Assembly (NCBI RefSeq): GCF_000219215.1
Contig: NC_015727.1
Span: forward strand, 372,001-436,000
Source of the DNA: Cupriavidus necator N-1
Lineage (GTDB): Bacteria > Pseudomonadota > Gammaproteobacteria > Burkholderiales > Burkholderiaceae
Length of the DNA: 64,000 bases
Direction of reading: 5' to 3'
The translations under genes were made by a program, and so were the position numbers. Position 1 is the first letter of the stretch, and every line of letters starts with the position of its first letter. The notes beneath the pieces are model-generated. The model saw only the letters and a program-made list of their open reading frames with translations, did not search any database and had not been told where the DNA came from. Positions 1-64,000 of the stretch are shown here, piece after piece.

Positions 1-2
1 GA

Positions 3-203
3 AAGCTCGGTTACTCGGAGTCGGCGGATCCACATGTCGAAATGAGCGGTGTAGGATGCGCGTTCGCGCTCACCCGCAACAGCTATGCAGGGATTAGTAT
101 CGCGGCGATCAACTCGAGGATGCCGGCGAAGCGTCGCGCGGAACTGGGCGAGTTGCTGATACGAGAAGTCAGCCCGTTCGGGTGGCACGGCGAGGAACAA
201 TAG
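3..203 (+). CDS. C-terminal fragment of a probable IclR-type regulator (5' end outside window)
   Basis: An open frame enters from the left edge and ends at TAG 201-203, giving 66 residues. The end contains GISIAAINSRM followed by an amphipathic stretch with RRAELGELL, which resembles the last strand and helix of the effector-binding domain of IclR regulators. The frame has no start inside the window, so it is the end of a gene beginning upstream. It converges on the IclR gene ending at 241, with only 37 bases between the two stops. The family call is a resemblance by eye on a short piece; another small-molecule-binding regulator is possible. Confidence 0.4.
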   Translation, partial: KLGYSESADPHVEMSGVGCAFALTRNSYAGISIAAINSRMPAKRRAELGELLIREVSPFGWHGEEQ

Positions 204-240
204 ACTTTGCGCGGCATGGCGCGGTTGGCCCCGCCTGGTA

Positions 241-1029
241 TCACATCAGCTGTCGGGCCAAGGCTTGCAATTTTGGCCCGATCTCTTCCAGCAGCCAGGA
301 TCGGTTCAGTGGACGTCCCTGGAACGCGCAGTTAAGCGCCGCAGGCTCTCCGCGATCAATTCGGCCGAGTGGCACGGCCACCGCCTGCACATCGGGAAAG
401 ATTTCGCCAACCGACACGCAGGCCCCCCAGCGCGAATACTCGGCCATGTTGCGGCGTAACTCCGCCTGGTGCCGCTGCCACTCCTCCGGCGCGCGGACCC
501 GCAACTGGTTCATCAAGGCCTCGCGCTCTGATGGCGCGCATGACATCAGGTAGGCTCGCCCGATCGCGGTCCCGGCGAGGGACTGCCGCGTCCCCACATC
601 CAGCGGATAGACCTTGTGGTGGTGCGAGCGGATTGCCTCGATATAGACGACGCTGAGGCGGTCTCGGATACCGATCGACACTGAGCCCCCCGTGCTTTCG
701 GCAAGTTCGAGCAGGTAGGGTCGTGCGCGCCGGCGGATCGTGAACAATTCCAGCAGCGGGTAGCTCAGCGAGAGCACCGCACTTCCGAGCCGGTATTTGC
801 CGTGGGGCTCGTCCTGTGCCAGATAGCCCATCGCCACCAGCGTATAGGTCAAGCGCGAAATGGTCGCCACCGGCAACTCCAATCGGCGCGAGAGTTCCTT
901 GTTACCCAAAACCGGCTCCTCCGGCGTAAAGCAGCGCAAAAGAGCGATCCCGCGCGCCAACGTCGTGGCGAACTGGCGGTCGCCCTCGTATTCGAGGAGG
1001 TCGAGCGGTACGCGGCGCGGGACGGACAT
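241..1029 (-). CDS. IclR-family transcriptional regulator
   Basis: The product is a 262-aa DNA-binding regulator of the IclR family, the usual length. Residues 20-80 form the winged helix-turn-helix (NKELSRRLELPVATISRL around 43-60), and residues 85-255 form the GAF-like effector domain with the typical RRRARPYLLELAESTGGSVS segment. The ATG at 1029 (MSVPRR) was chosen because the family domain begins about 20 residues later; the same frame stays open to 2100, but that part lies antisense to the next gene. It is divergent from the carotenoid-oxygenase gene at 1147. IclR proteins usually control an adjacent divergent catabolic operon in response to an aromatic or acyl effector, so it is the likely switch for 1147-8783. 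The effector is unknown. Confidence 0.9.
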   Translation of the reverse strand: MSVPRRVPLDLLEYEGDRQFATTLARGIALLRCFTPEEPVLGNKELSRRLELPVATISRLTYTLVAMGYLAQDEPHGKYRLGSAVLSLSYPLLELFTIRRRARPYLLELAESTGGSVSIGIRDRLSVVYIEAIRSHHHKVYPLDVGTRQSLAGTAIGRAYLMSCAPSEREALMNQLRVRAPEEWQRHQAELRRNMAEYSRWGACVSVGEIFPDVQAVAVPLGRIDRGEPAALNCAFQGRPLNRSWLLEEIGPKLQALARQLM

Positions 1030-1146
1030 GAGTTGTTTATGACATATCGAAACAACGATCAGTATATCAAAAATACTGGGGCGTTCCTTGAGGTCCCTCC
1101 CTAGACTGGCGCCATTGATCTTCACCGCGCAACGGAGGCACTCAGT
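1030..1146. promoter_or_regulatory. divergent promoter region with two inverted repeats
   Basis: These 117 bases separate the divergent IclR and carotenoid-oxygenase starts. They hold two perfect inverted repeats: GTTGTTT at 1032-1038 with AAACAAC at 1050-1056, and CAGTAT at 1060-1065 with ATACTG at 1073-1078. The block is AT-rich against a GC-rich background. IclR proteins commonly bind palindromes in such divergent gaps, so these are candidate operators; no binding data exist here. A GGAGG ribosome site precedes the ATG at 1147. Confidence 0.5.
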
Positions 1147-2589
1147 ATGCAAGTCGACGACCTGCCCATCCTCGACAATCCCGCCCTGAGCGGCAACAAC
1201 GCAGGCATTCAGCGGGAAGACTCCTTTGACGAGTTGCCCGTGATCGGCTGCGTGCCGGCGGATCTGAATGGCCTGTATGTGCGCAACGGACCGAACAACT
1301 ACTTTCCACCTGACTGGCGCTACCACGCCTATGACGGCGACGGCATGCTGCATGCGGTGCGCTTCCGCAACGGCAAGGTGAGCTACCGCAACCGATGGAT
1401 CGCCACCAGCGCGCTGCAGGAAGAGAAGGCAGAGGGGCGCGCGCTGTGGAAGGGACTCAAGGAACCGCTGCGCGCGGACCGACCCGACGAGCCGCTCAAG
1501 AACACCTCCAACACCGATGTGAAGTACCACGCGGGCCGGCTGATTACCATGTGGTATCGCTCTGGTATGCCGTACGCGGTCGATCCCGACAGTCTGCAGA
1601 CCTTTGGTCCCGCCGATTTCAGCGGGGCCGTTACACGGATCTCGGCGCATTCCAAACCGGACGAGCACACCGGCGAGCTGATGTTCTTCGACTATGGCTT
1701 GACGCGGCCGTTTATGGAATACGGCGTGATCGGACCGGATCGAAAGGTCGTGCATCGCACCGAAATCCCGCTCGACGCGCCAAGTCTTCCGCACGACATG
1801 GCCATCACCGAGCACTACAGCATTTTGCACGACTTCCCGTTGCGGCCGGATGCCGAGGCGTTGCTCGCGGGCCGCTACAAGCTGCGCTTCGATGTCAGCC
1901 AGCCGTCGCGCTTTGCAGTGATTCCGCGCCATGGCCACGCAGATGAGATTCGCTGGTTCAACGCCAAGCCAACGTACATGCTGCACGTTGTCAATGCATG
2001 GGAAGAAGGCGACGAGATCGTGATGATCGGCACGCCGTACCGCATCCACGCAGGCCCCGACGGTCAGCCGGACGCGCGCAGGCTGGAGCGGACCATCCAT
2101 TTGCGACAGCGCGACTTCCTGCTCTACCAGTGGCGCTTCAATCTAAAGACAGGCGAGACGCGCGAAAACCCGATCGACGACGTGCTCAACACGGAATTCC
2201 CCGTCATCAACAGCATGTACCAGGGGCGCAGGAATCGCTGGTCGTACAACGTAGTGTTTCCGCATGGCGGCCACGAAGAGCCCCGCTTCCCGGGGCTGGT
2301 CAAGTATGACCTCGATACCGGCGGCTATGTCGCATACAGCGCCGGCCCGCGCCATTTCTACAACGAGCCCGGCTTCGCGCCGCGCGACAACAGCATGGCC
2401 GAAGACGACGGCTACTTGGTCTGCTTTGTCTGGAACCCCGTTGACGCCCGCTCGGAAATTCAGGTGTTTGATTGCAGGGGCGCGAACCTCGCCCAAGGAC
2501 CGGTTGCGCGCGTACTGTTGCCACGCCGCGTCCCCAACGGTTTTCACGCCACCTTTGTCAGTCAAGCGACGCTCAATCGTTGGAAGTAA
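1147..2589 (+). CDS. carotenoid-cleavage-type oxygenase (lignostilbene/isoeugenol oxygenase-like)
   Basis: A 480-aa non-haem iron oxygenase of the carotenoid cleavage dioxygenase family, which splits C=C bonds of carotenoids, stilbenes or phenylpropenes into carbonyl products. The four family iron ligands are visible: H168 (ISAHSK), H216 (LPHDMAI), H280 (MLHVVNAWEEGDE) and H467 (GFHATF). Length matches bacterial lignostilbene dioxygenases and isoeugenol monooxygenase. There is no signal peptide, so it should be cytoplasmic. It starts 117 bp from the divergent IclR gene with a good GGAGG site, and the CoA ligase follows after 3 bases, so the cleavage product is probably converted to an acyl-CoA. 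Family is certain; substrate is not. Confidence 0.9.
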   Translation: MQVDDLPILDNPALSGNNAGIQREDSFDELPVIGCVPADLNGLYVRNGPNNYFPPDWRYHAYDGDGMLHAVRFRNGKVSYRNRWIATSALQEEKAEGRALWKGLKEPLRADRPDEPLKNTSNTDVKYHAGRLITMWYRSGMPYAVDPDSLQTFGPADFSGAVTRISAHSKPDEHTGELMFFDYGLTRPFMEYGVIGPDRKVVHRTEIPLDAPSLPHDMAITEHYSILHDFPLRPDAEALLAGRYKLRFDVSQPSRFAVIPRHGHADEIRWFNAKPTYMLHVVNAWEEGDEIVMIGTPYRIHAGPDGQPDARRLERTIHLRQRDFLLYQWRFNLKTGETRENPIDDVLNTEFPVINSMYQGRRNRWSYNVVFPHGGHEEPRFPGLVKYDLDTGGYVAYSAGPRHFYNEPGFAPRDNSMAEDDGYLVCFVWNPVDARSEIQVFDCRGANLAQGPVARVLLPRRVPNGFHATFVSQATLNRWK

Positions 2590-2592
2590 ATC

Positions 2593-4341
2593 ATGATCTT
2601 GGTATCCAGGGACAAAATCGAAGACTATGTCGCGCGCGGATGGTGGGGCGAGCGGACTCTTGGCGCAATGTTCGTCGAGACCGCGGTGCGGCAGCCCACC
2701 GCCTTCGCAGTCGCCGACCCACCTAACCGGTCTGAGCTGTGGGGCAAGGCGGCGCAACAGTGGACGTGGGGCGAACTGCTCGAGCAAGTCGGCCGCTACA
2801 CCGCCTGGCTGCACCGGCAAGGTTTGCGCAAGGACGACATCATTGTGCTGCAGCTGCCGAATTGCGTTGAGCTGCACGCGCTATACATTGCTTGTGCCAT
2901 CTCCGGCGTCATCGTGTCGCCTGTGCCGATGCAGTACCGCGGGCATGAGCTGTCCCATGTGCTGAGCACCACCAGCGCCAGGTTCGCCATCACGACGCAG
3001 CGCGTCGGTTCCTTTCAAGCGGCCGAGCAGTGGTCCGCCTACATGACGCAATGCGTCGCGCTGGAGCAAGTCTGGTCCTATCGGGACGGTTCGGGCGACG
3101 CCTTGCCGCCTGCCATCGGCGACCTTGACGCCGCGCTAGCGGCCACCACTGGGTGGAACGCGGCGGCGCTATGCGCGCACATGGAGGCGATTGGCCTGAC
3201 GGCGCATGACGTCTTCACCATCTGCTGGACTTCCGGCACCGAAGCCCGCTCCAAGGGGGTGCCGCGCAACCACAATGAGTGGCTGGTGGTCGGTCAGTCG
3301 GTAGTGGAGGCCGGCCGCCTGCAGCCCGGCAACCAGCTCCTGATTCCTTTCCCCTTCGTCAACATGGCGGGAGTCTCGACCAGCCTCGTGGCGTGGCTGC
3401 TGATCGGCGGCGGCTTGCATCATCACCACCCGTTCAACATCGAGGTATTCCTTACGCAGTTGCGAACCAGCCTGATCGACTATACGGTGGCGGCCCCGGC
3501 TGTGCTGAGCCGGCTGCTCAAGGAGCCGGAACGTCTCAGCGAAGTCGACCTGCAGCGCCTGAAGCGCATCGGTTCGGGCGGCGGTCCGCTGGCGGACTGG
3601 CTGGTGGCGCAGTTCGCGCAGCGCTTCAACGTCGAAATCGTCAATTACTTCGGCTCGAATGAAGGCGCGGCACTGTCGTCGACGCCGGAGGACATCCCCG
3701 ACCGCAGCCAGCGCGCGTTGTACTTTCCGCGCATGGGAGTGCCCGGTTACACCTGGTCGCACTCCAATGCCAAGCGAATCCGCACGCGCCTCGTCGATCC
3801 CGATACTGGCGCGGAGGTCGATGCGCCAGGCCACATAGGCGAACTCCGCTTCCAGGGACCGGCGATCTTCAGCGGCTATTTCAACGCCCCGGAGCTGTCG
3901 GCACGCGCCTTCGACGAGCAAGGCTACTACCGCACCGGAGACCTGTTCGAAATCGCTGGAGATCGTCATCAGTTCTATCGCTTCGCAGGGCGCCACAAGG
4001 ACATCGTGATCCGCGGTGGCATGAATATCTCGTCGGAGGAAGTCGAGAACCTGCTGCTTGGGCACCCCGATGTCCGGGAGGTGGCGGTAATCGGCAGCCC
4101 CGATCCGACACTGGGCGAGCGGGTCTGCGCGGTAGTAGTGCCGCAACCGGACGCCACCGTCACTTTGCCTGCGCTGGTGGCGCATTTGCGCGCCGAAGGT
4201 GTCGCAGCCTTCAAGCTGCCGGAGCAACTGCTGATCACGGCCGAGCTCCCACGCAACCCGGTCGGCAAGGTGCTCAAGCGGGAGTTGCGCCAGTTGCTGG
4301 CGTGCGTAAGTCAGAACACGAGTGCGGCGGTGCAGGGGTAG
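2593..4341 (+). CDS. AMP-dependent acyl-CoA synthetase/ligase
   Basis: A 582-aa adenylate-forming ligase that activates a carboxylic acid to its CoA thioester through an acyl-AMP. The phosphate loop reads WTSGTEARSKG at 212-222, unlike the usual TSGTTGxPKG, but the invariant T-S-G-T and K-G are kept. Further motifs are YRTGDL (447-451), the hinge GRHKDIVIRGGMN, and the catalytic lysine of NPVGK (K559). The start lies 3 bp after the oxygenase stop and the gene sits between two carotenoid oxygenases, so the two are surely co-transcribed. The acid activated is probably the oxidised product of alkene cleavage (inference). Confidence 0.9.
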   Translation: MILVSRDKIEDYVARGWWGERTLGAMFVETAVRQPTAFAVADPPNRSELWGKAAQQWTWGELLEQVGRYTAWLHRQGLRKDDIIVLQLPNCVELHALYIACAISGVIVSPVPMQYRGHELSHVLSTTSARFAITTQRVGSFQAAEQWSAYMTQCVALEQVWSYRDGSGDALPPAIGDLDAALAATTGWNAAALCAHMEAIGLTAHDVFTICWTSGTEARSKGVPRNHNEWLVVGQSVVEAGRLQPGNQLLIPFPFVNMAGVSTSLVAWLLIGGGLHHHHPFNIEVFLTQLRTSLIDYTVAAPAVLSRLLKEPERLSEVDLQRLKRIGSGGGPLADWLVAQFAQRFNVEIVNYFGSNEGAALSSTPEDIPDRSQRALYFPRMGVPGYTWSHSNAKRIRTRLVDPDTGAEVDAPGHIGELRFQGPAIFSGYFNAPELSARAFDEQGYYRTGDLFEIAGDRHQFYRFAGRHKDIVIRGGMNISSEEVENLLLGHPDVREVAVIGSPDPTLGERVCAVVVPQPDATVTLPALVAHLRAEGVAAFKLPEQLLITAELPRNPVGKVLKRELRQLLACVSQNTSAAVQG

Positions 4342-4384
4342 CACTGAATAGCCAGTCGATCAAATTTCATATAGCGAGTCAACC

Positions 4385-5860
4385 ATGCATGTCGAAGTCG
4401 TCGGAGAAATCCACCCTACGCTGGCGCTCGAAGGGCATCCCTACACTGCCGGGCCGTTCACCCCTAACTATCGCGAAGTCAATGCCGTTGACCTGGAGGT
4501 CGAAGGGACGATCCCGGCACGCCTCAATGGCGTCTATCTGCGCAACACCCAGAACCCCGTGCACCAGCCGCTCGGCAAGTTCCATCCGTTCGATGGCGAC
4601 GCGATGTTGCACCTGTTGAGCTTTCAAAACGGTCGCTGCGAGTACCGCAACCGCTTCGTCCGCACCAAGGCGTTCCAGCAGGAGCAACAAGCCGGGCGGG
4701 CGCTGTATGCCGGCCTGATCGACAAGCCGAGCTTGTCGGAGCTGCCGGGCTGGGGCGCGCGCGGCGGGCTGCGCGACAGCGCCGCGACCGACGTCATCGT
4801 CCATGCCGGAAAAGCCCTCGCGATGTTCTATCAATGCGGCGAACCATACCGGTTGGATGCACGTACCCTGGAATTGGAGGGGGTCGATGCCTGGGGCGCC
4901 GACGTGTTGCGGGACTGCGGCCTCTCCGCCCATGCCAAAGTCGATCCTCGCACCGGCGATCTGCTCTTCTTCAACTACAGCAAGGACGCTCCGTACATGC
5001 ATTACGGCGAGGTCGACCGGCAAAACCGGCTGGCGCACTACGTGCCGGTGCCGCTGCCGGGCCCACGGCTTCCGCACGACATGGCGTTCACCGAACATTT
5101 CGCTATCCTGAACGATTTTCCGCTGCATTGGGACGAAAACCTTCTGCCGCAAGGAAAGCACAAGCTCAGCTACTACCCCGACAAACCGTCGCGCTTCGCC
5201 ATCGTGCCGCGCCGCGGGGCCGCATTGGCGCAGATCCGCTGGTTCGAGGCAAGTCCGACCTACGTGCTGCATTGGCTCAATGCGTGGGAAGACGGCGACG
5301 AGGTGGTGCTGCACGGCTATCACCAGAAGACGCCCATGCCGAAGGCCGGCTACGACAACACCGGCAACACCATGGGGCCGGACCGTTATGGCCCCACGCT
5401 CTACGAATGGCGCTTCAACCTGCGCACCGGCGCTACGCGCGAACGCCGCCTGGACGAGCGCTATCTCGAATTCGGCATGGTCAACATGGAGTATTGGGGT
5501 AAGCCGTATCGCTACTCGTACAACATGATCGCGCATCCCGGCGCGTTCCTGTTCGACGGCATCCTGCGCTATGACCATACCACCGGCGAGTCGCAACAGT
5601 ACTTGTTCGGCGAGGGCCGCTTCGGCAGCGAATCGCCGATGGCGCCGTGCCACGACGCACAGGGTGAGGACGATGGCTATGTGGTCAGCTTCGTCACCGA
5701 CATGAACAATGACCGTTCCGAATGCCTGGTTCTGGACGCCCGCGATCTCGCCGCAGGGCCGGTCGCGCGCATTTTCCTACCCCATCGCATCAGCAGCGGC
5801 ACGCATGCGTGCTGGGCCGACGCAAGGGACATCCAGTCCGATTGGGCTGGCTTGCTGTGA
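4385..5860 (+). CDS. second carotenoid-cleavage-type oxygenase
   Basis: A 491-aa paralogue of the oxygenase at 1147 with the same four iron-binding histidines: H183 (SAHAK), H231 (LPHDMAF), H296 (VLHWLNAWEDGDE) and H474 (GTHACW). Like the first copy it is a non-haem iron C=C-cleaving enzyme. It differs most between residues 90 and 150 and in an extra loop near 310-325 (QKTPMPKAGYDN), regions that would shape the substrate tunnel. It starts 43 bp after the ligase, with only a weak ribosome site (GCGAG). Two copies in one operon suggest either successive cleavage of one molecule or cleavage of two related substrates; this is inference. Confidence 0.88.
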   Translation: MHVEVVGEIHPTLALEGHPYTAGPFTPNYREVNAVDLEVEGTIPARLNGVYLRNTQNPVHQPLGKFHPFDGDAMLHLLSFQNGRCEYRNRFVRTKAFQQEQQAGRALYAGLIDKPSLSELPGWGARGGLRDSAATDVIVHAGKALAMFYQCGEPYRLDARTLELEGVDAWGADVLRDCGLSAHAKVDPRTGDLLFFNYSKDAPYMHYGEVDRQNRLAHYVPVPLPGPRLPHDMAFTEHFAILNDFPLHWDENLLPQGKHKLSYYPDKPSRFAIVPRRGAALAQIRWFEASPTYVLHWLNAWEDGDEVVLHGYHQKTPMPKAGYDNTGNTMGPDRYGPTLYEWRFNLRTGATRERRLDERYLEFGMVNMEYWGKPYRYSYNMIAHPGAFLFDGILRYDHTTGESQQYLFGEGRFGSESPMAPCHDAQGEDDGYVVSFVTDMNNDRSECLVLDARDLAAGPVARIFLPHRISSGTHACWADARDIQSDWAGLL

Positions 5861-5881
5861 ACCCCCAACCGAGCCATTGAC

Positions 5882-7123
5882 ATGAGCCAATCCGCATATA
5901 TCCTCGGCGGCTACCAGACCGACTTCGCCAAGGTCTGGTCCCGCCACGGACAGGACATCTCCGACATCATCCGCGACACCACGCTCGGCACCCTCGACGC
6001 CTGCGCGCTCGATGCAGCGCAGATCGAGAGCATCCACGTCGGCAATGCGTTCGGTGAGCTGCAACGCCAGCAGGCGCACCTCGGCGCGATGGTGGCGCAG
6101 GTGGTGCCTGAACTGTGGGGCATACCTGCCATGCGCCATGAGGGCGCCTGCGCGTCGTCGTCGCTGGCAGTGCTGACGGCGATGGCGGAGCTCGAAGCCG
6201 GACGCTACGACTGCGTGCTGGTGCTGGGCGCCGAGGAGTTCAAGAACATCTCGGGCCACGAGGCCTCGAAGAATCAGAATTCCGCCGCGTGGCAAGGCCA
6301 CGAAGATATCGATTGCACCTTCATGTGGCCTGCGGCTTTCGGGCGCATCGCGCAGGAATATGAGCGCCGCTTCGGCCTGGACCGTAAATACCTGAACCGG
6401 ATCGCCGAGATCAACTACGGCAATGCCCGCCGCAATCCGTTGGCGCAGACCCGAAACTGGCAGTTCAATGCGGACAGCTTCACCGACAACGACGAAGCCA
6501 ACCCGCTGATCGAGCCGGGCACGCGCCGCCAGGACTGCGGCCAGGTGACCGACGGCGGCTGCGGCATTGTACTGGCCTCGCCGCGTTTCGCGCAGGAGTA
6601 TGCGCGCCGGCGCGGCACATCGGTCGACCAGCTGCCGCGTATCGCAGGCTGGGGACACCGCACCGCCGGCCTGCGCTTGCGAGACAAGTTGGAGCGCAGC
6701 CGTGATCAGGCCTATGTATTCCCGCACCTGCGCCACGCCATCGAGGACGCCTGGCGACGGGCCAATGTGACGGGTATTGAGGCGATCGACGGGGTCGAGA
6801 CCCATGATTGCTTCACCACTACCGAGTACGTGGCGCTGGATCACCTCGGCCTGACGCCGCCGGGGCAAAGCTGGCAAGCCGTGGAAGACGGCAGCATCGA
6901 ACCGGGCGGTCGGTGCCCGGTCAATATGAGCGGCGGCCTGATCGGATGTGGGCACCCGGTGGGCGCCACCGGCGCACGCATGTTGTTGGATGCCGCGCGC
7001 CAGGTGACCGGCACGGCAGGGGAGGCGCAAATCGAAGGCGCAAGACGGCTTCAGACACTGAATATCGGCGGGTCGTGTGCCACCGTGGCCAGCTTTGTGG
7101 TCGAGAGGGGAGGGCAAGCGTGA
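5882..7123 (+). CDS. thiolase family protein (lipid-transfer/SCP2-thiolase type)
   Basis: A 413-aa thiolase-like acyltransferase that would cleave a 3-oxoacyl-CoA with CoA, or catalyse the reverse condensation. The nucleophilic cysteine is C90 in GACASSS and the catalytic histidine is H358 in GCGHPVGATGA. The N-terminus (YILGGYQTDF) and the late ETHDCFTTTEY segment match the SCP2-thiolase branch rather than the biosynthetic acetyl-CoA acetyltransferases. It follows the second oxygenase by 21 bp and overlaps the next gene by four bases (GTGA), indicating translational coupling. It would release acetyl-CoA or propionyl-CoA at the end of the pathway encoded here. Confidence 0.87.
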   Translation: MSQSAYILGGYQTDFAKVWSRHGQDISDIIRDTTLGTLDACALDAAQIESIHVGNAFGELQRQQAHLGAMVAQVVPELWGIPAMRHEGACASSSLAVLTAMAELEAGRYDCVLVLGAEEFKNISGHEASKNQNSAAWQGHEDIDCTFMWPAAFGRIAQEYERRFGLDRKYLNRIAEINYGNARRNPLAQTRNWQFNADSFTDNDEANPLIEPGTRRQDCGQVTDGGCGIVLASPRFAQEYARRRGTSVDQLPRIAGWGHRTAGLRLRDKLERSRDQAYVFPHLRHAIEDAWRRANVTGIEAIDGVETHDCFTTTEYVALDHLGLTPPGQSWQAVEDGSIEPGGRCPVNMSGGLIGCGHPVGATGARMLLDAARQVTGTAGEAQIEGARRLQTLNIGGSCATVASFVVERGGQA

Positions 7124-7923
7124 AGCCGCTTGCTGATCTGCGTGCCGATACGAACGCGGCGATGCCGGTGCTGGCATGGCGGGACGGAAGCCTTGCGCAT
7201 ATTCGCTTCAACCGGCCGGCGGCACGCAACGCCGTCGACCTTGCACTGGCACGGGCCTTCCGCCTTGCCTGCGAAGAATTCGCCGCCGACACCGATGTTC
7301 GCGCACTGATTCTGAGCGGCGAAGGGCGGGCCTTCCTGTCCGGCGGCGATCTGCAGGCGATGACCTCGGCAATTGACAGCGCCGCCGAGATCGTCGACGA
7401 AATGCACGGCGCGCTTGCCGTGCTGGAGCGTCTCGAATTCCCGAAGGTGGCCGCCGTGCACGGCGCGATAGCGGGCGGTGCCATTGGCGTGATGCTGGCC
7501 GCGGATCTGATCGTCGCCGCGGACGATACGCGTTTCAATGTGGCCGCCGCGCTGGTCGGGGCGAGTCCCGAGTGCGGCACGACCTGGCGCCTGCCGCGCG
7601 CCGTGGGGCTGCGCCGAGCGCTGGAACTTGCGCTGTTGTGCGAGCCTCTTTCCGCGCCAGACGCATGCGCTGCCGGCCTCGTCAACCGCGTGGTGGCACC
7701 GGCGGAGCTGATGGCTGAGGCCGAGGCGATCGCGCGTCGCTTGGCGGCCGGCCCGCCGCTCGCCCTGGCGCTGACGCGGCGCTTGCTGCTCGATGCCAGC
7801 CAGCGCGATCTGACGGCCCAGCTACGCGCCGAGGCCGAAAGCTTCGCGCTATGTGCCGCGAGCGCGGACTTCGCCGAAGGCGTGACGGCGATGCTACAGA
7901 AGAGGCAGGCTAACTTTGGCTGA
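7120..7923 (+). CDS. enoyl-CoA hydratase/isomerase family protein
   Basis: A 267-aa crotonase-fold protein acting on acyl-CoA thioesters. The oxyanion-hole segment AAVHGAIAGGAIG and the active-site loop GASPECGTTW are visible, the latter carrying one catalytic glutamate. I place the start at GTG 7120, which overlaps the thiolase stop (GTGA); an ATG at 7162 is a possible alternative, though it would remove residues just before the core domain. The frame is open further upstream to 6808, but that part overlaps the thiolase and is not coding. It probably hydrates the enoyl-CoA before the SDR and thiolase steps. Confidence 0.85.
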   Translation: MKPLADLRADTNAAMPVLAWRDGSLAHIRFNRPAARNAVDLALARAFRLACEEFAADTDVRALILSGEGRAFLSGGDLQAMTSAIDSAAEIVDEMHGALAVLERLEFPKVAAVHGAIAGGAIGVMLAADLIVAADDTRFNVAAALVGASPECGTTWRLPRAVGLRRALELALLCEPLSAPDACAAGLVNRVVAPAELMAEAEAIARRLAAGPPLALALTRRLLLDASQRDLTAQLRAEAESFALCAASADFAEGVTAMLQKRQANFG

Positions 7924-7979
7924 CATCAATCGGATCGAGCGGACTGCTGCTCCGCTCGGTAAAAAAGTCGGGCGACAAC

Positions 7980-8783
7980 ATGAACAGTGAATTGCAGGAC
8001 ACACACAGGGCTGCATCCGTCGCCTCATCTCAGCGCTTCCGGCTGGATGGGCGCGTGGTGCTGGTCACCGGCGCATCGAGCGGACTCGGCAAGCACTTTG
8101 CATCTGTGCTGGCGGAGGCTGGCGCGCGTGTCGCGCTGGCCGCGCGTCGCGTGGACAAGCTGCAACCGATCGTCGAAGCGATCTCCCAGGCGGGCGGAAC
8201 GGCGTGCGCATTGGCGCTCGATGTGACCGACGCGAAAAGCGTCCAGGCCTGCTTCGACGCGATACCGTGGAGTACTCCGCAGGTGGTCGTCAACAATGCC
8301 GGGGTCGCGCTGACCAGGCCGGCGCTGGAGCAGAGCGAGGCGGACTTCAATGCCGTGATTGACACGAATTTGAAAGGGTGTTGGCTAGTCGCCTGCGAAG
8401 CCGGGCGGCGCATGGCGAGTGCCGGCGGCGGCAGCATTGTCAATATTGCTTCGATTCTCGGCGCCAGGGTGACGGCGGGCGTTGCACCGTATGCCATCTC
8501 GAAGGCTGGCGTGATCCAGGCGACCAAGGCACTGGCGCTCGAACTGGCGCGGCACCGGATCCGGGTCAATGCGCTATTGCCGGGGTACGTGATGACCGAG
8601 ATGAATAAAGATTTCCTGCGCAGCGACGCCGGAGAGAAGCTGCGCAAGCGCATTCCAAGCCGGCGCTTCTGTCAGCTGACTGACCTGGACGGGCCGCTTC
8701 TGCTGCTGGCATCGGATGCTGGCGCGGCAATGACCGGGACGACGCTGGCAGTGGATGGCGGACATCTGGTGAGTCCGCTGTGA
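7980..8783 (+). CDS. short-chain dehydrogenase/reductase (SDR)
   Basis: A 267-aa classical SDR. The nucleotide-binding motif TGASSGLG is at 30-37, NNAG follows near residue 104, and the catalytic YxxxK is Y171/K175 (PYAISKAG). The C-terminus ends with the usual LAVDGGHLVSPL. It oxidises or reduces a hydroxyl/keto group with NAD(P); next to a hydratase and thiolase, a 3-hydroxyacyl-CoA dehydrogenase role is likely but not provable. It lies 56 bp after the hydratase in the same operon. An untranslated stretch of 257 bp with no recognisable gene follows. Confidence 0.88.
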   Translation: MNSELQDTHRAASVASSQRFRLDGRVVLVTGASSGLGKHFASVLAEAGARVALAARRVDKLQPIVEAISQAGGTACALALDVTDAKSVQACFDAIPWSTPQVVVNNAGVALTRPALEQSEADFNAVIDTNLKGCWLVACEAGRRMASAGGGSIVNIASILGARVTAGVAPYAISKAGVIQATKALALELARHRIRVNALLPGYVMTEMNKDFLRSDAGEKLRKRIPSRRFCQLTDLDGPLLLLASDAGAAMTGTTLAVDGGHLVSPL

Positions 8784-9040
8784 ACGCCGCGCCTGGTCCC
8801 GCGCCGACGCCATGATTTTGAGGGCGAGCGGAGCAGGGTGGCGCGGAATGCCCTTGAGGTCCGATGCTTTCCGCGCCGACCAGGGAAATCCCACAGTGTG
8901 AGCCGTTCGTTCGATTCTGTTTTTTGCTGCCTGCGTTGTGCGCTCTAATTCGGCTATGAAGGAAAGCTGGCGCTGCAGGTCCCACCATGCCGGACCATAA
9001 GAAAGGCGGTCATGACAGCCGTCTACAGGAGACAAAGCGT

Positions 9041-10021
9041 ATGTCCACAAAAACCCGCCGATCGTTCCTCGCGTTCGCTGCTCAGGCCGCGTGCCTCGCT
9101 TGGCTCGGCAATCCCGTGTGGGCCCAGTCGAAGCCGGTGGCGCGGATCGTCGTCCCCTTCGCGCCCGGCGGAGGAGGCGATGTGCTGGGGCGCCTGCTGG
9201 CGGAGAAGCTGTCCATCGAGCTGGGCCAGGCCGTCATCGTCGAAAACCGGCCGGGGGGCAGCGCCACGATTGCCACTGACGTGGTGGCCAAGTCGGCGCC
9301 GGATGGCAATACGATCCTGCTGACGGTGCCGCTGCTGGTGCAGACGCCATCGCTGTTCAAGAAGCTGCCATTCGACCCGATCGCCGACCTGACGCCGGTC
9401 GTTGACGTGGTCACGTCGCCGCTATGGGTGGCGGTCAGTACCTCGAGGACCTCGGCGCGCACCGTCAAGGAGTTCGTGGCGGACGTCAAGGCGCATCCGG
9501 CCAAGCATAGCTTCGCCTCCCTCGGCAACGGCTCCTCGGCACATGTGCTCGGCTCGCAGTTCAACGCAGTGGCTGGGCTAGACATGATCCACGTGCCCTA
9601 CAAGGGCTCTGCCCCGGCGAGCGTGGCGCTGGTCGCGGGCGAGGTGTCACTCACGATCCTGGATATCGTCACGCTGAAGCCGCAACTGGCATCGGGCAAG
9701 ATCCGCCTTCTGGCGGTCACTGGCGGCAAGCGGTCGCCGTTGACGCCCGAGGTGCCGACGCTGGCTGAGCAAGGCTATCCGGGCTTCGATCTGCCGACGT
9801 GGGCCGGGCTGTTCGTCCCCAGCAAGACCTCGCCCGAGATCGTCCGCAAGCTGCACGCGGCGACAGTGAAGGTTCTCCATCAGCCCGATGTCGTATCACG
9901 CCTCGGCGGCCTCGGCTACATGCCCGGCGGCCAGTCCCAGGAATCGTTCGCCAGGGGAGTCGGCGCCGAAAAAGTGCGCTGGGCCGAGCTGATTGGAAAG
10001 GCCGGGATTCAACCGGACTGA
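9041..10021 (+). CDS. Bug-family periplasmic solute receptor (tripartite tricarboxylate transporter type)
   Basis: A 326-aa extracytoplasmic binding protein of the Bug/TctC family, which is greatly expanded in Burkholderiales and binds carboxylates. The signal region contains TRRSFLAF followed by a hydrophobic stretch and AxA-like cleavage near NPVWAQ; the double arginine with FL suggests Tat export. The mature part begins KPVARIVVPFAPGGGGD and carries ENRPGGS, both hallmarks of the family. ATG 9041 was chosen because the signal peptide starts there; the open frame reaches further upstream. No TctA/TctB membrane genes are near, as is common for orphan Bug receptors. Confidence 0.9.
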   Translation: MSTKTRRSFLAFAAQAACLAWLGNPVWAQSKPVARIVVPFAPGGGGDVLGRLLAEKLSIELGQAVIVENRPGGSATIATDVVAKSAPDGNTILLTVPLLVQTPSLFKKLPFDPIADLTPVVDVVTSPLWVAVSTSRTSARTVKEFVADVKAHPAKHSFASLGNGSSAHVLGSQFNAVAGLDMIHVPYKGSAPASVALVAGEVSLTILDIVTLKPQLASGKIRLLAVTGGKRSPLTPEVPTLAEQGYPGFDLPTWAGLFVPSKTSPEIVRKLHAATVKVLHQPDVVSRLGGLGYMPGGQSQESFARGVGAEKVRWAELIGKAGIQPD

Positions 10022-10032
10022 TCTGCCGCAGC

Positions 10033-10048
10033 CGGCCCGATAGGGCCG
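10033..10048. terminator. short GC hairpin between the two Bug receptor genes
   Basis: CGGCCC and GGGCCG pair perfectly around a GATA loop 11 bases after the first Bug stop. There is no T-run after it, so it is more likely an mRNA-stabilising or partial attenuation hairpin than a full terminator. Confidence 0.3.
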
Positions 10049-10136
10049 TCGTTCAGTTGCAACAATGCTGTGACATTTGCCACTGCGCGTACGCGCAGAG
10101 CCCCCTTTTTACTTCCGAATTTGTCGAGGTGATCCA

Positions 10137-11114
10137 ATGACGTGGATTTCATTCCCCCGCCGGCGCGCCCTGATGGCGATGCTGGTTCTGCTGTGCGGCC
10201 CGGTTGCGGCCCAGTCGTACCCCGACAAGCCCGTGCGGGTCGTGGTGCCGTTCCCCGCCGGTGGCGGTACCGATGTGGTCGCGCGCATCGCCGGTTCGGC
10301 GCTGCAGGTCAATATGAAGCAGGCCATTGTGGTCGACAACCGGCCCGGCGCAAGCGGCGTGATCGGCAGCGACTATGTCGCCAAGGCCCAGCCTGACGGC
10401 TATACGTTACTGTTCACGATTCCGATCCTGCTGCAGACTGCCAGCGCGATGCCGAAGATCCCGTATGACCCGCTGCGCGACTTCGTTCCCGTGACCACCC
10501 TGGTTAGCGCGCCGCTGTGGCTGGCAGTCAGCACCAGCCGCGTAAAGGCCACCGATTTCGCAGCATTCACCAGCGAGGCGAAAGCCACCACCAAAAAGTG
10601 GGAATACTCCTCGTTCGGCAACGCCTCGTCGTCGCACTTGTACGGCCACGCATTGAACCAGGCGCTAAGTGCCGGCATGCTCCACGTTCCATACAAAGGT
10701 GGGAGTGCCGCGGTGCAAGCGCTGGCGAACGGGGAGGTCGCCGCGATGTGGACCGATTATCCGTCTGTGCGTCCCTATGTCGCATCCGGGAAGGTGCGCA
10801 TCATCGCCTCCTCTGGCGCCAAGCGAAGCCGCCTGACGCCCGATGTCCCCACGCTGTCGGAACTTCGCTTGCCGGGTTTCGAAGCGCTCGGCTGGGGCGC
10901 CTTCTTCGCACCCGCGGGAACGCCCCCGGAGGTCGTCAAGCGCTTGCAGACCGAGATTTCGGCGGTGACGCGCAATCCGGACGTCGTCAAGAAATTTGCC
11001 GACCTGGGCTACGAGCCCGGGGGCAAGCCGCAGCCGGAATTCGCCGCCGATGTCCGCGCCGATCAGGCACGCTGGTCCGCCTTGATCAAGGCGGCCGACA
11101 TTCGGCTGGACTGA
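10137..11114 (+). CDS. second Bug-family periplasmic solute receptor
   Basis: A 325-aa paralogue of the preceding receptor. A Sec-type signal peptide (PRRRALMAMLVLLCGPVAAQS) is followed by YPDKPVRVVVPFPAGGGTDV and DNRPGASGV, the two signature stretches of Bug proteins. ATG 10137 has a GAGGTG ribosome site seven bases upstream; an upstream in-frame ATG at 10077 would spoil the signal peptide. The two receptors differ in their ligand-facing loops, so they may bind different carboxylated intermediates. The porin gene follows after about 200 bp, suggesting a joint uptake role. Confidence 0.9.
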   Translation: MTWISFPRRRALMAMLVLLCGPVAAQSYPDKPVRVVVPFPAGGGTDVVARIAGSALQVNMKQAIVVDNRPGASGVIGSDYVAKAQPDGYTLLFTIPILLQTASAMPKIPYDPLRDFVPVTTLVSAPLWLAVSTSRVKATDFAAFTSEAKATTKKWEYSSFGNASSSHLYGHALNQALSAGMLHVPYKGGSAAVQALANGEVAAMWTDYPSVRPYVASGKVRIIASSGAKRSRLTPDVPTLSELRLPGFEALGWGAFFAPAGTPPEVVKRLQTEISAVTRNPDVVKKFADLGYEPGGKPQPEFAADVRADQARWSALIKAADIRLD

Positions 11115-11319
11115 GCCTTCGAAAAGGGCGGCCCATTTGTTGCCTCGGTATGGGCCGGGGCTAACCCTGCGTAAGGGAGGGGCGGCGCGTTATCTCATAT
11201 TTCCGAATTGATTCATCAGAAACGTTCTACTGATGAGCCGGCAGGCAGGAAGAATAAGTTGCCGCCGGGAAATGGGGAATTCCCGCAGGGTCTGCATCAC
11301 ATCGATAAGGAGGAGTGTT

Positions 11320-12393
11320 TTGAACAAGATTGGACGGGTTCGGTTTCTGGCATCGGTTATGGCGATGAGTGCAACGGGTATGTCGGCGCAGGTCGTATTC
11401 GCGCAATCCAGTGTTACGATTTACGGCGTGGCCGATACCTATCTGGAGTACAGCAGCAACAATCGTTCTGCAATTGCGGGAGATAACAGCGCCAAGTCGG
11501 CGGTCAAGCTCACCTCTGCCGGCTTGTCCGGCCCGCGTTGGGGCTTGCGCGGCGTGGAAGATCTGGGTGGCGGCATGAAGGCCCTGTTCGTGCTGGAGAG
11601 CGGCTTCAATATCGACACCGGTACGATGGCCGACACCTCGCGCTTGTTTAACCGACAATCCTTTGTTGGCATGGAATCGCTCTATGGACGGCTAACGTTT
11701 GGCAGGCAATACACGACGTTTTTTGACATCCTAGCCAACTTTACGCCGCTCTACTACTCGGGCACCTACGAACCATTCTCGGTGCTGCTCGGGCCCTTGC
11801 GCGTCGATAATTCGGTCAAGTACCGCATCGCCCTCGGCGCGCTGACGGCGCAGGCTCACTACGCTTTCGGCGAACAGCCTGGATCGATTCAGGCCAGCGC
11901 ATCCTGGGGCGGCGGCGTCAGCTACGGGTCGGGGCCGTTTGCGGTCTCGGCGATCTATGACCAGGGCAATGGCCCCGACACCACCGCTGGCATCGCCAAG
12001 TCGCGCAAGGCAGCAGTGGCCGGCACCTACACGCAGGGACCGATCCGGCTTTCGGCCGGCTACCGCTGGGGCAAGGACGTCGCCGCAAACGGTGCTACCT
12101 CGTCGCGCGACAATATGTATTGGGCCGGCATCGGCTATCAGATCGCCACGCCATTCGGGCTGACGCTCGCCTACTACTACGACGACATCAAGTCGAAGAC
12201 AGGCGTCGCCAACCCGGCCAATCCGCAGCAGTACGTGTTGCAGGGAATCTACTCGTTATCCAAGCGCACCGACGTCTATGGCGTGGCCGCCTACGCAAAA
12301 AACTCTGCGCTCAACTTCGCTTCGCTGCAGACGCTCGCACCGGGGAAAACCAACCAAACCGGGGTTGCGCTGGGGATTCGGCACAAGTTCTGA
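11320..12393 (+). CDS. outer-membrane trimeric porin (Burkholderia OmpC-like)
   Basis: A 357-aa general porin of the Gram-negative porin-4 family. It has a signal peptide ending at VFAQS, the typical first strand SSVTIYGVADTYLEY, several GRQYTTFFD-type strand/loop motifs, and the classic C-terminal beta signal ending in aromatic F (IRHKF). The start is TTG 11320, supported by a strong AAGGAGGA site just upstream; an ATG at 11233 in the same frame would put non-signal sequence first. It probably lets the growth substrate cross the outer membrane ahead of the Bug receptors. Confidence 0.9.
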   Translation: MNKIGRVRFLASVMAMSATGMSAQVVFAQSSVTIYGVADTYLEYSSNNRSAIAGDNSAKSAVKLTSAGLSGPRWGLRGVEDLGGGMKALFVLESGFNIDTGTMADTSRLFNRQSFVGMESLYGRLTFGRQYTTFFDILANFTPLYYSGTYEPFSVLLGPLRVDNSVKYRIALGALTAQAHYAFGEQPGSIQASASWGGGVSYGSGPFAVSAIYDQGNGPDTTAGIAKSRKAAVAGTYTQGPIRLSAGYRWGKDVAANGATSSRDNMYWAGIGYQIATPFGLTLAYYYDDIKSKTGVANPANPQQYVLQGIYSLSKRTDVYGVAAYAKNSALNFASLQTLAPGKTNQTGVALGIRHKF

Positions 12394-12440
12394 GATAAGG
12401 GCGCTGGTCTCGGGACGCAAGATGTGTAGACCCGGAGTGG

Positions 12441-12470
12441 AGGCATATGGCCGGGAGTGGCCGTATGCCT
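12441..12470 (+). terminator. hairpin after the porin gene
   Basis: A 12-bp stem (12441-12452 with 12459-12470, one G-T wobble) closes on a six-base loop about 48 bp after the porin stop. It is followed by mixed sequence rather than a T-run, so termination strength is uncertain. Confidence 0.45.
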
Positions 12471-12556
12471 TCGAATCTATGACGGCTCGATCGCAGTTAA
12501 CAAATGGACGCTAGCGAAGATGATGATGCGTAACGCTTTCGACGCCGAGGACAAAC

Positions 12557-13618
12557 ATGACTAACAGGCATGATCTCGCCGGCACGGTGCCGGTGCGCGA
12601 GCAGCATCAGTTCGACCAGACGGCCCTGGAGCGCTGGATGGAACAGAATGTGGCGGGCTATGCGGGGCCGCTCACGATCGACCAGTTCAAGGGCGGGCAG
12701 TCTAACCCCACATACCGCCTGACCACGCCTGGCCGCAGCTATGTGCTGCGGCGCAAACCGCGCGGCGCCTTGCTGAAGGGCGCCCATGCGGTGGAGCGCG
12801 AAGCGCGCGTGATGGCGGCGCTCGGCCAAGCGGATTTTCCGGTGCCGTATATCCACGGGCTTTGCATCGACGATTCGGTGATTGGCAGCTGGTTCTTTGT
12901 CATGGATATGATCGAAGGCCGGATCTTCTGGGATGCCAGTTTTTCCGATGTTTCACGGCATGACCGTGCGGCGTACATGGACGCGATGAACGCGACGCTG
13001 GCCCGGTTGCATACGATAGATCCCGCTTCGATCGGTCTAAGCGATTACGGCAAGCCTGGCGGTTACGTGGCTCGCCAGGTGGCACGCTGGTCGGCCCAGT
13101 ACCTAAGCGACGGAGTGGCCGGTCGGCATCCCTCGATGGATCTGCTTGCCAACTGGTTGCCTCGGCATCTGCCAGCCGCCGATGAGGTTGCCATTGCGCA
13201 TGGCGACTTCCGGGCCGACAACATGATTTTTCATCCTTCCGAGCCCCGGGTGCTGGCGGTGCTGGATTGGGAGCTGTCTACCCTCGGTGATCCACTTGCC
13301 GACTTCGCCTATCATGTAATGATGTTCCGCATGCCGTCTGACATCCTGGGTGGCATCGCGGGGCGGGACTTGGCAGCCTTGGGATTGCCGGATGAGGTTG
13401 CGTATGTCGACGCTTATTGCAGGCGTACAGGCCGCGATGGTATCCCGAACCTCGATTTCTACATCGCCTTCAACATGTTCCGCTTCGCCGCGATCCTGCA
13501 TGGCATCAAGGGCAGAGTTGCGCGCGGCACGGCCTCCAATGCCGACGCGCATGCCATGGGCGAACGCTTTGCGCGCGTGGCCGAGCTGGCTTGGGCGCAG
13601 GCGCAGCGAGTGGGTTGA
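12557..13618 (+). CDS. APH-family phosphotransferase (acyl-CoA kinase-like)
   Basis: A 353-aa protein with the aminoglycoside-phosphotransferase kinase fold. The catalytic loop is HGDFRADN with H215 and D217, and the metal-binding DWELSTLGDPLAD follows. This branch (N-terminal GGQSNPTYRL glycine loop) is the one found fused to or next to acyl-CoA dehydrogenases, as in human ACAD10/11, where it phosphorylates 4-hydroxyacyl-CoA. It therefore probably acts on a hydroxyacyl-CoA rather than an antibiotic. A GAGGA site precedes the ATG. It has no ACAD beside it, unlike the copy at 36949. Its 3' end overlaps the tail of the truncated hydratase frame on the other strand. Confidence 0.85.
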   Translation: MTNRHDLAGTVPVREQHQFDQTALERWMEQNVAGYAGPLTIDQFKGGQSNPTYRLTTPGRSYVLRRKPRGALLKGAHAVEREARVMAALGQADFPVPYIHGLCIDDSVIGSWFFVMDMIEGRIFWDASFSDVSRHDRAAYMDAMNATLARLHTIDPASIGLSDYGKPGGYVARQVARWSAQYLSDGVAGRHPSMDLLANWLPRHLPAADEVAIAHGDFRADNMIFHPSEPRVLAVLDWELSTLGDPLADFAYHVMMFRMPSDILGGIAGRDLAALGLPDEVAYVDAYCRRTGRDGIPNLDFYIAFNMFRFAAILHGIKGRVARGTASNADAHAMGERFARVAELAWAQAQRVG

Positions 13619-14201
13619 GGGCTGGCCGGGATTTCGCGTTAGCTCTTTTGTGCCGCGATTTGTTGGTCGCGATTATCGAGTTTATGGGATCGACACCGAG
13701 CTCACGCTCGAGGTACTGGCGGGAACGCGAGTAGCCGACGACCATCGGCCAAAAAAACGCCCCGCTGTCCTCAGCAGACTGCCCGATGTTTACGTGAGGA
13801 TCCGCGATCTCCGCGGTATCCACCGAAATCGCCACATCTGCCAGGAGCGCGAGCGTAGCCCCCAGGCCTCTCGCATGACCGTTGACGCGTGCGATCACCG
13901 GCTTGGACATTGAAAGCAGCGAGCTCACCATGTTTGGTGCACGGGAAATCATGGAGGCGCGGACGCTCGAGTTGTCGCATGCTTTCAGCCTGCCGGTCCG
14001 GTCAGCGCCCGCAGAAAACACTCGACCGGTGCCAGTGAGCACCACCACTTCACATTCCGCGTCGTGCTCGATCTCATCGAAGACGTAGGAGAGTTCATCG
14101 TGCAAACCAAAGTTCGCGGCGTTAGCGGATGGGTTGTCCATCGTCACTGTGAGAATCTTGCCGCGCCGCTCGAATTTCAGAAACTTGTAACGTTCATACA
14201 T
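13506..14201 (-). pseudogene. 3'-truncated enoyl-CoA hydratase
   Basis: From ATG 14201 a crotonase-like protein is readable for about 165 residues: TVTMDNPSANA, TGTGRVFSAGAD, the oxyanion segment VNGHARGLGA and IADPHVNIGQSAEDSG. Homology stops at GYSRSRQYL (near 13711), where an intact enzyme would continue with LTGD and another 80-90 residues. The frame then runs through unrelated sequence into the antisense of the kinase gene and stops at 13506. The C-terminal helices needed for trimerisation and part of the active site are missing, so the gene is probably dead. It is last in the leftward run that starts at 19805. The closest relative in the window is the hydratase at 59703. Confidence 0.75.
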
Positions 14202-14317
14202 GGAGTTCTGGATGTAACCGGACGGTATCCCCAGGGGCGTGGCAGGAAGCCTGGGCGTGGCCAGAAGAGTTGGGTGGGTGGTAGAGACACCAGCGGTCCG
14301 GTCGCGCAGCTTGCCGG

Positions 14318-16054
14318 TTACCGTGCCTCGGCCTCGTGGACGGCCGCCCGATGATTGGCTGCGATGTCGTTTGCCGCAACGTAGCCGAATGTCAGGGCCT
14401 GTCCGAGGGTAGCACCCGCGCCGGGGTAGGTATCGCCATAAACCGAGCCGGAAGCATTTCCCGCGGCATATAGCCCGGGAATCGGGTTGTCGTTGAGGTC
14501 CAGCACACGCGCTCTGGGGTCCACCTTTAAGCCTCCTTTGGTGCCCAGGTCGCCCAAGTTCACTGGAACGGCATAAAAGGGACCTTTTTCGATTGTGCCA
14601 AGGCAAGGGTTTGGAGTGTGCCGCGGATCGCCGAGGAAACGGTCATACTCGAAGCTGCCACGCCCAAATTCCGGATCTATCCCAGTGCGCGCGTATTCAT
14701 TGATCTTGCGGACTTCCTCACTGAGCGGCTGCGGTGGAAGTCCGATGCTTCCGGCCAGCTCAGCAATGCTGTCCGCACGATACAAATACCTGGTCCACCA
14801 GTGCTCGGGAATCTTGCTGTCCGGCATGATGGATGCCGGCATCAGGCCGCCAGCGGTGTACAGCTTGCGGAACTGGGCGTCGAATACGAGCCAACAGGGG
14901 ATGCTCATCCCGGTTTTCTGCTGCTCTTCGATCAGAGCGATCCCGAAGCGGTCGTAGCTGCAGGATTCGTTGAGAAAGCGGCGCCCCAACTGGTTGACAC
15001 ATAGGCTGTGCGGACGACCGACATCGAAGACCATCTGGTGCACCATATCGATGTTGGGGACGCCGTGGATGGGCATCACCATGGTGGGGACCCACCACGC
15101 GCCTTCCATGAACTCGATTGCGGCGCCAATTGCCTGGCCCGCCTGGATCGCCATCCCGGTATTACCGTCCATGGGCGTGCTGCTGAATCGCGCAGGAAGC
15201 GGAAGCGGAAGATGCTTGTCACGCAGCGCCTGGTTCCATTCGAAGCCACCGGCTGCGATGACGACGCCCCGGCGCGCGTCAATCCGGATTGGCCGACCGT
15301 ACTGCCTCAGCCATACGCCAACTACCTCGCCGTGCTCAACGATCAACTCATCCAGTGCCGTGTTGAGCCATAGGGGAACGCGGCGCTTGTTGAGCGCCAT
15401 GCGCATTCCTCCGATAAGGGCATTACCCATCGAGAGCCGGCGGTCCCGAGGTGTCTTGCGGCGCCAGGAGAAATCGGTCCAGTAGTTGAAGACCATTTTT
15501 GCGAAGAGGCTGCGCCACCCCGGCGCCCTGGTGGCCAGGGTGAACGCCTCATAGAGGCTGAGCGTGTAGCGGTTGAATATCTTGAAGCGGACGAACTGTT
15601 CGCGCAGCGTGTGAAAATCGTTGGCCAGTCCGGCGCCGTCGATTACCTGGGGAGCCAGGGCCCGTCCAGGGTGGGCGCCTTCGGCCTCGGAGTAATAGTC
15701 CGGATAGCCCGTCTGCACGTCGAGCTTCAGCCCGGTACTGCTGGCGAGGTAGCGGGCCATTTCCGGCGCGGTATCGACGAATTTTTCCAGGCGATCCTGG
15801 CGCACTGGCCCGCGTGCCACCGTCTTCAGATAAGTGAGAGCCTTTTCCCGGCTGTCGCCGGTTGCATCGAGACCATGATTGGGCACCCAGAAAAGGCCGC
15901 CGGACGTTGCCGACGTGCCGCCGTACTGGCGTTCCTTTTCGACGATCAATACATCCAGACCCTGGTCCCTGGCGCGCAAGGCGGCCATCATCCCGGCCGC
16001 TCCCGAGCCGATCACGATAACATCGTAGGTGACTTTCATCTGATTTTCTGACAT
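14318..16054 (-). CDS. FAD-dependent dehydrogenase, 3-ketosteroid-delta1-dehydrogenase-like
   Basis: A 578-aa flavoprotein of the FAD-binding-2 / 3-oxosteroid 1-dehydrogenase group. The N-terminal dinucleotide fold VIGSGAAGMMAALRA is followed by EKERQYGGTSATSGG, and the C-terminal FAD-contact region is GLYAAGNASGSVYGDTYPGAGATLG. The family desaturates rings or acyl chains next to a carbonyl. I chose the ATG at 16054 (MSENQ); an internal ATG at 16039 is possible. It starts 55 bp after the hydrolase/flavin-reductase fusion in the same leftward operon. A full-length paralogue of the same length lies at 45184. Confidence 0.88.
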   Translation of the reverse strand: MSENQMKVTYDVIVIGSGAAGMMAALRARDQGLDVLIVEKERQYGGTSATSGGLFWVPNHGLDATGDSREKALTYLKTVARGPVRQDRLEKFVDTAPEMARYLASSTGLKLDVQTGYPDYYSEAEGAHPGRALAPQVIDGAGLANDFHTLREQFVRFKIFNRYTLSLYEAFTLATRAPGWRSLFAKMVFNYWTDFSWRRKTPRDRRLSMGNALIGGMRMALNKRRVPLWLNTALDELIVEHGEVVGVWLRQYGRPIRIDARRGVVIAAGGFEWNQALRDKHLPLPLPARFSSTPMDGNTGMAIQAGQAIGAAIEFMEGAWWVPTMVMPIHGVPNIDMVHQMVFDVGRPHSLCVNQLGRRFLNESCSYDRFGIALIEEQQKTGMSIPCWLVFDAQFRKLYTAGGLMPASIMPDSKIPEHWWTRYLYRADSIAELAGSIGLPPQPLSEEVRKINEYARTGIDPEFGRGSFEYDRFLGDPRHTPNPCLGTIEKGPFYAVPVNLGDLGTKGGLKVDPRARVLDLNDNPIPGLYAAGNASGSVYGDTYPGAGATLGQALTFGYVAANDIAANHRAAVHEAEAR

Positions 16055-16109
16055 TTTGATGCAACCAATGTTCCGACCGCTGACAGCGTTGCGCTGAAAC
16101 TCAATGTAC

Positions 16110-17468
16110 CTATTTCTCTGACTCTTCACGCGCCACGTGGATGCGTCGGTATTTCCCTTGGAAGAACAGTAAAGGATCCCGGACCGGGTCATAATGGACT
16201 CGCTTAACAAGTCCGAGCACAATCACATGGTCACCGCCATCAACGATTTCGCGAATCGAGCATTCGAAGTTTGCTATGGCATCGAGAATGATCGGAACCT
16301 GATACTCCCAGAGTTCCCATTCCGTCGCCGCAAACCTGTCTTCGATCCGGGACGCGAATTTCCCGGAAATCGCCTGCTGCCCGATATGCAGCACATTCAC
16401 CGCGAATGCGCCGCGCTTGCGCAGTGCTTCGACGCTGGCCGATTCGCGCTTGACGCAGAACAGCACGAGCGGCGGGTCGAGCGATACCGAAGTGAACGAA
16501 TTTGCGGTGAATCCCATCGGCGTGCCATCGGGATCCGAGGTGGTAATCACAGTGACGCCTGTCGCGAAGCATCCCATCGCGTCGCGCAGCATGCGCGGCT
16601 CGACGCCGCCTTGAGGACGCAACTTTGAGCGCGGGATGGCGCGCTCCAGGAAACCGATGATCGCGGCATCAAAGGCGTCATTGCGGCCGCCGATGATTGC
16701 GTCGCCCATACCTGGGATGTCCGCGAATTCCGCATGCGGTACCAGTTCGCGGAATTCATGCATGCTTTCCCGGTCGACCTTCGTGCTGGATTCGCCTCGA
16801 ACGAAGAAAGTCGGAATATCCAGCGCCAGCGCGGCTGCGGTGAATCGGCGTTGTGCGGCCTTGCGGTCGGAAGCATCGACCTTGAACCCTTGATAGGCGG
16901 GATCGATGTGCCAGCGGAAGCGACCATCGTCGCATCGCCTGAGGTGCCGCTTCACTTCCTCGAGGTCGAGTTGCTGCTTGGCGGGAAGGTGTTCCGCGAC
17001 GACCCGGCCGGCATCCGCCACCGTGGAAAAACCGTCTGCATCCATTGTCATCAGCGATGCCATGCGGTCCAGACCGGCCGGTGCCATCCGCGGCGCCGCA
17101 TCGATCAGCACCAGCGCGCTCGCCAGCGGTTCCGGACTCTCGCTGATCGCCGCCAATGCTGCAAGCCCGCCGAGATTGGCGCCCACTACCGCGGGTTTCG
17201 AGGGCAGTTGCTGGATCACCGCCACAATATCCTGAATGATGTCGCCTAGCTCATATCGCCTGTTCGGTGACCAGTCACTCTCTCCGTGCCCGCGCAACTC
17301 TACCGTTACGACGTAGCGTCCGGCCGCCACCAGGGCTTTCGACGCCCTGGCCCAGGCAGCAGCCGTCTGTCCAAAGCCGGGCAGCAGCAGCACGCATGGG
17401 TCCTCGGGGGCGCCGCTCGCACTGGCTGCCAGAGTAATTTCACCAGAGCCGTTTAATCGCATTGTCAT
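16110..17468 (-). CDS. alpha/beta-hydrolase-fold domain fused to a flavin reductase
   Basis: A 452-aa two-domain protein. Residues 1-280 have an alpha/beta-hydrolase fold closely like the protein at 28769. Residues 289-452 form a flavin-reductase-like split barrel (MLRDAMGCFATGVTVITT, GFTANSFTSVSLDPPLVLFC), the kind that feeds reduced flavin to two-component monooxygenases. The hydrolase triad is lost: the nucleophile position is N98 (GANLGG instead of GASLGG), the acid position is T229, and the histidine position is D256 (GMGDAI instead of GAGHMV). The first domain is thus probably a binding or scaffold domain. Adjacent genes are an amidohydrolase upstream and the flavoprotein downstream; no partner monooxygenase is visible in the window. 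Confidence 0.85.
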   Translation of the reverse strand: MTMRLNGSGEITLAASASGAPEDPCVLLLPGFGQTAAAWARASKALVAAGRYVVTVELRGHGESDWSPNRRYELGDIIQDIVAVIQQLPSKPAVVGANLGGLAALAAISESPEPLASALVLIDAAPRMAPAGLDRMASLMTMDADGFSTVADAGRVVAEHLPAKQQLDLEEVKRHLRRCDDGRFRWHIDPAYQGFKVDASDRKAAQRRFTAAALALDIPTFFVRGESSTKVDRESMHEFRELVPHAEFADIPGMGDAIIGGRNDAFDAAIIGFLERAIPRSKLRPQGGVEPRMLRDAMGCFATGVTVITTSDPDGTPMGFTANSFTSVSLDPPLVLFCVKRESASVEALRKRGAFAVNVLHIGQQAISGKFASRIEDRFAATEWELWEYQVPIILDAIANFECSIREIVDGGDHVIVLGLVKRVHYDPVRDPLLFFQGKYRRIHVAREESEK

Positions 17469-17822
17469 TTCGAGGGCCTGTATGTGGTATCACGAACCCA
17501 ATGTAACAGCGGATCGCGACAGCGCTTATCCTTACAGGCAATGGGAGTTGCCGTGGCCGAACGTTGCCTGGGAACAGGCCGTTGAGCTGGGCTTGGCGAG
17601 AATCACGCCGCTAATGCAGACGGCACTGACTGCGCACGATCCTCGCCGCAAGAGTCTGCAATCCCTGAGCGCGAGGAGAGGAAACGAGAGCGTTGTCGCT
17701 TGCCGTCGCGGCAGAGGTCATTGCGGGGCATAGACGAGACGGGTGGGAGCAGGAAGGAGCAGGGCGCCCGCGTGATTGCGCCCGTGCCGGAGTCGGATGC
17801 CGGCGGGCCGGCATCGGCGGTG
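17469..17822. other. 354-bp gap without a recognisable gene
   Basis: It lies between the amidohydrolase stop (leftward, 17823) and the start of the fusion gene (17468). Small open frames occur on both strands (for example 17482-17733), but their predicted products show no family features and no good ribosome sites. It probably carries the promoter of the fusion gene. Confidence 0.4.
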
Positions 17823-18842
17823 TCACGTTTGTTGAAGCTTGTACACCCGCTTTGCCACCGCGGCAAACATATCGGAGCGTTCGCTCGGGCTGAAGCCGGA
17901 TGCAATCCGCTTGTAGCCGTTCCAAAGCGCGTTGTAAGAGGTATAAAGCATGTCGACCGGGAAGTTGCTCTCGAACATGCAGCGCGAAGGCGTGAACAGG
18001 TCGATCGCGGTCAGCACATATTGGCGGTGCAGATCAGCGAATTCTTCCGACGTGAGTGGCCGCGCGGGCCATTGGATTTTGGTGGGATCGGTTTGGGTAA
18101 CATAGATGCCGCCCAGCTTAACCACGATATTGCTGCAGGTCGCGAGCTGCGCCATTGCTTCCTTCCAGGCCTTGAAGCCCTCGGTGCGGCGCTCTGCGAA
18201 CCGTCCGATGCCAAGTGGACCACCCAAATGGTTAAGCACAATGGTGACCTGCGGAAACGCGTGTGCCAGGTCGAGGACCTCACCGAGTTGCGGCTGCAGT
18301 GCCCACGCCTCAAAATTGAGGTCCCGTCGCGCCAGTTCCGCGAATCCCTTACGGAATTCAGGCCTTTTCGAGATTTCCGCCTCGGATGCGCCGTAGATGG
18401 GTGGCAGCTCGGCATCGTACGCGAGCATGTGGCGAATGCCACGGAAGCGGCGGGAAGCCTCGGCGTGGGCATCCAGGACCTCGCCTACCGAAGCCCCCAG
18501 GCACAGGTTCGCATGAGGCATGATAGCGGCGCAGACTCCGGCCGCTTTGCCGCCACGTCGTTCGCTTTCCTGCACCACCCTTTCGGCGTATACGGTTTCG
18601 CCGACCGGTCGCATTGCTTCCGGCCCGTCGGTGTAATGCTGCGCATGGGAATCGACCAGGACGGTAGCGATGACGTTGTGGCCCGAGTCGGCCGTGTCCG
18701 CGATCAGCTCATCGGCGTCATACGGTTCGAAAAGTGGGTGTGTCCAGCCTTTGCCCCAAATGTGGTGGTGTGGATCGACGATGGGGAGATCCGGATCCAG
18801 TGCCACCTCGGCTTCAACATTATTCCAGTGCTTTGAAGTCAC
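17823..18842 (-). CDS. amidohydrolase-2 family protein
   Basis: A 339-aa TIM-barrel metal-dependent hydrolase/decarboxylase. The metal site begins with VDPHHHIWG near residue 20, and later motifs include LNHLGGPLG and FESNFPVD near the C-terminus. These enzymes hydrolyse lactones or decarboxylate aromatic or cyclic acids. I place the start at GTG 18842, with AAGGAG seven bases upstream; the open frame extends further but lacks family sequence. It is second in the leftward run, after the hydratase at 19026-19805. A lactonase role would suit opening of a cyclic intermediate, but this is inference. Confidence 0.85.
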   Translation of the reverse strand: MTSKHWNNVEAEVALDPDLPIVDPHHHIWGKGWTHPLFEPYDADELIADTADSGHNVIATVLVDSHAQHYTDGPEAMRPVGETVYAERVVQESERRGGKAAGVCAAIMPHANLCLGASVGEVLDAHAEASRRFRGIRHMLAYDAELPPIYGASEAEISKRPEFRKGFAELARRDLNFEAWALQPQLGEVLDLAHAFPQVTIVLNHLGGPLGIGRFAERRTEGFKAWKEAMAQLATCSNIVVKLGGIYVTQTDPTKIQWPARPLTSEEFADLHRQYVLTAIDLFTPSRCMFESNFPVDMLYTSYNALWNGYKRIASGFSPSERSDMFAAVAKRVYKLQQT

Positions 18843-19025
18843 GTCAGTCTCCTTGTGTCGGCACGTCGTACAAGCCGCTGTCGTCGCGGCCAATATCAGA
18901 CTGCAAGTTTGCAGGGCGCTGTTGGGGGTTGAGGCCCATACGGCAGCGCTACCGTTTTTTGACCATGTCTGGTTACCGGCACAGAGCAAGCTATCTTGCT
19001 CCGCAAGTCCACCGGGCAGCGTAGG

Positions 19026-19805
19026 TCACCGGCCTGTAAAGGCGGCCGGTCTCTTCTGGCGAAAGGCGGCGACGCCTTCGGCAAAATCCTGGGTAACGCC
19101 AGCCAGTCTCTGGCTGTTTCGCTCCGCCGCCAGCGTTTCGGTGAGCGTATGGTCGAGCGAGTAGCGGATCCCCTGGCGGATTAAGGCATAGGCACGGGTC
19201 GGTCCCCGCGCAAACCGCATCGCCAATGCCTGGGACTCGGCGGCCAACGCATCCTGGTCTACCACCTTGTAGACCATTCCCCATTGCGCGGCGGTTTCGG
19301 CAGGAATGCGCTCGCCCAGCATCATCATCGCCTGGGCACGTGCGCGCCCTATCTGGCGAGGCAGAATCCAGGTAGTCCCTGCGTCCGGAATCAGGCCGAT
19401 ATTGACGAAAGCCTGCAGAAAGTAGGCCTCTCGGGCAGCGAGTACGATATCGCCAGCAAGCGCCAGGGCGCATCCGGCGCCCACAGCAGGTCCGTTGACT
19501 GCCGTGATGAACGGAACAGGCAGCGCAAAGAGTCGCTCCAGGATCGGGTTGTAGTAATCCTCGAGCTTGGACCCGGAATCCTTGCTCGGCCCCCCCGAGG
19601 TCAGGTCTGCGCCGGACGAAAATGCCCTGCCGGCGCCAGTCAGCAACAGTACCCGCACCGTCTCTTCGTCCCGCACACGATCCAGTGCGTGAATGATCTC
19701 CGCCAGCGTATCGACATGCAGGGCGTTCAGGGCTTCCGGTCGATTCAGAACCAGTCTTGCAACCCCTTCTTCTTCACGGAATGTGACGTATTTGTATTCG
19801 TTCAT
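19026..19805 (-). CDS. enoyl-CoA hydratase/isomerase, PaaG-like
   Basis: A 259-aa crotonase-family enzyme. It has FSSGADLT near residue 65, the oxyanion segment VNGPAVGAGCA, and the IGLIPDAGTTWILPRQIG loop characteristic of the PaaG/PaaB branch that isomerises or hydrates ring or unsaturated acyl-CoAs. The final FRQKRPAAFTGR is the usual family end. The ATG at 19805 has no strong ribosome site. It heads the leftward run to 14201, and is divergent from the AraC regulator at 20140, which may control it. Confidence 0.87.
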   Translation of the reverse strand: MNEYKYVTFREEEGVARLVLNRPEALNALHVDTLAEIIHALDRVRDEETVRVLLLTGAGRAFSSGADLTSGGPSKDSGSKLEDYYNPILERLFALPVPFITAVNGPAVGAGCALALAGDIVLAAREAYFLQAFVNIGLIPDAGTTWILPRQIGRARAQAMMMLGERIPAETAAQWGMVYKVVDQDALAAESQALAMRFARGPTRAYALIRQGIRYSLDHTLTETLAAERNSQRLAGVTQDFAEGVAAFRQKRPAAFTGR

Positions 19806-20139
19806 TGTTTATTGATGGATTTGCAACAATGAGAGGTATTTTTCTGGTATTCCGTTCTGAAAGTGTTGGCGAAATTCGGCCATGTGAGGGTTGCTACCCA
19901 TAGATGGAGCCATGGTAGGCGTCCCTGCTGCCTGGAAAGCGTCTGCGCGAGAGGACCTTCTTGTCCATAGCGGCAATGCTTGTCCGTGGTGCTACAAACA
20001 GGTGATACTGCTCACAACAAAGAAGAAGCGGACTGGCGCATGGCGGGGCGAGCGCTAAAGAGAAGAGCGCAGGAAAAGTCAAGATTCAAGGTGAGCGAAT
20101 CGGACTTTCAAAATAAATAGCAGGAGAGGAGACAACAGC
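19806..20139. promoter_or_regulatory. 334-bp divergent promoter region (hydratase / AraC regulator)
   Basis: No gene is visible here. The region is less GC-rich than its flanks and must hold promoters for both divergent genes. A strong GGAGAGGAG ribosome site lies at 20123-20131 for the regulator. The hexamer TTGTCC occurs twice about 20 bp apart near 19970-19985, too short to call an operator. Confidence 0.4.
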
Positions 20140-21174
20140 ATGGAGCATTTTTCGTTTTCCAGTTTGAAGAGCCATTCCTCCGAGCGCCCTTGCTCTTTTT
20201 CGGCTGTCACCTTTGAGAACTCCAAGAGGTACTACACCGGCGAAGGAACATTGCTCGATGCAGGACAGAGTCCTCATCTGGATGTGACGATGGTGCTTGA
20301 GGTACCTTATCCGATGGGAAAGGTCAGTTCCCGTTCCAGGTACGTGTACCGCCGGGGATGGGACCATATCCGGGACAACAAGGAGAACATCATCACGCTG
20401 TGGTATATCAAGCGGGGAGGCATGACGCTCTCGCAGATGGGAAACACCTGCGAGATGAAGGCCGGAGACTTTGCCTTTACGCGTTCTAATTCGCCAATGC
20501 GCTATGAAAATATCCCTTGCAATTATGAACCGGCAGAATGGATGTTCATTATGTTTCCGCTGGAGGTGATCCATCGGTATTTTCCCCATGGCGCTCCGAT
20601 CTGCACCGGCATCAACATCTCCAACGAGCGGAAAGCCGCGATGCCGATGCTGATTTCGATGCTTTGCGAAGTGGCGGAGTCCCTCAACCGCGAGGTGACC
20701 GACTCACTGATCGATGCCCTCCTGAAGGAGGCGGCGTTGCTGACGGATCAGCAGGGGGCGCAGGTAGGTCGGCGCCAAAGCATCGGCGAGAAGCGCATCG
20801 AAGACATCAATTCCTATATTTCGCTGCACTTATCCAATCCCGAGCTGTCATTGTCGATGGTGGCGCAAGGCTGCAAGATATCGCCTCGTTATTTGTGCCA
20901 TCTGCTCAAAGAACACAACACCACATTTTCGCAGTTGCTGTGGACAGGGCGGCTCAATGAGGCGAAGAAGTGGCTGGTTCGGCTCGACAAGCGACATTAC
21001 GGTATCAATGAAATTGCTTACATGACCGGATACAAGAGCGTTGCTCATTTCAGTCGCATGTTCCGGGAAAAGTTCGGCCGTTCGCCACGCGAGTTCAGGC
21101 GACAGGAAGCTAGTGCAGAAGCGCTGACGGGAGTTGCCGAGCAAGAGGATCGCAAGGGGGTGGCGGTGGCTTGA
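20140..21174 (+). CDS. AraC-family transcriptional regulator
   Basis: A 344-aa regulator. Residues 60-180 form a cupin-like sensor domain (GDFAFTRSNSPMRYEN), and the last 100 residues hold two helix-turn-helix units: ISPRYLCHLLKEH and the signature GYKSVAHFSRMFREKFGRSPREFR. The ATG has a very good GGAGAGGAG site. It is divergent from the leftward hydratase operon and convergent with the etfA end, so its likely target is the operon starting at 19805. AraC members of this type usually activate catabolic operons when the substrate is present. Confidence 0.9.
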   Translation: MEHFSFSSLKSHSSERPCSFSAVTFENSKRYYTGEGTLLDAGQSPHLDVTMVLEVPYPMGKVSSRSRYVYRRGWDHIRDNKENIITLWYIKRGGMTLSQMGNTCEMKAGDFAFTRSNSPMRYENIPCNYEPAEWMFIMFPLEVIHRYFPHGAPICTGINISNERKAAMPMLISMLCEVAESLNREVTDSLIDALLKEAALLTDQQGAQVGRRQSIGEKRIEDINSYISLHLSNPELSLSMVAQGCKISPRYLCHLLKEHNTTFSQLLWTGRLNEAKKWLVRLDKRHYGINEIAYMTGYKSVAHFSRMFREKFGRSPREFRRQEASAEALTGVAEQEDRKGVAVA

Positions 21175-21526
21175 GCGACGGCGCGATGCATCACGCTACG
21201 GATTGCATTCCCGCACCGCACGGCCGGCGCATTCCTTGGGTTCAGCGTCGATCTGCGGTTTGCCATCCAGAAGGGCCACCGCCGCGCTGCGGGCATTGTC
21301 GCGCCGTCGAGTAAGCGGCTGCTGTGGGTCGGCCGCAGGCGCTCGCGCCAGGTTGTGAAATCTTCGCGCTGTCTGCTGCGATGCACCGCGACAATGTCAC
21401 CAGGGATGCGGAGCAGATTCGGCTCGAAGAGATCCAGGTGGTCACGCAGGCGCCCGTGCCGGTCTACGTGCTCTGAGCTTCTCGCTGCCCCGCGTTAGCT
21501 GGCGTATAAATGGTTGTCGTTCTTCT
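21175..21526. other. 352-bp gap without a recognisable gene
   Basis: This lies between the convergent AraC and etfA stops. A 47-codon open stretch ending at TGA 21474-21476 (ending in VTQAPVPVYVL) looks protein-like but has no start, no ribosome site and no family I recognise; it could be the tail of a lost gene. No clear terminator hairpin is seen. Confidence 0.35.
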
Positions 21527-22456
21527 TCAGCCGAGCGCCTTTACCAATTCCGGCACGACGGTGAACAAGTCGCCGACGATGCCGTAATCGGCGACCGAAA
21601 AGATCGGTGCTTCCGGATCCTTGTTGATCGCCACGATCGTTTTCGCATCCTTCATGCCGGCTAGATGCTGGATCGCGCCGGAAATGCCCACAGCCACATA
21701 CAATTGCGGCGCCACGATCTTGCCGGTCTGCCCGACCTGCCAGTCGTTCGGGACAAAGCCCGCATCCACGGCCGCCCGCGAGGCGCCCATCGCCGCGCCT
21801 AGCTTGTCCGCAAGCGGTTCCAGCACCTTGAAATTCTCCGCGCTTCCCATGCCCCGGCCGCCCGACACGATTACCTTTGCCGTCGTCAGTTCCGGCCGGT
21901 CCGACCTGGCCACTTCGCGGCTCAGGAACGTCGACTTGCCGCTATCGGCTACCGGCGCGACGGGTTCCACCGCGGCATTGCCACCGGTGGCAGCGGCATC
22001 GAAGCCGGTGGTACGGACCGTGATCACTTTCACCGCGTCGGTCGATTGCACTGTGGCAATCGCATTGCCCGCATAGATCGGCCGCTCGAAAGTGTCTTCG
22101 GCAATGACCTTGGTGACATCTGACACCTGCGCCACATCGAGTCTGGCGGCCACCCGTGGCAGGATATTCTTGCCATAGGCTGTAGCCGGCGCCAGGACGT
22201 GCGAGTACGCGTTCGCCAGCGCCAGCACTTGTTCCGCGACAGCCTCGGCCAGGCCTTCCGCCAACGGAGGCGCATCGGCCACCAACACTTTCGTGACAGC
22301 TGCCAGCTTCGATGCCGCTTCGGCCGCGCCGCCGCAGTGGTGGCCCGCTATGAGGATATGGACCTCGCCGCCGCAAGCGGCAGCCGCGGTCACGGTATGA
22401 AGGGTGCTTCCTTTCAAGGAAGCATTGTCGTGTTCGGCAATGACGAGTGCGGTCAC
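21527..22456 (-). CDS. etfA: electron transfer flavoprotein alpha subunit
   Basis: A 309-aa EtfA, the usual length. It binds FAD and passes electrons from acyl-CoA dehydrogenases to ETF:ubiquinone oxidoreductase. The C-terminal FAD domain shows VSGGRGMGS, the conserved [17 protein letters not shown] and [10 protein letters not shown], and the last part [17 protein letters not shown]. The start is GTG 22456 ([11 protein letters not shown] when read as Met), 23 bp after the etfB stop. The frame stays open across etfB, but that part is out of the etfB frame and is not coding. Together with etfB it serves the acyl-CoA dehydrogenases in the window, although these lie far away. Confidence 0.95.
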
Positions 22457-22479
22457 GATATGGTTTTCCTGTGTAAAGA

Positions 22480-23232
22480 TTATTGGATGACTTTGGCTTC
22501 GTTTTTCAGTTTGTGCAGCAGCGTGGCGACATCCGGCACGATCACTCCGGCGCAGCGCCTGGGCGGCTCCGCCACACGCAGCGTTCTCAGGCGTGGCCCC
22601 ACGTCCACGCCCAGATCGGCGGGCGTGACCACGTCCAAGGTTTTCTTCTTTGCCTTCATGATGTTGGGCAAGGTCACGTAGCGCGGCTCGTTCAGGCGCA
22701 GGTCGGTGGTAACCACCGCCGGCAGCGTCAGGGCCAACGTTTCCAGCCCGCCGTCCACTTCCCGGGTCACGGTAGCCTTGCCGTCCTCGAGCGTCAGCTT
22801 CGACGCGAAGGTTGCCTGCGGCCACCCGAGGAGGGCCGCCAGCATTTGCCCGGTCTGGTTGGCATCGTCGTCGATAGCCTGCTTGCCGAGGATGATCAGT
22901 TGCGGCTGCTCCTTGTTGGCGAGCGCCTGGAGCAGCTTGGCGACCGCCAGCGGTTGCAATGCTTCGGTGGTTTCGACCAGAATGCCGCGATCGGCGCCAA
23001 TCGCCATCGCGGTGCGCAGGGTTTCCTCGCATTGCGCCACGCCGCAGGAGACGGCCACCACTTCGGTCGCCTTGCCCCCTTCTTTCAGGCGGGTGGCTTC
23101 TTCGACCGCGATTTCATCGAACGGATTCATCGACATTTTGACGTTGGCAAGATCCACGCCGCTGCCATCCGATTTCACGCGTGGCTTGACGTTGTAATCG
23201 ACCACGCGCTTGACGGGCACCAGAATTTTCAT
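22480..23232 (-). CDS. etfB: electron transfer flavoprotein beta subunit
   Basis: A 250-aa EtfB, typical length. It starts [14 protein letters not shown] and contains the AMP-binding and recognition-loop stretches [31 protein letters not shown] and the conserved [15 protein letters not shown] (the last contacts partner dehydrogenases). GGAAGAG sits just before ATG 23232. It is followed directly by etfA. Dedicated etf genes in catabolic islands usually support locally encoded acyl-CoA dehydrogenases. Confidence 0.95.
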
Positions 23233-23254
23233 GGTTACTCTTCCACATAAAGAA

Positions 23255-23280
23255 TCCGGGCCACCGTGCGGCGGCCCGGA
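23255..23280 (-). terminator. hairpin with T-rich tail between nitroreductase and etfB
   Basis: TCCGGGCC and GGCCCGGA form an 8-bp stem with a 10-base loop. On the minus strand it is followed by TTCTTTAT, so it could end the nitroreductase transcript or attenuate etfBA expression. It ends about 22 bp before the etfB start. Confidence 0.45.
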
Positions 23281-23374
23281 AAAGCCAACCATCGGGCCGG
23301 CTAGGAGACAACTTCCAAAAAAGAAACAAGACGTTGCTGCTGCACGGTGGCTGCCGTGATCAATACATAGCGAC

Positions 23375-24130
23375 TCAGTTCGTCACCCACTCCACGACTT
23401 CCGCCAGTGCCGCACGCCGCGAACGGAATGCATTGGCCGGGTGGCCCGTATCGGCATAGCCGAACGATGCGCCGGCAACAATAACGCGATGGTCCGGAAT
23501 GTTGAAGTAGGCGCGCATGAAGGGGCTGTACGCGGCAAGAGCTGCCTGCGCCACGCTCGCCACGCCAAGACTTTGCCCGGCAAGCAGGACGGTCGACAGG
23601 TAAATGCCGCAGTCGATCGCGCCATACGCGCCAAGGTCTCGCTCGGACGTAATCAGCAGCATGTGCGGGGCATCGAACAAGCGGAAATTCTTCAGCGCCT
23701 GGACCGCCGACGCCTCCCGGTCGCCATGGCGAGCTCCCACGCTTTGATAGAGCTGCCATCCGACCTCGCGCTGACGTTCCCTGTATACCCCCCGATACGC
23801 GGCCGGGAACGGGAAATCCGGCTGGGTCGCCGGCGCGCCGCCATTGCTGGCACAATCGGCTTCGGCGTGAGCAAATAGCGCCTCGCGCAAACGCTCGGTA
23901 CCCAGACCCGAGGTGACAATGACTTGCCACGGTTGCGAATTGCACCAGGATGGCGACAACTGCGCCATGGCCAGCATTCTCTCTATGACATGCCGGGGCA
24001 CGGGATCGGGCATAAAGCCGCGGCAACTGAACCGCCCGGAAAGAAGGCGGCCGAGCATGGCGGCATCCTCCGGCATGGCGCCATGGCTTGAATCGCTGGA
24101 CTGCAACGCGGTTCGAATATCTGTCGTCAT
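23375..24130 (-). CDS. nitroreductase-family FMN oxidoreductase
   Basis: A 251-aa nitroreductase-fold flavoenzyme. FMN-contact motifs RFSCRGF near 33-39 and [12 protein letters not shown] near 57-68 are present, along with the later [16 protein letters not shown] and [10 protein letters not shown]. Such enzymes use NAD(P)H to reduce nitro groups, quinones or enones. Placed between a CoA ligase and etfBA, a catabolic enone or enoyl reduction is more likely than detoxification, but this is inference. It begins 78 bp after the ligase stop in the leftward run. Confidence 0.88.
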
Positions 24131-24208
24131 GCGGAACCCTCTCCGGTTGCGGCGTCATGGCGCACTGGCCATGCCACCGCATCATGCTGTTGCGACACGC
24201 GCGCCGGA

Positions 24209-25846
24209 TCAGGCCGCCCGCTTTTTGGCGATCAGGCCGATGGCCCATGCATCCCACGTGACCGGCGTACATCCGTCTTCGCGCAGTTTGTACTTCTGCA
24301 CCCGGCCGGTCGGGGTCTTTGGCAGCGCGTCGCGGAACTCATAGAAGCGCGGCACCGCGAAGTAGGGGAGGCTCTCCATTGACCAGCGGCAGAGCGCTTC
24401 GTGAGCCAGAGAGTGGCCGTCCCGGATGACCGCGGTCACCTTGATCTGCTCTTCGCCGCCTTCTTCCAGGATGACGCCATGGAACGCCACCTCGGCGATT
24501 GCCGGATGGGTCATGTAGGTGGCTTCGACCTCAAAGCTCGAAATGTTCTCGCCGCGGCTGCGTATGTAATCTTTCTTGCGGTCGAGGAAATAAAACCAGC
24601 CGTCTTCATCGATCTTGCCGATATCCCCGGTATGCATCCACAGGTTGCGCCAGACCTTGGCGGAGTCTTCGGGACGGCGCCAGTATCCTGAGAACATGAT
24701 GTGCGGCTTTCGCGGACGGAAAAGAATTTCGCCCGGCGTGCCGGCCAGGAGCGGATTGTCGTTCTCGTCGGCGATGATCACTTCGTAATCGTCATGCGCG
24801 ATGTGCCCGGAGGAAAGCGGCGGAGGCAGTGGCTCTCCATAGACCAGGTGAGCCAGCTTGGCGCCTTCGCTCTGGCCATAGCCATAGGAATTCAGGTAGC
24901 CAACGCCGAAACGCTCCTTCCAGATCTTGCCGATCTCGGGCGTAATCGGTACGCCGGTAATGCTGCGCAACTGGCCATGGCAACGTTTCATCGCTTCCGT
25001 ATCGGGCGCCTTGGCCACCAGCGGGAAGATCGAACCCATCAGCAAGGCATGCGCGGCGCCGGAGCGTTCGATTTCCTCCCAAAAGCCGGAAACCGAGAAC
25101 TGAGGACAGATCGAAAGCCGGACTTGCATTTGCAGCGCGGCCTGCGTGACCGAACTGATCGCCGACATGTGGAATAGCGGCAGGCAGGTCCACAAGATAT
25201 CCCGGGATTCCACCGGAATGGCTTCGAGCGTCTGGATACCTACGTTATACAGTGACGCATAAGGAATCATGCATCCCTTGGAGAGCCCCGTGGTGCCCGA
25301 TGTGTAGATCAGGCAGGACAGGTCCGAGGGCTTCGCCGTGAGCGGGATCGGCGTGTCGTCCGCGCCGCGATAGTCATCCAGGCTGCGCATCGGAATCGCG
25401 CATTCTTGTTCCGGCACGTCGCCGCGCACCAGGATCAGCTTCATGATCGGCAACTGGTCGTCGATCTCGTGGAATCGGTCGACCAGCTCCGCATCGCAAA
25501 TCGCCAGCGCCGCCAGCGAATCGTCAACCTGGTGCCGCAAGAACGTCTTGCGGTAGGCGGTGTTGACCGGACACCAGATGGCGCCCAGCTTGTTGATCGC
25601 GAACCAGCAGAGGTACACGTCAAGGCTGCTTTCCATGAAGGTCACCACGGAATGCCCCGCGCTGACACCGAGAGCGGCCAGGGAATGGGCCAGGCGCGTC
25701 GAGGCACGATCGAACTCGCGGAACGTCATGCTCTTGCCGCCGCACTCGATGAACGGCTTGTCTCCGGCTTCTTCCACCGCCCTGGCGAGCGAATGCAAAT
25801 GCGTGTGGTGCTCCGGCTTACCGGCCTGGGAACGATCGTATCGCAC
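24209..25846 (-). CDS. AMP-dependent acyl-CoA synthetase/ligase
   Basis: A 545-aa adenylate-forming CoA ligase. Motifs in order: the P-loop LIYTSGTTGLSKG, the LFHMSA motif, YGYGQSEGAK, HTGDIG, the hinge DRKKDYIRSRGENIS, and the catalytic lysine region LPKTPTGRVQK. I chose GTG 25846, preceded by GAGG at good distance; the frame is open to 25909, but the extra residues look unlike the family N-terminus. It resembles bacterial crotonobetaine/carnitine- or long-chain-type ligases. It is flanked by a quinone-reductase-like dehydrogenase and a nitroreductase, and probably activates the acid made by the upstream enzymes. Confidence 0.88.
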   Translation of the reverse strand: MRYDRSQAGKPEHHTHLHSLARAVEEAGDKPFIECGGKSMTFREFDRASTRLAHSLAALGVSAGHSVVTFMESSLDVYLCWFAINKLGAIWCPVNTAYRKTFLRHQVDDSLAALAICDAELVDRFHEIDDQLPIMKLILVRGDVPEQECAIPMRSLDDYRGADDTPIPLTAKPSDLSCLIYTSGTTGLSKGCMIPYASLYNVGIQTLEAIPVESRDILWTCLPLFHMSAISSVTQAALQMQVRLSICPQFSVSGFWEEIERSGAAHALLMGSIFPLVAKAPDTEAMKRCHGQLRSITGVPITPEIGKIWKERFGVGYLNSYGYGQSEGAKLAHLVYGEPLPPPLSSGHIAHDDYEVIIADENDNPLLAGTPGEILFRPRKPHIMFSGYWRRPEDSAKVWRNLWMHTGDIGKIDEDGWFYFLDRKKDYIRSRGENISSFEVEATYMTHPAIAEVAFHGVILEEGGEEQIKVTAVIRDGHSLAHEALCRWSMESLPYFAVPRFYEFRDALPKTPTGRVQKYKLREDGCTPVTWDAWAIGLIAKKRAA

Positions 25847-26016
25847 AATAATCCTCGCAATGTAAGCGCAATGTTGCGGGCTGCCAGCAACTGACCCCGG
25901 CTCCGCCAAATTTACGTTGAGATAATGAATGCATGCTTTCGATGCCGCGCAACCCGATTTGCCCGGCGGCGCAAGTGCTCGCCGGCTGTTGAGCCAGCGA
26001 CGGGGGGCGGCGCTTG

Positions 26017-27018
26017 CTACACCGAGATGCAGATCTTGCCGAAGTGCGCCTTGGCCTCTTGATGACGGAAGGCCTGCGTGAGTTCCTCGAGCGGAAACGT
26101 CCGGTGGAGTTGCGGCTTCAATCCATTGGCCGCGATCGCCTCGATCATCTGTTCGAGATGCTCCCGGCTGCCAACGGTCAGGCCGGCAATGCGGAGGTTT
26201 CCTGTAATGACGTGGCTCGCCGGGAACTGCAGCGGTTTGCGGCTGAGCGCGCCGACCAGGTTGACCTGGCCAGCGGTGCGGCAGGCGCGCAGCGTTTGCA
26301 CGAGGTCGCCGCCGACCACTTCCACCACATGATCTACGCCGCGGCCGCCGGTGATTTCACGAACCTTCGCCCCCCATTGTTCTTCCGCGCGGTAGTTCAC
26401 GACGTGGGCGGCGCCGAGTTTGTTCAGCCGCGAAATCTTTTCCTCGGAAGAGGTAATTGCGATCACGTTGGCTCCCGCCATCCTTGCGAACTGCAGCGCG
26501 AAGATCGACACCCCTCCGGTGCCCTGCACCAATACCGTGTCGCCCGGCTTCACCTTGCTTTCGACCATCAGCGCGCGCCATGCGGTCAGGCCGGCGCAGG
26601 GCAGGGTGGCGGCCTCCTCGTAGCTCAGCCCGGAGGGGATCTTGACGAACGCATTCTCGGGCAGGGAAACATACTCGCTGGCGAAGCCGTCGACATGTTC
26701 GCCGCGCATGCGGGAAACTTTTACCGGCGACGGGGCGCCATCGATCCAGTCGGGGAAATACGTGCCGACAACGCGGTCGCCGGGTTTGAACGCGCGTACG
26801 TCCCGACCCACGGCAACCACCTCTCCGGCGCCATCGGATAGCGGTACCCGGCCTTCGGCGGCCGGCATGATGCCGGCGACCACCAGATAATCGTGGAAAT
26901 TCAACGACGAGGCGCGGACGCGAACCAGGACCTCATTCTCGCGCGGCTCCGGCTGATCGATGGCGACAAGTTTCAGATTGTCGATGGTGGACGGGCTATT
27001 CAAGCGAACTTGTCTCAT
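26017..27018 (-). CDS. zinc-independent alcohol dehydrogenase / NADPH:quinone reductase-like (MDR family)
   Basis: A 333-aa medium-chain dehydrogenase/reductase. The N-terminal GroES-like domain has SLNFHDYLVV and the usual SDGAGEVVAVG. The Rossmann motif is GTGGVSIFALQFA near residue 175. Zinc-ligand cysteines of true alcohol dehydrogenases are absent, so it is more like enoyl- or quinone-reductases. It is second in the leftward run from 28400, 101 bp after the amidohydrolase. Possible roles are reduction of an alpha,beta-unsaturated ketone or acyl-CoA. Confidence 0.87.
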   Translation of the reverse strand: MRQVRLNSPSTIDNLKLVAIDQPEPRENEVLVRVRASSLNFHDYLVVAGIMPAAEGRVPLSDGAGEVVAVGRDVRAFKPGDRVVGTYFPDWIDGAPSPVKVSRMRGEHVDGFASEYVSLPENAFVKIPSGLSYEEAATLPCAGLTAWRALMVESKVKPGDTVLVQGTGGVSIFALQFARMAGANVIAITSSEEKISRLNKLGAAHVVNYRAEEQWGAKVREITGGRGVDHVVEVVGGDLVQTLRACRTAGQVNLVGALSRKPLQFPASHVITGNLRIAGLTVGSREHLEQMIEAIAANGLKPQLHRTFPLEELTQAFRHQEAKAHFGKICISV

Positions 27019-27119
27019 ATTGCTTTCCCAACTTGACTACCGAGATATGAACATCGATGCGCGCACGTATCGGCCAGATCCGTGCGCCTTGACCGGCTGA
27101 CGACGAGGACGGTCAGGAG

Positions 27120-28400
27120 TCAGAGTTCGTTTTTAACGAACCGTCCGTTTTGCATGATCGCTTTCAGATAACGACCGGGCTCGGTCAGGATGCTGATGTC
27201 TTCCGTCGGATCGCCGTCCACCACCAGAATATCGGCTGCCTTGCCGACTTCGATCGTGCCGGTGATGTGGTCTTGCCCGGCCAGTTCGGCGCCGTTGGCC
27301 GTCGCCCAGCGCATCACGTCGGCTGCGGGAATGCCCATGTCTTTCACGTATACCTCGAGTTCGCGGGCATAGACTCCCAGCTCATGCGGCATGCCTTGCG
27401 CGCCGAAGTCATCGCCGGGAACCATTCTGAGCCCGGCCCTGTTGGCCTTGGGCAGCATCTCGAGCATATTCAGCCAGCCGCGCTGGTCGGGATCCGACAG
27501 GTCGTGCGGCTGGTCCGTCTTCAGGTGGCCAAGAATCCTGGTGAACAACATGCTCGGCACGAGGATGGTGCCCTGCTTGATCATCCTTTCCAGGCATTCC
27601 TCGTCCATGTAGTCGGCATGATCGAGGATATCGACGCCCGCCTCCAGACATTCCAGAATCGCTTCGCGTGTCGCGACGTGCGCGCGCACTCTTTTGTCGC
27701 GCTCATGCGCGGTTTCGACCACGGCGCGCAACTCGGCCTTCGACAGCCCGCGATAGGTCGTGCTCCAGGTGAATCCATGTCCGCCTGTCGGCAACACCTT
27801 GATGATTTCCGCGCCGAACAGGATTTCTTCCCGCACCGCCTTGATCATGTCTGCAACGCCATCGGCGAACACATTCTGTCCGTAGCGGCGGATGCCGTCG
27901 CGCGGCGGAGCAGAGGTCGCCCACCAGAGTCCACGATCCTCATAGTCGCCGGTGGTGGTGACGTGCCGGCTGCATGGCGTAATGCACGGGCCTTTGATCA
28001 GACCCATGTCGACCGCCATCTTCAACTGGATATCGTGGTTATGGCCACAGGAACCGGAAACGACCTGGGTGACACCGGACATGAGTGCAACCTGCATGGC
28101 GTTGGCATACTGGAGCGCCAAAATTGCCGGCGGCTTTTCTTCTCCAAGGAATGTGCCCGCGCGTCCTTTCGAAAACAGCGGCGGGCCGATATCGACGAAC
28201 TCGCCATGCCAGTGGCCCACCGTCATGCCGGGCATGAGCGTCTTTCCGTTCAGGTCGATGCGGCGATCGCCTTCCTGTGGGGCGATCTCGATGTCCACGC
28301 CGGCGATCTTGTCGCCCTCGACCACGACAGTCATGCCGGGTCTGATGGCTCCCCTGCCGGCGAACAGGTTGACGTTTGTAAATACGGTGCGCTGTTGCAT
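27120..28400 (-). CDS. amidohydrolase-1 family protein (imidazolonepropionase/prolidase-like)
   Basis: A 426-aa metal-dependent amidohydrolase. The first metal motif is GHWHGEF near residue 62, the metal-bridging lysine region is around KVLPTGGHG, further histidines lie in RAHVATREA and ILDHADYMD, and the acidic residue in VPGDDFGAQGMPHE. C-terminally it has the composite beta-sandwich segment GKAADILVVDGDP. It heads the leftward run to etfA. A clear paralogue sits at 39441, with the same unusual GHWHGEF and PGDDFGAQGM stretches. Such enzymes hydrolyse cyclic amides, lactones or related bonds. Confidence 0.87.
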   Translation of the reverse strand: MQQRTVFTNVNLFAGRGAIRPGMTVVVEGDKIAGVDIEIAPQEGDRRIDLNGKTLMPGMTVGHWHGEFVDIGPPLFSKGRAGTFLGEEKPPAILALQYANAMQVALMSGVTQVVSGSCGHNHDIQLKMAVDMGLIKGPCITPCSRHVTTTGDYEDRGLWWATSAPPRDGIRRYGQNVFADGVADMIKAVREEILFGAEIIKVLPTGGHGFTWSTTYRGLSKAELRAVVETAHERDKRVRAHVATREAILECLEAGVDILDHADYMDEECLERMIKQGTILVPSMLFTRILGHLKTDQPHDLSDPDQRGWLNMLEMLPKANRAGLRMVPGDDFGAQGMPHELGVYARELEVYVKDMGIPAADVMRWATANGAELAGQDHITGTIEVGKAADILVVDGDPTEDISILTEPGRYLKAIMQNGRFVKNEL

Positions 28401-28768
28401 TGAAGTCCCCTTGGAGCTTGTTATCAGATTCAGTCGCCGTGGATCGTATCGATTGAATCAAGTGAACGGGGTGAACTGGGTGGGCGTGCGAATGGTAGTG
28501 ACAGATTGCAGAGGTCAATCGTAGCTGTTTGATTCCAGCTTTACTGCTACCCATTCAGTAAGGAGTTTTGCTTGCGCAAGCAAGGCAAGGAAGATTCCTG
28601 CTCTGGCTGTGCGGCGGCAAGCAGACGACAGCATCCCGGAACTGCCGGCACAGGCAACTCGAGTTTCGCCAGCGGGCGTTAGCGCCCGTGCACGAATGCC
28701 TAGCATATCGACATCACAGTCGGCCGACATTCGGCGGACCCTTGCTGGCCAAACTGTATGGTTACGCG
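28401..28768. promoter_or_regulatory. 368-bp divergent promoter region with a 16-bp palindrome
   Basis: No gene is seen between the divergent amidohydrolase and alpha/beta-hydrolase starts. A perfect 16-bp palindrome (TTGCTTGCGCAAGCAA) lies at 28568-28583, and a 6-bp-stem hairpin (CGGGCG/CGCCCG) at 28673-28688. The palindrome is a good candidate operator for a dimeric regulator, though none is encoded next to it. Confidence 0.5.
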
Positions 28769-29623
28769 ATGCATCGATTCAAGGTAACGGGTGGGTTGTC
28801 AGTCGCGGCCGATGTCGGAGGAGATGTCCAGAATCCTGTCGTCGTGCTGCTGCACGGTGGCGGCCAGACCCGGCATAGCTGGAGGAAAGGCTTCGACGCG
28901 CTGGTGGAGGCGGGATACCACGTGGTCTCGCTGGACGCCCGCGGGCATGGCGACAGCGACTGGGCCCCCGACGGGGACTATCGCCTGGATGCGCTGGTTT
29001 CGGATTTGCGTTCGGTCCTGGCGCAGATACCGGAAATGCCAATCGTCATCGGGGCTTCACTGGGGGGCATGACCGGGCTCGCCGCGGTTGGGGAGGCGCA
29101 AGCGCCCATCGCGCGCGCGCTGGTCCTGGTGGATATCACTCCCGGGTATGACACGCGTGGAACGGACCATATTGCCGCGTTCATGAATGCCAATCTGGAT
29201 GGGTTCGGCAGCATTGACGAGGCAGCCGACGCGGTGGCGCGTTACAACCCGAACAGGCCGCGCCCGAAAAACCCAGAGGGCCTTCGGCGTAATCTGCGCG
29301 AGCGCGATGGCCGCCTTTACTGGCACTGGGACCCCAGGTTCCTGTCCCACGGGGAATTGCACCCGGATTTCGTGCAAGGCCGCCTCGAGGCCGCCGCGCA
29401 GCGGGTGCGGGTGGCGACTTTGCTGATACGCGGCGGCTTTAGCGACGTGATCGGCGATGAGCAGGTTGATGCGTTTCGCAAACTGATGCCGGCCGCCGAA
29501 TGCGTGACGGTCGCGGGTGCGGGTCATATGGTGGCTGGCGACCGCAACGATGCATTCAATCGCGGCATTCTCGAATTCATTGCGAGGCAGGACAACAGAA
29601 GCGAATCGGCTTATTCCCGGTAG
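28769..29623 (+). CDS. alpha/beta-fold hydrolase
   Basis: A 284-aa hydrolase. The oxyanion motif HGGG is at 29-32, the nucleophile elbow GASLGG gives S97, the acid is D226 (RGGFSD) and the histidine is H253 (GAGHMVAGD), so the triad is intact. I chose ATG 28769; the frame is open upstream but the core fold begins only here. Likely substrates are esters, lactones, thioesters or C-C bonds of a vinylogous diketone. Its close relative is the first domain of the fusion protein at 16110, which lacks this triad. It leads the rightward run with the racemase-like gene. Confidence 0.87.
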   Translation: MHRFKVTGGLSVAADVGGDVQNPVVVLLHGGGQTRHSWRKGFDALVEAGYHVVSLDARGHGDSDWAPDGDYRLDALVSDLRSVLAQIPEMPIVIGASLGGMTGLAAVGEAQAPIARALVLVDITPGYDTRGTDHIAAFMNANLDGFGSIDEAADAVARYNPNRPRPKNPEGLRRNLRERDGRLYWHWDPRFLSHGELHPDFVQGRLEAAAQRVRVATLLIRGGFSDVIGDEQVDAFRKLMPAAECVTVAGAGHMVAGDRNDAFNRGILEFIARQDNRSESAYSR

Positions 29624-29704
29624 CGGCACGGACCGGACTTCCAATCGGGCGTTCCGGTGCACGCCCGGCATTCAATTTGATAAGCGGAACTGAGGAAACA
29701 ATCA

Positions 29705-30841
29705 ATGGCTAACGGACCTCTTCAAGGCTTGAGAGTCGTGGAGTTTGCGGGAATCGGGCCCGGCCCCTTTTGCGGCATGCTGCTGTCCGACATGGGCGCG
29801 GACGTAGTACGCATCGACCGCAAGGGCAGTGCGGCAGGGCCGAACGCGAAATACAACATCGATGCCCGCGGACGCCGTTCGGTGGCGCTGGATCTCAAGC
29901 GGCCAGAATCGCTGGAGCTGTGCCTCAAGCTTTGCGAAAGGGCCGATATCGTGTTTGAGGGCTACCGCCCCGGCGTCATGGAACGGCTTGGCCTTGGTCC
30001 GGACGTGGTGCTCGGCAGGAACCGGCGCATCGTGTATGGCAGGATGACGGGATGGGGCCAGCATGGGCCGTATGCGAACCGCGCCGGCCATGACATCAAT
30101 TACATCGCGATCACGGGTGCGCTCGATGCGATCGGCACCGGGGAGAAGCCGATTCCTCCGCTCAACCTGGTGGGCGATTATGGCGGCGGTGCGATGTTCC
30201 TGGCTTTCGGCCTGCTGGCGGCAGTGCTGAACGCCCGTTCCACCGGACGGGGGCAGGTGGTCGATGTGGCGATGACGGATGGCGCCGCCTACCTTACCGC
30301 CGTATTTCACCGGTTGCGGGCCATGGGCCTGTGGAAGGACGAGCGGTGCGCGAACCTGCTCGACGGAGGCGCACCCTTCTACGATACCTATCGCTGCGCG
30401 GACGGAACGTGGATCGCGGTCGGCGCCATCGAGCCGCAGTTCTATCAGATCCTGCTGGAAAAAACGGGACTGGCGGGAACCATGACGGATGACCAGATGG
30501 ACCGTTCCAGATGGCCCGATATGAAGAGGCAGTTTGCCGAAGTCTTCGCTACCAAGACGCGCGAGGAATGGTGCGCCGTGATGGGTTCGGACGATGCCTG
30601 CTTCGCGCCGGTGCTATCGATCGAGGAAGCCATGCAGGATCCGCATCAGGTCGCGCGCGAGACCTTTGTCGAGATCGACGGCGTGCCTCAGCCTGCCCCG
30701 GCGCCGCGCTTCTCCGTGACGCCTGGCCAGATCCAGGCAATGTCGCAGCGCCTGGATACCGACAGCCAGAGCATTCTGGCGGATTGGGGAATCGGCTCCG
30801 ACTACACTGCGGAACTTGCCGCCGCTGGCGTCGTTTCCTGA
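29705..30841 (+). CDS. alpha-methylacyl-CoA racemase-like (CaiB/BaiF family III)
   Basis: A 378-aa member of the family III CoA-transferase fold. It has the racemase-branch features: GHDINY with H129, VGDYGG with D158 and GAIEPQF with E243, matching the catalytic histidine, aspartate and glutamate known in the Mycobacterium tuberculosis enzyme. The N-terminus (VVEFAGIGPGPFCGMLLSDMGADV) is also typical. The reaction interconverts 2R- and 2S-methylacyl-CoA, needed to degrade isoprenoid or steroid side chains by beta-oxidation. It begins 81 bp after the hydrolase. A true CoA-transferase role cannot be fully excluded. Confidence 0.85.
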   Translation: MANGPLQGLRVVEFAGIGPGPFCGMLLSDMGADVVRIDRKGSAAGPNAKYNIDARGRRSVALDLKRPESLELCLKLCERADIVFEGYRPGVMERLGLGPDVVLGRNRRIVYGRMTGWGQHGPYANRAGHDINYIAITGALDAIGTGEKPIPPLNLVGDYGGGAMFLAFGLLAAVLNARSTGRGQVVDVAMTDGAAYLTAVFHRLRAMGLWKDERCANLLDGGAPFYDTYRCADGTWIAVGAIEPQFYQILLEKTGLAGTMTDDQMDRSRWPDMKRQFAEVFATKTREEWCAVMGSDDACFAPVLSIEEAMQDPHQVARETFVEIDGVPQPAPAPRFSVTPGQIQAMSQRLDTDSQSILADWGIGSDYTAELAAAGVVS

Positions 30842-30866
30842 TCTTTCGTTTTCACAGGGACTTCCC

Positions 30867-31310
30867 ATGTCAACGGATACTGGTTCTCTTCCTTCGGAAG
30901 TCGCCATTCACGCGCTGAAACTGCTTGCCGCCCGCGACTTTGAGGGGTTGAGGGCGCTGCTCGCACCGGACGTGACGCTGGATTGGCCGTTTCACCAATC
31001 CGGTTCGCCGGTGCGGATCGAAGGCGCCGATTCGCTCATGGATGCGGTACGGATCATCAAGGTATTCCAGGATCTGGAAATCAGGATCCTCGAGTTCAAC
31101 GAACAGAAGGACGGCGGAACCAGTATCATCGAGGCAAGGTCCAGGGGGACATATGCCGACGGCCGGCCCGACTACACGAACCACTATATTTTCATCCTGA
31201 AGATCGTGAACGGGAAGGTGACGCGGTGGCGCGAGTTCTATAATCCCCTCGAAGTGATGAAAGCCGCGGCCGGCACCAAGGCAGGAAAGACGGCGCCTGC
31301 CCGCGCTTGA
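30867..31310 (+). CDS. SnoaL/NTF2-like protein
   Basis: A 147-aa small cone-shaped alpha+beta barrel protein. It reads ALKLLAARDFEGLRALLAPDV at the start and NHYIFILKIVNGKVTRWREFYNP near the end, typical of SnoaL-like polyketide cyclase/isomerase families (which include ketosteroid isomerase). It lies 25 bp after the racemase gene. A homologue with the same length and the same NHYIFI and REFYNP/KEFYNP stretches is at 44362. An isomerase or cyclase-type role is plausible; no catalytic residue can be assigned safely. Confidence 0.82.
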   Translation: MSTDTGSLPSEVAIHALKLLAARDFEGLRALLAPDVTLDWPFHQSGSPVRIEGADSLMDAVRIIKVFQDLEIRILEFNEQKDGGTSIIEARSRGTYADGRPDYTNHYIFILKIVNGKVTRWREFYNPLEVMKAAAGTKAGKTAPARA

Positions 31311-31423
31311 TGGCGGGCTTCATGGTTGGCTGCAGCAAGCATGGATTAGCGAAACCCGGCTTGCTCCGGTGACCACTTCCACGCCGCCTTTCAAATCGTC
31401 ATCGTCCTCTGAGAAGTCCCGGG

Positions 31424-32194
31424 TCAGTGGCGAATGGCCGAACCGCCATCGACCGTAACCTCGCCGCCGGTGGTGAAGCTTGAGGCGTCGCTTGCCAGCC
31501 ACAGCGCAGCCTGGGCGACTTCTTCCGGCTTGCCGATCCGGCCCATTGGATGGGCGCTGCACCACATCGCATAAGCTTGCTCGCGTGGCAGGCCCGTTTG
31601 CACCAGCGCGTCCTCGAACATCGGGGTTTCGATTCCGCCGGGATGGATGGTGTTGGCGCGAATCGCATAGCCATTGAGGGCGCAATGCAGGGCAATGGAT
31701 TTGGTCATGGCTACCATTGCCGTCTTCGACGCGCCATAGGCCATCAGGCTGCTCATCGGGCGCGAAGCGATCACGGAAGCGATATTGATGATGGAGGATG
31801 GCTCTCCAGAGGATTTCATCAGCGGCAACGCGGTCTGGCAACCGTAGTAGACGCCGTCAAGATTGGTGGCCATATGCAGCCGCCAGTTTTCCTCGTTGGT
31901 ATCTTCGATCGAGCCGCCGATACTGACGCCGGCGCTGTTGACCAGGATGTCGAGCCGGCCCCACCTTTCGGAAACCGCGTCGATGACGCGGACCCAGTTG
32001 GAGCGGTTCGACACTTCAAGTGCCATGCCGCATGCGCTCGGCCCGATCGATTCCGCCACCCGGCGCGCATCCGCCTCGGAACGCGCAGTGAGGACCACCC
32101 TCGCGCCTTCCCTGGCAAACAGGCGGGCAATGGCCTCGCCCATTCCCTTGCTGCCGCCCGATACCAGTGCCACTTTTCCTTCGAGATCACCCAT
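31424..32194 (-). CDS. short-chain dehydrogenase/reductase (SDR)
   Basis: A 256-aa classical SDR. The cofactor motif is SGGSKGMGEA near residues 13-22, then NSAG, with the catalytic YGASK, IHPGGIETPM and the final TVDGGSA. It is last in the tight leftward operon of thiolase, SDR, flavin oxidoreductase and this gene, starting 21 bp after the flavin oxidoreductase stop. In a beta-oxidation-like setting it could oxidise a hydroxyacyl-CoA or an alcohol. It converges on the SnoaL-like gene, with 113 bp between the two stops. Confidence 0.9.
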   Translation of the reverse strand: MGDLEGKVALVSGGSKGMGEAIARLFAREGARVVLTARSEADARRVAESIGPSACGMALEVSNRSNWVRVIDAVSERWGRLDILVNSAGVSIGGSIEDTNEENWRLHMATNLDGVYYGCQTALPLMKSSGEPSSIINIASVIASRPMSSLMAYGASKTAMVAMTKSIALHCALNGYAIRANTIHPGGIETPMFEDALVQTGLPREQAYAMWCSAHPMGRIGKPEEVAQAALWLASDASSFTTGGEVTVDGGSAIRH

Positions 32195-32215
32195 GTTCCG
32201 ATTCTCCGGTGTTGA

Positions 32216-33361
32216 CTACCTCAACTCGGCAAGCGATGCGGGATCGAATGGCTCCGCGGTATCGCCGGCGAGCGATTTTCTGGCCCACGCCGGATCCCCG
32301 ATCGCCGCGCGGCCCACCGCGACCAGATCGATCTCGCCACTGGAGACACGCTTGACCACCGCATCGACGTTATCGACCGCGCTGAGATTGCTGTTGCCGT
32401 CATACATGCCCTTGTTGACGCCAACGCCTCCAACCGCCATCGCATGCTTGCCGGTCAGCTTCTTGGCCCAGCCGGCCAGGCTGAGATCGGACCCGGAAAA
32501 TGCGGGCCGGTCGAAGTAGCGCACGCTGGCATCGAAGACATCGACCCCGGCGTCGGCGAGCGGTTGCAGCACGTCTGCCAGTTCCTGCGGCGTGTTGCCG
32601 AGCTGGGCGCGGAAGTCCTGCTGCTTCCACTGCGAAAAGCGAAAGAAGATGGGCAGGTTCGGGCCGATCGCCGCACGTATCCTATGCACGATCTCGGCGG
32701 CGAAGGCGCTGCGCCGGGCGCGGTTGCCGCCCCAGCGGTCCGTGCGGCGGTTGGTTTCCTCCCACAGGAACGTATCGATCAGATAGCCATGGCCACCATG
32801 GATCGCGATGCCGTCGAATCCGGCCTGGATCGCGTTGCGCGCCGACCGGACGTGCGCCTCGATCACGTCTTCAATGTCCTGTTCGCTCATCGGCTCGCCG
32901 ATGAGCGGCTGGGAAGGGATCTTCCCGGCATCGATCGACGTGGTTCGTCTCAGCGGCCCCCACAGGCCCGAAGGACCGAGGGTCGGCGCCTCAGGGTGCG
33001 GCCCGGTGCCGGGGAGGCGCATGACGCCCTGGTGCCACAGTTGCGGAATGATCTTGCCGCCCGCCGCGTGCACTGCCTCGACGACCCGGCGCCATCCCGC
33101 CAGCGGCGCCTCCCCATGAAGGACGGGGATGTCGTCCTCGCCAAGACCTGCGTCTCCCAGTGCGGAGCGATGGTCGACGCCGATGGCTTCGGTAATGACC
33201 AGGCCGAACCCGCCGGCGGCGCGCCGGCTGTAGTAGCTGCATACCTGCTCGGTCGGCGCCCCGCGGGGACAGAATCCTCGCGTCATCGGCGACATGACGA
33301 TGCGGTTGGACAAGGTGGTGCCGCGAATGGCGAGCGGCTCGCCCAATAGCTGGCGCGTCAT
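32216..33361 (-). CDS. old-yellow-enzyme family NADH:flavin oxidoreductase
   Basis: A 381-aa TIM-barrel FMN enzyme without the C-terminal iron-sulphur/FAD part of dienoyl-CoA reductases. The active-site HGGHGYLIDTFLWEETNRR and the WGGN that follows are the family signature; MSPMTRGFCPRG near the start fits FMN binding. It reduces C=C bonds conjugated to carbonyls. The start is ATG 33361, four bases after the stop of the preceding SDR, so translation is probably coupled. It would complement the ketosteroid-dehydrogenase-like flavoproteins that introduce such double bonds. Confidence 0.88.
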   Translation of the reverse strand: MTRQLLGEPLAIRGTTLSNRIVMSPMTRGFCPRGAPTEQVCSYYSRRAAGGFGLVITEAIGVDHRSALGDAGLGEDDIPVLHGEAPLAGWRRVVEAVHAAGGKIIPQLWHQGVMRLPGTGPHPEAPTLGPSGLWGPLRRTTSIDAGKIPSQPLIGEPMSEQDIEDVIEAHVRSARNAIQAGFDGIAIHGGHGYLIDTFLWEETNRRTDRWGGNRARRSAFAAEIVHRIRAAIGPNLPIFFRFSQWKQQDFRAQLGNTPQELADVLQPLADAGVDVFDASVRYFDRPAFSGSDLSLAGWAKKLTGKHAMAVGGVGVNKGMYDGNSNLSAVDNVDAVVKRVSSGEIDLVAVGRAAIGDPAWARKSLAGDTAEPFDPASLAELR

Positions 33362-33365
33362 GGCA

Positions 33366-34130
33366 TCAGCGCGGAGGCATGCGGATTGCGCCATCCAGGC
33401 GAATCGTCTCGCCGTTCATCATCGGATTCTCGATGATATGCGTGGCGAGCATGGCAAACTCAGGCGGGCGGCCAAGCCGGGACGGATGCGGCACTGCCTT
33501 GGCGAGGCCCTCGCGCGCTTCCGCGCTGACCCGCGCCAGGATCGGTGTATCGAAGGTGCCCGGCGCAATGGTGCAGACGCGGATCTTCCGGCTCGCCAGG
33601 TCGCGCGCCGCGACGATCGTCATCCCAACGATGCCGGCTTTCGCGGAAGCGTAGGGAATCTGTCCGATCTGGCCTTCGAATGCCGCGACCGAAGAAGTCA
33701 GCACGATCGCGCCACGTTCACCGTCCAGCTCCTCCAACTTGGCCATTTCGGCCGCGGCCAGTCGGACCACATTGAACGTGCCGACCAGATTGATGCGTAC
33801 GATCTGCTCATAGTGCTCCAGGGAGCCGGGCACGCCGGATTTGTCGACGACTCGGATCGGGCCGCCGCGTCCGGCGCAATGCACGGTGGCGCGTAACGGC
33901 GCCATGGCCTGGGCCGTGCGGAAAACTTCGATCATTTGTTCTTCGCTGGTGACATCGGCCGGCACGAAGCGGCATGCACTACCGAGTTCGCTGGCGATTT
34001 CAACGCCCGCCGAGGTCGGCAAGTCGGCGATGACAACCCTGGCGCCCGAAGCGAGCAGCTTCTCGACCGTGGCGCGGCCCAGCCCCGAAGCGCCGCCAGT
34101 GACTACTGCGGAAATTCCCTTGATGTCCAT
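33366..34130 (-). CDS. SDR, 3-hydroxyacyl-CoA dehydrogenase type-2-like
   Basis: A 254-aa SDR of the branch that includes the human HSD17B10 (3-hydroxyacyl-CoA dehydrogenase type 2). It begins MDIKGISAVVTGGASGLG, has HCAGRGGP, the catalytic YASAKAG, and the branch-typical end ENPMMNGETIRLDGAIRMPP. It probably oxidises a 3-hydroxyacyl-CoA (or a steroid-type hydroxyl) with NAD. It lies 22 bp after the thiolase stop and just before the flavin oxidoreductase, so thiolase and dehydrogenase form a classical beta-oxidation pair. The frame is open upstream, but the ATG at 34130 fits the family. Confidence 0.9.
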   Translation of the reverse strand: MDIKGISAVVTGGASGLGRATVEKLLASGARVVIADLPTSAGVEIASELGSACRFVPADVTSEEQMIEVFRTAQAMAPLRATVHCAGRGGPIRVVDKSGVPGSLEHYEQIVRINLVGTFNVVRLAAAEMAKLEELDGERGAIVLTSSVAAFEGQIGQIPYASAKAGIVGMTIVAARDLASRKIRVCTIAPGTFDTPILARVSAEAREGLAKAVPHPSRLGRPPEFAMLATHIIENPMMNGETIRLDGAIRMPPR

Positions 34131-34152
34131 ATTCGTTTCTTCCTCTTTGCTT

Positions 34153-35331
34153 TTATAGCCGTTCGATGATCGTCGCGTTGGCAAGGCCGCCCGCCTCGCA
34201 CATCGTTTGCAGGCCGTAGCGGCCGCCTGTTTGCTCCAGCGCATGCAGCATCGTGGTCATCAGGCGGCCACCCGAGGCGCCCAGCGGGTGGCCAAGGGCG
34301 ATTGCGCCACCACGCGGATTCAGGCGCTCCGGATCGGCGCCGATTTCACGCAGCCACGCCAGTGGCACGCTGGCAAACGCCTCGTTGACTTCGAAGTGAT
34401 CGATATCGCCCGGCTTGAGGCCCGCTTTGGCGAGCGCGCGCTTTGTCGCCGGGATCGGTGCCGTCAGCATCATGTTGGGATCGTCGCCGATCACGTCGAA
34501 CGCCACGAAGCGGGCGCGCGGCTTGAGCCGCAGGCGCACTGCCGTTTCCTCGCTCATCAGCAGCAACGCGGATGCACCATCGCACAGTTGGGAGGAGTTG
34601 CCCGCTGTCACACTCCAGCGGATTTCAGGATAGAGCGCCTGCATCTTTTCATCGACGAAAGACGGCTTCAGATGCGCAATGCTTTCCGCCGTGCAGTTGT
34701 CCCGGATGGTTTCGTCATGGCGGAAATCCACGCCATTTGCCGTCACCGGGACGATCTCGGAAGCGAATGCCCCGCTGTCGCGGGCTGCTTGTGCACGCTG
34801 GTGCGAACGCGCGGAATACGCATTCATCTCTTCGCGCGAGATGCCCCAGCGCCCCGCGATGCGCTCGGCTGCCGTGCCCTGCAGGATCAGCCCGTTCGCA
34901 TAGCGTTCGTAGACCTGGGAGCCGACCGGATCCTGGCCGATGCGCGCGCTGAACATCGGAATCCGGCTCATCGACTCCACGCCGCCAGCGATCACGATGT
35001 CATAGGCGCCGGCAGCGATGCCCTGGGCGGCGAAATGCACCGCCTGCTGGCTCGAGCCGCAGCGCCGGTCCACCGTGGTGGACGGCACGGTTTCGGGCAA
35101 TCCTGCGCCGAGCCACGCAAGACGGCCCGGATTGCCGGATTGCTCGCCAACCTGGCTCACGCAACCCACGATCACGTCATCGACCGAGGCAGGGTCGATG
35201 TCATGGCGCGTCATCAACGCCTTGAACAGGTTTCCCAGCATGTCCGTGGGGTGCAAGGACGAGAGCGCCCCGCCCGCTTTGCCGCGCGCCATCGGCGAGC
35301 GGATCGCGTCTACTATTACCGGATTCTTCAT
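34153..35331 (-). CDS. acetyl-CoA acetyltransferase (thiolase)
   Basis: A 392-aa thiolase-I/II type enzyme. The nucleophilic cysteine is in DRRCGSSQQAVH near residue 88, the histidine in GGAIALGHPLGASG, and the second cysteine in the MCEAGGLANA end; the VNEAFA motif is present too. It cleaves 3-oxoacyl-CoA in the final beta-oxidation step. It heads the leftward operon 35331-31424. This is a different thiolase branch from the SCP2-like one at 5882, so the two probably act on different chain types. Confidence 0.92.
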   Translation of the reverse strand: MKNPVIVDAIRSPMARGKAGGALSSLHPTDMLGNLFKALMTRHDIDPASVDDVIVGCVSQVGEQSGNPGRLAWLGAGLPETVPSTTVDRRCGSSQQAVHFAAQGIAAGAYDIVIAGGVESMSRIPMFSARIGQDPVGSQVYERYANGLILQGTAAERIAGRWGISREEMNAYSARSHQRAQAARDSGAFASEIVPVTANGVDFRHDETIRDNCTAESIAHLKPSFVDEKMQALYPEIRWSVTAGNSSQLCDGASALLLMSEETAVRLRLKPRARFVAFDVIGDDPNMMLTAPIPATKRALAKAGLKPGDIDHFEVNEAFASVPLAWLREIGADPERLNPRGGAIALGHPLGASGGRLMTTMLHALEQTGGRYGLQTMCEAGGLANATIIERL

Positions 35332-35819
35332 TGTCGTACCCTTTCTCTTTATCCCTGATCAGATTGCCGCGCATGGCGATGGACTTATGCTGAATCGCAA
35401 CAAGTGCGCATCGCCGCTGCAGGAGAAGCTGCGATCCAGCATAAGTCATCGCCAAAATGAGGGACATGGCGAAAGCATGCTGGACAAATGCGATTGCGCT
35501 CTCAAGCAGTTAAGGATGGTGTTCAACGCCGCGTGCGTCGCCATCCGCCGCACCCCACGCAGCGTCAAGTTGACGTTGCCGGCCGCCGTGCGGTGTGCGG
35601 CCGCGGAAAAAATGCGGCATGTGCAAAATCAGTGAGCTGGCCAAGAGTTCCTCGTCACATCCAAGGTGCCAAAGCTGCTGAAAGCCCACGCCTGGTGCGC
35701 ATTTTCACTGCCAACGCATGGGCTTTGTTCTCCATTGGATGTGGCATGGCTGCGCGCTTGTCAGGGCTGCGCGGCACCATGCAAACTCCGGCACAGAACA
35801 TAACGAGGGTGCATGCACG
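35332..35819. other. 488-bp gap with a long inverted repeat
   Basis: No gene is recognisable. It holds the promoter of the leftward thiolase operon and, at 35375-35453, a strong imperfect inverted repeat described separately. Short open frames to the right of the repeat have no protein features I recognise. The right end has GAGGG before the ATG of the CoA-ligase remnant. Confidence 0.45.
35375..35453. repeat. 24/25-bp imperfect inverted repeat
   Basis: The left arm 35375-35399 and the right arm 35430-35453 pair over 24 bases with one mismatch and one bulged G, closed by a 30-base loop. The core GACTTATGCTG / CAGCATAAGTC is perfect except for the bulge. It lies about 44 bp upstream of the thiolase start. 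It could be a pair of regulator sites, an RNA hairpin in the leader, or a remnant of terminal repeats. Confidence 0.6.
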
Positions 35820-36072
35820 ATGCTTGACTTTGCCAGGCTGCAGGCTCTGCCCGATCTGCTTTCCCATCACGCGCAAGTGCGCCCGCTCGCGACGGCACTT
35901 GAGTTCGAGGGGCGCGTGACGTCGTATGCGGAGCTGGACGAGCGCTCCACGCGGCTCGCCGCACTAGTCCATCGAGATCGTCCAGGATCTTCCGCGCAAT
36001 CCGAACGGCAAGGTGCTGCGCCGGCTGTTGCGGGAGCCTTACTGGACCGGTTATGACAGGCGCGTCGATTGA
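35820..36072 (+). pseudogene. remnant of an AMP-dependent CoA ligase with a large internal deletion
   Basis: The first about 48 codons from ATG 35820 encode a CoA-ligase N-terminus (LPDLLSHHAQVRPLATALEFEG, ELDERSTRLAALV). From about 35971, in a different frame, the last 33 codons of a CoA ligase follow: IEIVQDLPRNPNGKVLRRLLRE ending at TGA 36072, with the catalytic lysine motif NGK. The 400 or more residues between them are missing. The junction lies near 35963-35972. The product of the first frame would be a short nonsense protein to 36056. It precedes the SDR/kinase/ACAD genes and may once have headed that operon. Confidence 0.8.
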
Positions 36073-36154
36073 CGCGATCCATTCCAGCCGGAGCGCAGCG
36101 CATCGTTTGCCGCAACCGGCCGGGATCCAGGAAGCAGGGAAACAAGAAATTGCA

Positions 36155-36895
36155 ATGATGGAAAATACTTTCAACCTGAGTGGAAAGAGCGCGCTGGTCG
36201 TCGGCGGCTCGAGCGGCATCGGGAACGGAATCGCTCGAGCCTATCTGGAACGCGGGGCCACCGTGCATGTATGGGGTACGCGTGCCTGCGCGGCAGACTA
36301 TGCCGGTGAAGCGGGATCAAACCTGGATGGATTGTGTTACGCGCAGGTAGATGTCTCGGACGCCGATGCGCTGACGCGCTTCGAGCCCTCATTCACGGAA
36401 CTGGATATCCTGGTGCTGGCGCAGGGAGCGGTGAAGTACCGCCGGCAAGAGTTCGAGATCGAATCGTTCCGGCATGTGGTCGATGTCAACCTGAACAGCG
36501 TGATGCATTGCAGCCTCAGGTTCTTCGAGATGCTGAAGCGCTCGACCGGTTCGATCATCATCATCAGTTCGATCGGCGCCTACAAGTCCGTCAAGGGGAA
36601 CCCCGCCTACGCCGCCTCCAAGGCCGGATTGCTGGGGCTGACGCGCACGCTGGGAGACGCCTGGGGGGCAGAGGGCGTGCGGGTGAATGCGATCGCTCCC
36701 GGCATGGTCGCGACGAAGATGACCGCCGTCACCACCGCACACCCCGACCGCCGTCAGGCCGCCCTGGACACGATATCAGTCGGCCGGTTCGGCACGCCTG
36801 AAGACATGGCTGGCGTGGCGCTGTTTCTCGCCTCTCCCCTTGCGTCCTACATCACCGGCCAGACGTTGATCGTCGACGGCGGTCGCAGCCTTTGA
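36155..36895 (+). CDS. short-chain dehydrogenase/reductase (SDR)
   Basis: A 246-aa classical SDR. Motifs are VGGSSGIGNGIA near residues 16-27, LAQGA in place of the usual NNAG, the serine in IIISSIGAY, the catalytic YAASK and the end GQTLIVDGGRSL. It begins just after the ligase remnant and leads directly into the kinase and acyl-CoA dehydrogenase genes. By analogy with 4-hydroxyacid pathways it could interconvert a keto and hydroxy acyl-CoA that the kinase next acts on; that is inference. Confidence 0.88.
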   Translation: MMENTFNLSGKSALVVGGSSGIGNGIARAYLERGATVHVWGTRACAADYAGEAGSNLDGLCYAQVDVSDADALTRFEPSFTELDILVLAQGAVKYRRQEFEIESFRHVVDVNLNSVMHCSLRFFEMLKRSTGSIIIISSIGAYKSVKGNPAYAASKAGLLGLTRTLGDAWGAEGVRVNAIAPGMVATKMTAVTTAHPDRRQAALDTISVGRFGTPEDMAGVALFLASPLASYITGQTLIVDGGRSL

Positions 36896-36948
36896 GTGAA
36901 CCGGCGCCGGCCGCTTCGCGTTGGCGTCCAACCAGGAGTGAACGTCAA

Positions 36949-38049
36949 GTGTCACAGATTCAGCTTGCACAACCATCCGCCGCAGCGGCAACCGAAGATG
37001 TCTCCGCGCCGGTGGATCTCGTCGCGCTCGCGCGCTGGATGGACGAGAACGGCCTGGAAAGCGGGCCGGTTCACGCCGTATCCCGGATTGGCGGCGGCAC
37101 ACAGAATATCCTGTTGCGCTTCCGGCGCGGAGCGCGCGAATTCATTTTTCGTCATCCGCCCGCGCATCCGCGCCCGGAGAGCAACAAGACCATGATCCGC
37201 GAGTCTCGCGTGCTTGCGGCGCTTGCCTCTACCGGCGTGCCGCATCCGCGCCTGATTGCCACGTGTACCGACGAAACTGTGCTTGGTGCGGTGTTCTATC
37301 TGATGGAGCCGGTCGCCGGTTTCAATGCGACGGTCGCCATGCCAGGGCAAGCAAAGGAATCGCCCGAGCTACGTCACGCCATGGGCTTCGCGCTGATCGA
37401 CGGCCTGGTCGCGCTGGCGAACGTGGACCACGAAGCGGTGGGACTGTCGGATTTCGGCCGGCTCGACGGCTTCCTGGAGCGCCAGGTCGGACGCTGGGCG
37501 GCGGAACTGGAGTCGTACCACCGCTATCCGGAATGGTCCGGACGGGGAGAGCTTGGCGATGTCCACGGCATCGGCGCATGGCTCGAGCAGAACCGGCCCG
37601 TCGGGATGAGGCCAGGCATCATGCATGGCGACTACCATATCGGCAATGTCCTTTACCACGCCGATGGCAGCCTGGCCGCGATCGTTGACTGGGAAATGGC
37701 GACGCTGGGCGATCCGCTGATGGATCTCGGCCGCCTGCTGTCCACCTGGCCGGATGGCGACGGGCCGCCGGTTCTTTCCATGCGGGTCGATCCATCAACC
37801 GGATTTCCGACGCGCGAGGCGCTGATTGCGCGATACGCAAAGAAATCGGCCAGGGATCTTTCGAACCTGCCGTGGTTCGAGATCCTTGCCTGTTACAAGC
37901 TCGGCATCCTGCTCGAAGGCACGTACGCGCGCGCGCAGGCAGGCAAGGCGGATCCGGCCACGGGCGCCCGGCTGCATGCAACCGCCATCGCGCTGCTCGA
38001 GCGCGCCCGACAACGAATCACCAGCAACCGAGAGAAGGTCCAACAATGA
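36949..38049 (+). CDS. APH-family phosphotransferase, ACAD10/11-type acyl-CoA kinase
   Basis: A 366-aa kinase-fold protein. The glycine-rich N-terminal loop is [13 protein letters not shown], the catalytic loop is MHGDYHIGN (H226, D228), and the metal-binding site is [16 protein letters not shown] prefer GTG 36949, which has AGGAG ten bases upstream; a TTG at 36892 overlapping the SDR stop is a possible earlier start. Its stop overlaps the next ATG (ATGA), joining it to an acyl-CoA dehydrogenase. In human ACAD10/11 and in the Pseudomonas levulinate pathway the same two activities convert 4-hydroxyacyl-CoA to an enoyl-CoA through a phosphate ester. Confidence 0.88.
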
Positions 38050-39281
38050 ATTTTGAATACTCAGACCGTCAGCGGCAGCTTGGCGAGCGGGTGCGCGGCT
38101 TCATGACAGAGCATGTCTACCCGGCCGTGCCGGCCTATTTTGCCGAGCTGCAGCAGCAGCGCTGGCAGCAGCCGGCTGTGCTGCAGACGCTGAAGCAGAC
38201 AGCGCGGGAAGCCGGGCTGTGGAACCTGTTCCTGCCGCCGTCGCCGGAGCATGATACCGATGAATTTCGTGGTGCCGGATACAGCAATCTCGAGTACGCA
38301 CTGGCAGCCGAGGAAATGGGGCGCCTGACCTGGGCCTCGGAGGTGTTCAACTGTTCCGCGCCCGATACCGGCAACATGGAAGTGCTGCACCGCTACGGCA
38401 CGCAAGCGCAGCAGGAACGCTGGCTGCGCCCGCTGATGCGCGGCGAGATCCGCTCGGCCTATGCGATGACCGAGCCGGATAGCGCATGCTCCGACGCCAC
38501 CAACGTGCAGACCCGGATCGAGCGGCAGGGCGACGAGTATGTGATCAACGGCAGGAAATGGTGGATTTCCGGCGTGGGCGACCCGCGCTGCAAGCTGCTC
38601 ATCGTCATGGGCAAGACCAATCCGGAGTCACCGCGGCACGCCCAGCAGTCGCAGATCCTGGTGCCGATCGACACTCCCGGCATCCACATCGGGCGAATGA
38701 TGACCAATTTCGGCTATGACGATGCGCCGCATGGTCATTTCGAGGTGACGTTCGACAATGTACGCGTGCCGGCGGAAAACCTGGTCCTCGGGGAAGGGCG
38801 TGGTTTCGAGATTTCGCAGGGGCGCCTCGGCCCGGGCCGTATCCATCACTGCATGCGGATCGTCGGTCTTGCGGAGGTGGCGCTGGAGAAGATGACGCGG
38901 CGGCTGCTGGAGCGGCGCACCTTCGGCAAGGTCATTGCAGATCATTCCATCTGGGAGCAGCGCGTGGCGCAGGCGCGCATTGACATTGAGATGACCCGCC
39001 TGCTGACGCTGAAGGCGGCCGACATGATGGACAAGGTCGGCAACAAGGTGGCACGCCTGGAAATCTCGATGATCAAGGTGGCTGCGCCTCGCACCGCGTT
39101 GCGCATCATCGACCATGCGATCCAGTCGTTCGGCGCGGGCGGGCTGGACAGCGATGCCGGTACCGCGGCCCTGTTCGCCCGGGTAAGAGCCTTGCGCATC
39201 GCCGATGGTCCGGACGAGGTACACGCACGCACCATTGCCAAGCTCGAATACGCGAAGTACGCGGCGAAGGCCGCCGCCTGA
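38046..39281 (+). CDS. acyl-CoA dehydrogenase, ACAD10/11-like
   Basis: A 411-aa flavoprotein of the acyl-CoA dehydrogenase family. It has [16 protein letters not shown] and [12 protein letters not shown] for FAD and substrate binding and AERRTFGK-like [14 protein letters not shown] late in the chain; the C-terminus has [11 protein letters not shown]. These are the features of the branch paired with APH kinases. The start ATG overlaps the kinase stop by four bases, so the two are translated together. It would act on the phosphorylated hydroxyacyl-CoA or desaturate the acyl-CoA, giving electrons to EtfAB. Confidence 0.9.
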
Positions 39282-39440
39282 CGCCATGGCTTGTCCCACT
39301 TCGACAAGGCCGGCAGCCGCTATCGGGACAGGGGGGACAGGGCACTGGTAGCAGCCGGCAATTCAGCCTGCCAGCTCAGGCAAGTCTGAGCTGGCCAGAT
39401 GGGTAATGTCATCGGGCAGCCAAATACAAAGAGAGATCAC

Positions 39441-40733
39441 GTGGGCCAGCGTACCATCTTCACGTCCGCCACCTTGTATGACGGGCGCAATTCGAAACAG
39501 ACCGGAATGACGGTTGTGGTCGAGGGTGGCAGGATTTCCGCCATCCACCGCGAGCGCGCCGACCCTGGCGGCGGACGACACATCGACCTCGCGGGCAGGA
39601 CGATCATGCCCGGCATGACCGTCGGTCACTGGCATGGCGAGTTCGTGAATATCGGGCCACCGCTGTTTGCTTCCGGACGGGCCGGGACCTTCGTCGGGAC
39701 CGAGCAGCCGCCGGCGATTCTCGCGTTGCAGGCGGCATCGGCGCTGCGCAGCGCACTGATGTCGGGGGTGCTGCGCGTCATTTCCGCGGCATGTTCCAAC
39801 AACCTCGATGGCCAGATGAAAATGGCACTGGAATCGGGACTGATCGAGGGGGCAGATATCGTACCGTGCAGCCGCCATATCCTGGGAACGGCGGACCAGG
39901 AGGACCGCGGGCAGTGGTGGCGGTCGCCGGCGCCGGTCTGTGATGGGCTGCGCCGCATTGGCGGCAATGTGTTCGCCGATGGCGTCGATGCCATGGTGCG
40001 GGCGGTGCGCCAGGAGATCCTGTTTGGCGCCGAGATTGTCAAAACCTACATCGACGGCGGCCACGGTCTGGACTGGACGCCTGGTTATCGATCCATTTCC
40101 CTGTCCGAACTGCGCGCACTGGTCGACGCCGCGCACGAGCGCGACAAGCGCGTGCGGGTGCACGTGACCAACAAGGCATCGATCCTGAAATGCATCGAAG
40201 CCGGCGTCGACATTCTCGATCATTGCGATTACCTGGACGAGCAATGCATCGAGGCGATGGCCGGGCACGGCACCTACTTCATCCCCAGCCCGGTGTTCGG
40301 CAAGCTCGCGAGCAGTGCCGCCCGGGGGGAGCGCCTTGACCCGGCCAATCCGGTCGACCGCACCTGGCTGAATCTGCTCGAGATGGTGCCGAAAGCGAAC
40401 GCGGCCGGGGTGCGTATCGTCCCCGGCGACGACTTCGGCGCCCAGGGCATGCTGCATGCACCGGGCGTGTATGGACGCGAGCTCGAAATCTATGTCAAGG
40501 ATTTCGGCATCCCGGCCGATGATGTGATTCGCTGGGCGACGGCCAATGGCGCGCAGATGGCGCTCGCCGACCACGAGAGCGGCACGCTCGAGACCGGCAA
40601 GGCGGCCGATCTCATCGTCCTTGACGGGGACCCGGGAGAGGACATCGGGATCCTGTGCGATCCGGCGCGCTATCTCAAGCTGATCCTGCAGCGCGGGCGG
40701 ATCGTGAAAGACGAACTGGGCTCGGCCCACTGA
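39441..40733 (+). CDS. amidohydrolase-1 family protein, paralogue of 27120-28400
   Basis: A 430-aa metal-dependent amidohydrolase. It shares with the first copy the opening QRTIFTSATLYDG, the metal motif GHWHGEF, DILDHCDYLDE and VPGDDFGAQGM. I chose GTG 39441, where homology to the paralogue begins, with AGAGAG just upstream; ATG 39399 would add 14 unrelated residues. It follows the acyl-CoA dehydrogenase by about 160 bp and precedes the indolepyruvate oxidoreductase. Function as a lactonase, amidase or decarboxylase is possible. Confidence 0.86.
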   Translation: MGQRTIFTSATLYDGRNSKQTGMTVVVEGGRISAIHRERADPGGGRHIDLAGRTIMPGMTVGHWHGEFVNIGPPLFASGRAGTFVGTEQPPAILALQAASALRSALMSGVLRVISAACSNNLDGQMKMALESGLIEGADIVPCSRHILGTADQEDRGQWWRSPAPVCDGLRRIGGNVFADGVDAMVRAVRQEILFGAEIVKTYIDGGHGLDWTPGYRSISLSELRALVDAAHERDKRVRVHVTNKASILKCIEAGVDILDHCDYLDEQCIEAMAGHGTYFIPSPVFGKLASSAARGERLDPANPVDRTWLNLLEMVPKANAAGVRIVPGDDFGAQGMLHAPGVYGRELEIYVKDFGIPADDVIRWATANGAQMALADHESGTLETGKAADLIVLDGDPGEDIGILCDPARYLKLILQRGRIVKDELGSAH

Positions 40734-40821
40734 TCATGGCCTGGCTTCGCCCGCAAGCGCGGCTCCGGGGCTGCGCGGCAATGGATGGCGCGGGTACGCG
40801 ACCTGCCAAGGAGACTCGCCA

Positions 40822-43800
40822 ATGCGCGACGTAACGGTTGAAGACAAGTATCTGCTGGAAGCCGGAATGGCCATGATGACCGGAATCCAGGCATTGGTGC
40901 GGCTGCCCATGCTGCAGCGTGGACTCGATCGCAAGCGTGGACTCAATACCGCCGGCTTCATCTCGGGTTATCGCGGATCGCCGCTTGGCGCCTACGACCT
41001 GGAATTGTGGAAGGCGAAGGCACACCTGGAACGCGAGGACATCCTGTTTCAGCCCGGGGTCAACGAGGACCTGGCTGCAACCGCCGTGTGGGGCACGCAG
41101 ACGCTTGGGCCGCTGCACAGGCCGACGAAGGACGGCATATTCGCTATCTGGTACGGGAAGGGACCGGGCGTGGACCGGTCGGGCGACCCGTTGCGGCATG
41201 GCAATATCGCCGGAACCCATCCCAATGGCGGCGTGCTGGTGGTCGCGGGGGATGACCATGCCGGGAAATCGTCGAGCATCGCCCATCAAAGCGAAAGCGT
41301 GCTCATGCATGCGGGAATCCCGGTGCTGGCGCCGTCCAATGTGCAGGATATCCTCGATTTCGGCCTGCTGGGATTCGCGCTGTCGCGTTACACCGGTCTT
41401 TATGCCGGACTGAAAGTCTGCAACGAGGTCATCGAACAAACGATGACGGTGGCGATCCCCGCGCACGCGGGAGCATGGGCATTGCCGGAACGCGGCAGCG
41501 CGCCGCCCACGGGCTTTCACAATTATCCCAGCGACCGCGACCGGATCCAGTCGGAGATCGTGGTCAAGCGCTACCGCCTGCCGTTGGTCGAACGGTTCTT
41601 GCGAGCCAATTATGTCAACCGGGTCCTGGTGGAGGCGACGCAACGCCGGCTTGGCATCGTTACCGCGGGCAAGGCGGTACAGGACGTGCGACAGGCGCTC
41701 GGTCTTCTGGGCCTGAGCGATGCGCACGCCACCCGGCTCGGCATCTCGGTCTACCAGCTGGGTTGCGTGTATCCGCTCGAGCCGCAAGGGATGGCGGATT
41801 TCGCGCGGGGACAGCAGGAATTGCTGTTCATCGAAGAAAAGAACCCGATCGTGGAGCACCAGGCAAAGGTGGCCTTGTATGGCCAGCCCGGCATGCCGCG
41901 CATCGTCGGCAAGACCGATGAAGACGGCATCGCAATGATTGCGTGCGACACGCAGCTGGAGCCGCTGAAGCTGGCCATCGTGATCGGTGAGCGCCTGCGG
42001 CGGCTTGGCATCGAGGACGCGGAGGTTGCGGCGCGTGTACAGCGGCTGATCGGGCAGGCGGAACTCGCAGCCGCTCTGAATCCGCCCACCGACGTGGTTC
42101 GCGCACCCTATTTCTGTTCCGGTTGTCCGCACAATACCGGAACCCGCTTCCCGGAAGGCAGCGTTGCCGCCGGCGGCATCGGTTGCCATGCGATGGCCAT
42201 GTACAGTGGTCCGGAGATGCTGACCACCAGCCACATGGGCGGGGAGGGTGCGCATTGGTACAGCGTTGCCCATTTCTCCGGGGTGCCGCACATATTCCAG
42301 AACATGGGCGATGGCACCTATTACCATTCCGGGCTGCTGGCGATTCGCGGAGCGATTGCCGCCAACGTCAACATGACGTTCAAGATCTTGTTCAACGACG
42401 CGGTGGCAATGACGGGCGGCCAGCCGGTGGATGGGCCGCTCACGCCAGGAGATATCACGAGGCAGGTCCTGGCCGAAGGGGTGAAGCGCTGTGTGCTGGT
42501 GACCGACCGGCCCGATCTTTACGGTCCTCGCAGTGGCCTGGCTGACGGCGTCGCCGTCCACCACCGCGATCACTACGACACCGTTCAAAGGCAACTGCGC
42601 GAGATCAAGGGCGTCACGGTCGTCATCTACGAGCAGACCTGTGCCGCCGAGAAACGGCGTCGCCGCAAGCGCGACAAGTTTTCCGATCCGCCCAGGCGCA
42701 TGTTCATCCATGCCGAGGTATGCGAAGGCTGCGGCGACTGTTCGACACAGTCCAATTGCGTGAGCGTGTGGCCGAAGGAAACGGAGCTCGGGCGCAAACG
42801 GGAAATCGACCAGTCGAACTGCAACAAGGATTACAGCTGCGTCAAGGGGTTCTGCCCGAGCTTTGTGACGGTGCTTGGGGCCGAGCCGCGCAAGCCGGAA
42901 ACCGCGGACCTCGCGGGCCTGTCCCTGACTGGCTTGCCTGCTCCGGCGGTCGCTCCGATCGGGGAAGCGGGATTCAATCTCATGATTTCCGGCATTGGCG
43001 GCACCGGCGTGGTCACCATCGGCGCATTGCTCGGGATGGCGGCCCACCTTGAGCGCAAGGCCTGTTCCATCTTCGATATGACTGGCCTGAGCGTCAAGAA
43101 CGGCGCGGTGTTCAGCCATGTCCGCATCGCCGCGAACCAGGGCCAGTTGAGAGCGGCCAGGCTGGGTGCGGCCGAGGCCGACCTTGCATTGGCCTTCGAC
43201 GCGGTTGCCGCGCTGTCCAGGGAGCCGGCTGCGACTTATGATGCCACGCGCACGCGCACCGTGGCCAACGCGAGGATCGTTCCGGTTGCCGCATTCCAGC
43301 GTAATCCCGATCTGACCATCGACCAGCGTCAGATCGTCCGGAAGCTGGAAAAGCAATGCGCGGAACTGGAGGTCGTCGATGCCACCGGGCTGGGGTTGGC
43401 GTTGCTCGGCGATGCCATCGCCGCCAACCTGTTCTTGCTCGGCCATGCATGCCAGCGTGGCCTGCTTCCCGTGACTCCGGAAGCGGTGGAAAGGGCGGTG
43501 GAAATCAATGGCGTGGCGATTGCCTTCAACAAGAAGGCCTTCGCCCTCGGACGCTACTACGCGATCGATCCGGCAGCGCTGGAGGCAGCGGCCGGTGCGC
43601 GGCAGAAGATCAACTTCAAGTCCCTGAGCGAACTGCCCGACATCGTGGCGCACCGCAGCCACATGTTGACCGCTTACCAGAACGCCGCTTATGCGGAGCG
43701 CTATCGGCGCCTGGTGCAGCGTGTCGTCACCGCAGAGGAACGCGTGATGCCCGGCAAGACCGCCCTGGCAGTCGCGGTTGCGCGTAATTTCGCCAGGCTG

Positions 43801-44307
43801 ATGGCTTATAAGGATGAATATGAAGTCGCCCGCCTGTATTCGGACCCGGCGTTCAAGCGGCAACTCAGGGACGCATTCGAGGATGGCGCAACGATCCGCT
43901 ACAACCTGGCGCCGCCGCTGTTGGCCAGGCGCGATCCCGGGTCCGGCCATCTGATCAAGCGCGAATTCGGCCCGTGGCTGGCAAAGCTCTTTCCGCTGCT
44001 CGCGAACCTGAAGGGATTGCGCGGTACGCCGCTGGATCTGTTCGGCTATACGGCGGAACGCCGCATGGAGCGGAGCTTGATTGACCATTATGAGATGCAG
44101 ATGACAATGGTCGCGGACTGCCTGACGCCTTCCAGTCATGCGGTGGCCATCGAACTGGCCGGTATTGCAGGGCAGATCCGGGGCTTCGGGCATGTGAAGG
44201 AAGCTAACGTGGTCAAGGCGCGCGCGCTCGAGCGTCGCACTCTGGAGCGCTTTCATGCGGCCTGTGCGTCCGCTTGCGTGGAGCCAAGGACCGCGGTCCA
44301 GGCGTAG
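40822..44307 (+). CDS. fused indolepyruvate:ferredoxin oxidoreductase (2-oxoacid oxidoreductase)
   Basis: A 1161-aa single-chain enzyme that oxidatively decarboxylates a 2-oxoacid to an acyl-CoA using thiamine diphosphate. The N-terminal pyrimidine domain shows GYRGSPLGAYD. The TPP-binding part has YFCSGCPHNTGTRFPEG, GDGTYYHSGLLAIR and FNDAVAMTGGQP. A cysteine cluster follows (CEGCGDCSTQSNC, C634-C646, then CNKDYSCVKGFCPSF), likely carrying a 4Fe-4S cluster. The C-terminal gamma-type domain begins ISGIGGTGVVTIGALLG. Fusions like this occur in aerobic proteobacteria for arylpyruvates or branched oxoacids. No ferredoxin gene is nearby. A near copy is at 56151. Confidence 0.92.
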   Translation: MRDVTVEDKYLLEAGMAMMTGIQALVRLPMLQRGLDRKRGLNTAGFISGYRGSPLGAYDLELWKAKAHLEREDILFQPGVNEDLAATAVWGTQTLGPLHRPTKDGIFAIWYGKGPGVDRSGDPLRHGNIAGTHPNGGVLVVAGDDHAGKSSSIAHQSESVLMHAGIPVLAPSNVQDILDFGLLGFALSRYTGLYAGLKVCNEVIEQTMTVAIPAHAGAWALPERGSAPPTGFHNYPSDRDRIQSEIVVKRYRLPLVERFLRANYVNRVLVEATQRRLGIVTAGKAVQDVRQALGLLGLSDAHATRLGISVYQLGCVYPLEPQGMADFARGQQELLFIEEKNPIVEHQAKVALYGQPGMPRIVGKTDEDGIAMIACDTQLEPLKLAIVIGERLRRLGIEDAEVAARVQRLIGQAELAAALNPPTDVVRAPYFCSGCPHNTGTRFPEGSVAAGGIGCHAMAMYSGPEMLTTSHMGGEGAHWYSVAHFSGVPHIFQNMGDGTYYHSGLLAIRGAIAANVNMTFKILFNDAVAMTGGQPVDGPLTPGDITRQVLAEGVKRCVLVTDRPDLYGPRSGLADGVAVHHRDHYDTVQRQLREIKGVTVVIYEQTCAAEKRRRRKRDKFSDPPRRMFIHAEVCEGCGDCSTQSNCVSVWPKETELGRKREIDQSNCNKDYSCVKGFCPSFVTVLGAEPRKPETADLAGLSLTGLPAPAVAPIGEAGFNLMISGIGGTGVVTIGALLGMAAHLERKACSIFDMTGLSVKNGAVFSHVRIAANQGQLRAARLGAAEADLALAFDAVAALSREPAATYDATRTRTVANARIVPVAAFQRNPDLTIDQRQIVRKLEKQCAELEVVDATGLGLALLGDAIAANLFLLGHACQRGLLPVTPEAVERAVEINGVAIAFNKKAFALGRYYAIDPAALEAAAGARQKINFKSLSELPDIVAHRSHMLTAYQNAAYAERYRRLVQRVVTAEERVMPGKTALAVAVARNFARLMAYKDEYEVARLYSDPAFKRQLRDAFEDGATIRYNLAPPLLARRDPGSGHLIKREFGPWLAKLFPLLANLKGLRGTPLDLFGYTAERRMERSLIDHYEMQMTMVADCLTPSSHAVAIELAGIAGQIRGFGHVKEANVVKARALERRTLERFHAACASACVEPRTAVQA

Positions 44308-44308
44308 G

Positions 44309-44348
44309 GCCGCCGCGCCTGCCGCTTCACAAGGACAGGCGCGGTGGC
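44309..44348. terminator. bidirectional hairpin between convergent genes
   Basis: A 13-bp stem (44309-44321 with 44336-44348, one G-T wobble) encloses a 14-base loop just after the oxidoreductase stop and 13 bp from the leftward SnoaL-like stop. It could terminate both transcripts, although T-runs are absent. Confidence 0.5.
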
Positions 44349-44361
44349 GCAATCGCCGTGA

Positions 44362-44793
44362 TCAGGCGCCGGCTTGCTTTTCCGGCCGCGGCTTGCCGTA
44401 GTTCTGCTTCAATGCCTCCAGCGGATTGTAGAACTCCTTCCAGTGGGTGACCTTGCCATCCTTGCAGGCCATGATGAAGATGTAATGATTGCCGTAGGGC
44501 GGCCGACCGCTCCTGTAAGTGCCATGGGAGCGGCCTTCGATGATGATCTTGTCCCCGCAGTCGAGCACTTCCTGCGGGTCGATGCGGAAGGTCTCAAATA
44601 CCTTTTCGACACTGAATTCCCTGATCATTTCGTCAACCCCATAGTGGGTTTGAGCGCCGTTCGGGTGAAACGGGAAATCAAGGACGATGTCGGGGGCGCA
44701 GCAGGTGCGGAACCCTTCCAGGTTGCGCTCGCTGGCGCAGGCCAGAGCGCGCAGTGCCAGTCGCGCATTGGGGGAGAGGTCGTCAGGAACCAT
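44362..44793 (-). CDS. SnoaL/NTF2-like protein, paralogue of 30867-31310
   Basis: A 143-aa small barrel protein. Shared features with the first copy include the helix ALRALACASERNLEGF, DIVLDFPFHPNG, GNHYIFIMACKDGKVTHW and KEFYNP. The start ATG 44793 has AAGGA upstream; the longer frame to 44988 is not supported by homology. It faces the oxidoreductase gene head-on, and its promoter region adjoins that of the flavoprotein at 45184. A cyclase or isomerase role is plausible but unproven. Confidence 0.82.
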   Translation of the reverse strand: MVPDDLSPNARLALRALACASERNLEGFRTCCAPDIVLDFPFHPNGAQTHYGVDEMIREFSVEKVFETFRIDPQEVLDCGDKIIIEGRSHGTYRSGRPPYGNHYIFIMACKDGKVTHWKEFYNPLEALKQNYGKPRPEKQAGA

Positions 44794-45183
44794 TGCCTGT
44801 CCTTTCAGGAAATGCGTTGTGGTGAGCGGCCGGGATTGCCAGGCCGCCGGCTTGATCGGTCCTCCGCGTTGTCGCGCGCAGGACCATCGGGATGACGCGA
44901 AGCGTCCCGGCAGTACGTTAGCCATGGCGATCTTGTGACGCCAGTCGGATGTATTCGATATCCACTGCAGGAAAGCCTGATTGCGCAAGCGTGATCAATC
45001 GCGTTGGCGGCTGCCGCCTTCGCTCGGCTATCCTCTTTATGACGATTTGTGCTGGCTTTTGCGTGGATTGCGATACGGGTTGCGGTACGGGTCTTTGCAT
45101 TGCCTCGCCATCCATCGCACGGCAGCGCTGAAACGCTTGCGGGCAGCAGCCTGGCACCAATAACTATGACATAGGGCCAATCG

Positions 45184-46920
45184 ATGGCAGAGACATATGA
45201 TGTGGTGGTGGTGGGGTCGGGTGCCGCTGGTTTGATGGCGGCCGCGCGTGCGGCTTACCACGGATTAAGCGTACTGGTGGTGGAGAAGGCGCACCAGTGG
45301 GGTGGCACGTCCGCGTCCTCGGGGGGCGGTGTGTGGGTGCCGAATCACGGACTGGGCAGCCCCGGTGACTCCCGCGAGAAGGCGCTCACCTATCTGCAGG
45401 CGGTCTCGAAGGGCGATGTCCGTCGCGACCGGCTTGAGTCGTTCGTGGACAACGGGCCGAGGATGCTGCAGTTCCTCGAACAGATCGGGGTTCGGCTGCA
45501 TGTGCTGGACGGCTATCCGGATTACTTCCCGGACGCGCCGGGCGCCCACATCGGCCGGGCGCTGTTTCCCTATGAGATTGACGCGATGGAGGTGGGAGAC
45601 AGCGTGCATGCGATGCGCTCCGCTCCGGTGCGCGGCAAGCTGTTCAACCGCTATTCCTTCGGCCTGGATGAGGCATTTACGCTGGCGACCCGCGCGCCAC
45701 GCTGGCGGCGCGTCATTATCAGTATCTTCAAGCGTTACTGGCTTGACTTCGAATGGCGCAGGATCACGCGGCGCGACCGCCGCCTGACGATGGGCAACGC
45801 GCTGACGGGAGGATTGCGCAGGGAAGTCGACCGGCGCGGCGTAAAGATCCAGCTCAACACCGCCCTGGAGGATCTGGTGCTGCACGAAGGCACGGTGACT
45901 GGTGTCAGGCTGGTGCGCAACGATCGCCACTATGTCGCCCATGTGCGCCACGGTGTCGTGATGGCTTCGGGCGGCTTCGAGTGGAACCAGGAAATGCGCA
46001 ATCGGTATTTCACGGTGCCGACGCCTGCGAACTGGAGTTCCAGTCCGGAGCGCGCCAACGACGGCGCCGGCACCCTCGCCGCCCAACGGGTTGGGGCCGC
46101 TACGGAGTTCATGGAGACCGGCTGGTTCATCCCCAGCATGCTCTTGCCCACCATCGGCGTGCCTAACGCGGAAATGACGCATCAAATGTCGTTTGACCAT
46201 GGCCGTCCCCATAGCGTCTGCGTCAACCGCAATGGCGTGCGCTTCGTCAAGGAATGCATCGCCTACGATCAGTTCGGCCTGGCGATGCTGGAGGACCATG
46301 CGACAACTGGCGCAAACATGACCGTCTGGCTGGTGTTCGATGCGCAATTCCGCGAGAAATACAATGCCGGTGGCTTCATGCTCAACGCCATCATGCCAGA
46401 TCGCAAGGTGCCGAGAGAGTGGTGGAATCATTATGTCTATCGCGCCGACACCATCGAAGAGCTGGCGGCCAGGATTGAAATCGATCCCAAGGCATTGTCG
46501 CAGACCGTGCGCAAGATGAACGAATATGCCAGGACTGGCGTCGATCCGGAGTTCGGTCGTGGCAGCGACGACTATGACAGATTTACCGGCGACGCGCGCA
46601 TCACGCCCAATTCCTCCATCGGATCGATCGATACGCCGCCGTATTACGCAGTGCCAGTCGTTCTCGGCGACATGGGGACCAAGGGCGGCCTGAAGTGCGA
46701 TGCGAATGCGCGGGTGCTGGGCCCGTCCGACAAGCCAATACCCGGCTTGTATGCCGCTGGCAATGCGGCGGGGTCCCCTTTCGGTGTCTGCTATCCCGGC
46801 GCCGGAGGCACGATCGGCCCGGCGATGACGTTTGGGTTCGTTGCGGTGGAGGACATCGTGGCGCGAATGCCGCGGCGGTGCCAGACCGACACTGTGCCGC
46901 CCAAGGCGCAATCAATGTGA
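45184..46920 (+). CDS. FAD-dependent dehydrogenase, 3-ketosteroid-delta1-dehydrogenase-like
   Basis: A 578-aa paralogue of the flavoprotein at 14318-16054, identical in length. FAD fold VVVGSGAAGLMAAARA, then EKAHQWGGTSASSGG, the conserved ASGGFEWNQEMRN, and GLYAAGNAAGSPFGVCYPGAGGT near the C-terminus. It probably desaturates a ring or chain next to a ketone; the fact that two copies exist suggests two desaturation sites or two substrates. It is followed by an envelope module beginning at 47311. Confidence 0.88.
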   Translation: MAETYDVVVVGSGAAGLMAAARAAYHGLSVLVVEKAHQWGGTSASSGGGVWVPNHGLGSPGDSREKALTYLQAVSKGDVRRDRLESFVDNGPRMLQFLEQIGVRLHVLDGYPDYFPDAPGAHIGRALFPYEIDAMEVGDSVHAMRSAPVRGKLFNRYSFGLDEAFTLATRAPRWRRVIISIFKRYWLDFEWRRITRRDRRLTMGNALTGGLRREVDRRGVKIQLNTALEDLVLHEGTVTGVRLVRNDRHYVAHVRHGVVMASGGFEWNQEMRNRYFTVPTPANWSSSPERANDGAGTLAAQRVGAATEFMETGWFIPSMLLPTIGVPNAEMTHQMSFDHGRPHSVCVNRNGVRFVKECIAYDQFGLAMLEDHATTGANMTVWLVFDAQFREKYNAGGFMLNAIMPDRKVPREWWNHYVYRADTIEELAARIEIDPKALSQTVRKMNEYARTGVDPEFGRGSDDYDRFTGDARITPNSSIGSIDTPPYYAVPVVLGDMGTKGGLKCDANARVLGPSDKPIPGLYAAGNAAGSPFGVCYPGAGGTIGPAMTFGFVAVEDIVARMPRRCQTDTVPPKAQSM

Positions 46921-47310
46921 GAGGTTGCCGCTCTCGATGAAGCCGATTGGAACCCGGCATCTCTCTTCACGTGTGGCGGCCTATTCCATCGAGACTCAGC
47001 AGCCACGCCATGTGGCAGTCGAGTTGCATCCGGCATGGCTGATTGTCTGAGCAAAGCGAGCAGAGCAAAGGCCTGCCACGTTTCGTCAAAACTGTTGGCC
47101 TCTACAGACATGTTTTCGGACGCAAATTCTCTGCGATTCAGCTTAAATTCAATGCCATAAGGGCGGATGAAATTAGGCATAAGTTCAATCGTTCGCCAAT
47201 CGATCAGCTGGAAAAAAAATAACACAGCGTCGTCGCATGCTCTCTGATCGATACGCAGACCGCTCGGAAATGGAATTGGAATGCACATCAAAGAGGAGAG
47301 AGACAGAAAA
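46921..47310. promoter_or_regulatory. 390-bp AT-richer leader before the DUF1302 gene
   Basis: No gene is seen. From about 47090 to 47230 the sequence is distinctly AT-rich (an A8 run at 47213-47220), typical of a strong promoter region. The elements GCCATAAG and GGCATAAG occur about 25 bp apart near 47155-47180. GAGGAGAG precedes ATG 47311. This points to independent transcription of the envelope module. Confidence 0.45.
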
Positions 47311-48945
47311 ATGAGCAACATCAAAGGATGGGCCAGAGGCTTGCATGCCGCCGCCGCGTTGGGTCTGTTGATCGGCGTGGCCCGCGATGCCCAGGCCTTC
47401 AAGTTCGACCTGCCGGATCCGGACTTCGAAGTCCGCTGGGACAATACCGTTCGCTACAACATCGGCATTCGCGCGGAAGGCCGGGATTCGAGAATCATCA
47501 ATAATCCGCTGTTCGACACGTCCGATATGAAGTTCGACCAGGGCGACCTGGTCACCAATCGTGTCGACCTGTTGTCCGAGATGGACGTGGTTTATAAAGG
47601 CCGTCACGGCTTCAGGATCAGCGCGGCCGGCTGGTACGACAATGCGTACAGCGACACCAAGGTCGAAGGCAATCCGATTTTCGGTCCTCCCAGCTCCTAC
47701 CCTGGCGGCAATTACACCAATTACGTCAAGCGATATAACCGGGGCCCTTCCGGAGAGTTCCTGGATGCCTTTGCCTTCACCAAATTTGACCTTGGCAATG
47801 TCCCGGTCAATCTGAAATTGGGTCAGCACACCACCTACTGGGGCGAGTCGCTTTTTTCCTTGTCAAACAGCATCGCGTATTCGCAGGGTCCGGTGGACGT
47901 AATCAAGGCGACTGCCAATCCGGGCAGCCAGGCGAAGGAACTGTTTCTACCGATAGCGCAAATCTCGGGTCAGGCGCAATTGACTGAAGAGCTGTCGGTG
48001 GCGGCTTTGTATTTCCTCGACTGGAAACCATGGCGCTTGCCTGATGGCGGCACGTACTTCGGCTCCGCCAATTTCTTCTCGGTGGGCGGCGGTACCTTTG
48101 TCCAGCCCGGCGTCCCGTTCCTCGGCGCCAGCGATCGCCCCCGCAACACCGGCGACTGGGGCGTCATGGGCCGGTGGTCGCCGGATTGGCTGCAGGGCAC
48201 GGTCGGATTCTATTACCGCGAGTTTGACGAGAAGCTGCCCTGGGTGGTCTTCAATCCCGGCTTTTCGAGCGCTCGCCTTGCCTATGCGGAGAATACCAAG
48301 CTCTATGGTGTCAGCCTGGCGAAACAGTTGGGCGGGGCGAGTATCGGCGCGGAAGTCTCCTATCGCAAGGATGCTGCGCTGAATAGCAATGCGGCACTCA
48401 GTGCTCAGGGGGCTCGTGGCGATACCGTGCACGCTCTTGTTAATGGCATCGCGTACTTTGGTAACAGCCCGCTGTGGGGCGCGGCTCCCCTTACCGCCGA
48501 ACTGAACTATACGCACCTGATCAAGGCAAAAAGCAATGGTGGCCTGCTTCCGCTGGAGGGAACGGCCGCCTGCGTATCCGCCACGCCGGGCGTGCCGGGC
48601 GATGTCTACGATGGCTGCGTCACCAAGAACGCATGGGCGTTGAACCTGTCGTTTGAACCGGTGTGGTACCAGGTTCTGCCGGGCGTGGACCTCAAGGCCC
48701 CGCTGAGTTACTCCATCGGCCTCGGCGGCAACGCGGCAACCCTCGGCGGCAGCCGCAAAGGAAACGGCGCCTACAGCATCGGGCTGACGGCGGAGGTGCA
48801 CAACCGCTATTCCATTTCGCTCAAGTATAACGATTACCTCGTCAAGTTCCGCGACAACGGCACCGCGGTCACGACCAACAACGGTGGCGGCGCGCTCTAT
48901 TCCGATCGAGGCTGGGTTTCTCTGACTTTTCAGACCTCGCTCTAA
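47311..48945 (+). CDS. DUF1302-family outer-membrane protein
   Basis: A 544-aa outer-membrane barrel protein of the DUF1302 family. A signal peptide (hydrophobic residues 12-27, cleavage near AQA-FKF) precedes FEVRWDNTVRYNIGIR, the family start. The chain alternates short beta-strands and ends GWVSLTFQTSL, with the usual hydrophobic C-terminal strand. Together with the next three genes it forms a module often seen near genes for degradation of steroids, terpenoids and other hydrophobic compounds. It probably passes the compound across the outer membrane. ATG 47311 was taken over the upstream ATG at 47281 because the signal peptide starts there. Confidence 0.88.
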   Translation: MSNIKGWARGLHAAAALGLLIGVARDAQAFKFDLPDPDFEVRWDNTVRYNIGIRAEGRDSRIINNPLFDTSDMKFDQGDLVTNRVDLLSEMDVVYKGRHGFRISAAGWYDNAYSDTKVEGNPIFGPPSSYPGGNYTNYVKRYNRGPSGEFLDAFAFTKFDLGNVPVNLKLGQHTTYWGESLFSLSNSIAYSQGPVDVIKATANPGSQAKELFLPIAQISGQAQLTEELSVAALYFLDWKPWRLPDGGTYFGSANFFSVGGGTFVQPGVPFLGASDRPRNTGDWGVMGRWSPDWLQGTVGFYYREFDEKLPWVVFNPGFSSARLAYAENTKLYGVSLAKQLGGASIGAEVSYRKDAALNSNAALSAQGARGDTVHALVNGIAYFGNSPLWGAAPLTAELNYTHLIKAKSNGGLLPLEGTAACVSATPGVPGDVYDGCVTKNAWALNLSFEPVWYQVLPGVDLKAPLSYSIGLGGNAATLGGSRKGNGAYSIGLTAEVHNRYSISLKYNDYLVKFRDNGTAVTTNNGGGALYSDRGWVSLTFQTSL

Positions 48946-49153
48946 CAGGTCGCCGAAAAACCGCTTTACCAACCTCGGCGCAACGCAGATGCCCTTACCG
49001 AGCGGCACACCCTCGATTTTCCCGGCAAGGTCGGAAGGGTAGGGCATCACTTGCAAGCCATCAGTCGGGCAGGCAGGCAGTTCAGGCACCTCCCAATGCG
49101 TCAATGCGTTGGGACGCTGTGATTGAACTTACGTAGAAACTGAAGGAGACACC

Positions 49154-50527
49154 ATGAACTACGGCATGAAATCCATTGCGTTGACCCTCGCGGCGCTTGG
49201 CGCCGGGACCGCGATTGCCGCTATTCCCGCCGAAGAGGCGAAGCAACTGGAAGGCGCGCTGACACCTTTCGGCGCCATCAAGGCGGGCAACAAGAGCGGC
49301 ACGATTCCTGAATATACTGGCGTTCCCCTCACGCCGCCGGCTTCGTTCGATCCGAAAAATCCAGGCTATTTGCCGGACCCGTTTGCCAGCGACAAGCCAT
49401 TGTTCTCGATCGATGCGAAGAATATGGCGCAGCATGTCGACAAGCTGGCTGAAGGCGTGAAGGCGATGCTTGCCAGACATCCGGGATACCACCTGAACGT
49501 TTATCCCAGTCGCCGTACGATGATCTATCCGAAGTACGCGCTGGATGGCTCCATGGCGAATGCGACGAATTGCAAACTGGAGAATGACAACCTGACCGGT
49601 TGCCAGGCTGGTGTGCCGTTCCCGATTCCCAGGAATGGGGAGGAGGCGATCTGGAACCATCTGCTTGCGTTCTACGGCGTATCGAGTACGTACACGTTGG
49701 GTAGCTACGTCGTGGACAGGTCCGGAAGGATGACCTTGATGTCGTGGTTTCGGGCTTCCGAAGATAAGCCTTACTGGGATTCCAGCAACAAGGGCGATGG
49801 ATCTGCAAAGCTCCTCAGCCGCGTTCGCTATGACACCGACGAACCGGCCCGCAGCGCAGGCGAGCGGCTGCTCCTGATCAGTCCGATCGACCAGAAGGAA
49901 GTCGCGCCCGTCTACCAGTATCTGCCCGGACAGCGCCGTGTGAAGCTGTCGCCGGACCTTGCCTACGACACGCCGAATCCGTCGTCGGGTGGCGTTTCCG
50001 CGATGGACGAGGTCCGCGGCTTTTATGGGAAGACGGACCGTTTCAACTGGAAGCTGATCGGCAAGAAGGAAATGTACATTCCCTATAACGCCTACAAGAC
50101 GCTTTCTCCGGAGTGCAGCGAAGAGAAGATGCACACGAAGGACTTCCTGAACCCCGCCTGCGTGCGCTGGGAATTGCACCGGGTCTGGCACATCGAGGCA
50201 ACGCTGAAGGAAGGGAAGCGCCATATCTTCTCGAAGCGGATCATGTACATCGACGAGGATTCCTTTGGCGCTGGTGTCTATGACGGTTACGACGCGGCGG
50301 GCAATCTGTACCGCACGACTCAGCAATTGCCGTACTACGTGTACAGCGACCCGAAACAGGGGACGGGGATGTTCAGCCAGCCGTTCGTGACTTACGACCT
50401 GCAGACCGGCGCCTACGGTTCCTTCAACCACGTCGCCTTTTCGCGCAAAGGCCAGGTGCCTGTGCCGGGCCGCGTGGCGGACCGTGAGTACACGCCAGGC
50501 GCGCTGGCCGGCGGCGGTATCCGCTAA
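49154..50527 (+). CDS. DUF1329-family periplasmic/outer-membrane-associated protein
   Basis: A 457-aa protein with a signal peptide (SIALTLAALGAGTAIAA, cleavage near residue 23) and the DUF1329 pattern: LTPFGAIKAGNKSGTIPEYTG near the start, EIWNHL-like EEAIWNHLLAFYG, and MYIDEDSF late in the chain. The family is predicted to be structurally like the lipoprotein-chaperone LolA/LolB fold. It follows the DUF1302 gene and precedes a YCF48-like and an RND gene; the periplasmic link of the module is its likely role. Confidence 0.88.
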   Translation: MNYGMKSIALTLAALGAGTAIAAIPAEEAKQLEGALTPFGAIKAGNKSGTIPEYTGVPLTPPASFDPKNPGYLPDPFASDKPLFSIDAKNMAQHVDKLAEGVKAMLARHPGYHLNVYPSRRTMIYPKYALDGSMANATNCKLENDNLTGCQAGVPFPIPRNGEEAIWNHLLAFYGVSSTYTLGSYVVDRSGRMTLMSWFRASEDKPYWDSSNKGDGSAKLLSRVRYDTDEPARSAGERLLLISPIDQKEVAPVYQYLPGQRRVKLSPDLAYDTPNPSSGGVSAMDEVRGFYGKTDRFNWKLIGKKEMYIPYNAYKTLSPECSEEKMHTKDFLNPACVRWELHRVWHIEATLKEGKRHIFSKRIMYIDEDSFGAGVYDGYDAAGNLYRTTQQLPYYVYSDPKQGTGMFSQPFVTYDLQTGAYGSFNHVAFSRKGQVPVPGRVADREYTPGALAGGGIR

Positions 50528-50675
50528 CGGCGATTGGCTTTCCGGATGCGGCGCCGAGAGGTGCCGCACCGTCTTGCGCATGCTGTCCGCTGCATCGCCA
50601 CGTTGCCGTCGATGGCGCCCTTGATCAGATTGCATGGCCAGGGACGCTAGTCACAGTTCCCTCCGAGGGTTAAGT

Positions 50676-51752
50676 ATGAACCGACCATTCCGCGTTCTGG
50701 CGATCTGTCTTGCCTGCGCCCTGCCTTTCACCGCCAATGCCTTCCAGAATCCATTGAGCCTTCCATCGAAGACGATTCCTCATCCCGACCAGGCGCCGAT
50801 GTTCGCCATTGCCCAGGCGGGTAGCCGTACCGTTTCCGTCGGCCGGCACGGTGTCATTGCCTATCAGGATCGTAATGGGAAGGCATGGCGGCAAGCGAAA
50901 GTTCCCGTTTCCAGCGATCTCGTCGGCGTGTCTTTCGTCGACGAGCGCATGGGGTGGGCGGTCGGTCATGGCGGCGTGGTGCTGCACAGCGCCGACGGTG
51001 GCGCCACCTGGGCCAAGCAGCTCGACGGCAAGGACGCAGGACAAGCGGCCCTTGCCTACTACCGGAAACACGCGGATGACCTGGGCCCGGAAAACCGGGA
51101 TACGGTGCTCAAGCAGGCAGCGCGCTGGGCGGAGGAAGCCACCGCCCAGCCCTTCCTCGATGTCTGGTTCAAGAACGAGAGCACCGGCTATATCGTCGGA
51201 AGCTTCAACAGGATCATGCGCACCGACGACGGCGGCAAGCAGTGGATTCCACTGATCGACAAGATCGACAATCCCGGTGAGCTGCATTTCTACACCGTGC
51301 GCGGCAATGGCGATGACGTGTACATCGCGGGCGAGAGCGGCTCCGTATGGCGCTGGGATGAACACAAGGGCAAGTTTATCCTGGTCAAGACGCCCTATGA
51401 CGGCTCATTGTTCGGATTGGTCCTGGCCGGACGCGCCGTCCTTGCGTACGGCATGCGCGGCAGCCTTTTTCGCACATTCGACCGGGGCGCCAGCTGGGAA
51501 AAAATCAAAACCGACGTCCGCGGCGGCATCGTCGCCGGTGACGTGAGTCAGACCGGCGAAATCATCGTGGCCAGCCAGTCCGGAGACATCCTTCGCAGTT
51601 CCGACAACGGCGGATCGTTTGCTCGGGCGGCCGACCCATTGCCCACGGCAGTGGCGGGTCTTCTCGCATTTCCGACCGGCGCATATGTCACCGTCGGACC
51701 CCGGGGCGTCCGTACCGGAGAGTCCGCCAACCGCGTCCCGCAGTCCCGTTAG
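50676..51752 (+). CDS. YCF48-like beta-propeller protein
   Basis: A 358-aa secreted protein with a Sec signal peptide (VLAICLACALPFTANA, residues 6-22) and repeated propeller units of the photosystem II assembly factor YCF48/BNR type: GWAVGHGGVVLHSADGGATW, GYIVGSFNRIMRTDDGGKQW, and later DILRSSDNGGSF. In heterotrophs such proteins appear in this envelope module and may scaffold the RND pump or bind substrate. GAGGG precedes the ATG by about a dozen bases. The RND gene starts 26 bp downstream. Confidence 0.85.
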   Translation: MNRPFRVLAICLACALPFTANAFQNPLSLPSKTIPHPDQAPMFAIAQAGSRTVSVGRHGVIAYQDRNGKAWRQAKVPVSSDLVGVSFVDERMGWAVGHGGVVLHSADGGATWAKQLDGKDAGQAALAYYRKHADDLGPENRDTVLKQAARWAEEATAQPFLDVWFKNESTGYIVGSFNRIMRTDDGGKQWIPLIDKIDNPGELHFYTVRGNGDDVYIAGESGSVWRWDEHKGKFILVKTPYDGSLFGLVLAGRAVLAYGMRGSLFRTFDRGASWEKIKTDVRGGIVAGDVSQTGEIIVASQSGDILRSSDNGGSFARAADPLPTAVAGLLAFPTGAYVTVGPRGVRTGESANRVPQSR

Positions 51753-51778
51753 CCCGTATCAGACACTGAAGCGAAATT

Positions 51779-54214
51779 ATGGTAAATGCACCTATGCATC
51801 AAGAGGCTGGTCCCGTCCATCGCGATCCGGCCCAGTTCGACAGGTCGTCGGGCAGCCTGGTGGAACGCCTCATTTTCAATCACCGCACCTGGGTGATGCT
51901 GGCGTGCTTGCTGGTGACCGCCGTATTCGGTTACCAGTTGCGTTTGCTGCATGTGAACGCGAGCTTCGAAAAGATGCTGCCGCATAGCCATGAATTCGTA
52001 CGCCATTACCTGGAAAACCGTGATGAACTGCGCGGATTGGGTAATACCGTCAGGGTGGTGGTGGAGAATACCCAGGGCGACATTTACAACCGCGATTATC
52101 TGACTACCCTGGGAAAGGCCAATGACAAGATTTTTCTGTCGCCGGCTGTCGACCGTGCCTGGATGAAGTCGCTGTTTTCCCCTGCGGTACGATGGTCGGA
52201 GGTGACCGAAACCGGCTTCGACGGCGGCCCGCTCATGCCGAACAGCTATGACGGCTCCGAAGCTGCCATCGCCGAACTGAAACTCAACATTGAACGAGCG
52301 GGCCAGATCGGCAACCTGGTCAGCATCGACCAGCGCTCCAGCATGATCGTCATTCCATTGCTGGACCGCGACGCCGACGGCAAACCGGTGGACTATGCGG
52401 CCTTGTCCGCGGTGCTTGAAGAGGTGCGCAGCGAAATCCAGAAAGATTCGCGCTACCGGGTGCATATCATCGGCTTCGCCAAGCTGGTCGGCGACCTGAT
52501 CGAAGGGCTGGAGAAGGTGATGACCTTTTTCGCCCTGGCCGCTTTCACCGCCACCGCCATCATCTACCTGTATACCCGGGATGTGCGCAGCACCATGCTG
52601 GTGATGGCGTGCTCGATTGTCGCGGTGATCTGGCAGCTCGGGATCGTGGCCAGTCTCGGCATGGAAATCGATCCCTTCTCGATCCTGGTGCCGTTCCTGG
52701 TGTTTGCCATTGGCGTGAGCCATGGTGCGCAGAAGATGAATGGGGTGATGCAGGATATCGGCAGGGGCATGCATCAGTGGGTGGCGGCACGCTTTACCTT
52801 CAGGCGCCTGTTCCTTGCCGGCCTCACCGCCTTGCTGGCCGATGCAGTGGGATTCGCGGTGCTGATGATCATCGACATTCCGGTGATCCGCGAACTGGCA
52901 CTGTCGGCCAGTGTCGGGGTCGCGGTGCTGATCTTTACCAACCTTATCCTGCTCCCGGTGCTTCTGTCGTACGTCGGCGTATCGTCGTCGGCGGCCTGTC
53001 GTAGCCTGGCGGGGGCGTCTGGCGGCGGCAAGAAGCGCGTGGCGTCTGGCATCTGGGGCTGGCTTGGCCGGTTTACCGAACGCGGCTACGCATTGTGCGC
53101 GGTCGGCGTGGGCGTGGCCCTCGCCGTGCTTGCCTTCGGGAAAAGCATGGACGTCAAGATCGGAGACCTTGACCCGGGCGCTCCCGAACTTCGTTCCGAC
53201 TCGCGCTACAACCTCGACAATGCGTTCATCACCGAGAAGTTTGGCATTTCCAGCGACGTCTTTGCCGTGATGGTGAAGACGCCGATGGATGGATGCCGCT
53301 CCTTTGAAACCATGATTGAAATGGACCGGCTCGGCGCTGAACTCGATCGGGTGCCAGGCGTGCAGCAGACGACTTCGCTGGTCGATACGTTGCGCCTGTT
53401 CACCGTGGGCGCATACGAAGGCAATCCGAAGTGGCTGACAGTCGCATGGGATCCGCTGGTGCTGAAGGACCGCATCAATCTCGCCCAGAACTGGAAGTCC
53501 GAGATGCTGAACAACGATTGTTCCTTCATGCCGGTCCTGGCGTATCTCGAAGACCACAAGGCGGGAACCCTGAAGCGGGTAGTGGCGGTGGCGCAGGACT
53601 TCGCTGCCAGGAATTCGGTGCCTGACCGGCAGTACCTGATGGCGGCGGGCAATGCCGGCATCGAGGCGGCGACCAATGCGGTGGTCGAGAAAGCCAACCG
53701 GGAAATGCTGCTCTGGGTGTATGTGGCAGTTGCGCTGCTTTGCGCAATCACATTCCGCAACTGGAGGGCCGTGCTGGTGGCGGTGCTGCCGCTGATGCTG
53801 ACCTCCATCATGGCCGAGGCGCTGATGGCGATGCTCGGCATCGGCATCAAGGTGGCGACGCTCCCCGTGGTGGCACTTGGCGTGGGAATCGGCGTCGACT
53901 ACGCGCTATACCTGCTCAGCGTGCAGTTGTCATTCCAGCGCCAGGGCTATTCGTTGCGCGAGTCCTATCAGCACGCGCTGGAACGCACCGGCAAGATGGT
54001 GGCGCTGGTGGGTGTGACGCTGGCGGCCGGAGTCATTACCTGGGCGGTCTCGCCGATCAAGTTCCAGGCCGACATGGGCATCATGCTGACTTTCATGTTC
54101 CTGTGGAACATGATCGGCGCGCTGATTCTGATCCCGGCGTTGTCGCACTTCCTGCTGAAGGATGTCAATGTCTCGAAAGCGGGCCAGGTTCCGGCGTTTG
54201 GCGGAGCCCACTGA
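51779..54214 (+). CDS. RND superfamily transporter (HAE3/MMPL-type)
   Basis: An 811-aa integral membrane protein of the RND superfamily. It has a first membrane segment near residues 37-54, a periplasmic loop, then a block of five or six segments (residues 245-395), a central segment near 440-455, a second periplasmic loop, and a last block of segments from about 645 to 800. The conserved VPFLVFAIGVSHGAQ and ALGVGIGVDYALYLLS are the proton-relay helices typical of MMPL/HAE3 members. It moves hydrophobic molecules across the envelope; uptake and export are both possible. It is the last gene of the module. Confidence 0.9.
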   Translation: MVNAPMHQEAGPVHRDPAQFDRSSGSLVERLIFNHRTWVMLACLLVTAVFGYQLRLLHVNASFEKMLPHSHEFVRHYLENRDELRGLGNTVRVVVENTQGDIYNRDYLTTLGKANDKIFLSPAVDRAWMKSLFSPAVRWSEVTETGFDGGPLMPNSYDGSEAAIAELKLNIERAGQIGNLVSIDQRSSMIVIPLLDRDADGKPVDYAALSAVLEEVRSEIQKDSRYRVHIIGFAKLVGDLIEGLEKVMTFFALAAFTATAIIYLYTRDVRSTMLVMACSIVAVIWQLGIVASLGMEIDPFSILVPFLVFAIGVSHGAQKMNGVMQDIGRGMHQWVAARFTFRRLFLAGLTALLADAVGFAVLMIIDIPVIRELALSASVGVAVLIFTNLILLPVLLSYVGVSSSAACRSLAGASGGGKKRVASGIWGWLGRFTERGYALCAVGVGVALAVLAFGKSMDVKIGDLDPGAPELRSDSRYNLDNAFITEKFGISSDVFAVMVKTPMDGCRSFETMIEMDRLGAELDRVPGVQQTTSLVDTLRLFTVGAYEGNPKWLTVAWDPLVLKDRINLAQNWKSEMLNNDCSFMPVLAYLEDHKAGTLKRVVAVAQDFAARNSVPDRQYLMAAGNAGIEAATNAVVEKANREMLLWVYVAVALLCAITFRNWRAVLVAVLPLMLTSIMAEALMAMLGIGIKVATLPVVALGVGIGVDYALYLLSVQLSFQRQGYSLRESYQHALERTGKMVALVGVTLAAGVITWAVSPIKFQADMGIMLTFMFLWNMIGALILIPALSHFLLKDVNVSKAGQVPAFGGAH

Positions 54215-54250
54215 GGAAGTCAGTGGATGTAACGGGGGCTCAGCCGGCAA

Positions 54251-54374
54251 GGCTGGTTGGGCCTGACCTTCGCAAAGGAATACGGAGGCGGCGGGCAGAC
54301 CGCTTGCGCGCTGCATGAAGATGGCGTTTATCGGCGAAACCTTCGTCGAGAAGCGCGCTCCCAACTTTTCCTGA
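54251..54374 (+). pseudogene. scar with fragments of acyl-CoA dehydrogenase and hydratase genes
   Basis: Just after the RND gene, 54251-54301 reads GWLGLTFAKEYGGGGQT, a typical N-terminal acyl-CoA dehydrogenase stretch. In another frame, 54315-54374 reads through ETFVEKRAPNFS to a TGA, the usual last residues of a crotonase-family enzyme. Neither has the rest of its gene, so this looks like the join left by a deletion that removed most of both. Confidence 0.55.
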
Positions 54375-54384
54375 TGCGTTGGAT

Positions 54385-54409
54385 GCGGCATGGCACGATG
54401 CCATGCCGC
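54385..54409 (+). terminator. hairpin downstream of the RND gene
   Basis: An 11-bp perfect stem (54385-54395 with 54399-54409) with a CGA loop lies about 170 bp after the RND stop. No T-run follows. It may terminate or stabilise the rightward transcript. Confidence 0.45.
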
Positions 54410-54452
54410 TGCGCCGATCACCGGTCATGCCATTGCACAGACCGGGCTGGCC

Positions 54453-54479
54453 TGACAGGCGGCGTGATGCCGCCTGTCA
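54453..54479 (-). terminator. hairpin downstream of the leftward amidohydrolase
   Basis: TGACAGGCGGC pairs perfectly with GCCGCCTGTCA around a GTGAT loop. It ends 8 bp from the amidohydrolase stop at 54487. A T-run is absent, so it is a likely but not textbook terminator. Confidence 0.55.
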
Positions 54480-54486
54480 CAGCCGG

Positions 54487-55728
54487 TCAGTCCAGATAGT
54501 GCTTCGGGATATCAAACTTGAAGAACCTGGCCGCGTTCAGGCCCAGGATCTTCGCGCGGCTTTCTTCCTTCAGAGTGGCGCAGGTGCGCTCGATCGATTC
54601 CGCGGAATGCGGCCAGGTTCCCTCGTGATGCGGGTAGTCGTTGGCCCACATGAAGTTGTTTTCCAGTCCATAGGCATCCGCGAGCATCAGCGCGGCACGG
54701 TCTTCGCCGACGGATGCGGCGCCATTCGCGCGGTAGTATTCACTCGGCAGGTTCTTCAGCTTCGGGCGTACCCAGAAGTGGTGGGTGCGGTAGGCCTCAT
54801 CCATGCGATCGAGCAGCCAGGGAGCCCAGCCGCCGTTCGCCTCGATGGTGGCGAAGCGAATGCCCGGGAAGCGCTCGATCACACCCGAGGCGCACAGCGC
54901 GACCACCGGCTCGATGGTCGGGCCCAGCGAATGGATGCAGAAATTGAGGATGGCGCCGCCGTTGCCCGACGCAGTACGTGGATCCTGGCCGGTCGACACA
55001 TGGAACGTGATGGCGAGGTCGGCATCCTGGATGGCTGCCCAGAGCCTGTCGTACTCCGGCAGGTTGTAGTTGGGCTGCCCCAGTTCGGGCGGCCCGAAGA
55101 CCGGCTTGTTGGGCAGCATGATAATGTCGTAACCCATCTTCGCCACGCGCTGGACTTCGGCCACCGCCATGTCGATATCCACGGTCGGGATCGCCGCGAT
55201 CGCCTTGGTGCGGTGCTTGTAAGGCGCGCACTCCTGCCACAGCCAGTCGTTCCAGACGCGCGCCTGCGCCATCAGGAATTCGGCGTCGCGCGAGGTGAAC
55301 ATCAGGAGCGCGGCGCCGTTCGGGAAAATGATTTCGCCATCCACGCCATCGAGATCGAGATTGCGATGGCGTTCCTCGATGGTCATCGGGTCGTGAATCA
55401 GGTAGGCGCCCGCCTTGGTGCGCAACTCGTCTTCACCCTCGAGCCTGGTCTCGGCCACGCGCGCGGGCGGCAACCCTTCCTGCACGATGTATTTCTTGCC
55501 ATCGCGGACTTCGAAGCGGGGAAGCCGGTCGACGAACCGCTTGTCGATTCTGTCCTTGAACAGGGTCGGAGGCGGGCTCATGTGCGAGTCCACCGTCACC
55601 ATGAAGTATTTCTTCTTGTTGCTGTTAGGGCGCGGCGAACGAGGCCAGGAATCGGAGCCTGGTGTAATGAGTCGCCATTGATTCTCCGGATTGACTTCAA
55701 TCACCGGGTCTGCCTTTTGCTCTGACAT
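54487..55728 (-). CDS. amidohydrolase-2 family protein
   Basis: A 413-aa TIM-barrel amidohydrolase. It carries VTVDSHMSPPP near residue 38 (the DSH metal motif), LDGVDGEIIFPN, TFHVSTGQDPR and late ANDYPHHEGTWPHS, which includes the acidic metal ligand. Members decarboxylate or hydrolyse aromatic and cyclic acids. I chose ATG 55728, with AGGA just upstream; the frame is open to 55833 without family sequence. It is divergent from the second indolepyruvate oxidoreductase and convergent with the RND gene. Confidence 0.87.
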   Translation of the reverse strand: MSEQKADPVIEVNPENQWRLITPGSDSWPRSPRPNSNKKKYFMVTVDSHMSPPPTLFKDRIDKRFVDRLPRFEVRDGKKYIVQEGLPPARVAETRLEGEDELRTKAGAYLIHDPMTIEERHRNLDLDGVDGEIIFPNGAALLMFTSRDAEFLMAQARVWNDWLWQECAPYKHRTKAIAAIPTVDIDMAVAEVQRVAKMGYDIIMLPNKPVFGPPELGQPNYNLPEYDRLWAAIQDADLAITFHVSTGQDPRTASGNGGAILNFCIHSLGPTIEPVVALCASGVIERFPGIRFATIEANGGWAPWLLDRMDEAYRTHHFWVRPKLKNLPSEYYRANGAASVGEDRAALMLADAYGLENNFMWANDYPHHEGTWPHSAESIERTCATLKEESRAKILGLNAARFFKFDIPKHYLD

Positions 55729-56150
55729 GGTATTCCTTTTCCCAAATGTGACGTGCCACCATGACCCGTCCTTGGGAGCCATGTTAGGCGGCGCGGCACT
55801 GGCAGATTTGTCCCCCGCTGCAAAGCGGATCATGTCCGGGGAGGCACAGTGTGGGCTTGGTCAAATACGACTGCGGGAATGGATAAATCCTGCCGCTTGA
55901 CGGGATGGCCCCGCACCTCGCCCGGCGCAGGCATGCCCCGCGCGACCCCGGATCCGGTCCAGGTGATTTCCGCGTACGTTCAAAACACTGTTCAGTAAGG
56001 GACAAGGGAAACCGGGGCAAATCCCTTATAAAGCCGATGGTGGATTTGGGCAGGGCTCGGCAACCCGGAAACTTCCGACCTTGGCCCTGTCACCAGACGC
56101 ACCGAACAAGTCACTGACCGAAGAACCAACTTCACCGGAAGCTTCCTTGT
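55729..56150. promoter_or_regulatory. 422-bp divergent promoter region
   Basis: No gene is visible between the divergent amidohydrolase and the second oxidoreductase. Direct GTTCA repeats occur around 55979-55995, and CAAATCC (56018-56024) pairs with GGATTTG (56042-56048). These are weak candidates for regulator sites. TTATAAAG near 56026 could be a -10-like element. Confidence 0.35.
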
Positions 56151-59100
56151 ATGACCAAGAGCGTCACGACGTTGAATGACAAGTACCTGCTCGAAAGCGG
56201 ACGGGTCTTTATATCATCGAATCAGGCGCTGGTGCGCCTTCCCCTGGACCAGGCGCGCCGGGATCGCGCCCAGGGGCTGGTCACCACAGGCTATATCTCC
56301 GGCTATCGCGGTTCGCCGCTCGGCGTGTACGACGCGGCCTTGTGGGGGGCGCAATCACTGCTCGATGAGCACGATGTCCGTTTCCACGCCGGGTTGAACG
56401 AAGAGCTGGCGGCAACCGCGATCCGCGGCACGCAGGAACTGTCCTGGTTCGGGAAGTCGAAATACCAGGGCGTGTTCGGCTTGTGGTACGGAAAGGGATT
56501 GGGCGCCGATCGCGCTTCCGAGTCGTTGAAACTCGGCAATCTGGAAGGTTCCGCCGCGCATGGCGGCGTGCTTGCCGTGGTGGGGGATGACCACGGCGGC
56601 AAATCCTCGGCGAGCGCCCATCAGTCCGAACATACGCTGATCGCAGGTTTCGTGCCGACGCTATATCCATCGACGATTCGCGAAATTCTGGAGTTCGGCA
56701 TTTTCGGCTGGGCGTTGTCGCGCTATAGCGGCTTGTATGTCGGCCTGAAATGCATTACCGACACGCTTGACCTGGCGGCATCCGTCGAGCTTCCGGATGC
56801 CTGTCGACAGTTTGTCATCCCGGCCGATCTGGAGCTGCCGCCGGAAGGACTTAACCTCCGGCCGAAGCTGCCGCCGCTGGTGCAGGAGGACTGGGTCCTC
56901 AACCAGCGTTTGCCCGCCGCTGCCGCCTTTGTTCGCGCCAACGGCATCGATCGCGTCATCCTGGATTCACCGCGCAGGAACCTGTCCATCGTCGCCGCCG
57001 GCAAGGCCTATCTCGATGTGCGACAGGCCTTGGCCGACCTTGGGCTGGATGAAGCGCGGTGCAGGGAGCTTGGTGTGCGCCTTTACAAACCAGGCATGAT
57101 CTGGCCGCTCGAGCGCGAGACTGCGGTAGCGTTTGCTCAGGGCAGCAAGGCGGTGCTTGTCGTCGAGGAAAAACGCCCTGTCATCGAGGACCAGCTCGCC
57201 CGCCATCTCTATGGCATCAGCGCGGATCGCCGGCCGGCGCTGGCGGGGAAGCAGGACCTGAACGGCGCCGCGCTGCTGCCGCTGAATGGCGAACTGACGG
57301 CGGCGGCGGTGCGCCGCGCGATCAAGCGGGTGCTGGACCAGATCGGCCTGACGCCGCCTGATGTCACCGCCCGCTTCGACGCATTCAACCGGATCGAGGA
57401 AAAGACAAGCGTGGCCGGCGGCGGTGTGTCACGGCCAGCATTCTATTGCTCCGGCTGTCCGCATAACACCAGTACCCGGATTCCGGACGGAAGCATTGCC
57501 ATCAGCGCGGTAGGCTGCCATGGCCTCGCCGCTTATGTCATGCCGGAAAGACGCACCATGCAGCCGATGCCCATGGGCGGCGACGGCATGCCTTGGGTAT
57601 CGGTCGGTCCGTTGGTGGATACCCCGCATGTTTTCCAGAACATCGGCGACGGAACCTATTCGCATTCCGGCATTCTGGCCATCCGCGCCGCGGTCGCCGC
57701 GAAGGCGAACATGACGTTCAAGGTTCTCTACAACGATGCGGTAGCGATGACTGGCGGGCAACCGCTCGAAGCGGCGATCGGGCCTGTCGACGTCATCAGG
57801 CAGCTCGTGGCCGAGGGCGTGTCACCGGTGATGCTGGTCACCGACGATCCCGATAAATTTTCCGGCGTGCTGCCGGCCGGCGTGAAAGTGCACCATCGGG
57901 ATCTGCTCGACAAACTGCAGCGTGAGCTGCGGGAGGTCAAGGGGGTTTCGGGCATTGTCTACGAACAGACTTGCGCGACGGAAAAACGTCGTCGGCGCAA
58001 GCGCGGGAAATTCCCAGACCCCGACAAGAGAGTGTTCATCAACCAGGACGTGTGCGAAGGCTGCGGCGACTGCTCGGTCCAGTCCAATTGCGTCAGCATC
58101 CAGCCGCTGGAAACCGAGTTCGGGCGCAAGCGGATGATTCACCAATCGACGTGCAACAAGGATTTCAGCTGTGTGAAAGGCTTTTGTCCGTCGTTCGTCA
58201 CCGTTCGCGGTGCCGGCATCGCGAGAAAGCCGGTGGTCGACGCCGACGGGTTTGAAACGCTGATCGCTGCCTTGCCTGCGCCGGCAAGGGTCTCGCAGGA
58301 TGAGGAATGCAATGTGCTGGTCGCGGGCATCGGCGGTACCGGTGTGCTGACCGTTGGGGCATTGCTGGGCATGGCGGCGCATCTCGAGGGCAAGGGTTGC
58401 ACCATCCTCGATATGACGGGGATGGCGCAGAAGGGCGGCGCGGTGACGAGCCATATCCGGATTAGCCGCAATCATGAACAGGCGCACAGTTCCCGCCTCG
58501 GGGCAGGCATGACCGACGTGATACTGGCCTGCGACATGATCGTCGCATCCGGTGCCGAGGTGATGAAGACGGTGAAACCCGGAAGGACCCGCGCGGTGGT
58601 CAACACGGATGTGGTGCCGACCGGGGAGTTTCAGACCAGGCGTGACTTCCAGATCGGCGAAGACGAGTTGCTGGAAGTCATTCGCCAGGGCATCGACGGC
58701 GGCGAGTTGCTGGCGTTCCAGGCCTCCCGGCTGGCGACAGACTTCATCGGCGACAGCATCGCGACCAATGTGCTGATGGTCGGTTACGCGGTGCAGAAGG
58801 GACTGCTCCCGCTGTCGGTCGAGTCCATCCAGGAAGCGATCCGCCTGAACGGCACCTTCGTCGAGGGCAACCTGCGCACGTTCGCGCTGGGCCGGCTGGC
58901 TGCCCACTCCCCCGACGCGTTCGCACCCCATGAGAAGGGCGGGAACGTGTCGCGCCTGGACACCATCGAGGAAATCCTGGCGAGCCGGATCGGACTGCTG
59001 ACCGATTATCAGGACGCCGCCTATGCAAAGGTGTACGAGGATTTCATGCTCGCGATCGAGGGCCGGGTGCAACAGAAGAAGCTTTCCCGTGGCGCCGTAT

Positions 59101-59645
59101 TCGTCCGGGAAGTCGCCATGACGCTGGCCCGCCTGATGGCCTACAAGGATGAGTACGAAGTGGCTCGCCTGCATAGCGACGGGAAATTCCGGGAGCGCCT
59201 GCTTACCCAGTTCTCGGGCGACATCAAGCTGACCTTCCATCTGGCACCGCCCATGCTTCCAGGCCGCGACCGCGCATCCGGGCGTCCCCGCAAGCGCGAG
59301 TTCGGCCAGTGGATCGTGCCGGCCTTCCGGGTGCTGAAATCGTTCAAGGGGCTGCGCGGCACCCTGCTGGACCCCTTCGGCTACAGCGCGGAACGCAGGA
59401 TGGAACGGGGTCTGATCCGTGAATACCGATCGCTGATCGAGACGGTGACGGACAAGCTGGGCCAGCACAACATCCAGGTTGCCATCGACCTTGCCCGCGC
59501 ACCCGCGGATATCCGTGGCTTTGGCCCGGTCAAGCAAGCCGCGTTGAAGGAATACCGCGCGCGCGAGACCGCCTTGCTTGCCGCGCTCGATGCGCCGGAG
59601 CCCGCCGGCCACGAGCAACCCATCTTTCTGATGAAGAGGCGATGA
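56151..59645 (+). CDS. second fused indolepyruvate:ferredoxin oxidoreductase
   Basis: A 1164-aa paralogue of the enzyme at 40822 with the same layout: GYRGSPLGVYD at the N-terminus, FYCSGCPHNTSTRIPDG, GDGTYSHSGILAIR, the iron-sulphur cluster region CEGCGDCSVQSNC (C635 onward) and CNKDFSCVKGFCPSF, and the gamma domain opening with AGIGGTGVLTVGALLG. It makes acyl-CoA from a 2-oxoacid with a ferredoxin as acceptor. It heads a rightward run with two hydratases and two acyl-CoA dehydrogenases, so its acyl-CoA product is probably fed into those steps. Confidence 0.92.
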   Translation: MTKSVTTLNDKYLLESGRVFISSNQALVRLPLDQARRDRAQGLVTTGYISGYRGSPLGVYDAALWGAQSLLDEHDVRFHAGLNEELAATAIRGTQELSWFGKSKYQGVFGLWYGKGLGADRASESLKLGNLEGSAAHGGVLAVVGDDHGGKSSASAHQSEHTLIAGFVPTLYPSTIREILEFGIFGWALSRYSGLYVGLKCITDTLDLAASVELPDACRQFVIPADLELPPEGLNLRPKLPPLVQEDWVLNQRLPAAAAFVRANGIDRVILDSPRRNLSIVAAGKAYLDVRQALADLGLDEARCRELGVRLYKPGMIWPLERETAVAFAQGSKAVLVVEEKRPVIEDQLARHLYGISADRRPALAGKQDLNGAALLPLNGELTAAAVRRAIKRVLDQIGLTPPDVTARFDAFNRIEEKTSVAGGGVSRPAFYCSGCPHNTSTRIPDGSIAISAVGCHGLAAYVMPERRTMQPMPMGGDGMPWVSVGPLVDTPHVFQNIGDGTYSHSGILAIRAAVAAKANMTFKVLYNDAVAMTGGQPLEAAIGPVDVIRQLVAEGVSPVMLVTDDPDKFSGVLPAGVKVHHRDLLDKLQRELREVKGVSGIVYEQTCATEKRRRRKRGKFPDPDKRVFINQDVCEGCGDCSVQSNCVSIQPLETEFGRKRMIHQSTCNKDFSCVKGFCPSFVTVRGAGIARKPVVDADGFETLIAALPAPARVSQDEECNVLVAGIGGTGVLTVGALLGMAAHLEGKGCTILDMTGMAQKGGAVTSHIRISRNHEQAHSSRLGAGMTDVILACDMIVASGAEVMKTVKPGRTRAVVNTDVVPTGEFQTRRDFQIGEDELLEVIRQGIDGGELLAFQASRLATDFIGDSIATNVLMVGYAVQKGLLPLSVESIQEAIRLNGTFVEGNLRTFALGRLAAHSPDAFAPHEKGGNVSRLDTIEEILASRIGLLTDYQDAAYAKVYEDFMLAIEGRVQQKKLSRGAVFVREVAMTLARLMAYKDEYEVARLHSDGKFRERLLTQFSGDIKLTFHLAPPMLPGRDRASGRPRKREFGQWIVPAFRVLKSFKGLRGTLLDPFGYSAERRMERGLIREYRSLIETVTDKLGQHNIQVAIDLARAPADIRGFGPVKQAALKEYRARETALLAALDAPEPAGHEQPIFLMKRR

Positions 59646-59702
59646 GTGGTGACGCGTCTTTCATCCTGACACCCATTTATCCAGCAAGGGAGACTGAATG
59701 CC

Positions 59703-60476
59703 ATGTCGAGCAAGAACCTTTCCACCCTCAGCCTTGAGATCCATGACCATATCGCGCACCTCCGCTTTACCCGTCCGGCGCTGCTGAATCGCTTCGACGA
59801 ACTCGCGCATTTGGAATTCGCCGACGTCCTCGACGATATCGGGCGTGACCCGGCGATCCGCGCACTGGTCATTTCCGCGGAGGGAAAGGTTTTCTCGGCC
59901 GGAGGGGACTTCGAGGAGATCATTCAGGCGCGCGATTCGGTGCAGGTGCGTGAGCGCATCATGCGCGATGCGAGAAGGGTGTTCCGTTCCCTGGTCACGC
60001 TGCCGGTCCCGGTGATCGCCGCGGTGCAGGGTGCGTCGGTGGGTATGGGCGCCACCGTCATGACGCTGTGCGATATCGTCGTCGCCTATGAAAACGCCAA
60101 GGTGTCCGATCCGCATGTATCGATCGGACTGGTGGCTGGCGACGGCGGCATTGTTGGCTGGTCGCAGGCGGCCGGCCTGATGCGCGCCAAGCGATTCCTG
60201 CTCACGGGAGATGCGATGAGCGCAAGGGACGCATACGAGATGGGCCTGGTCACCGACCTGGTCGAGACCCCGGAAAAAGCGCTCGAGCGTGCGCTGCAGA
60301 TTGCGCGCCGGATCGCTGACCTGCCGCGCGCAGGCGTGGAAGGCACCAAGCGAGCGTTCATGCGCCTGACCGAGCAGACCGCGCATACCGTCTTTGAAGC
60401 CGGCCTGGCCTACGAAATGGAAAGCATGACGCGCCCCGAGGTGGCGGAAATGATCGCCAGTCTGAAGAAAAAATAA
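59703..60476 (+). CDS. enoyl-CoA hydratase/isomerase family protein
   Basis: A 257-aa crotonase. Features are SAGGDFEEI near residue 65, the oxyanion segment AVQGASVGMGA, and the loop DPHVSIGLVAGDGG with LLTGDAMSARDAYEMGLV. The start ATG 59703 has AGGGAGA upstream; an ATG five bases earlier is out of frame. It lies 57 bp after the oxidoreductase. It is the intact counterpart of the truncated gene at 13506-14201. Confidence 0.88.
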   Translation: MSSKNLSTLSLEIHDHIAHLRFTRPALLNRFDELAHLEFADVLDDIGRDPAIRALVISAEGKVFSAGGDFEEIIQARDSVQVRERIMRDARRVFRSLVTLPVPVIAAVQGASVGMGATVMTLCDIVVAYENAKVSDPHVSIGLVAGDGGIVGWSQAAGLMRAKRFLLTGDAMSARDAYEMGLVTDLVETPEKALERALQIARRIADLPRAGVEGTKRAFMRLTEQTAHTVFEAGLAYEMESMTRPEVAEMIASLKKK

Positions 60477-60587
60477 TCGGGGATTGGCGTCATCGGAAGC
60501 AAGGGTCCGGACGGCAATGGCGGCACGCGCGGCCTGCGCGCGTGCCTGGGGCCGGAATCCGCTGCAGAAAGAACTGGAGACTCAGAG

Positions 60588-61349
60588 ATGTCCGAACTGG
60601 AATTTACCGTAAGCGAAGGCGTGGCCGTCATCACAATCAACCGGCCGGAAGCGAAGAATGCGATCAATGCGGCGGTTGCGCTCGCCATTGCCGATGCGAC
60701 CGACCAGATTGATCAGCGGTCCGATGTCAGTGTCGCGATCCTGACTGGCGCTGCCGGCGTCTTCAGCGCTGGCATGGATCTGAAGGCATTCCTGCGCGGC
60801 GAAAACGTCAAGCCACGCGGCCGTGGCCTGGCGGGGCTGACCAACGCCACGGTGCGCAAGCCGCTGATCGCGGCGGTGGAGGGATATGCATTGGCCGGCG
60901 GCTTTGAATTGGCGCTGGCCTGCGATCTGATCGTTGCCGCGGAAACCGCAAAGTTCGGCCTGCCCGAAGTCAGGCGCGGCCTGGTCGCCAATGCGGGCGG
61001 GCTGGTCCGGCTGCCGCGGCAACTGCCTTACCGGATCGCGATGGAACTGGTACTGACGGGCGCGATGGTGTCCGCACGGGAGCTCCATGCGCATGGCCTC
61101 ATCAATCGCGTCGCGCCGGAGGGGCAGGCGCTCGATGCGGCCCTCGATCTGGCCCGCACCATCGCCGCCAATGGTCCGATGGCCACCATGGTGAGCAAGC
61201 AGGTGATGAAGGAATCCCAGGATTGGGCGAGCACCGAATTGTTCGAGCGGCAGGACGCTTACACCATGCCGGTGTTCCGATCGAATGACGCACGCGAGGG
61301 TGCCCTTGCCTTCGCCGAGAAGCGCAAGCCGGTCTGGGCGGGCAACTGA
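60588..61349 (+). CDS. enoyl-CoA hydratase/isomerase family protein
   Basis: A 253-aa crotonase of the hydratase type. It has VFSAGMDLKAFL near residue 60, the oxyanion segment AVEGYALAGGFELALACD, and the active-site GLPEVRRGLVANAGG with a glutamate. It ends FAEKRKPVWAGN. GGAG precedes the ATG. It is different from the neighbour at 59703 and probably acts on another chain length or isomer. Confidence 0.9.
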   Translation: MSELEFTVSEGVAVITINRPEAKNAINAAVALAIADATDQIDQRSDVSVAILTGAAGVFSAGMDLKAFLRGENVKPRGRGLAGLTNATVRKPLIAAVEGYALAGGFELALACDLIVAAETAKFGLPEVRRGLVANAGGLVRLPRQLPYRIAMELVLTGAMVSARELHAHGLINRVAPEGQALDAALDLARTIAANGPMATMVSKQVMKESQDWASTELFERQDAYTMPVFRSNDAREGALAFAEKRKPVWAGN

Positions 61350-61533
61350 CCCGGCACGGGCGGGAAGGATCGCCGGGCGGGTCGGGCGCACAGCACATCG
61401 ATAGCCAGCCGCGCTTCCGGCAAAGATCCCGGCAACGACCCGGCTCAAGCGCCGGCGGAACGGAAGGAGAGGCAGCCCCGGCGGTTCTCCTTGCCGATGT
61501 CCCCGACGATTTCCCCAACCTTGAAAGGCGACT

Positions 61534-62696
61534 ATGTCTGCAATTCACGTAGATCCACCGGGCTTCATGGCTACCGAGGAGCTCGCCTGCTCGAGACCAT
61601 GGCAGGACGCTTCCTCGACCGCCATGCGAGCGCGGCCGATGTCGAGCGCTGGCGCACCAATGGCTCCGTGGACAGGGAGTTATGGAACAAGGCCGGCGAG
61701 GCCGGCCTGCTCGGCATCAGCATTCCGGAAGAATACGGCGGCGGTGGCGGCGACTTCCGGCATGAGATCGTGCTCATGGAACAGCTCGGTCTGCGTGGGG
61801 TCCAGGGATTCGCGCTTCCCTTGCACAATGCGGTTGTCGCACCCTACCTGGTCAGTTACGGGTTGGAAGCGCAAAAGCGCAAGTGGCTGCCCAAGGTTGT
61901 CACCGGCGAGACGGGTGCTGGCGGTCGCGATGTCCGAGCCCGCGGCCGGATCGGACCTGCAGGGCATGCGCACGACGGCCCGGCGCGACGGCGATCACTA
62001 CGTGATCAACGGCCAGAAGACGTTCATTACCAACGGGTTGCATGCGACGCTGGTGATCGTCGCCGCGAAGACAGGCCAGGACGAAGGCGCGAAGGGCATC
62101 TCCCTGTTCGCGGTGGAAGCCGACAAGGTCGAGGGATTCGACCGTGGGCGCCTGCTGCACAAGCTGGGACAGGAAGGGCGCGACACCACCGAGCTGTTCT
62201 TCCACGACATGCGGGTTCCGGCGGAAAACCTGCTGGGCGGCGTCGAAGGCCGGGGCTTTCAGCAACTGATGGAAAAGCTGCCGCAGGAGCGCATGGTGAT
62301 TGCGTGGCAGAGTATGGCCTCCATAGAGCGAGCGCTTGAGGCAACCATCGATTACGCCAAGGAGCGCCAGGCGTTCGGCAAGCGCGTCATCGACTTCCAG
62401 AACACGCAGTTCAAGCTGGCGGAATGCAAGACCCAGGCGAAATCGCCAAAGTCTTCCTGCACTACTGCACGGAACGCCTGCTACAGCGCTCCCTGGACAA
62501 CGCCACCGCGTCAATGGCGAAATACTGGCTCAGCGAGATCTGCTGCCAGATCGTCGACGAATGCCTGCAGCTGCATAGCGGCTACGGATATATGCTCGAA
62601 TATCCGATCGCACAGATGTTCAAGGATACGCGCGTCAACCGGATCTACGGCGGCACGAACGAAATCATGAAGCTGTTGATCGCGCGCAGCCTGTAA
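61534..62696 (+). pseudogene. acyl-CoA dehydrogenase disrupted by three single-base indels
   Basis: A complete acyl-CoA dehydrogenase can be read only by changing frame three times. It starts MSAIHVDPPGFMATEEL at 61534, continues LLETMAGRFLDRHA after a missing base near 61586, continues VLAVAMSEPAAGSD after an extra G in a G-run near 61912-61914, and continues EIAKVFLHYCTERL after a missing base near 62437. The last part has IYGGTNEIMKLLIARSL ending at TAA 62696. Every segment keeps family sequence with no internal stop. Either the gene is newly dead or the sequence has errors here. An intact acyl-CoA dehydrogenase follows at 62868. Confidence 0.8.
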
Positions 62697-62867
62697 CGCC
62701 GTTGGAGCCACTGCGCCGAAGCCTTCCAGGCCAGAACAATGCACCATCATCAAAATTCGGTTGCGGGCGTGGGCACGACACCGCGTTGGATTTTTGTCAT
62801 TCTCTGAGGCCAGGGGGCACGCGGCGAAATGCCGCGAAGCTCAACATCAATCCTTGGAAGATCAATC

Positions 62868-64000
62868 ATGACTGACGATCGGAAGAAGCTCGCCGAGCTT
62901 CGCGCGGAAGTGCGGTCCTGGCTTGCGCAGAATGTACCGGCCGACTGGCGGTCGGAGATGACCGGCACCCGGACCGAAGACTTCGTTTCGTTCCAGAGAA
63001 AGTGGATGAAGACGCTGGTGGACGCAGGTTATGCCACCGCCCATTGGCCGGAAGGCTGGCATGGAGGCGGTCGGTCGCTCGACGAACAGCTGGTCATCGT
63101 TGAGGAAATGGTGCGCGCCGGCGCACCGCGTCTGATTCTGTATTTCATTTCCTTGTACCACACGGCAATGACGCTGGCGGAGTGGGGGACGGAAGAACAG
63201 AAAGCGCGCCACCTGCCGGCAATTCTGCATGGCGAGATCTGGTGCCAGGGATTCTCCGAGCCGAATGCTGGTTCCGACCTCGCATCTCTCAAGACCCGGG
63301 CGCATCGCGACGGCGATCATTACGTCGTCAACGGACAGAAGATCTGGTCCACGCTCGGGCAGCATGCGGACTATTGCCTTCTCCTGGTGCGCACCGACGC
63401 GACCGGGCCGAAGCAGGCTGGAATCACTTTCCTGCTGATGGATATGAAATCGCCGGGCGTTGAATGCCGGCCAATCCGGCAGATCACCGGCGATGAAGAA
63501 TTCGCCGAAATTTTCCTGACCGATGTGCGAATTCCGGTGGCGAACCGCATCGGCGAGGAAAACCAGGGCTGGCGGGTGGCGCAGACCACGTTGAGTTCGG
63601 AGCGCGGCGTGACGATCTTCGAGCTTGCGGAACGGCTATCGTGGTCGCGCTGGCGTTTGCTGGAAGCGATTTCGGATGGCAACGGCGCGGTGGTTGACGA
63701 CCAGTTGCGACGCGAGGCGGTCGACGTGTTCATCAAGATCGAGGCGTTGCGTGCGCTGGTCAGGGCGATGATGTCGGACATGATGGCGGGCAAGGATATC
63801 GGCGGCGCCGCGTCGATCGTCAAGCAGCTGTACGCACAGGTGCTGCGGGAGTTCACGGCACTCGGGCTGCGGGCGGACCCGGCCGCGCCATTGCTGGCGC
63901 CGTTTACGCTGGGTGGCGGGCACGAAACCGGCAACTGGTCCTTCGATTACATGAATTCATTCATGTGGACCATCGCGGGGGGCACCAATGAAATCCAGCG
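62868..64000 (+). CDS. acyl-CoA dehydrogenase (runs off the right edge)
   Basis: A 377-residue partial acyl-CoA dehydrogenase. It reads MTDDRKKLAELRAEVRSWL at the start, then CQGFSEPNAGSDLASLKTRA and NGQKIWSTLGQHADYCLLLVRT for FAD and substrate binding. Near the end lies IAGGTNEIQ, the usual last core motif, so the gene must end within a few tens of codons past 64000. It belongs to the large FadE17/26-like branch that often works on steroid or branched side chains. It starts 171 bp after the disrupted paralogue; EtfAB is its presumed electron acceptor. Confidence 0.9.
   Translation, partial: MTDDRKKLAELRAEVRSWLAQNVPADWRSEMTGTRTEDFVSFQRKWMKTLVDAGYATAHWPEGWHGGGRSLDEQLVIVEEMVRAGAPRLILYFISLYHTAMTLAEWGTEEQKARHLPAILHGEIWCQGFSEPNAGSDLASLKTRAHRDGDHYVVNGQKIWSTLGQHADYCLLLVRTDATGPKQAGITFLLMDMKSPGVECRPIRQITGDEEFAEIFLTDVRIPVANRIGEENQGWRVAQTTLSSERGVTIFELAERLSWSRWRLLEAISDGNGAVVDDQLRREAVDVFIKIEALRALVRAMMSDMMAGKDIGGAASIVKQLYAQVLREFTALGLRADPAAPLLAPFTLGGGHETGNWSFDYMNSFMWTIAGGTNEIQ

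Follow-up and report, generated by a model that had tools for sequence, protein, structure and literature searches.

In two-component flavin monooxygenases, a reductase that runs without substrate wastes NADH and makes peroxide. HsaB, of the steroid monooxygenase HsaAB, is presumably a single-domain reductase. AbHpaC (C1; PDB 5zc2/5zyr), the reductase of p-hydroxyphenylacetate 3-hydroxylase, joins an HpaC-type flavin reductase domain to an extra, C-terminal MarR-type domain that is autoinhibitory and is relieved by substrate, and the passages of a review that deal with this enzyme call substrate stimulation of flavin reduction uncommon apart from it (PMC10816480). A hydrolase fold turned to ligand binding is found in GID1, the plant gibberellin receptor and kin of hormone-sensitive lipases, which has lost its active-site His, has a lid adapted for its ligand and contacts that ligand through Ser and Asp, according to the passages on GID1 in one paper (PMC3531792).

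Here we analyse a protein from Cupriavidus necator N-1, encoded in a 64,000-nucleotide window (the whole stretch of DNA that was analysed), that resembles each of these systems in part. Like AbHpaC, it fuses a flavin reductase to an extra domain, but the extra domain is N-terminal and of the alpha/beta-hydrolase type; the reductase is the C-terminal domain, and Pfam finds no MarR domain in the protein. Its closest relatives resemble GID1 in having lost the active-site His while conserving the lid, but they have mostly lost the Ser as well, which GID1, in the passages cited, keeps as a ligand contact, and GID1 has no flavin reductase.

Results

Domain layout and catalytic residues

The fusion gene (positions 16110–17468, minus strand, read from 17468 to 16110) encodes 452 residues with no internal stops. 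Its N-terminal half (residues about 1–279; 16632–17468, minus strand) is an alpha/beta-hydrolase-fold domain without catalytic Ser and His, assigned to that superfamily by an Abhydrolase_1 match above cut-off (Pfam, residues 24–253, 56.6 bits, cut-off 25.8) and by a matching fold. The C-terminal half (residues about 290–446; 16131–16601, minus strand) is a flavin reductase split barrel according to Pfam (Flavin_Reduct, PF01613, residues 298–443, 151.1 bits, cut-off 27) and solved relatives. The lid, or cap, spans residues 124–216 (16821–17099, minus strand), with bounds set by eye from the strands of the model. An assembly artefact or mis-called fusion was ruled out by a 71%-identical full-length copy in a second genome, that of Trinickia violacea, and 119 aligned full-length relatives also speak against it.

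The nucleophile is absent at the elbow (strand 93–97, helix 98–110), where the protein has N98 (in VGANLGG; codon 17175–17177, minus strand), and the His after strand 8 is absent from the loop following residues 247–251, where D256 (in PGMGDAI; codon 16701–16703, minus strand) stands in place of the His of many relatives. For the acid there are two candidate positions: T229, in the loop after strand 7 (residues 220–225; GESSTKV; codon 16782–16784, minus strand), and D123, a retained probable acid after strand 6 (residues 118–122; codon 17100–17102, minus strand). A single-domain paralogue in the same window (28769–29623, plus strand) has S97, D226 and H253; its alignment with the hydrolase half spans 280 columns, of which 38% are identical (E 2e-61). 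The earlier note's account of two fused domains, of N98, T229 and D256, and of the contrast with this same-genome paralogue is thus borne out.

Its further claim, that all three catalytic positions are changed, holds for the Ser and the His and probably fails for the acid. Position 229 is D or E in only 61 of the 134 fusions that carry both Ser98 and His256, whereas position 123 is D or E in 128 of them. In the best 120 of the paralogue's 8000 matches, a set that includes the window's own fusion protein, the equivalent of position 229 is D in 84, E in 18 and N in 18, and the equivalent of position 123 is D in all 120; Ser and His are both present in 120/120, although these single-domain relatives are less divergent than the fusions and their perfect Ser/His conservation is no divergence-matched control. 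The Curacin thioesterase structure 3qit, a thioesterase domain of a polyketide synthase, aligns with fusion residues 16–238 (E 1.8e-11) and places under D123 a Glu after strand 6 that we take to be its catalytic acid. D123 is therefore the likelier acid and position 229 probably not the place of the third catalytic residue, so that two catalytic positions are clearly lost in the window protein and the third is probably kept.

Spread of the fusion family and turnover of Ser and His

Both domains are present in 119 of the window protein's best 120 matches (of 3216) and in all of the best 120 matches (of 4947) of a Sphingomonas immobilis fusion (P0080); the hydrolase–reductase architecture is common and not unique to the window protein. 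The two sets, with overlaps removed, one partial protein dropped and the query added, give 223 distinct fusions, over which counts lean towards the two query proteins; matches beyond the best 120s may in part be single-domain. Named carriers are mostly alphaproteobacteria, among them Sphingomonas, Sphingobium, Sphingopyxis, Hyphomonas, Henriciella and Caulobacter. Closer to the host, among 398 genomes of its family, the fusion was found at E 1e-60 only in the host and one other genome (G166); among the matches listed for 148 relatives, no full-length fusion match besides the host's was seen; in a class sample of 369, a single additional match spans just the hydrolase part; and a search of plasmid records at E 1e-40 gave two matches, of which one covers at least 80% of the query.

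The database fusions carry names such as 'flavin reductase RutF / pimeloyl-ACP methyl ester carboxylesterase' or 'alpha/beta fold hydrolase' and are uncharacterised. A search of the open-access literature, whose scope takes in few subscription papers, showed among the papers listed none describing a hydrolase–reductase fusion. The earlier note knew of no described system of this architecture; the two-domain proteins themselves are common in databases.

Although they share the architecture of the window protein, many of these fusions differ from it in their catalytic residues. Ser98 is present in 161 of the 223 fusions examined and His256 in 150, position 256 being filled in all 223 rows, with loop indels in some that may have misaligned a few of the His calls; both residues, which the window protein lacks, are kept in 134, the remaining 89 are without the pair, and a strict Ser-Asp229-His triad occurs in 11. 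The earlier note had named fusion homologues with an intact triad as what would refute its reading; such homologues exist, and at the level of the family loss of the triad is not supported as a fixed design. Even the window protein's own clade of 30 does not conserve N98, T229 and D256, the residues that the note proposed to check.

On a tree of the 223 fusions, at least 21 changes are needed for Ser98 and 12 for His256, most of them probably losses because the solo proteins uniformly have Ser and His. Since 134 of the 223 fusions keep both residues, the ancestral job of the fused domain was probably hydrolysis, and other members of the family may still hydrolyse. The fusion itself requires one change of state on a hydrolase-domain tree of 165 rows, which holds 30 of 120 solo relatives and 15 locus rows, some of them partial; the locus rows were left out of the 223-fusion tree.

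The reductase half and its possible oxygenase partner

The reductase half is intact-looking and of the HsaB/HpaC type, with T303, G304, N323, S324, D413 and H414, among other positions, at least 98% conserved over 120 fusions, and going by its family it very probably reduces free flavin with NADH. Its best solved sequence relatives are 3rh7, 3nfw and 5zc2. The best curated match is the HsaB model NF045630 (E 5.3e-48), although its 163.3 bits fall below the cut-off of 230; NF045919 (NCBIfam), the model considered in the comparison with AbHpaC, likewise stays below cut-off (148.6 versus 340 bits).

Profile searches of the 64-kb window gave no match to luciferase-like PF00296 or HpaB PF03241, and both PF08028 matches in the window lie inside acyl-CoA dehydrogenase genes. 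Among these three families the window holds no convincing oxygenase partner, and no HsaA-like partner was recognised within it. Reductases of this type commonly have such a partner encoded close by, though not by strict necessity, and the joint delivery of substrate and reduced flavin to an oxygenase, raised in the earlier note, is a possibility only. Elsewhere in the host genome, for example, PF03241 matches at C4:346480 and PF00296 at C4:353668. In 80 kb of the Trinickia violacea genome there is no PF00296 or PF03241 match, whereas PF08028 matches six times; its top match there (78 bits), which lies about 3 kb from the fusion, scores much higher as an ordinary acyl-CoA dehydrogenase (158.6 versus 75.2 bits).

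Genomic surroundings

A gene for a 3-ketosteroid-delta1-dehydrogenase (KstD)-like FAD enzyme (14318–16054, minus strand; start ATG 16054 picked by eye) lies directly downstream of the fusion, 55 nt from stop to start, and is probably on the same transcript; no NCBIfam model reaches its cut-off on this enzyme. The KstD-like neighbour is a further point of resemblance to HsaB. Upstream lie a gene for an Amidohydro_2 family protein (Pfam; 17823–18989, minus strand) and an enoyl-CoA hydratase gene. Beyond the KstD-like gene, an enoyl-CoA-hydratase-like open reading frame (13506–14606, minus strand) matches profile positions 3–151 of 251 and is probably truncated.

Taken together, the genes of the window form a catabolic supercluster, in which Pfam recognises two carotenoid-oxygenase-family genes, a nitroreductase, an old-yellow-enzyme-type gene, acyl-CoA dehydrogenases, phosphotransferases, an AMP-binding ligase, a thiolase, a CaiB-type CoA-transferase, an ETF subunit and a POR-domain protein. 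The two RPE65/carotenoid-oxygenase-family genes (1147–2589 and 4385–5860, plus strand) flank what by eye is an acyl-CoA-ligase-like gene, and the pair are unusual neighbours for a KstD-type cluster. Two genes of about 1160 codons (40822–44307, with POR and DUF6537 domains, and 56151–59645; both plus strand) resemble by eye fused indolepyruvate ferredoxin oxidoreductases, and a single place in the Trinickia cluster is matched by both of them, at 47% and 75% respectively. An acyl-CoA dehydrogenase gene at 61491–62670 (plus strand) looks broken by eye, with its N-terminal and middle parts in different frames; in the open reading frame at 61534, the match is limited to the middle domain and one half of the C-terminal one.

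Consecutive genes for DUF1302, DUF1329, YCF48-like (PSII_BNR) and MMPL proteins (47281–54214, plus strand) resemble in order the AmeABCD genes (DUF1302, DUF1329, COG4447, RND transporter), which the relevant part of one paper places in the monoterpene metabolism of Castellaniella defragrans (PMC6394551). By that analogy the substrate of the pathway may be an apolar alicyclic compound. Trinickia violacea has, besides its 71%-identical fusion, many of the window's genes in a different order, among them a solo hydrolase 67% identical to the window's.

We also surveyed the neighbourhoods of fusion genes at other loci, at least 80 in number, 24 of which have no open reading frame in the fusion cluster. 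Across 56 loci, which include some short or reductase-only open reading frames, no family occurs within 4.5 kb of the fusion gene in more than 13; the commonest cluster, acyl-CoA-dehydrogenase-like by eye, reaches that number. No conserved neighbour within this distance names the substrate, and the context therefore suggests no common ligand. With a threshold of 35% identity, we looked for relatives of window genes in the 52 loci with a longer open reading frame of the fusion cluster, some gene labels again being by eye, some of these frames likewise short or reductase-only, and a 278-residue one taken in place of the fusion at locus L050: one SDR was found in 13, one thiolase in 11, CaiB in 7, an acyl-CoA dehydrogenase in 4, the solo hydrolase in 3, an enoyl-CoA hydratase in 2, and SDR_b, SDR_d, DUF1329 and a second acyl-CoA dehydrogenase in 1 each.

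A dead but constrained hydrolase domain

The window protein and 29 sequences at 61% identity or more form a monophyletic clade of 30 tips (support 99). His256 occurs in none of the 30, and Ser98, present in seven, is absent from 23. Position 98 is G in 16 members, S in 7, N in 4, A in 2 and Q in 1, and position 256 is D in 16, G in 9, N in 3 and S in 2. With both positions varying in this way, the replacements are not under clade-wide selection for a new catalytic role, and N98 and D256 as a new catalytic pair were rejected as a clade-wide feature.

We measured constraint on the hydrolase domain as its identity minus that of the reductase domain, over pairs with a reductase identity of 0.68–0.80. 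The difference is −0.095 in the clade (324 pairs; 70%-subsample range −0.104 to −0.083) and −0.181 among the 69 Ser- and His-bearing fusions of the first set (658 pairs; −0.192 to −0.170); the two subsample ranges do not overlap, although the pairs lack independence and the clade has a slightly higher mean reductase identity inside the matched range (0.739 versus 0.718–0.727). A control restricted to 51 Ser- and His-bearing fusions whose lids reach 80 residues or more gave −0.161 (237 pairs). The excess shrinks at reductase identities of 0.76–0.80, where hydrolase identity is 0.679 in the clade versus 0.637.

Lid length and a set of fixed residues also mark the clade. The lid has 92–94 residues in all 30 members, compared with 37–92 in the 134 Ser- and His-bearing fusions. 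R178, D180, R185, R202 and D267 are fixed in 30/30, and F32, in the loop after strand 25–29, is present in 29/30. The same residues occur in only 9 (R178), 7 (D180), 13 (R185), 2 (R202), 0 (D267) and 3 (F32) of the 134, where the shorter lids leave gaps at positions 178 (83/134) and 180 (91/134). The aligned sequences thus show the clade's hydrolase domain, above all its lid, to be more conserved than that of Ser- and His-bearing fusions at matched reductase divergence. With neither replacement selected for across the clade, the domain is plainly dead as a Ser–His hydrolase, yet the excess constraint and the fixed lid residues indicate that it is not decaying. Such strong selection on a dead domain suggests a new role, either in sensing a small molecule or in keeping the protein together.

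Discussion

Our preferred explanation, tentative and short of probable, is that the dead domain is a non-catalytic, lid-bearing ligand-binding module that gates an NADH:flavin oxidoreductase. On the precedents of AbHpaC and GID1, we propose by analogy a ligand-gated flavin reductase, and a domain that has kept its fold and a fixed lid but lost its chemistry points to a binding role. The protein would be an NADH:flavin oxidoreductase of the HsaB/HpaC kind, as its family predicts, and in this clade the fused domain, no longer a hydrolase, would have been kept to regulate it. Entry of a pathway intermediate into the old active-site pocket would be followed by closure of the lid and by an increase in NADH-driven flavin reduction or release, and the reduced flavin would be used by an oxygenase encoded elsewhere. 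The closer parallel with GID1, in which a pseudo-hydrolase sensor that arose by repeated loss of Ser and His would hold the intermediate under its lid and switch on production of reduced flavin only when substrate is present, is possible but somewhat less secure.

A purely structural role would likewise conserve the domain. It might serve in folding, in dimer formation or in docking, for example to the KstD-like enzyme or an oxygenase, with no small ligand involved; the fixed charged lid residues R178, D180, R185 and R202 could form an interface, and the core is conserved as well as the lid. We consider this possible, though somewhat less likely than gating, given the lid's large excess of conservation: lid identity is 0.571 in the clade versus 0.430 in the 51 long-lid Ser- and His-bearing fusions. 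In the alpha/beta-hydrolase fold the substrate is usually gated by the lid, and HsaB/HpaC-type reductases function without a fused hydrolase domain.

It is unlikely that the domain has become a non-hydrolytic catalyst, for instance a lyase, isomerase or cyclase working through H187, D123 or other residues, with the reductase on the same chain serving the following step. D123 is kept, and H187 (29/30) and the fixed charged lid residues mark the clade, but the elbow and histidine-loop positions are free to vary. As a lead only, a paper on carboxylesterase-like [4+2] cyclases mentions an ancestral carboxylesterase that had undergone some loss (PMC10873640).

Another account is decay: once fused, the hydrolase half would have lost its use and begun to drift, leaving a protein that is just a flavin reductase. 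The 21 and 12 minimum changes at Ser98 and His256 among the fusions, against solos that keep both residues in 120/120, would fit it, and for the scattered fusions without the pair outside the clade, slightly less conserved than the Ser- and His-bearing ones (−0.216, from only 26 pairs), simple decay is possible. For the window protein's own clade it is improbable, being disfavoured by the matched-divergence comparison, by a lid held at 92–94 residues throughout and by the open reading frame. Very improbable indeed is a pairing of the dead domain with the solo hydrolase at 28769 that would bring the reductase to it: the window and Trinickia each have fusion and solo in one catabolic supercluster, and in a Caulobacteraceae genome (L049, around 10001–11314) a solo gene 53% identical to the window's sits immediately before the fusion gene, but a non-fused solo relative (at least 42% identity, E 1e-40) was found in 11 of 20 fusion-bearing genomes and not in the other nine, so the pairing is not obligatory.

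The architecture is already known from databases, where it is automatically named, and a reductase with an accessory domain is known from AbHpaC. What we find most interesting is the repeated change of catalytic residues within one fusion family, combined with a dead domain that this clade conserves tightly. Should the fused hydrolase fold prove to be a sensor, flavin reduction would have a second gate, built independently of the first. Because fusions with the Ser–His pair (134) and without it (89) coexist, a single family would allow study of how an enzyme turns into a pseudoenzyme, and the single-domain paralogue of the same genome, with its triad, could serve as a control.
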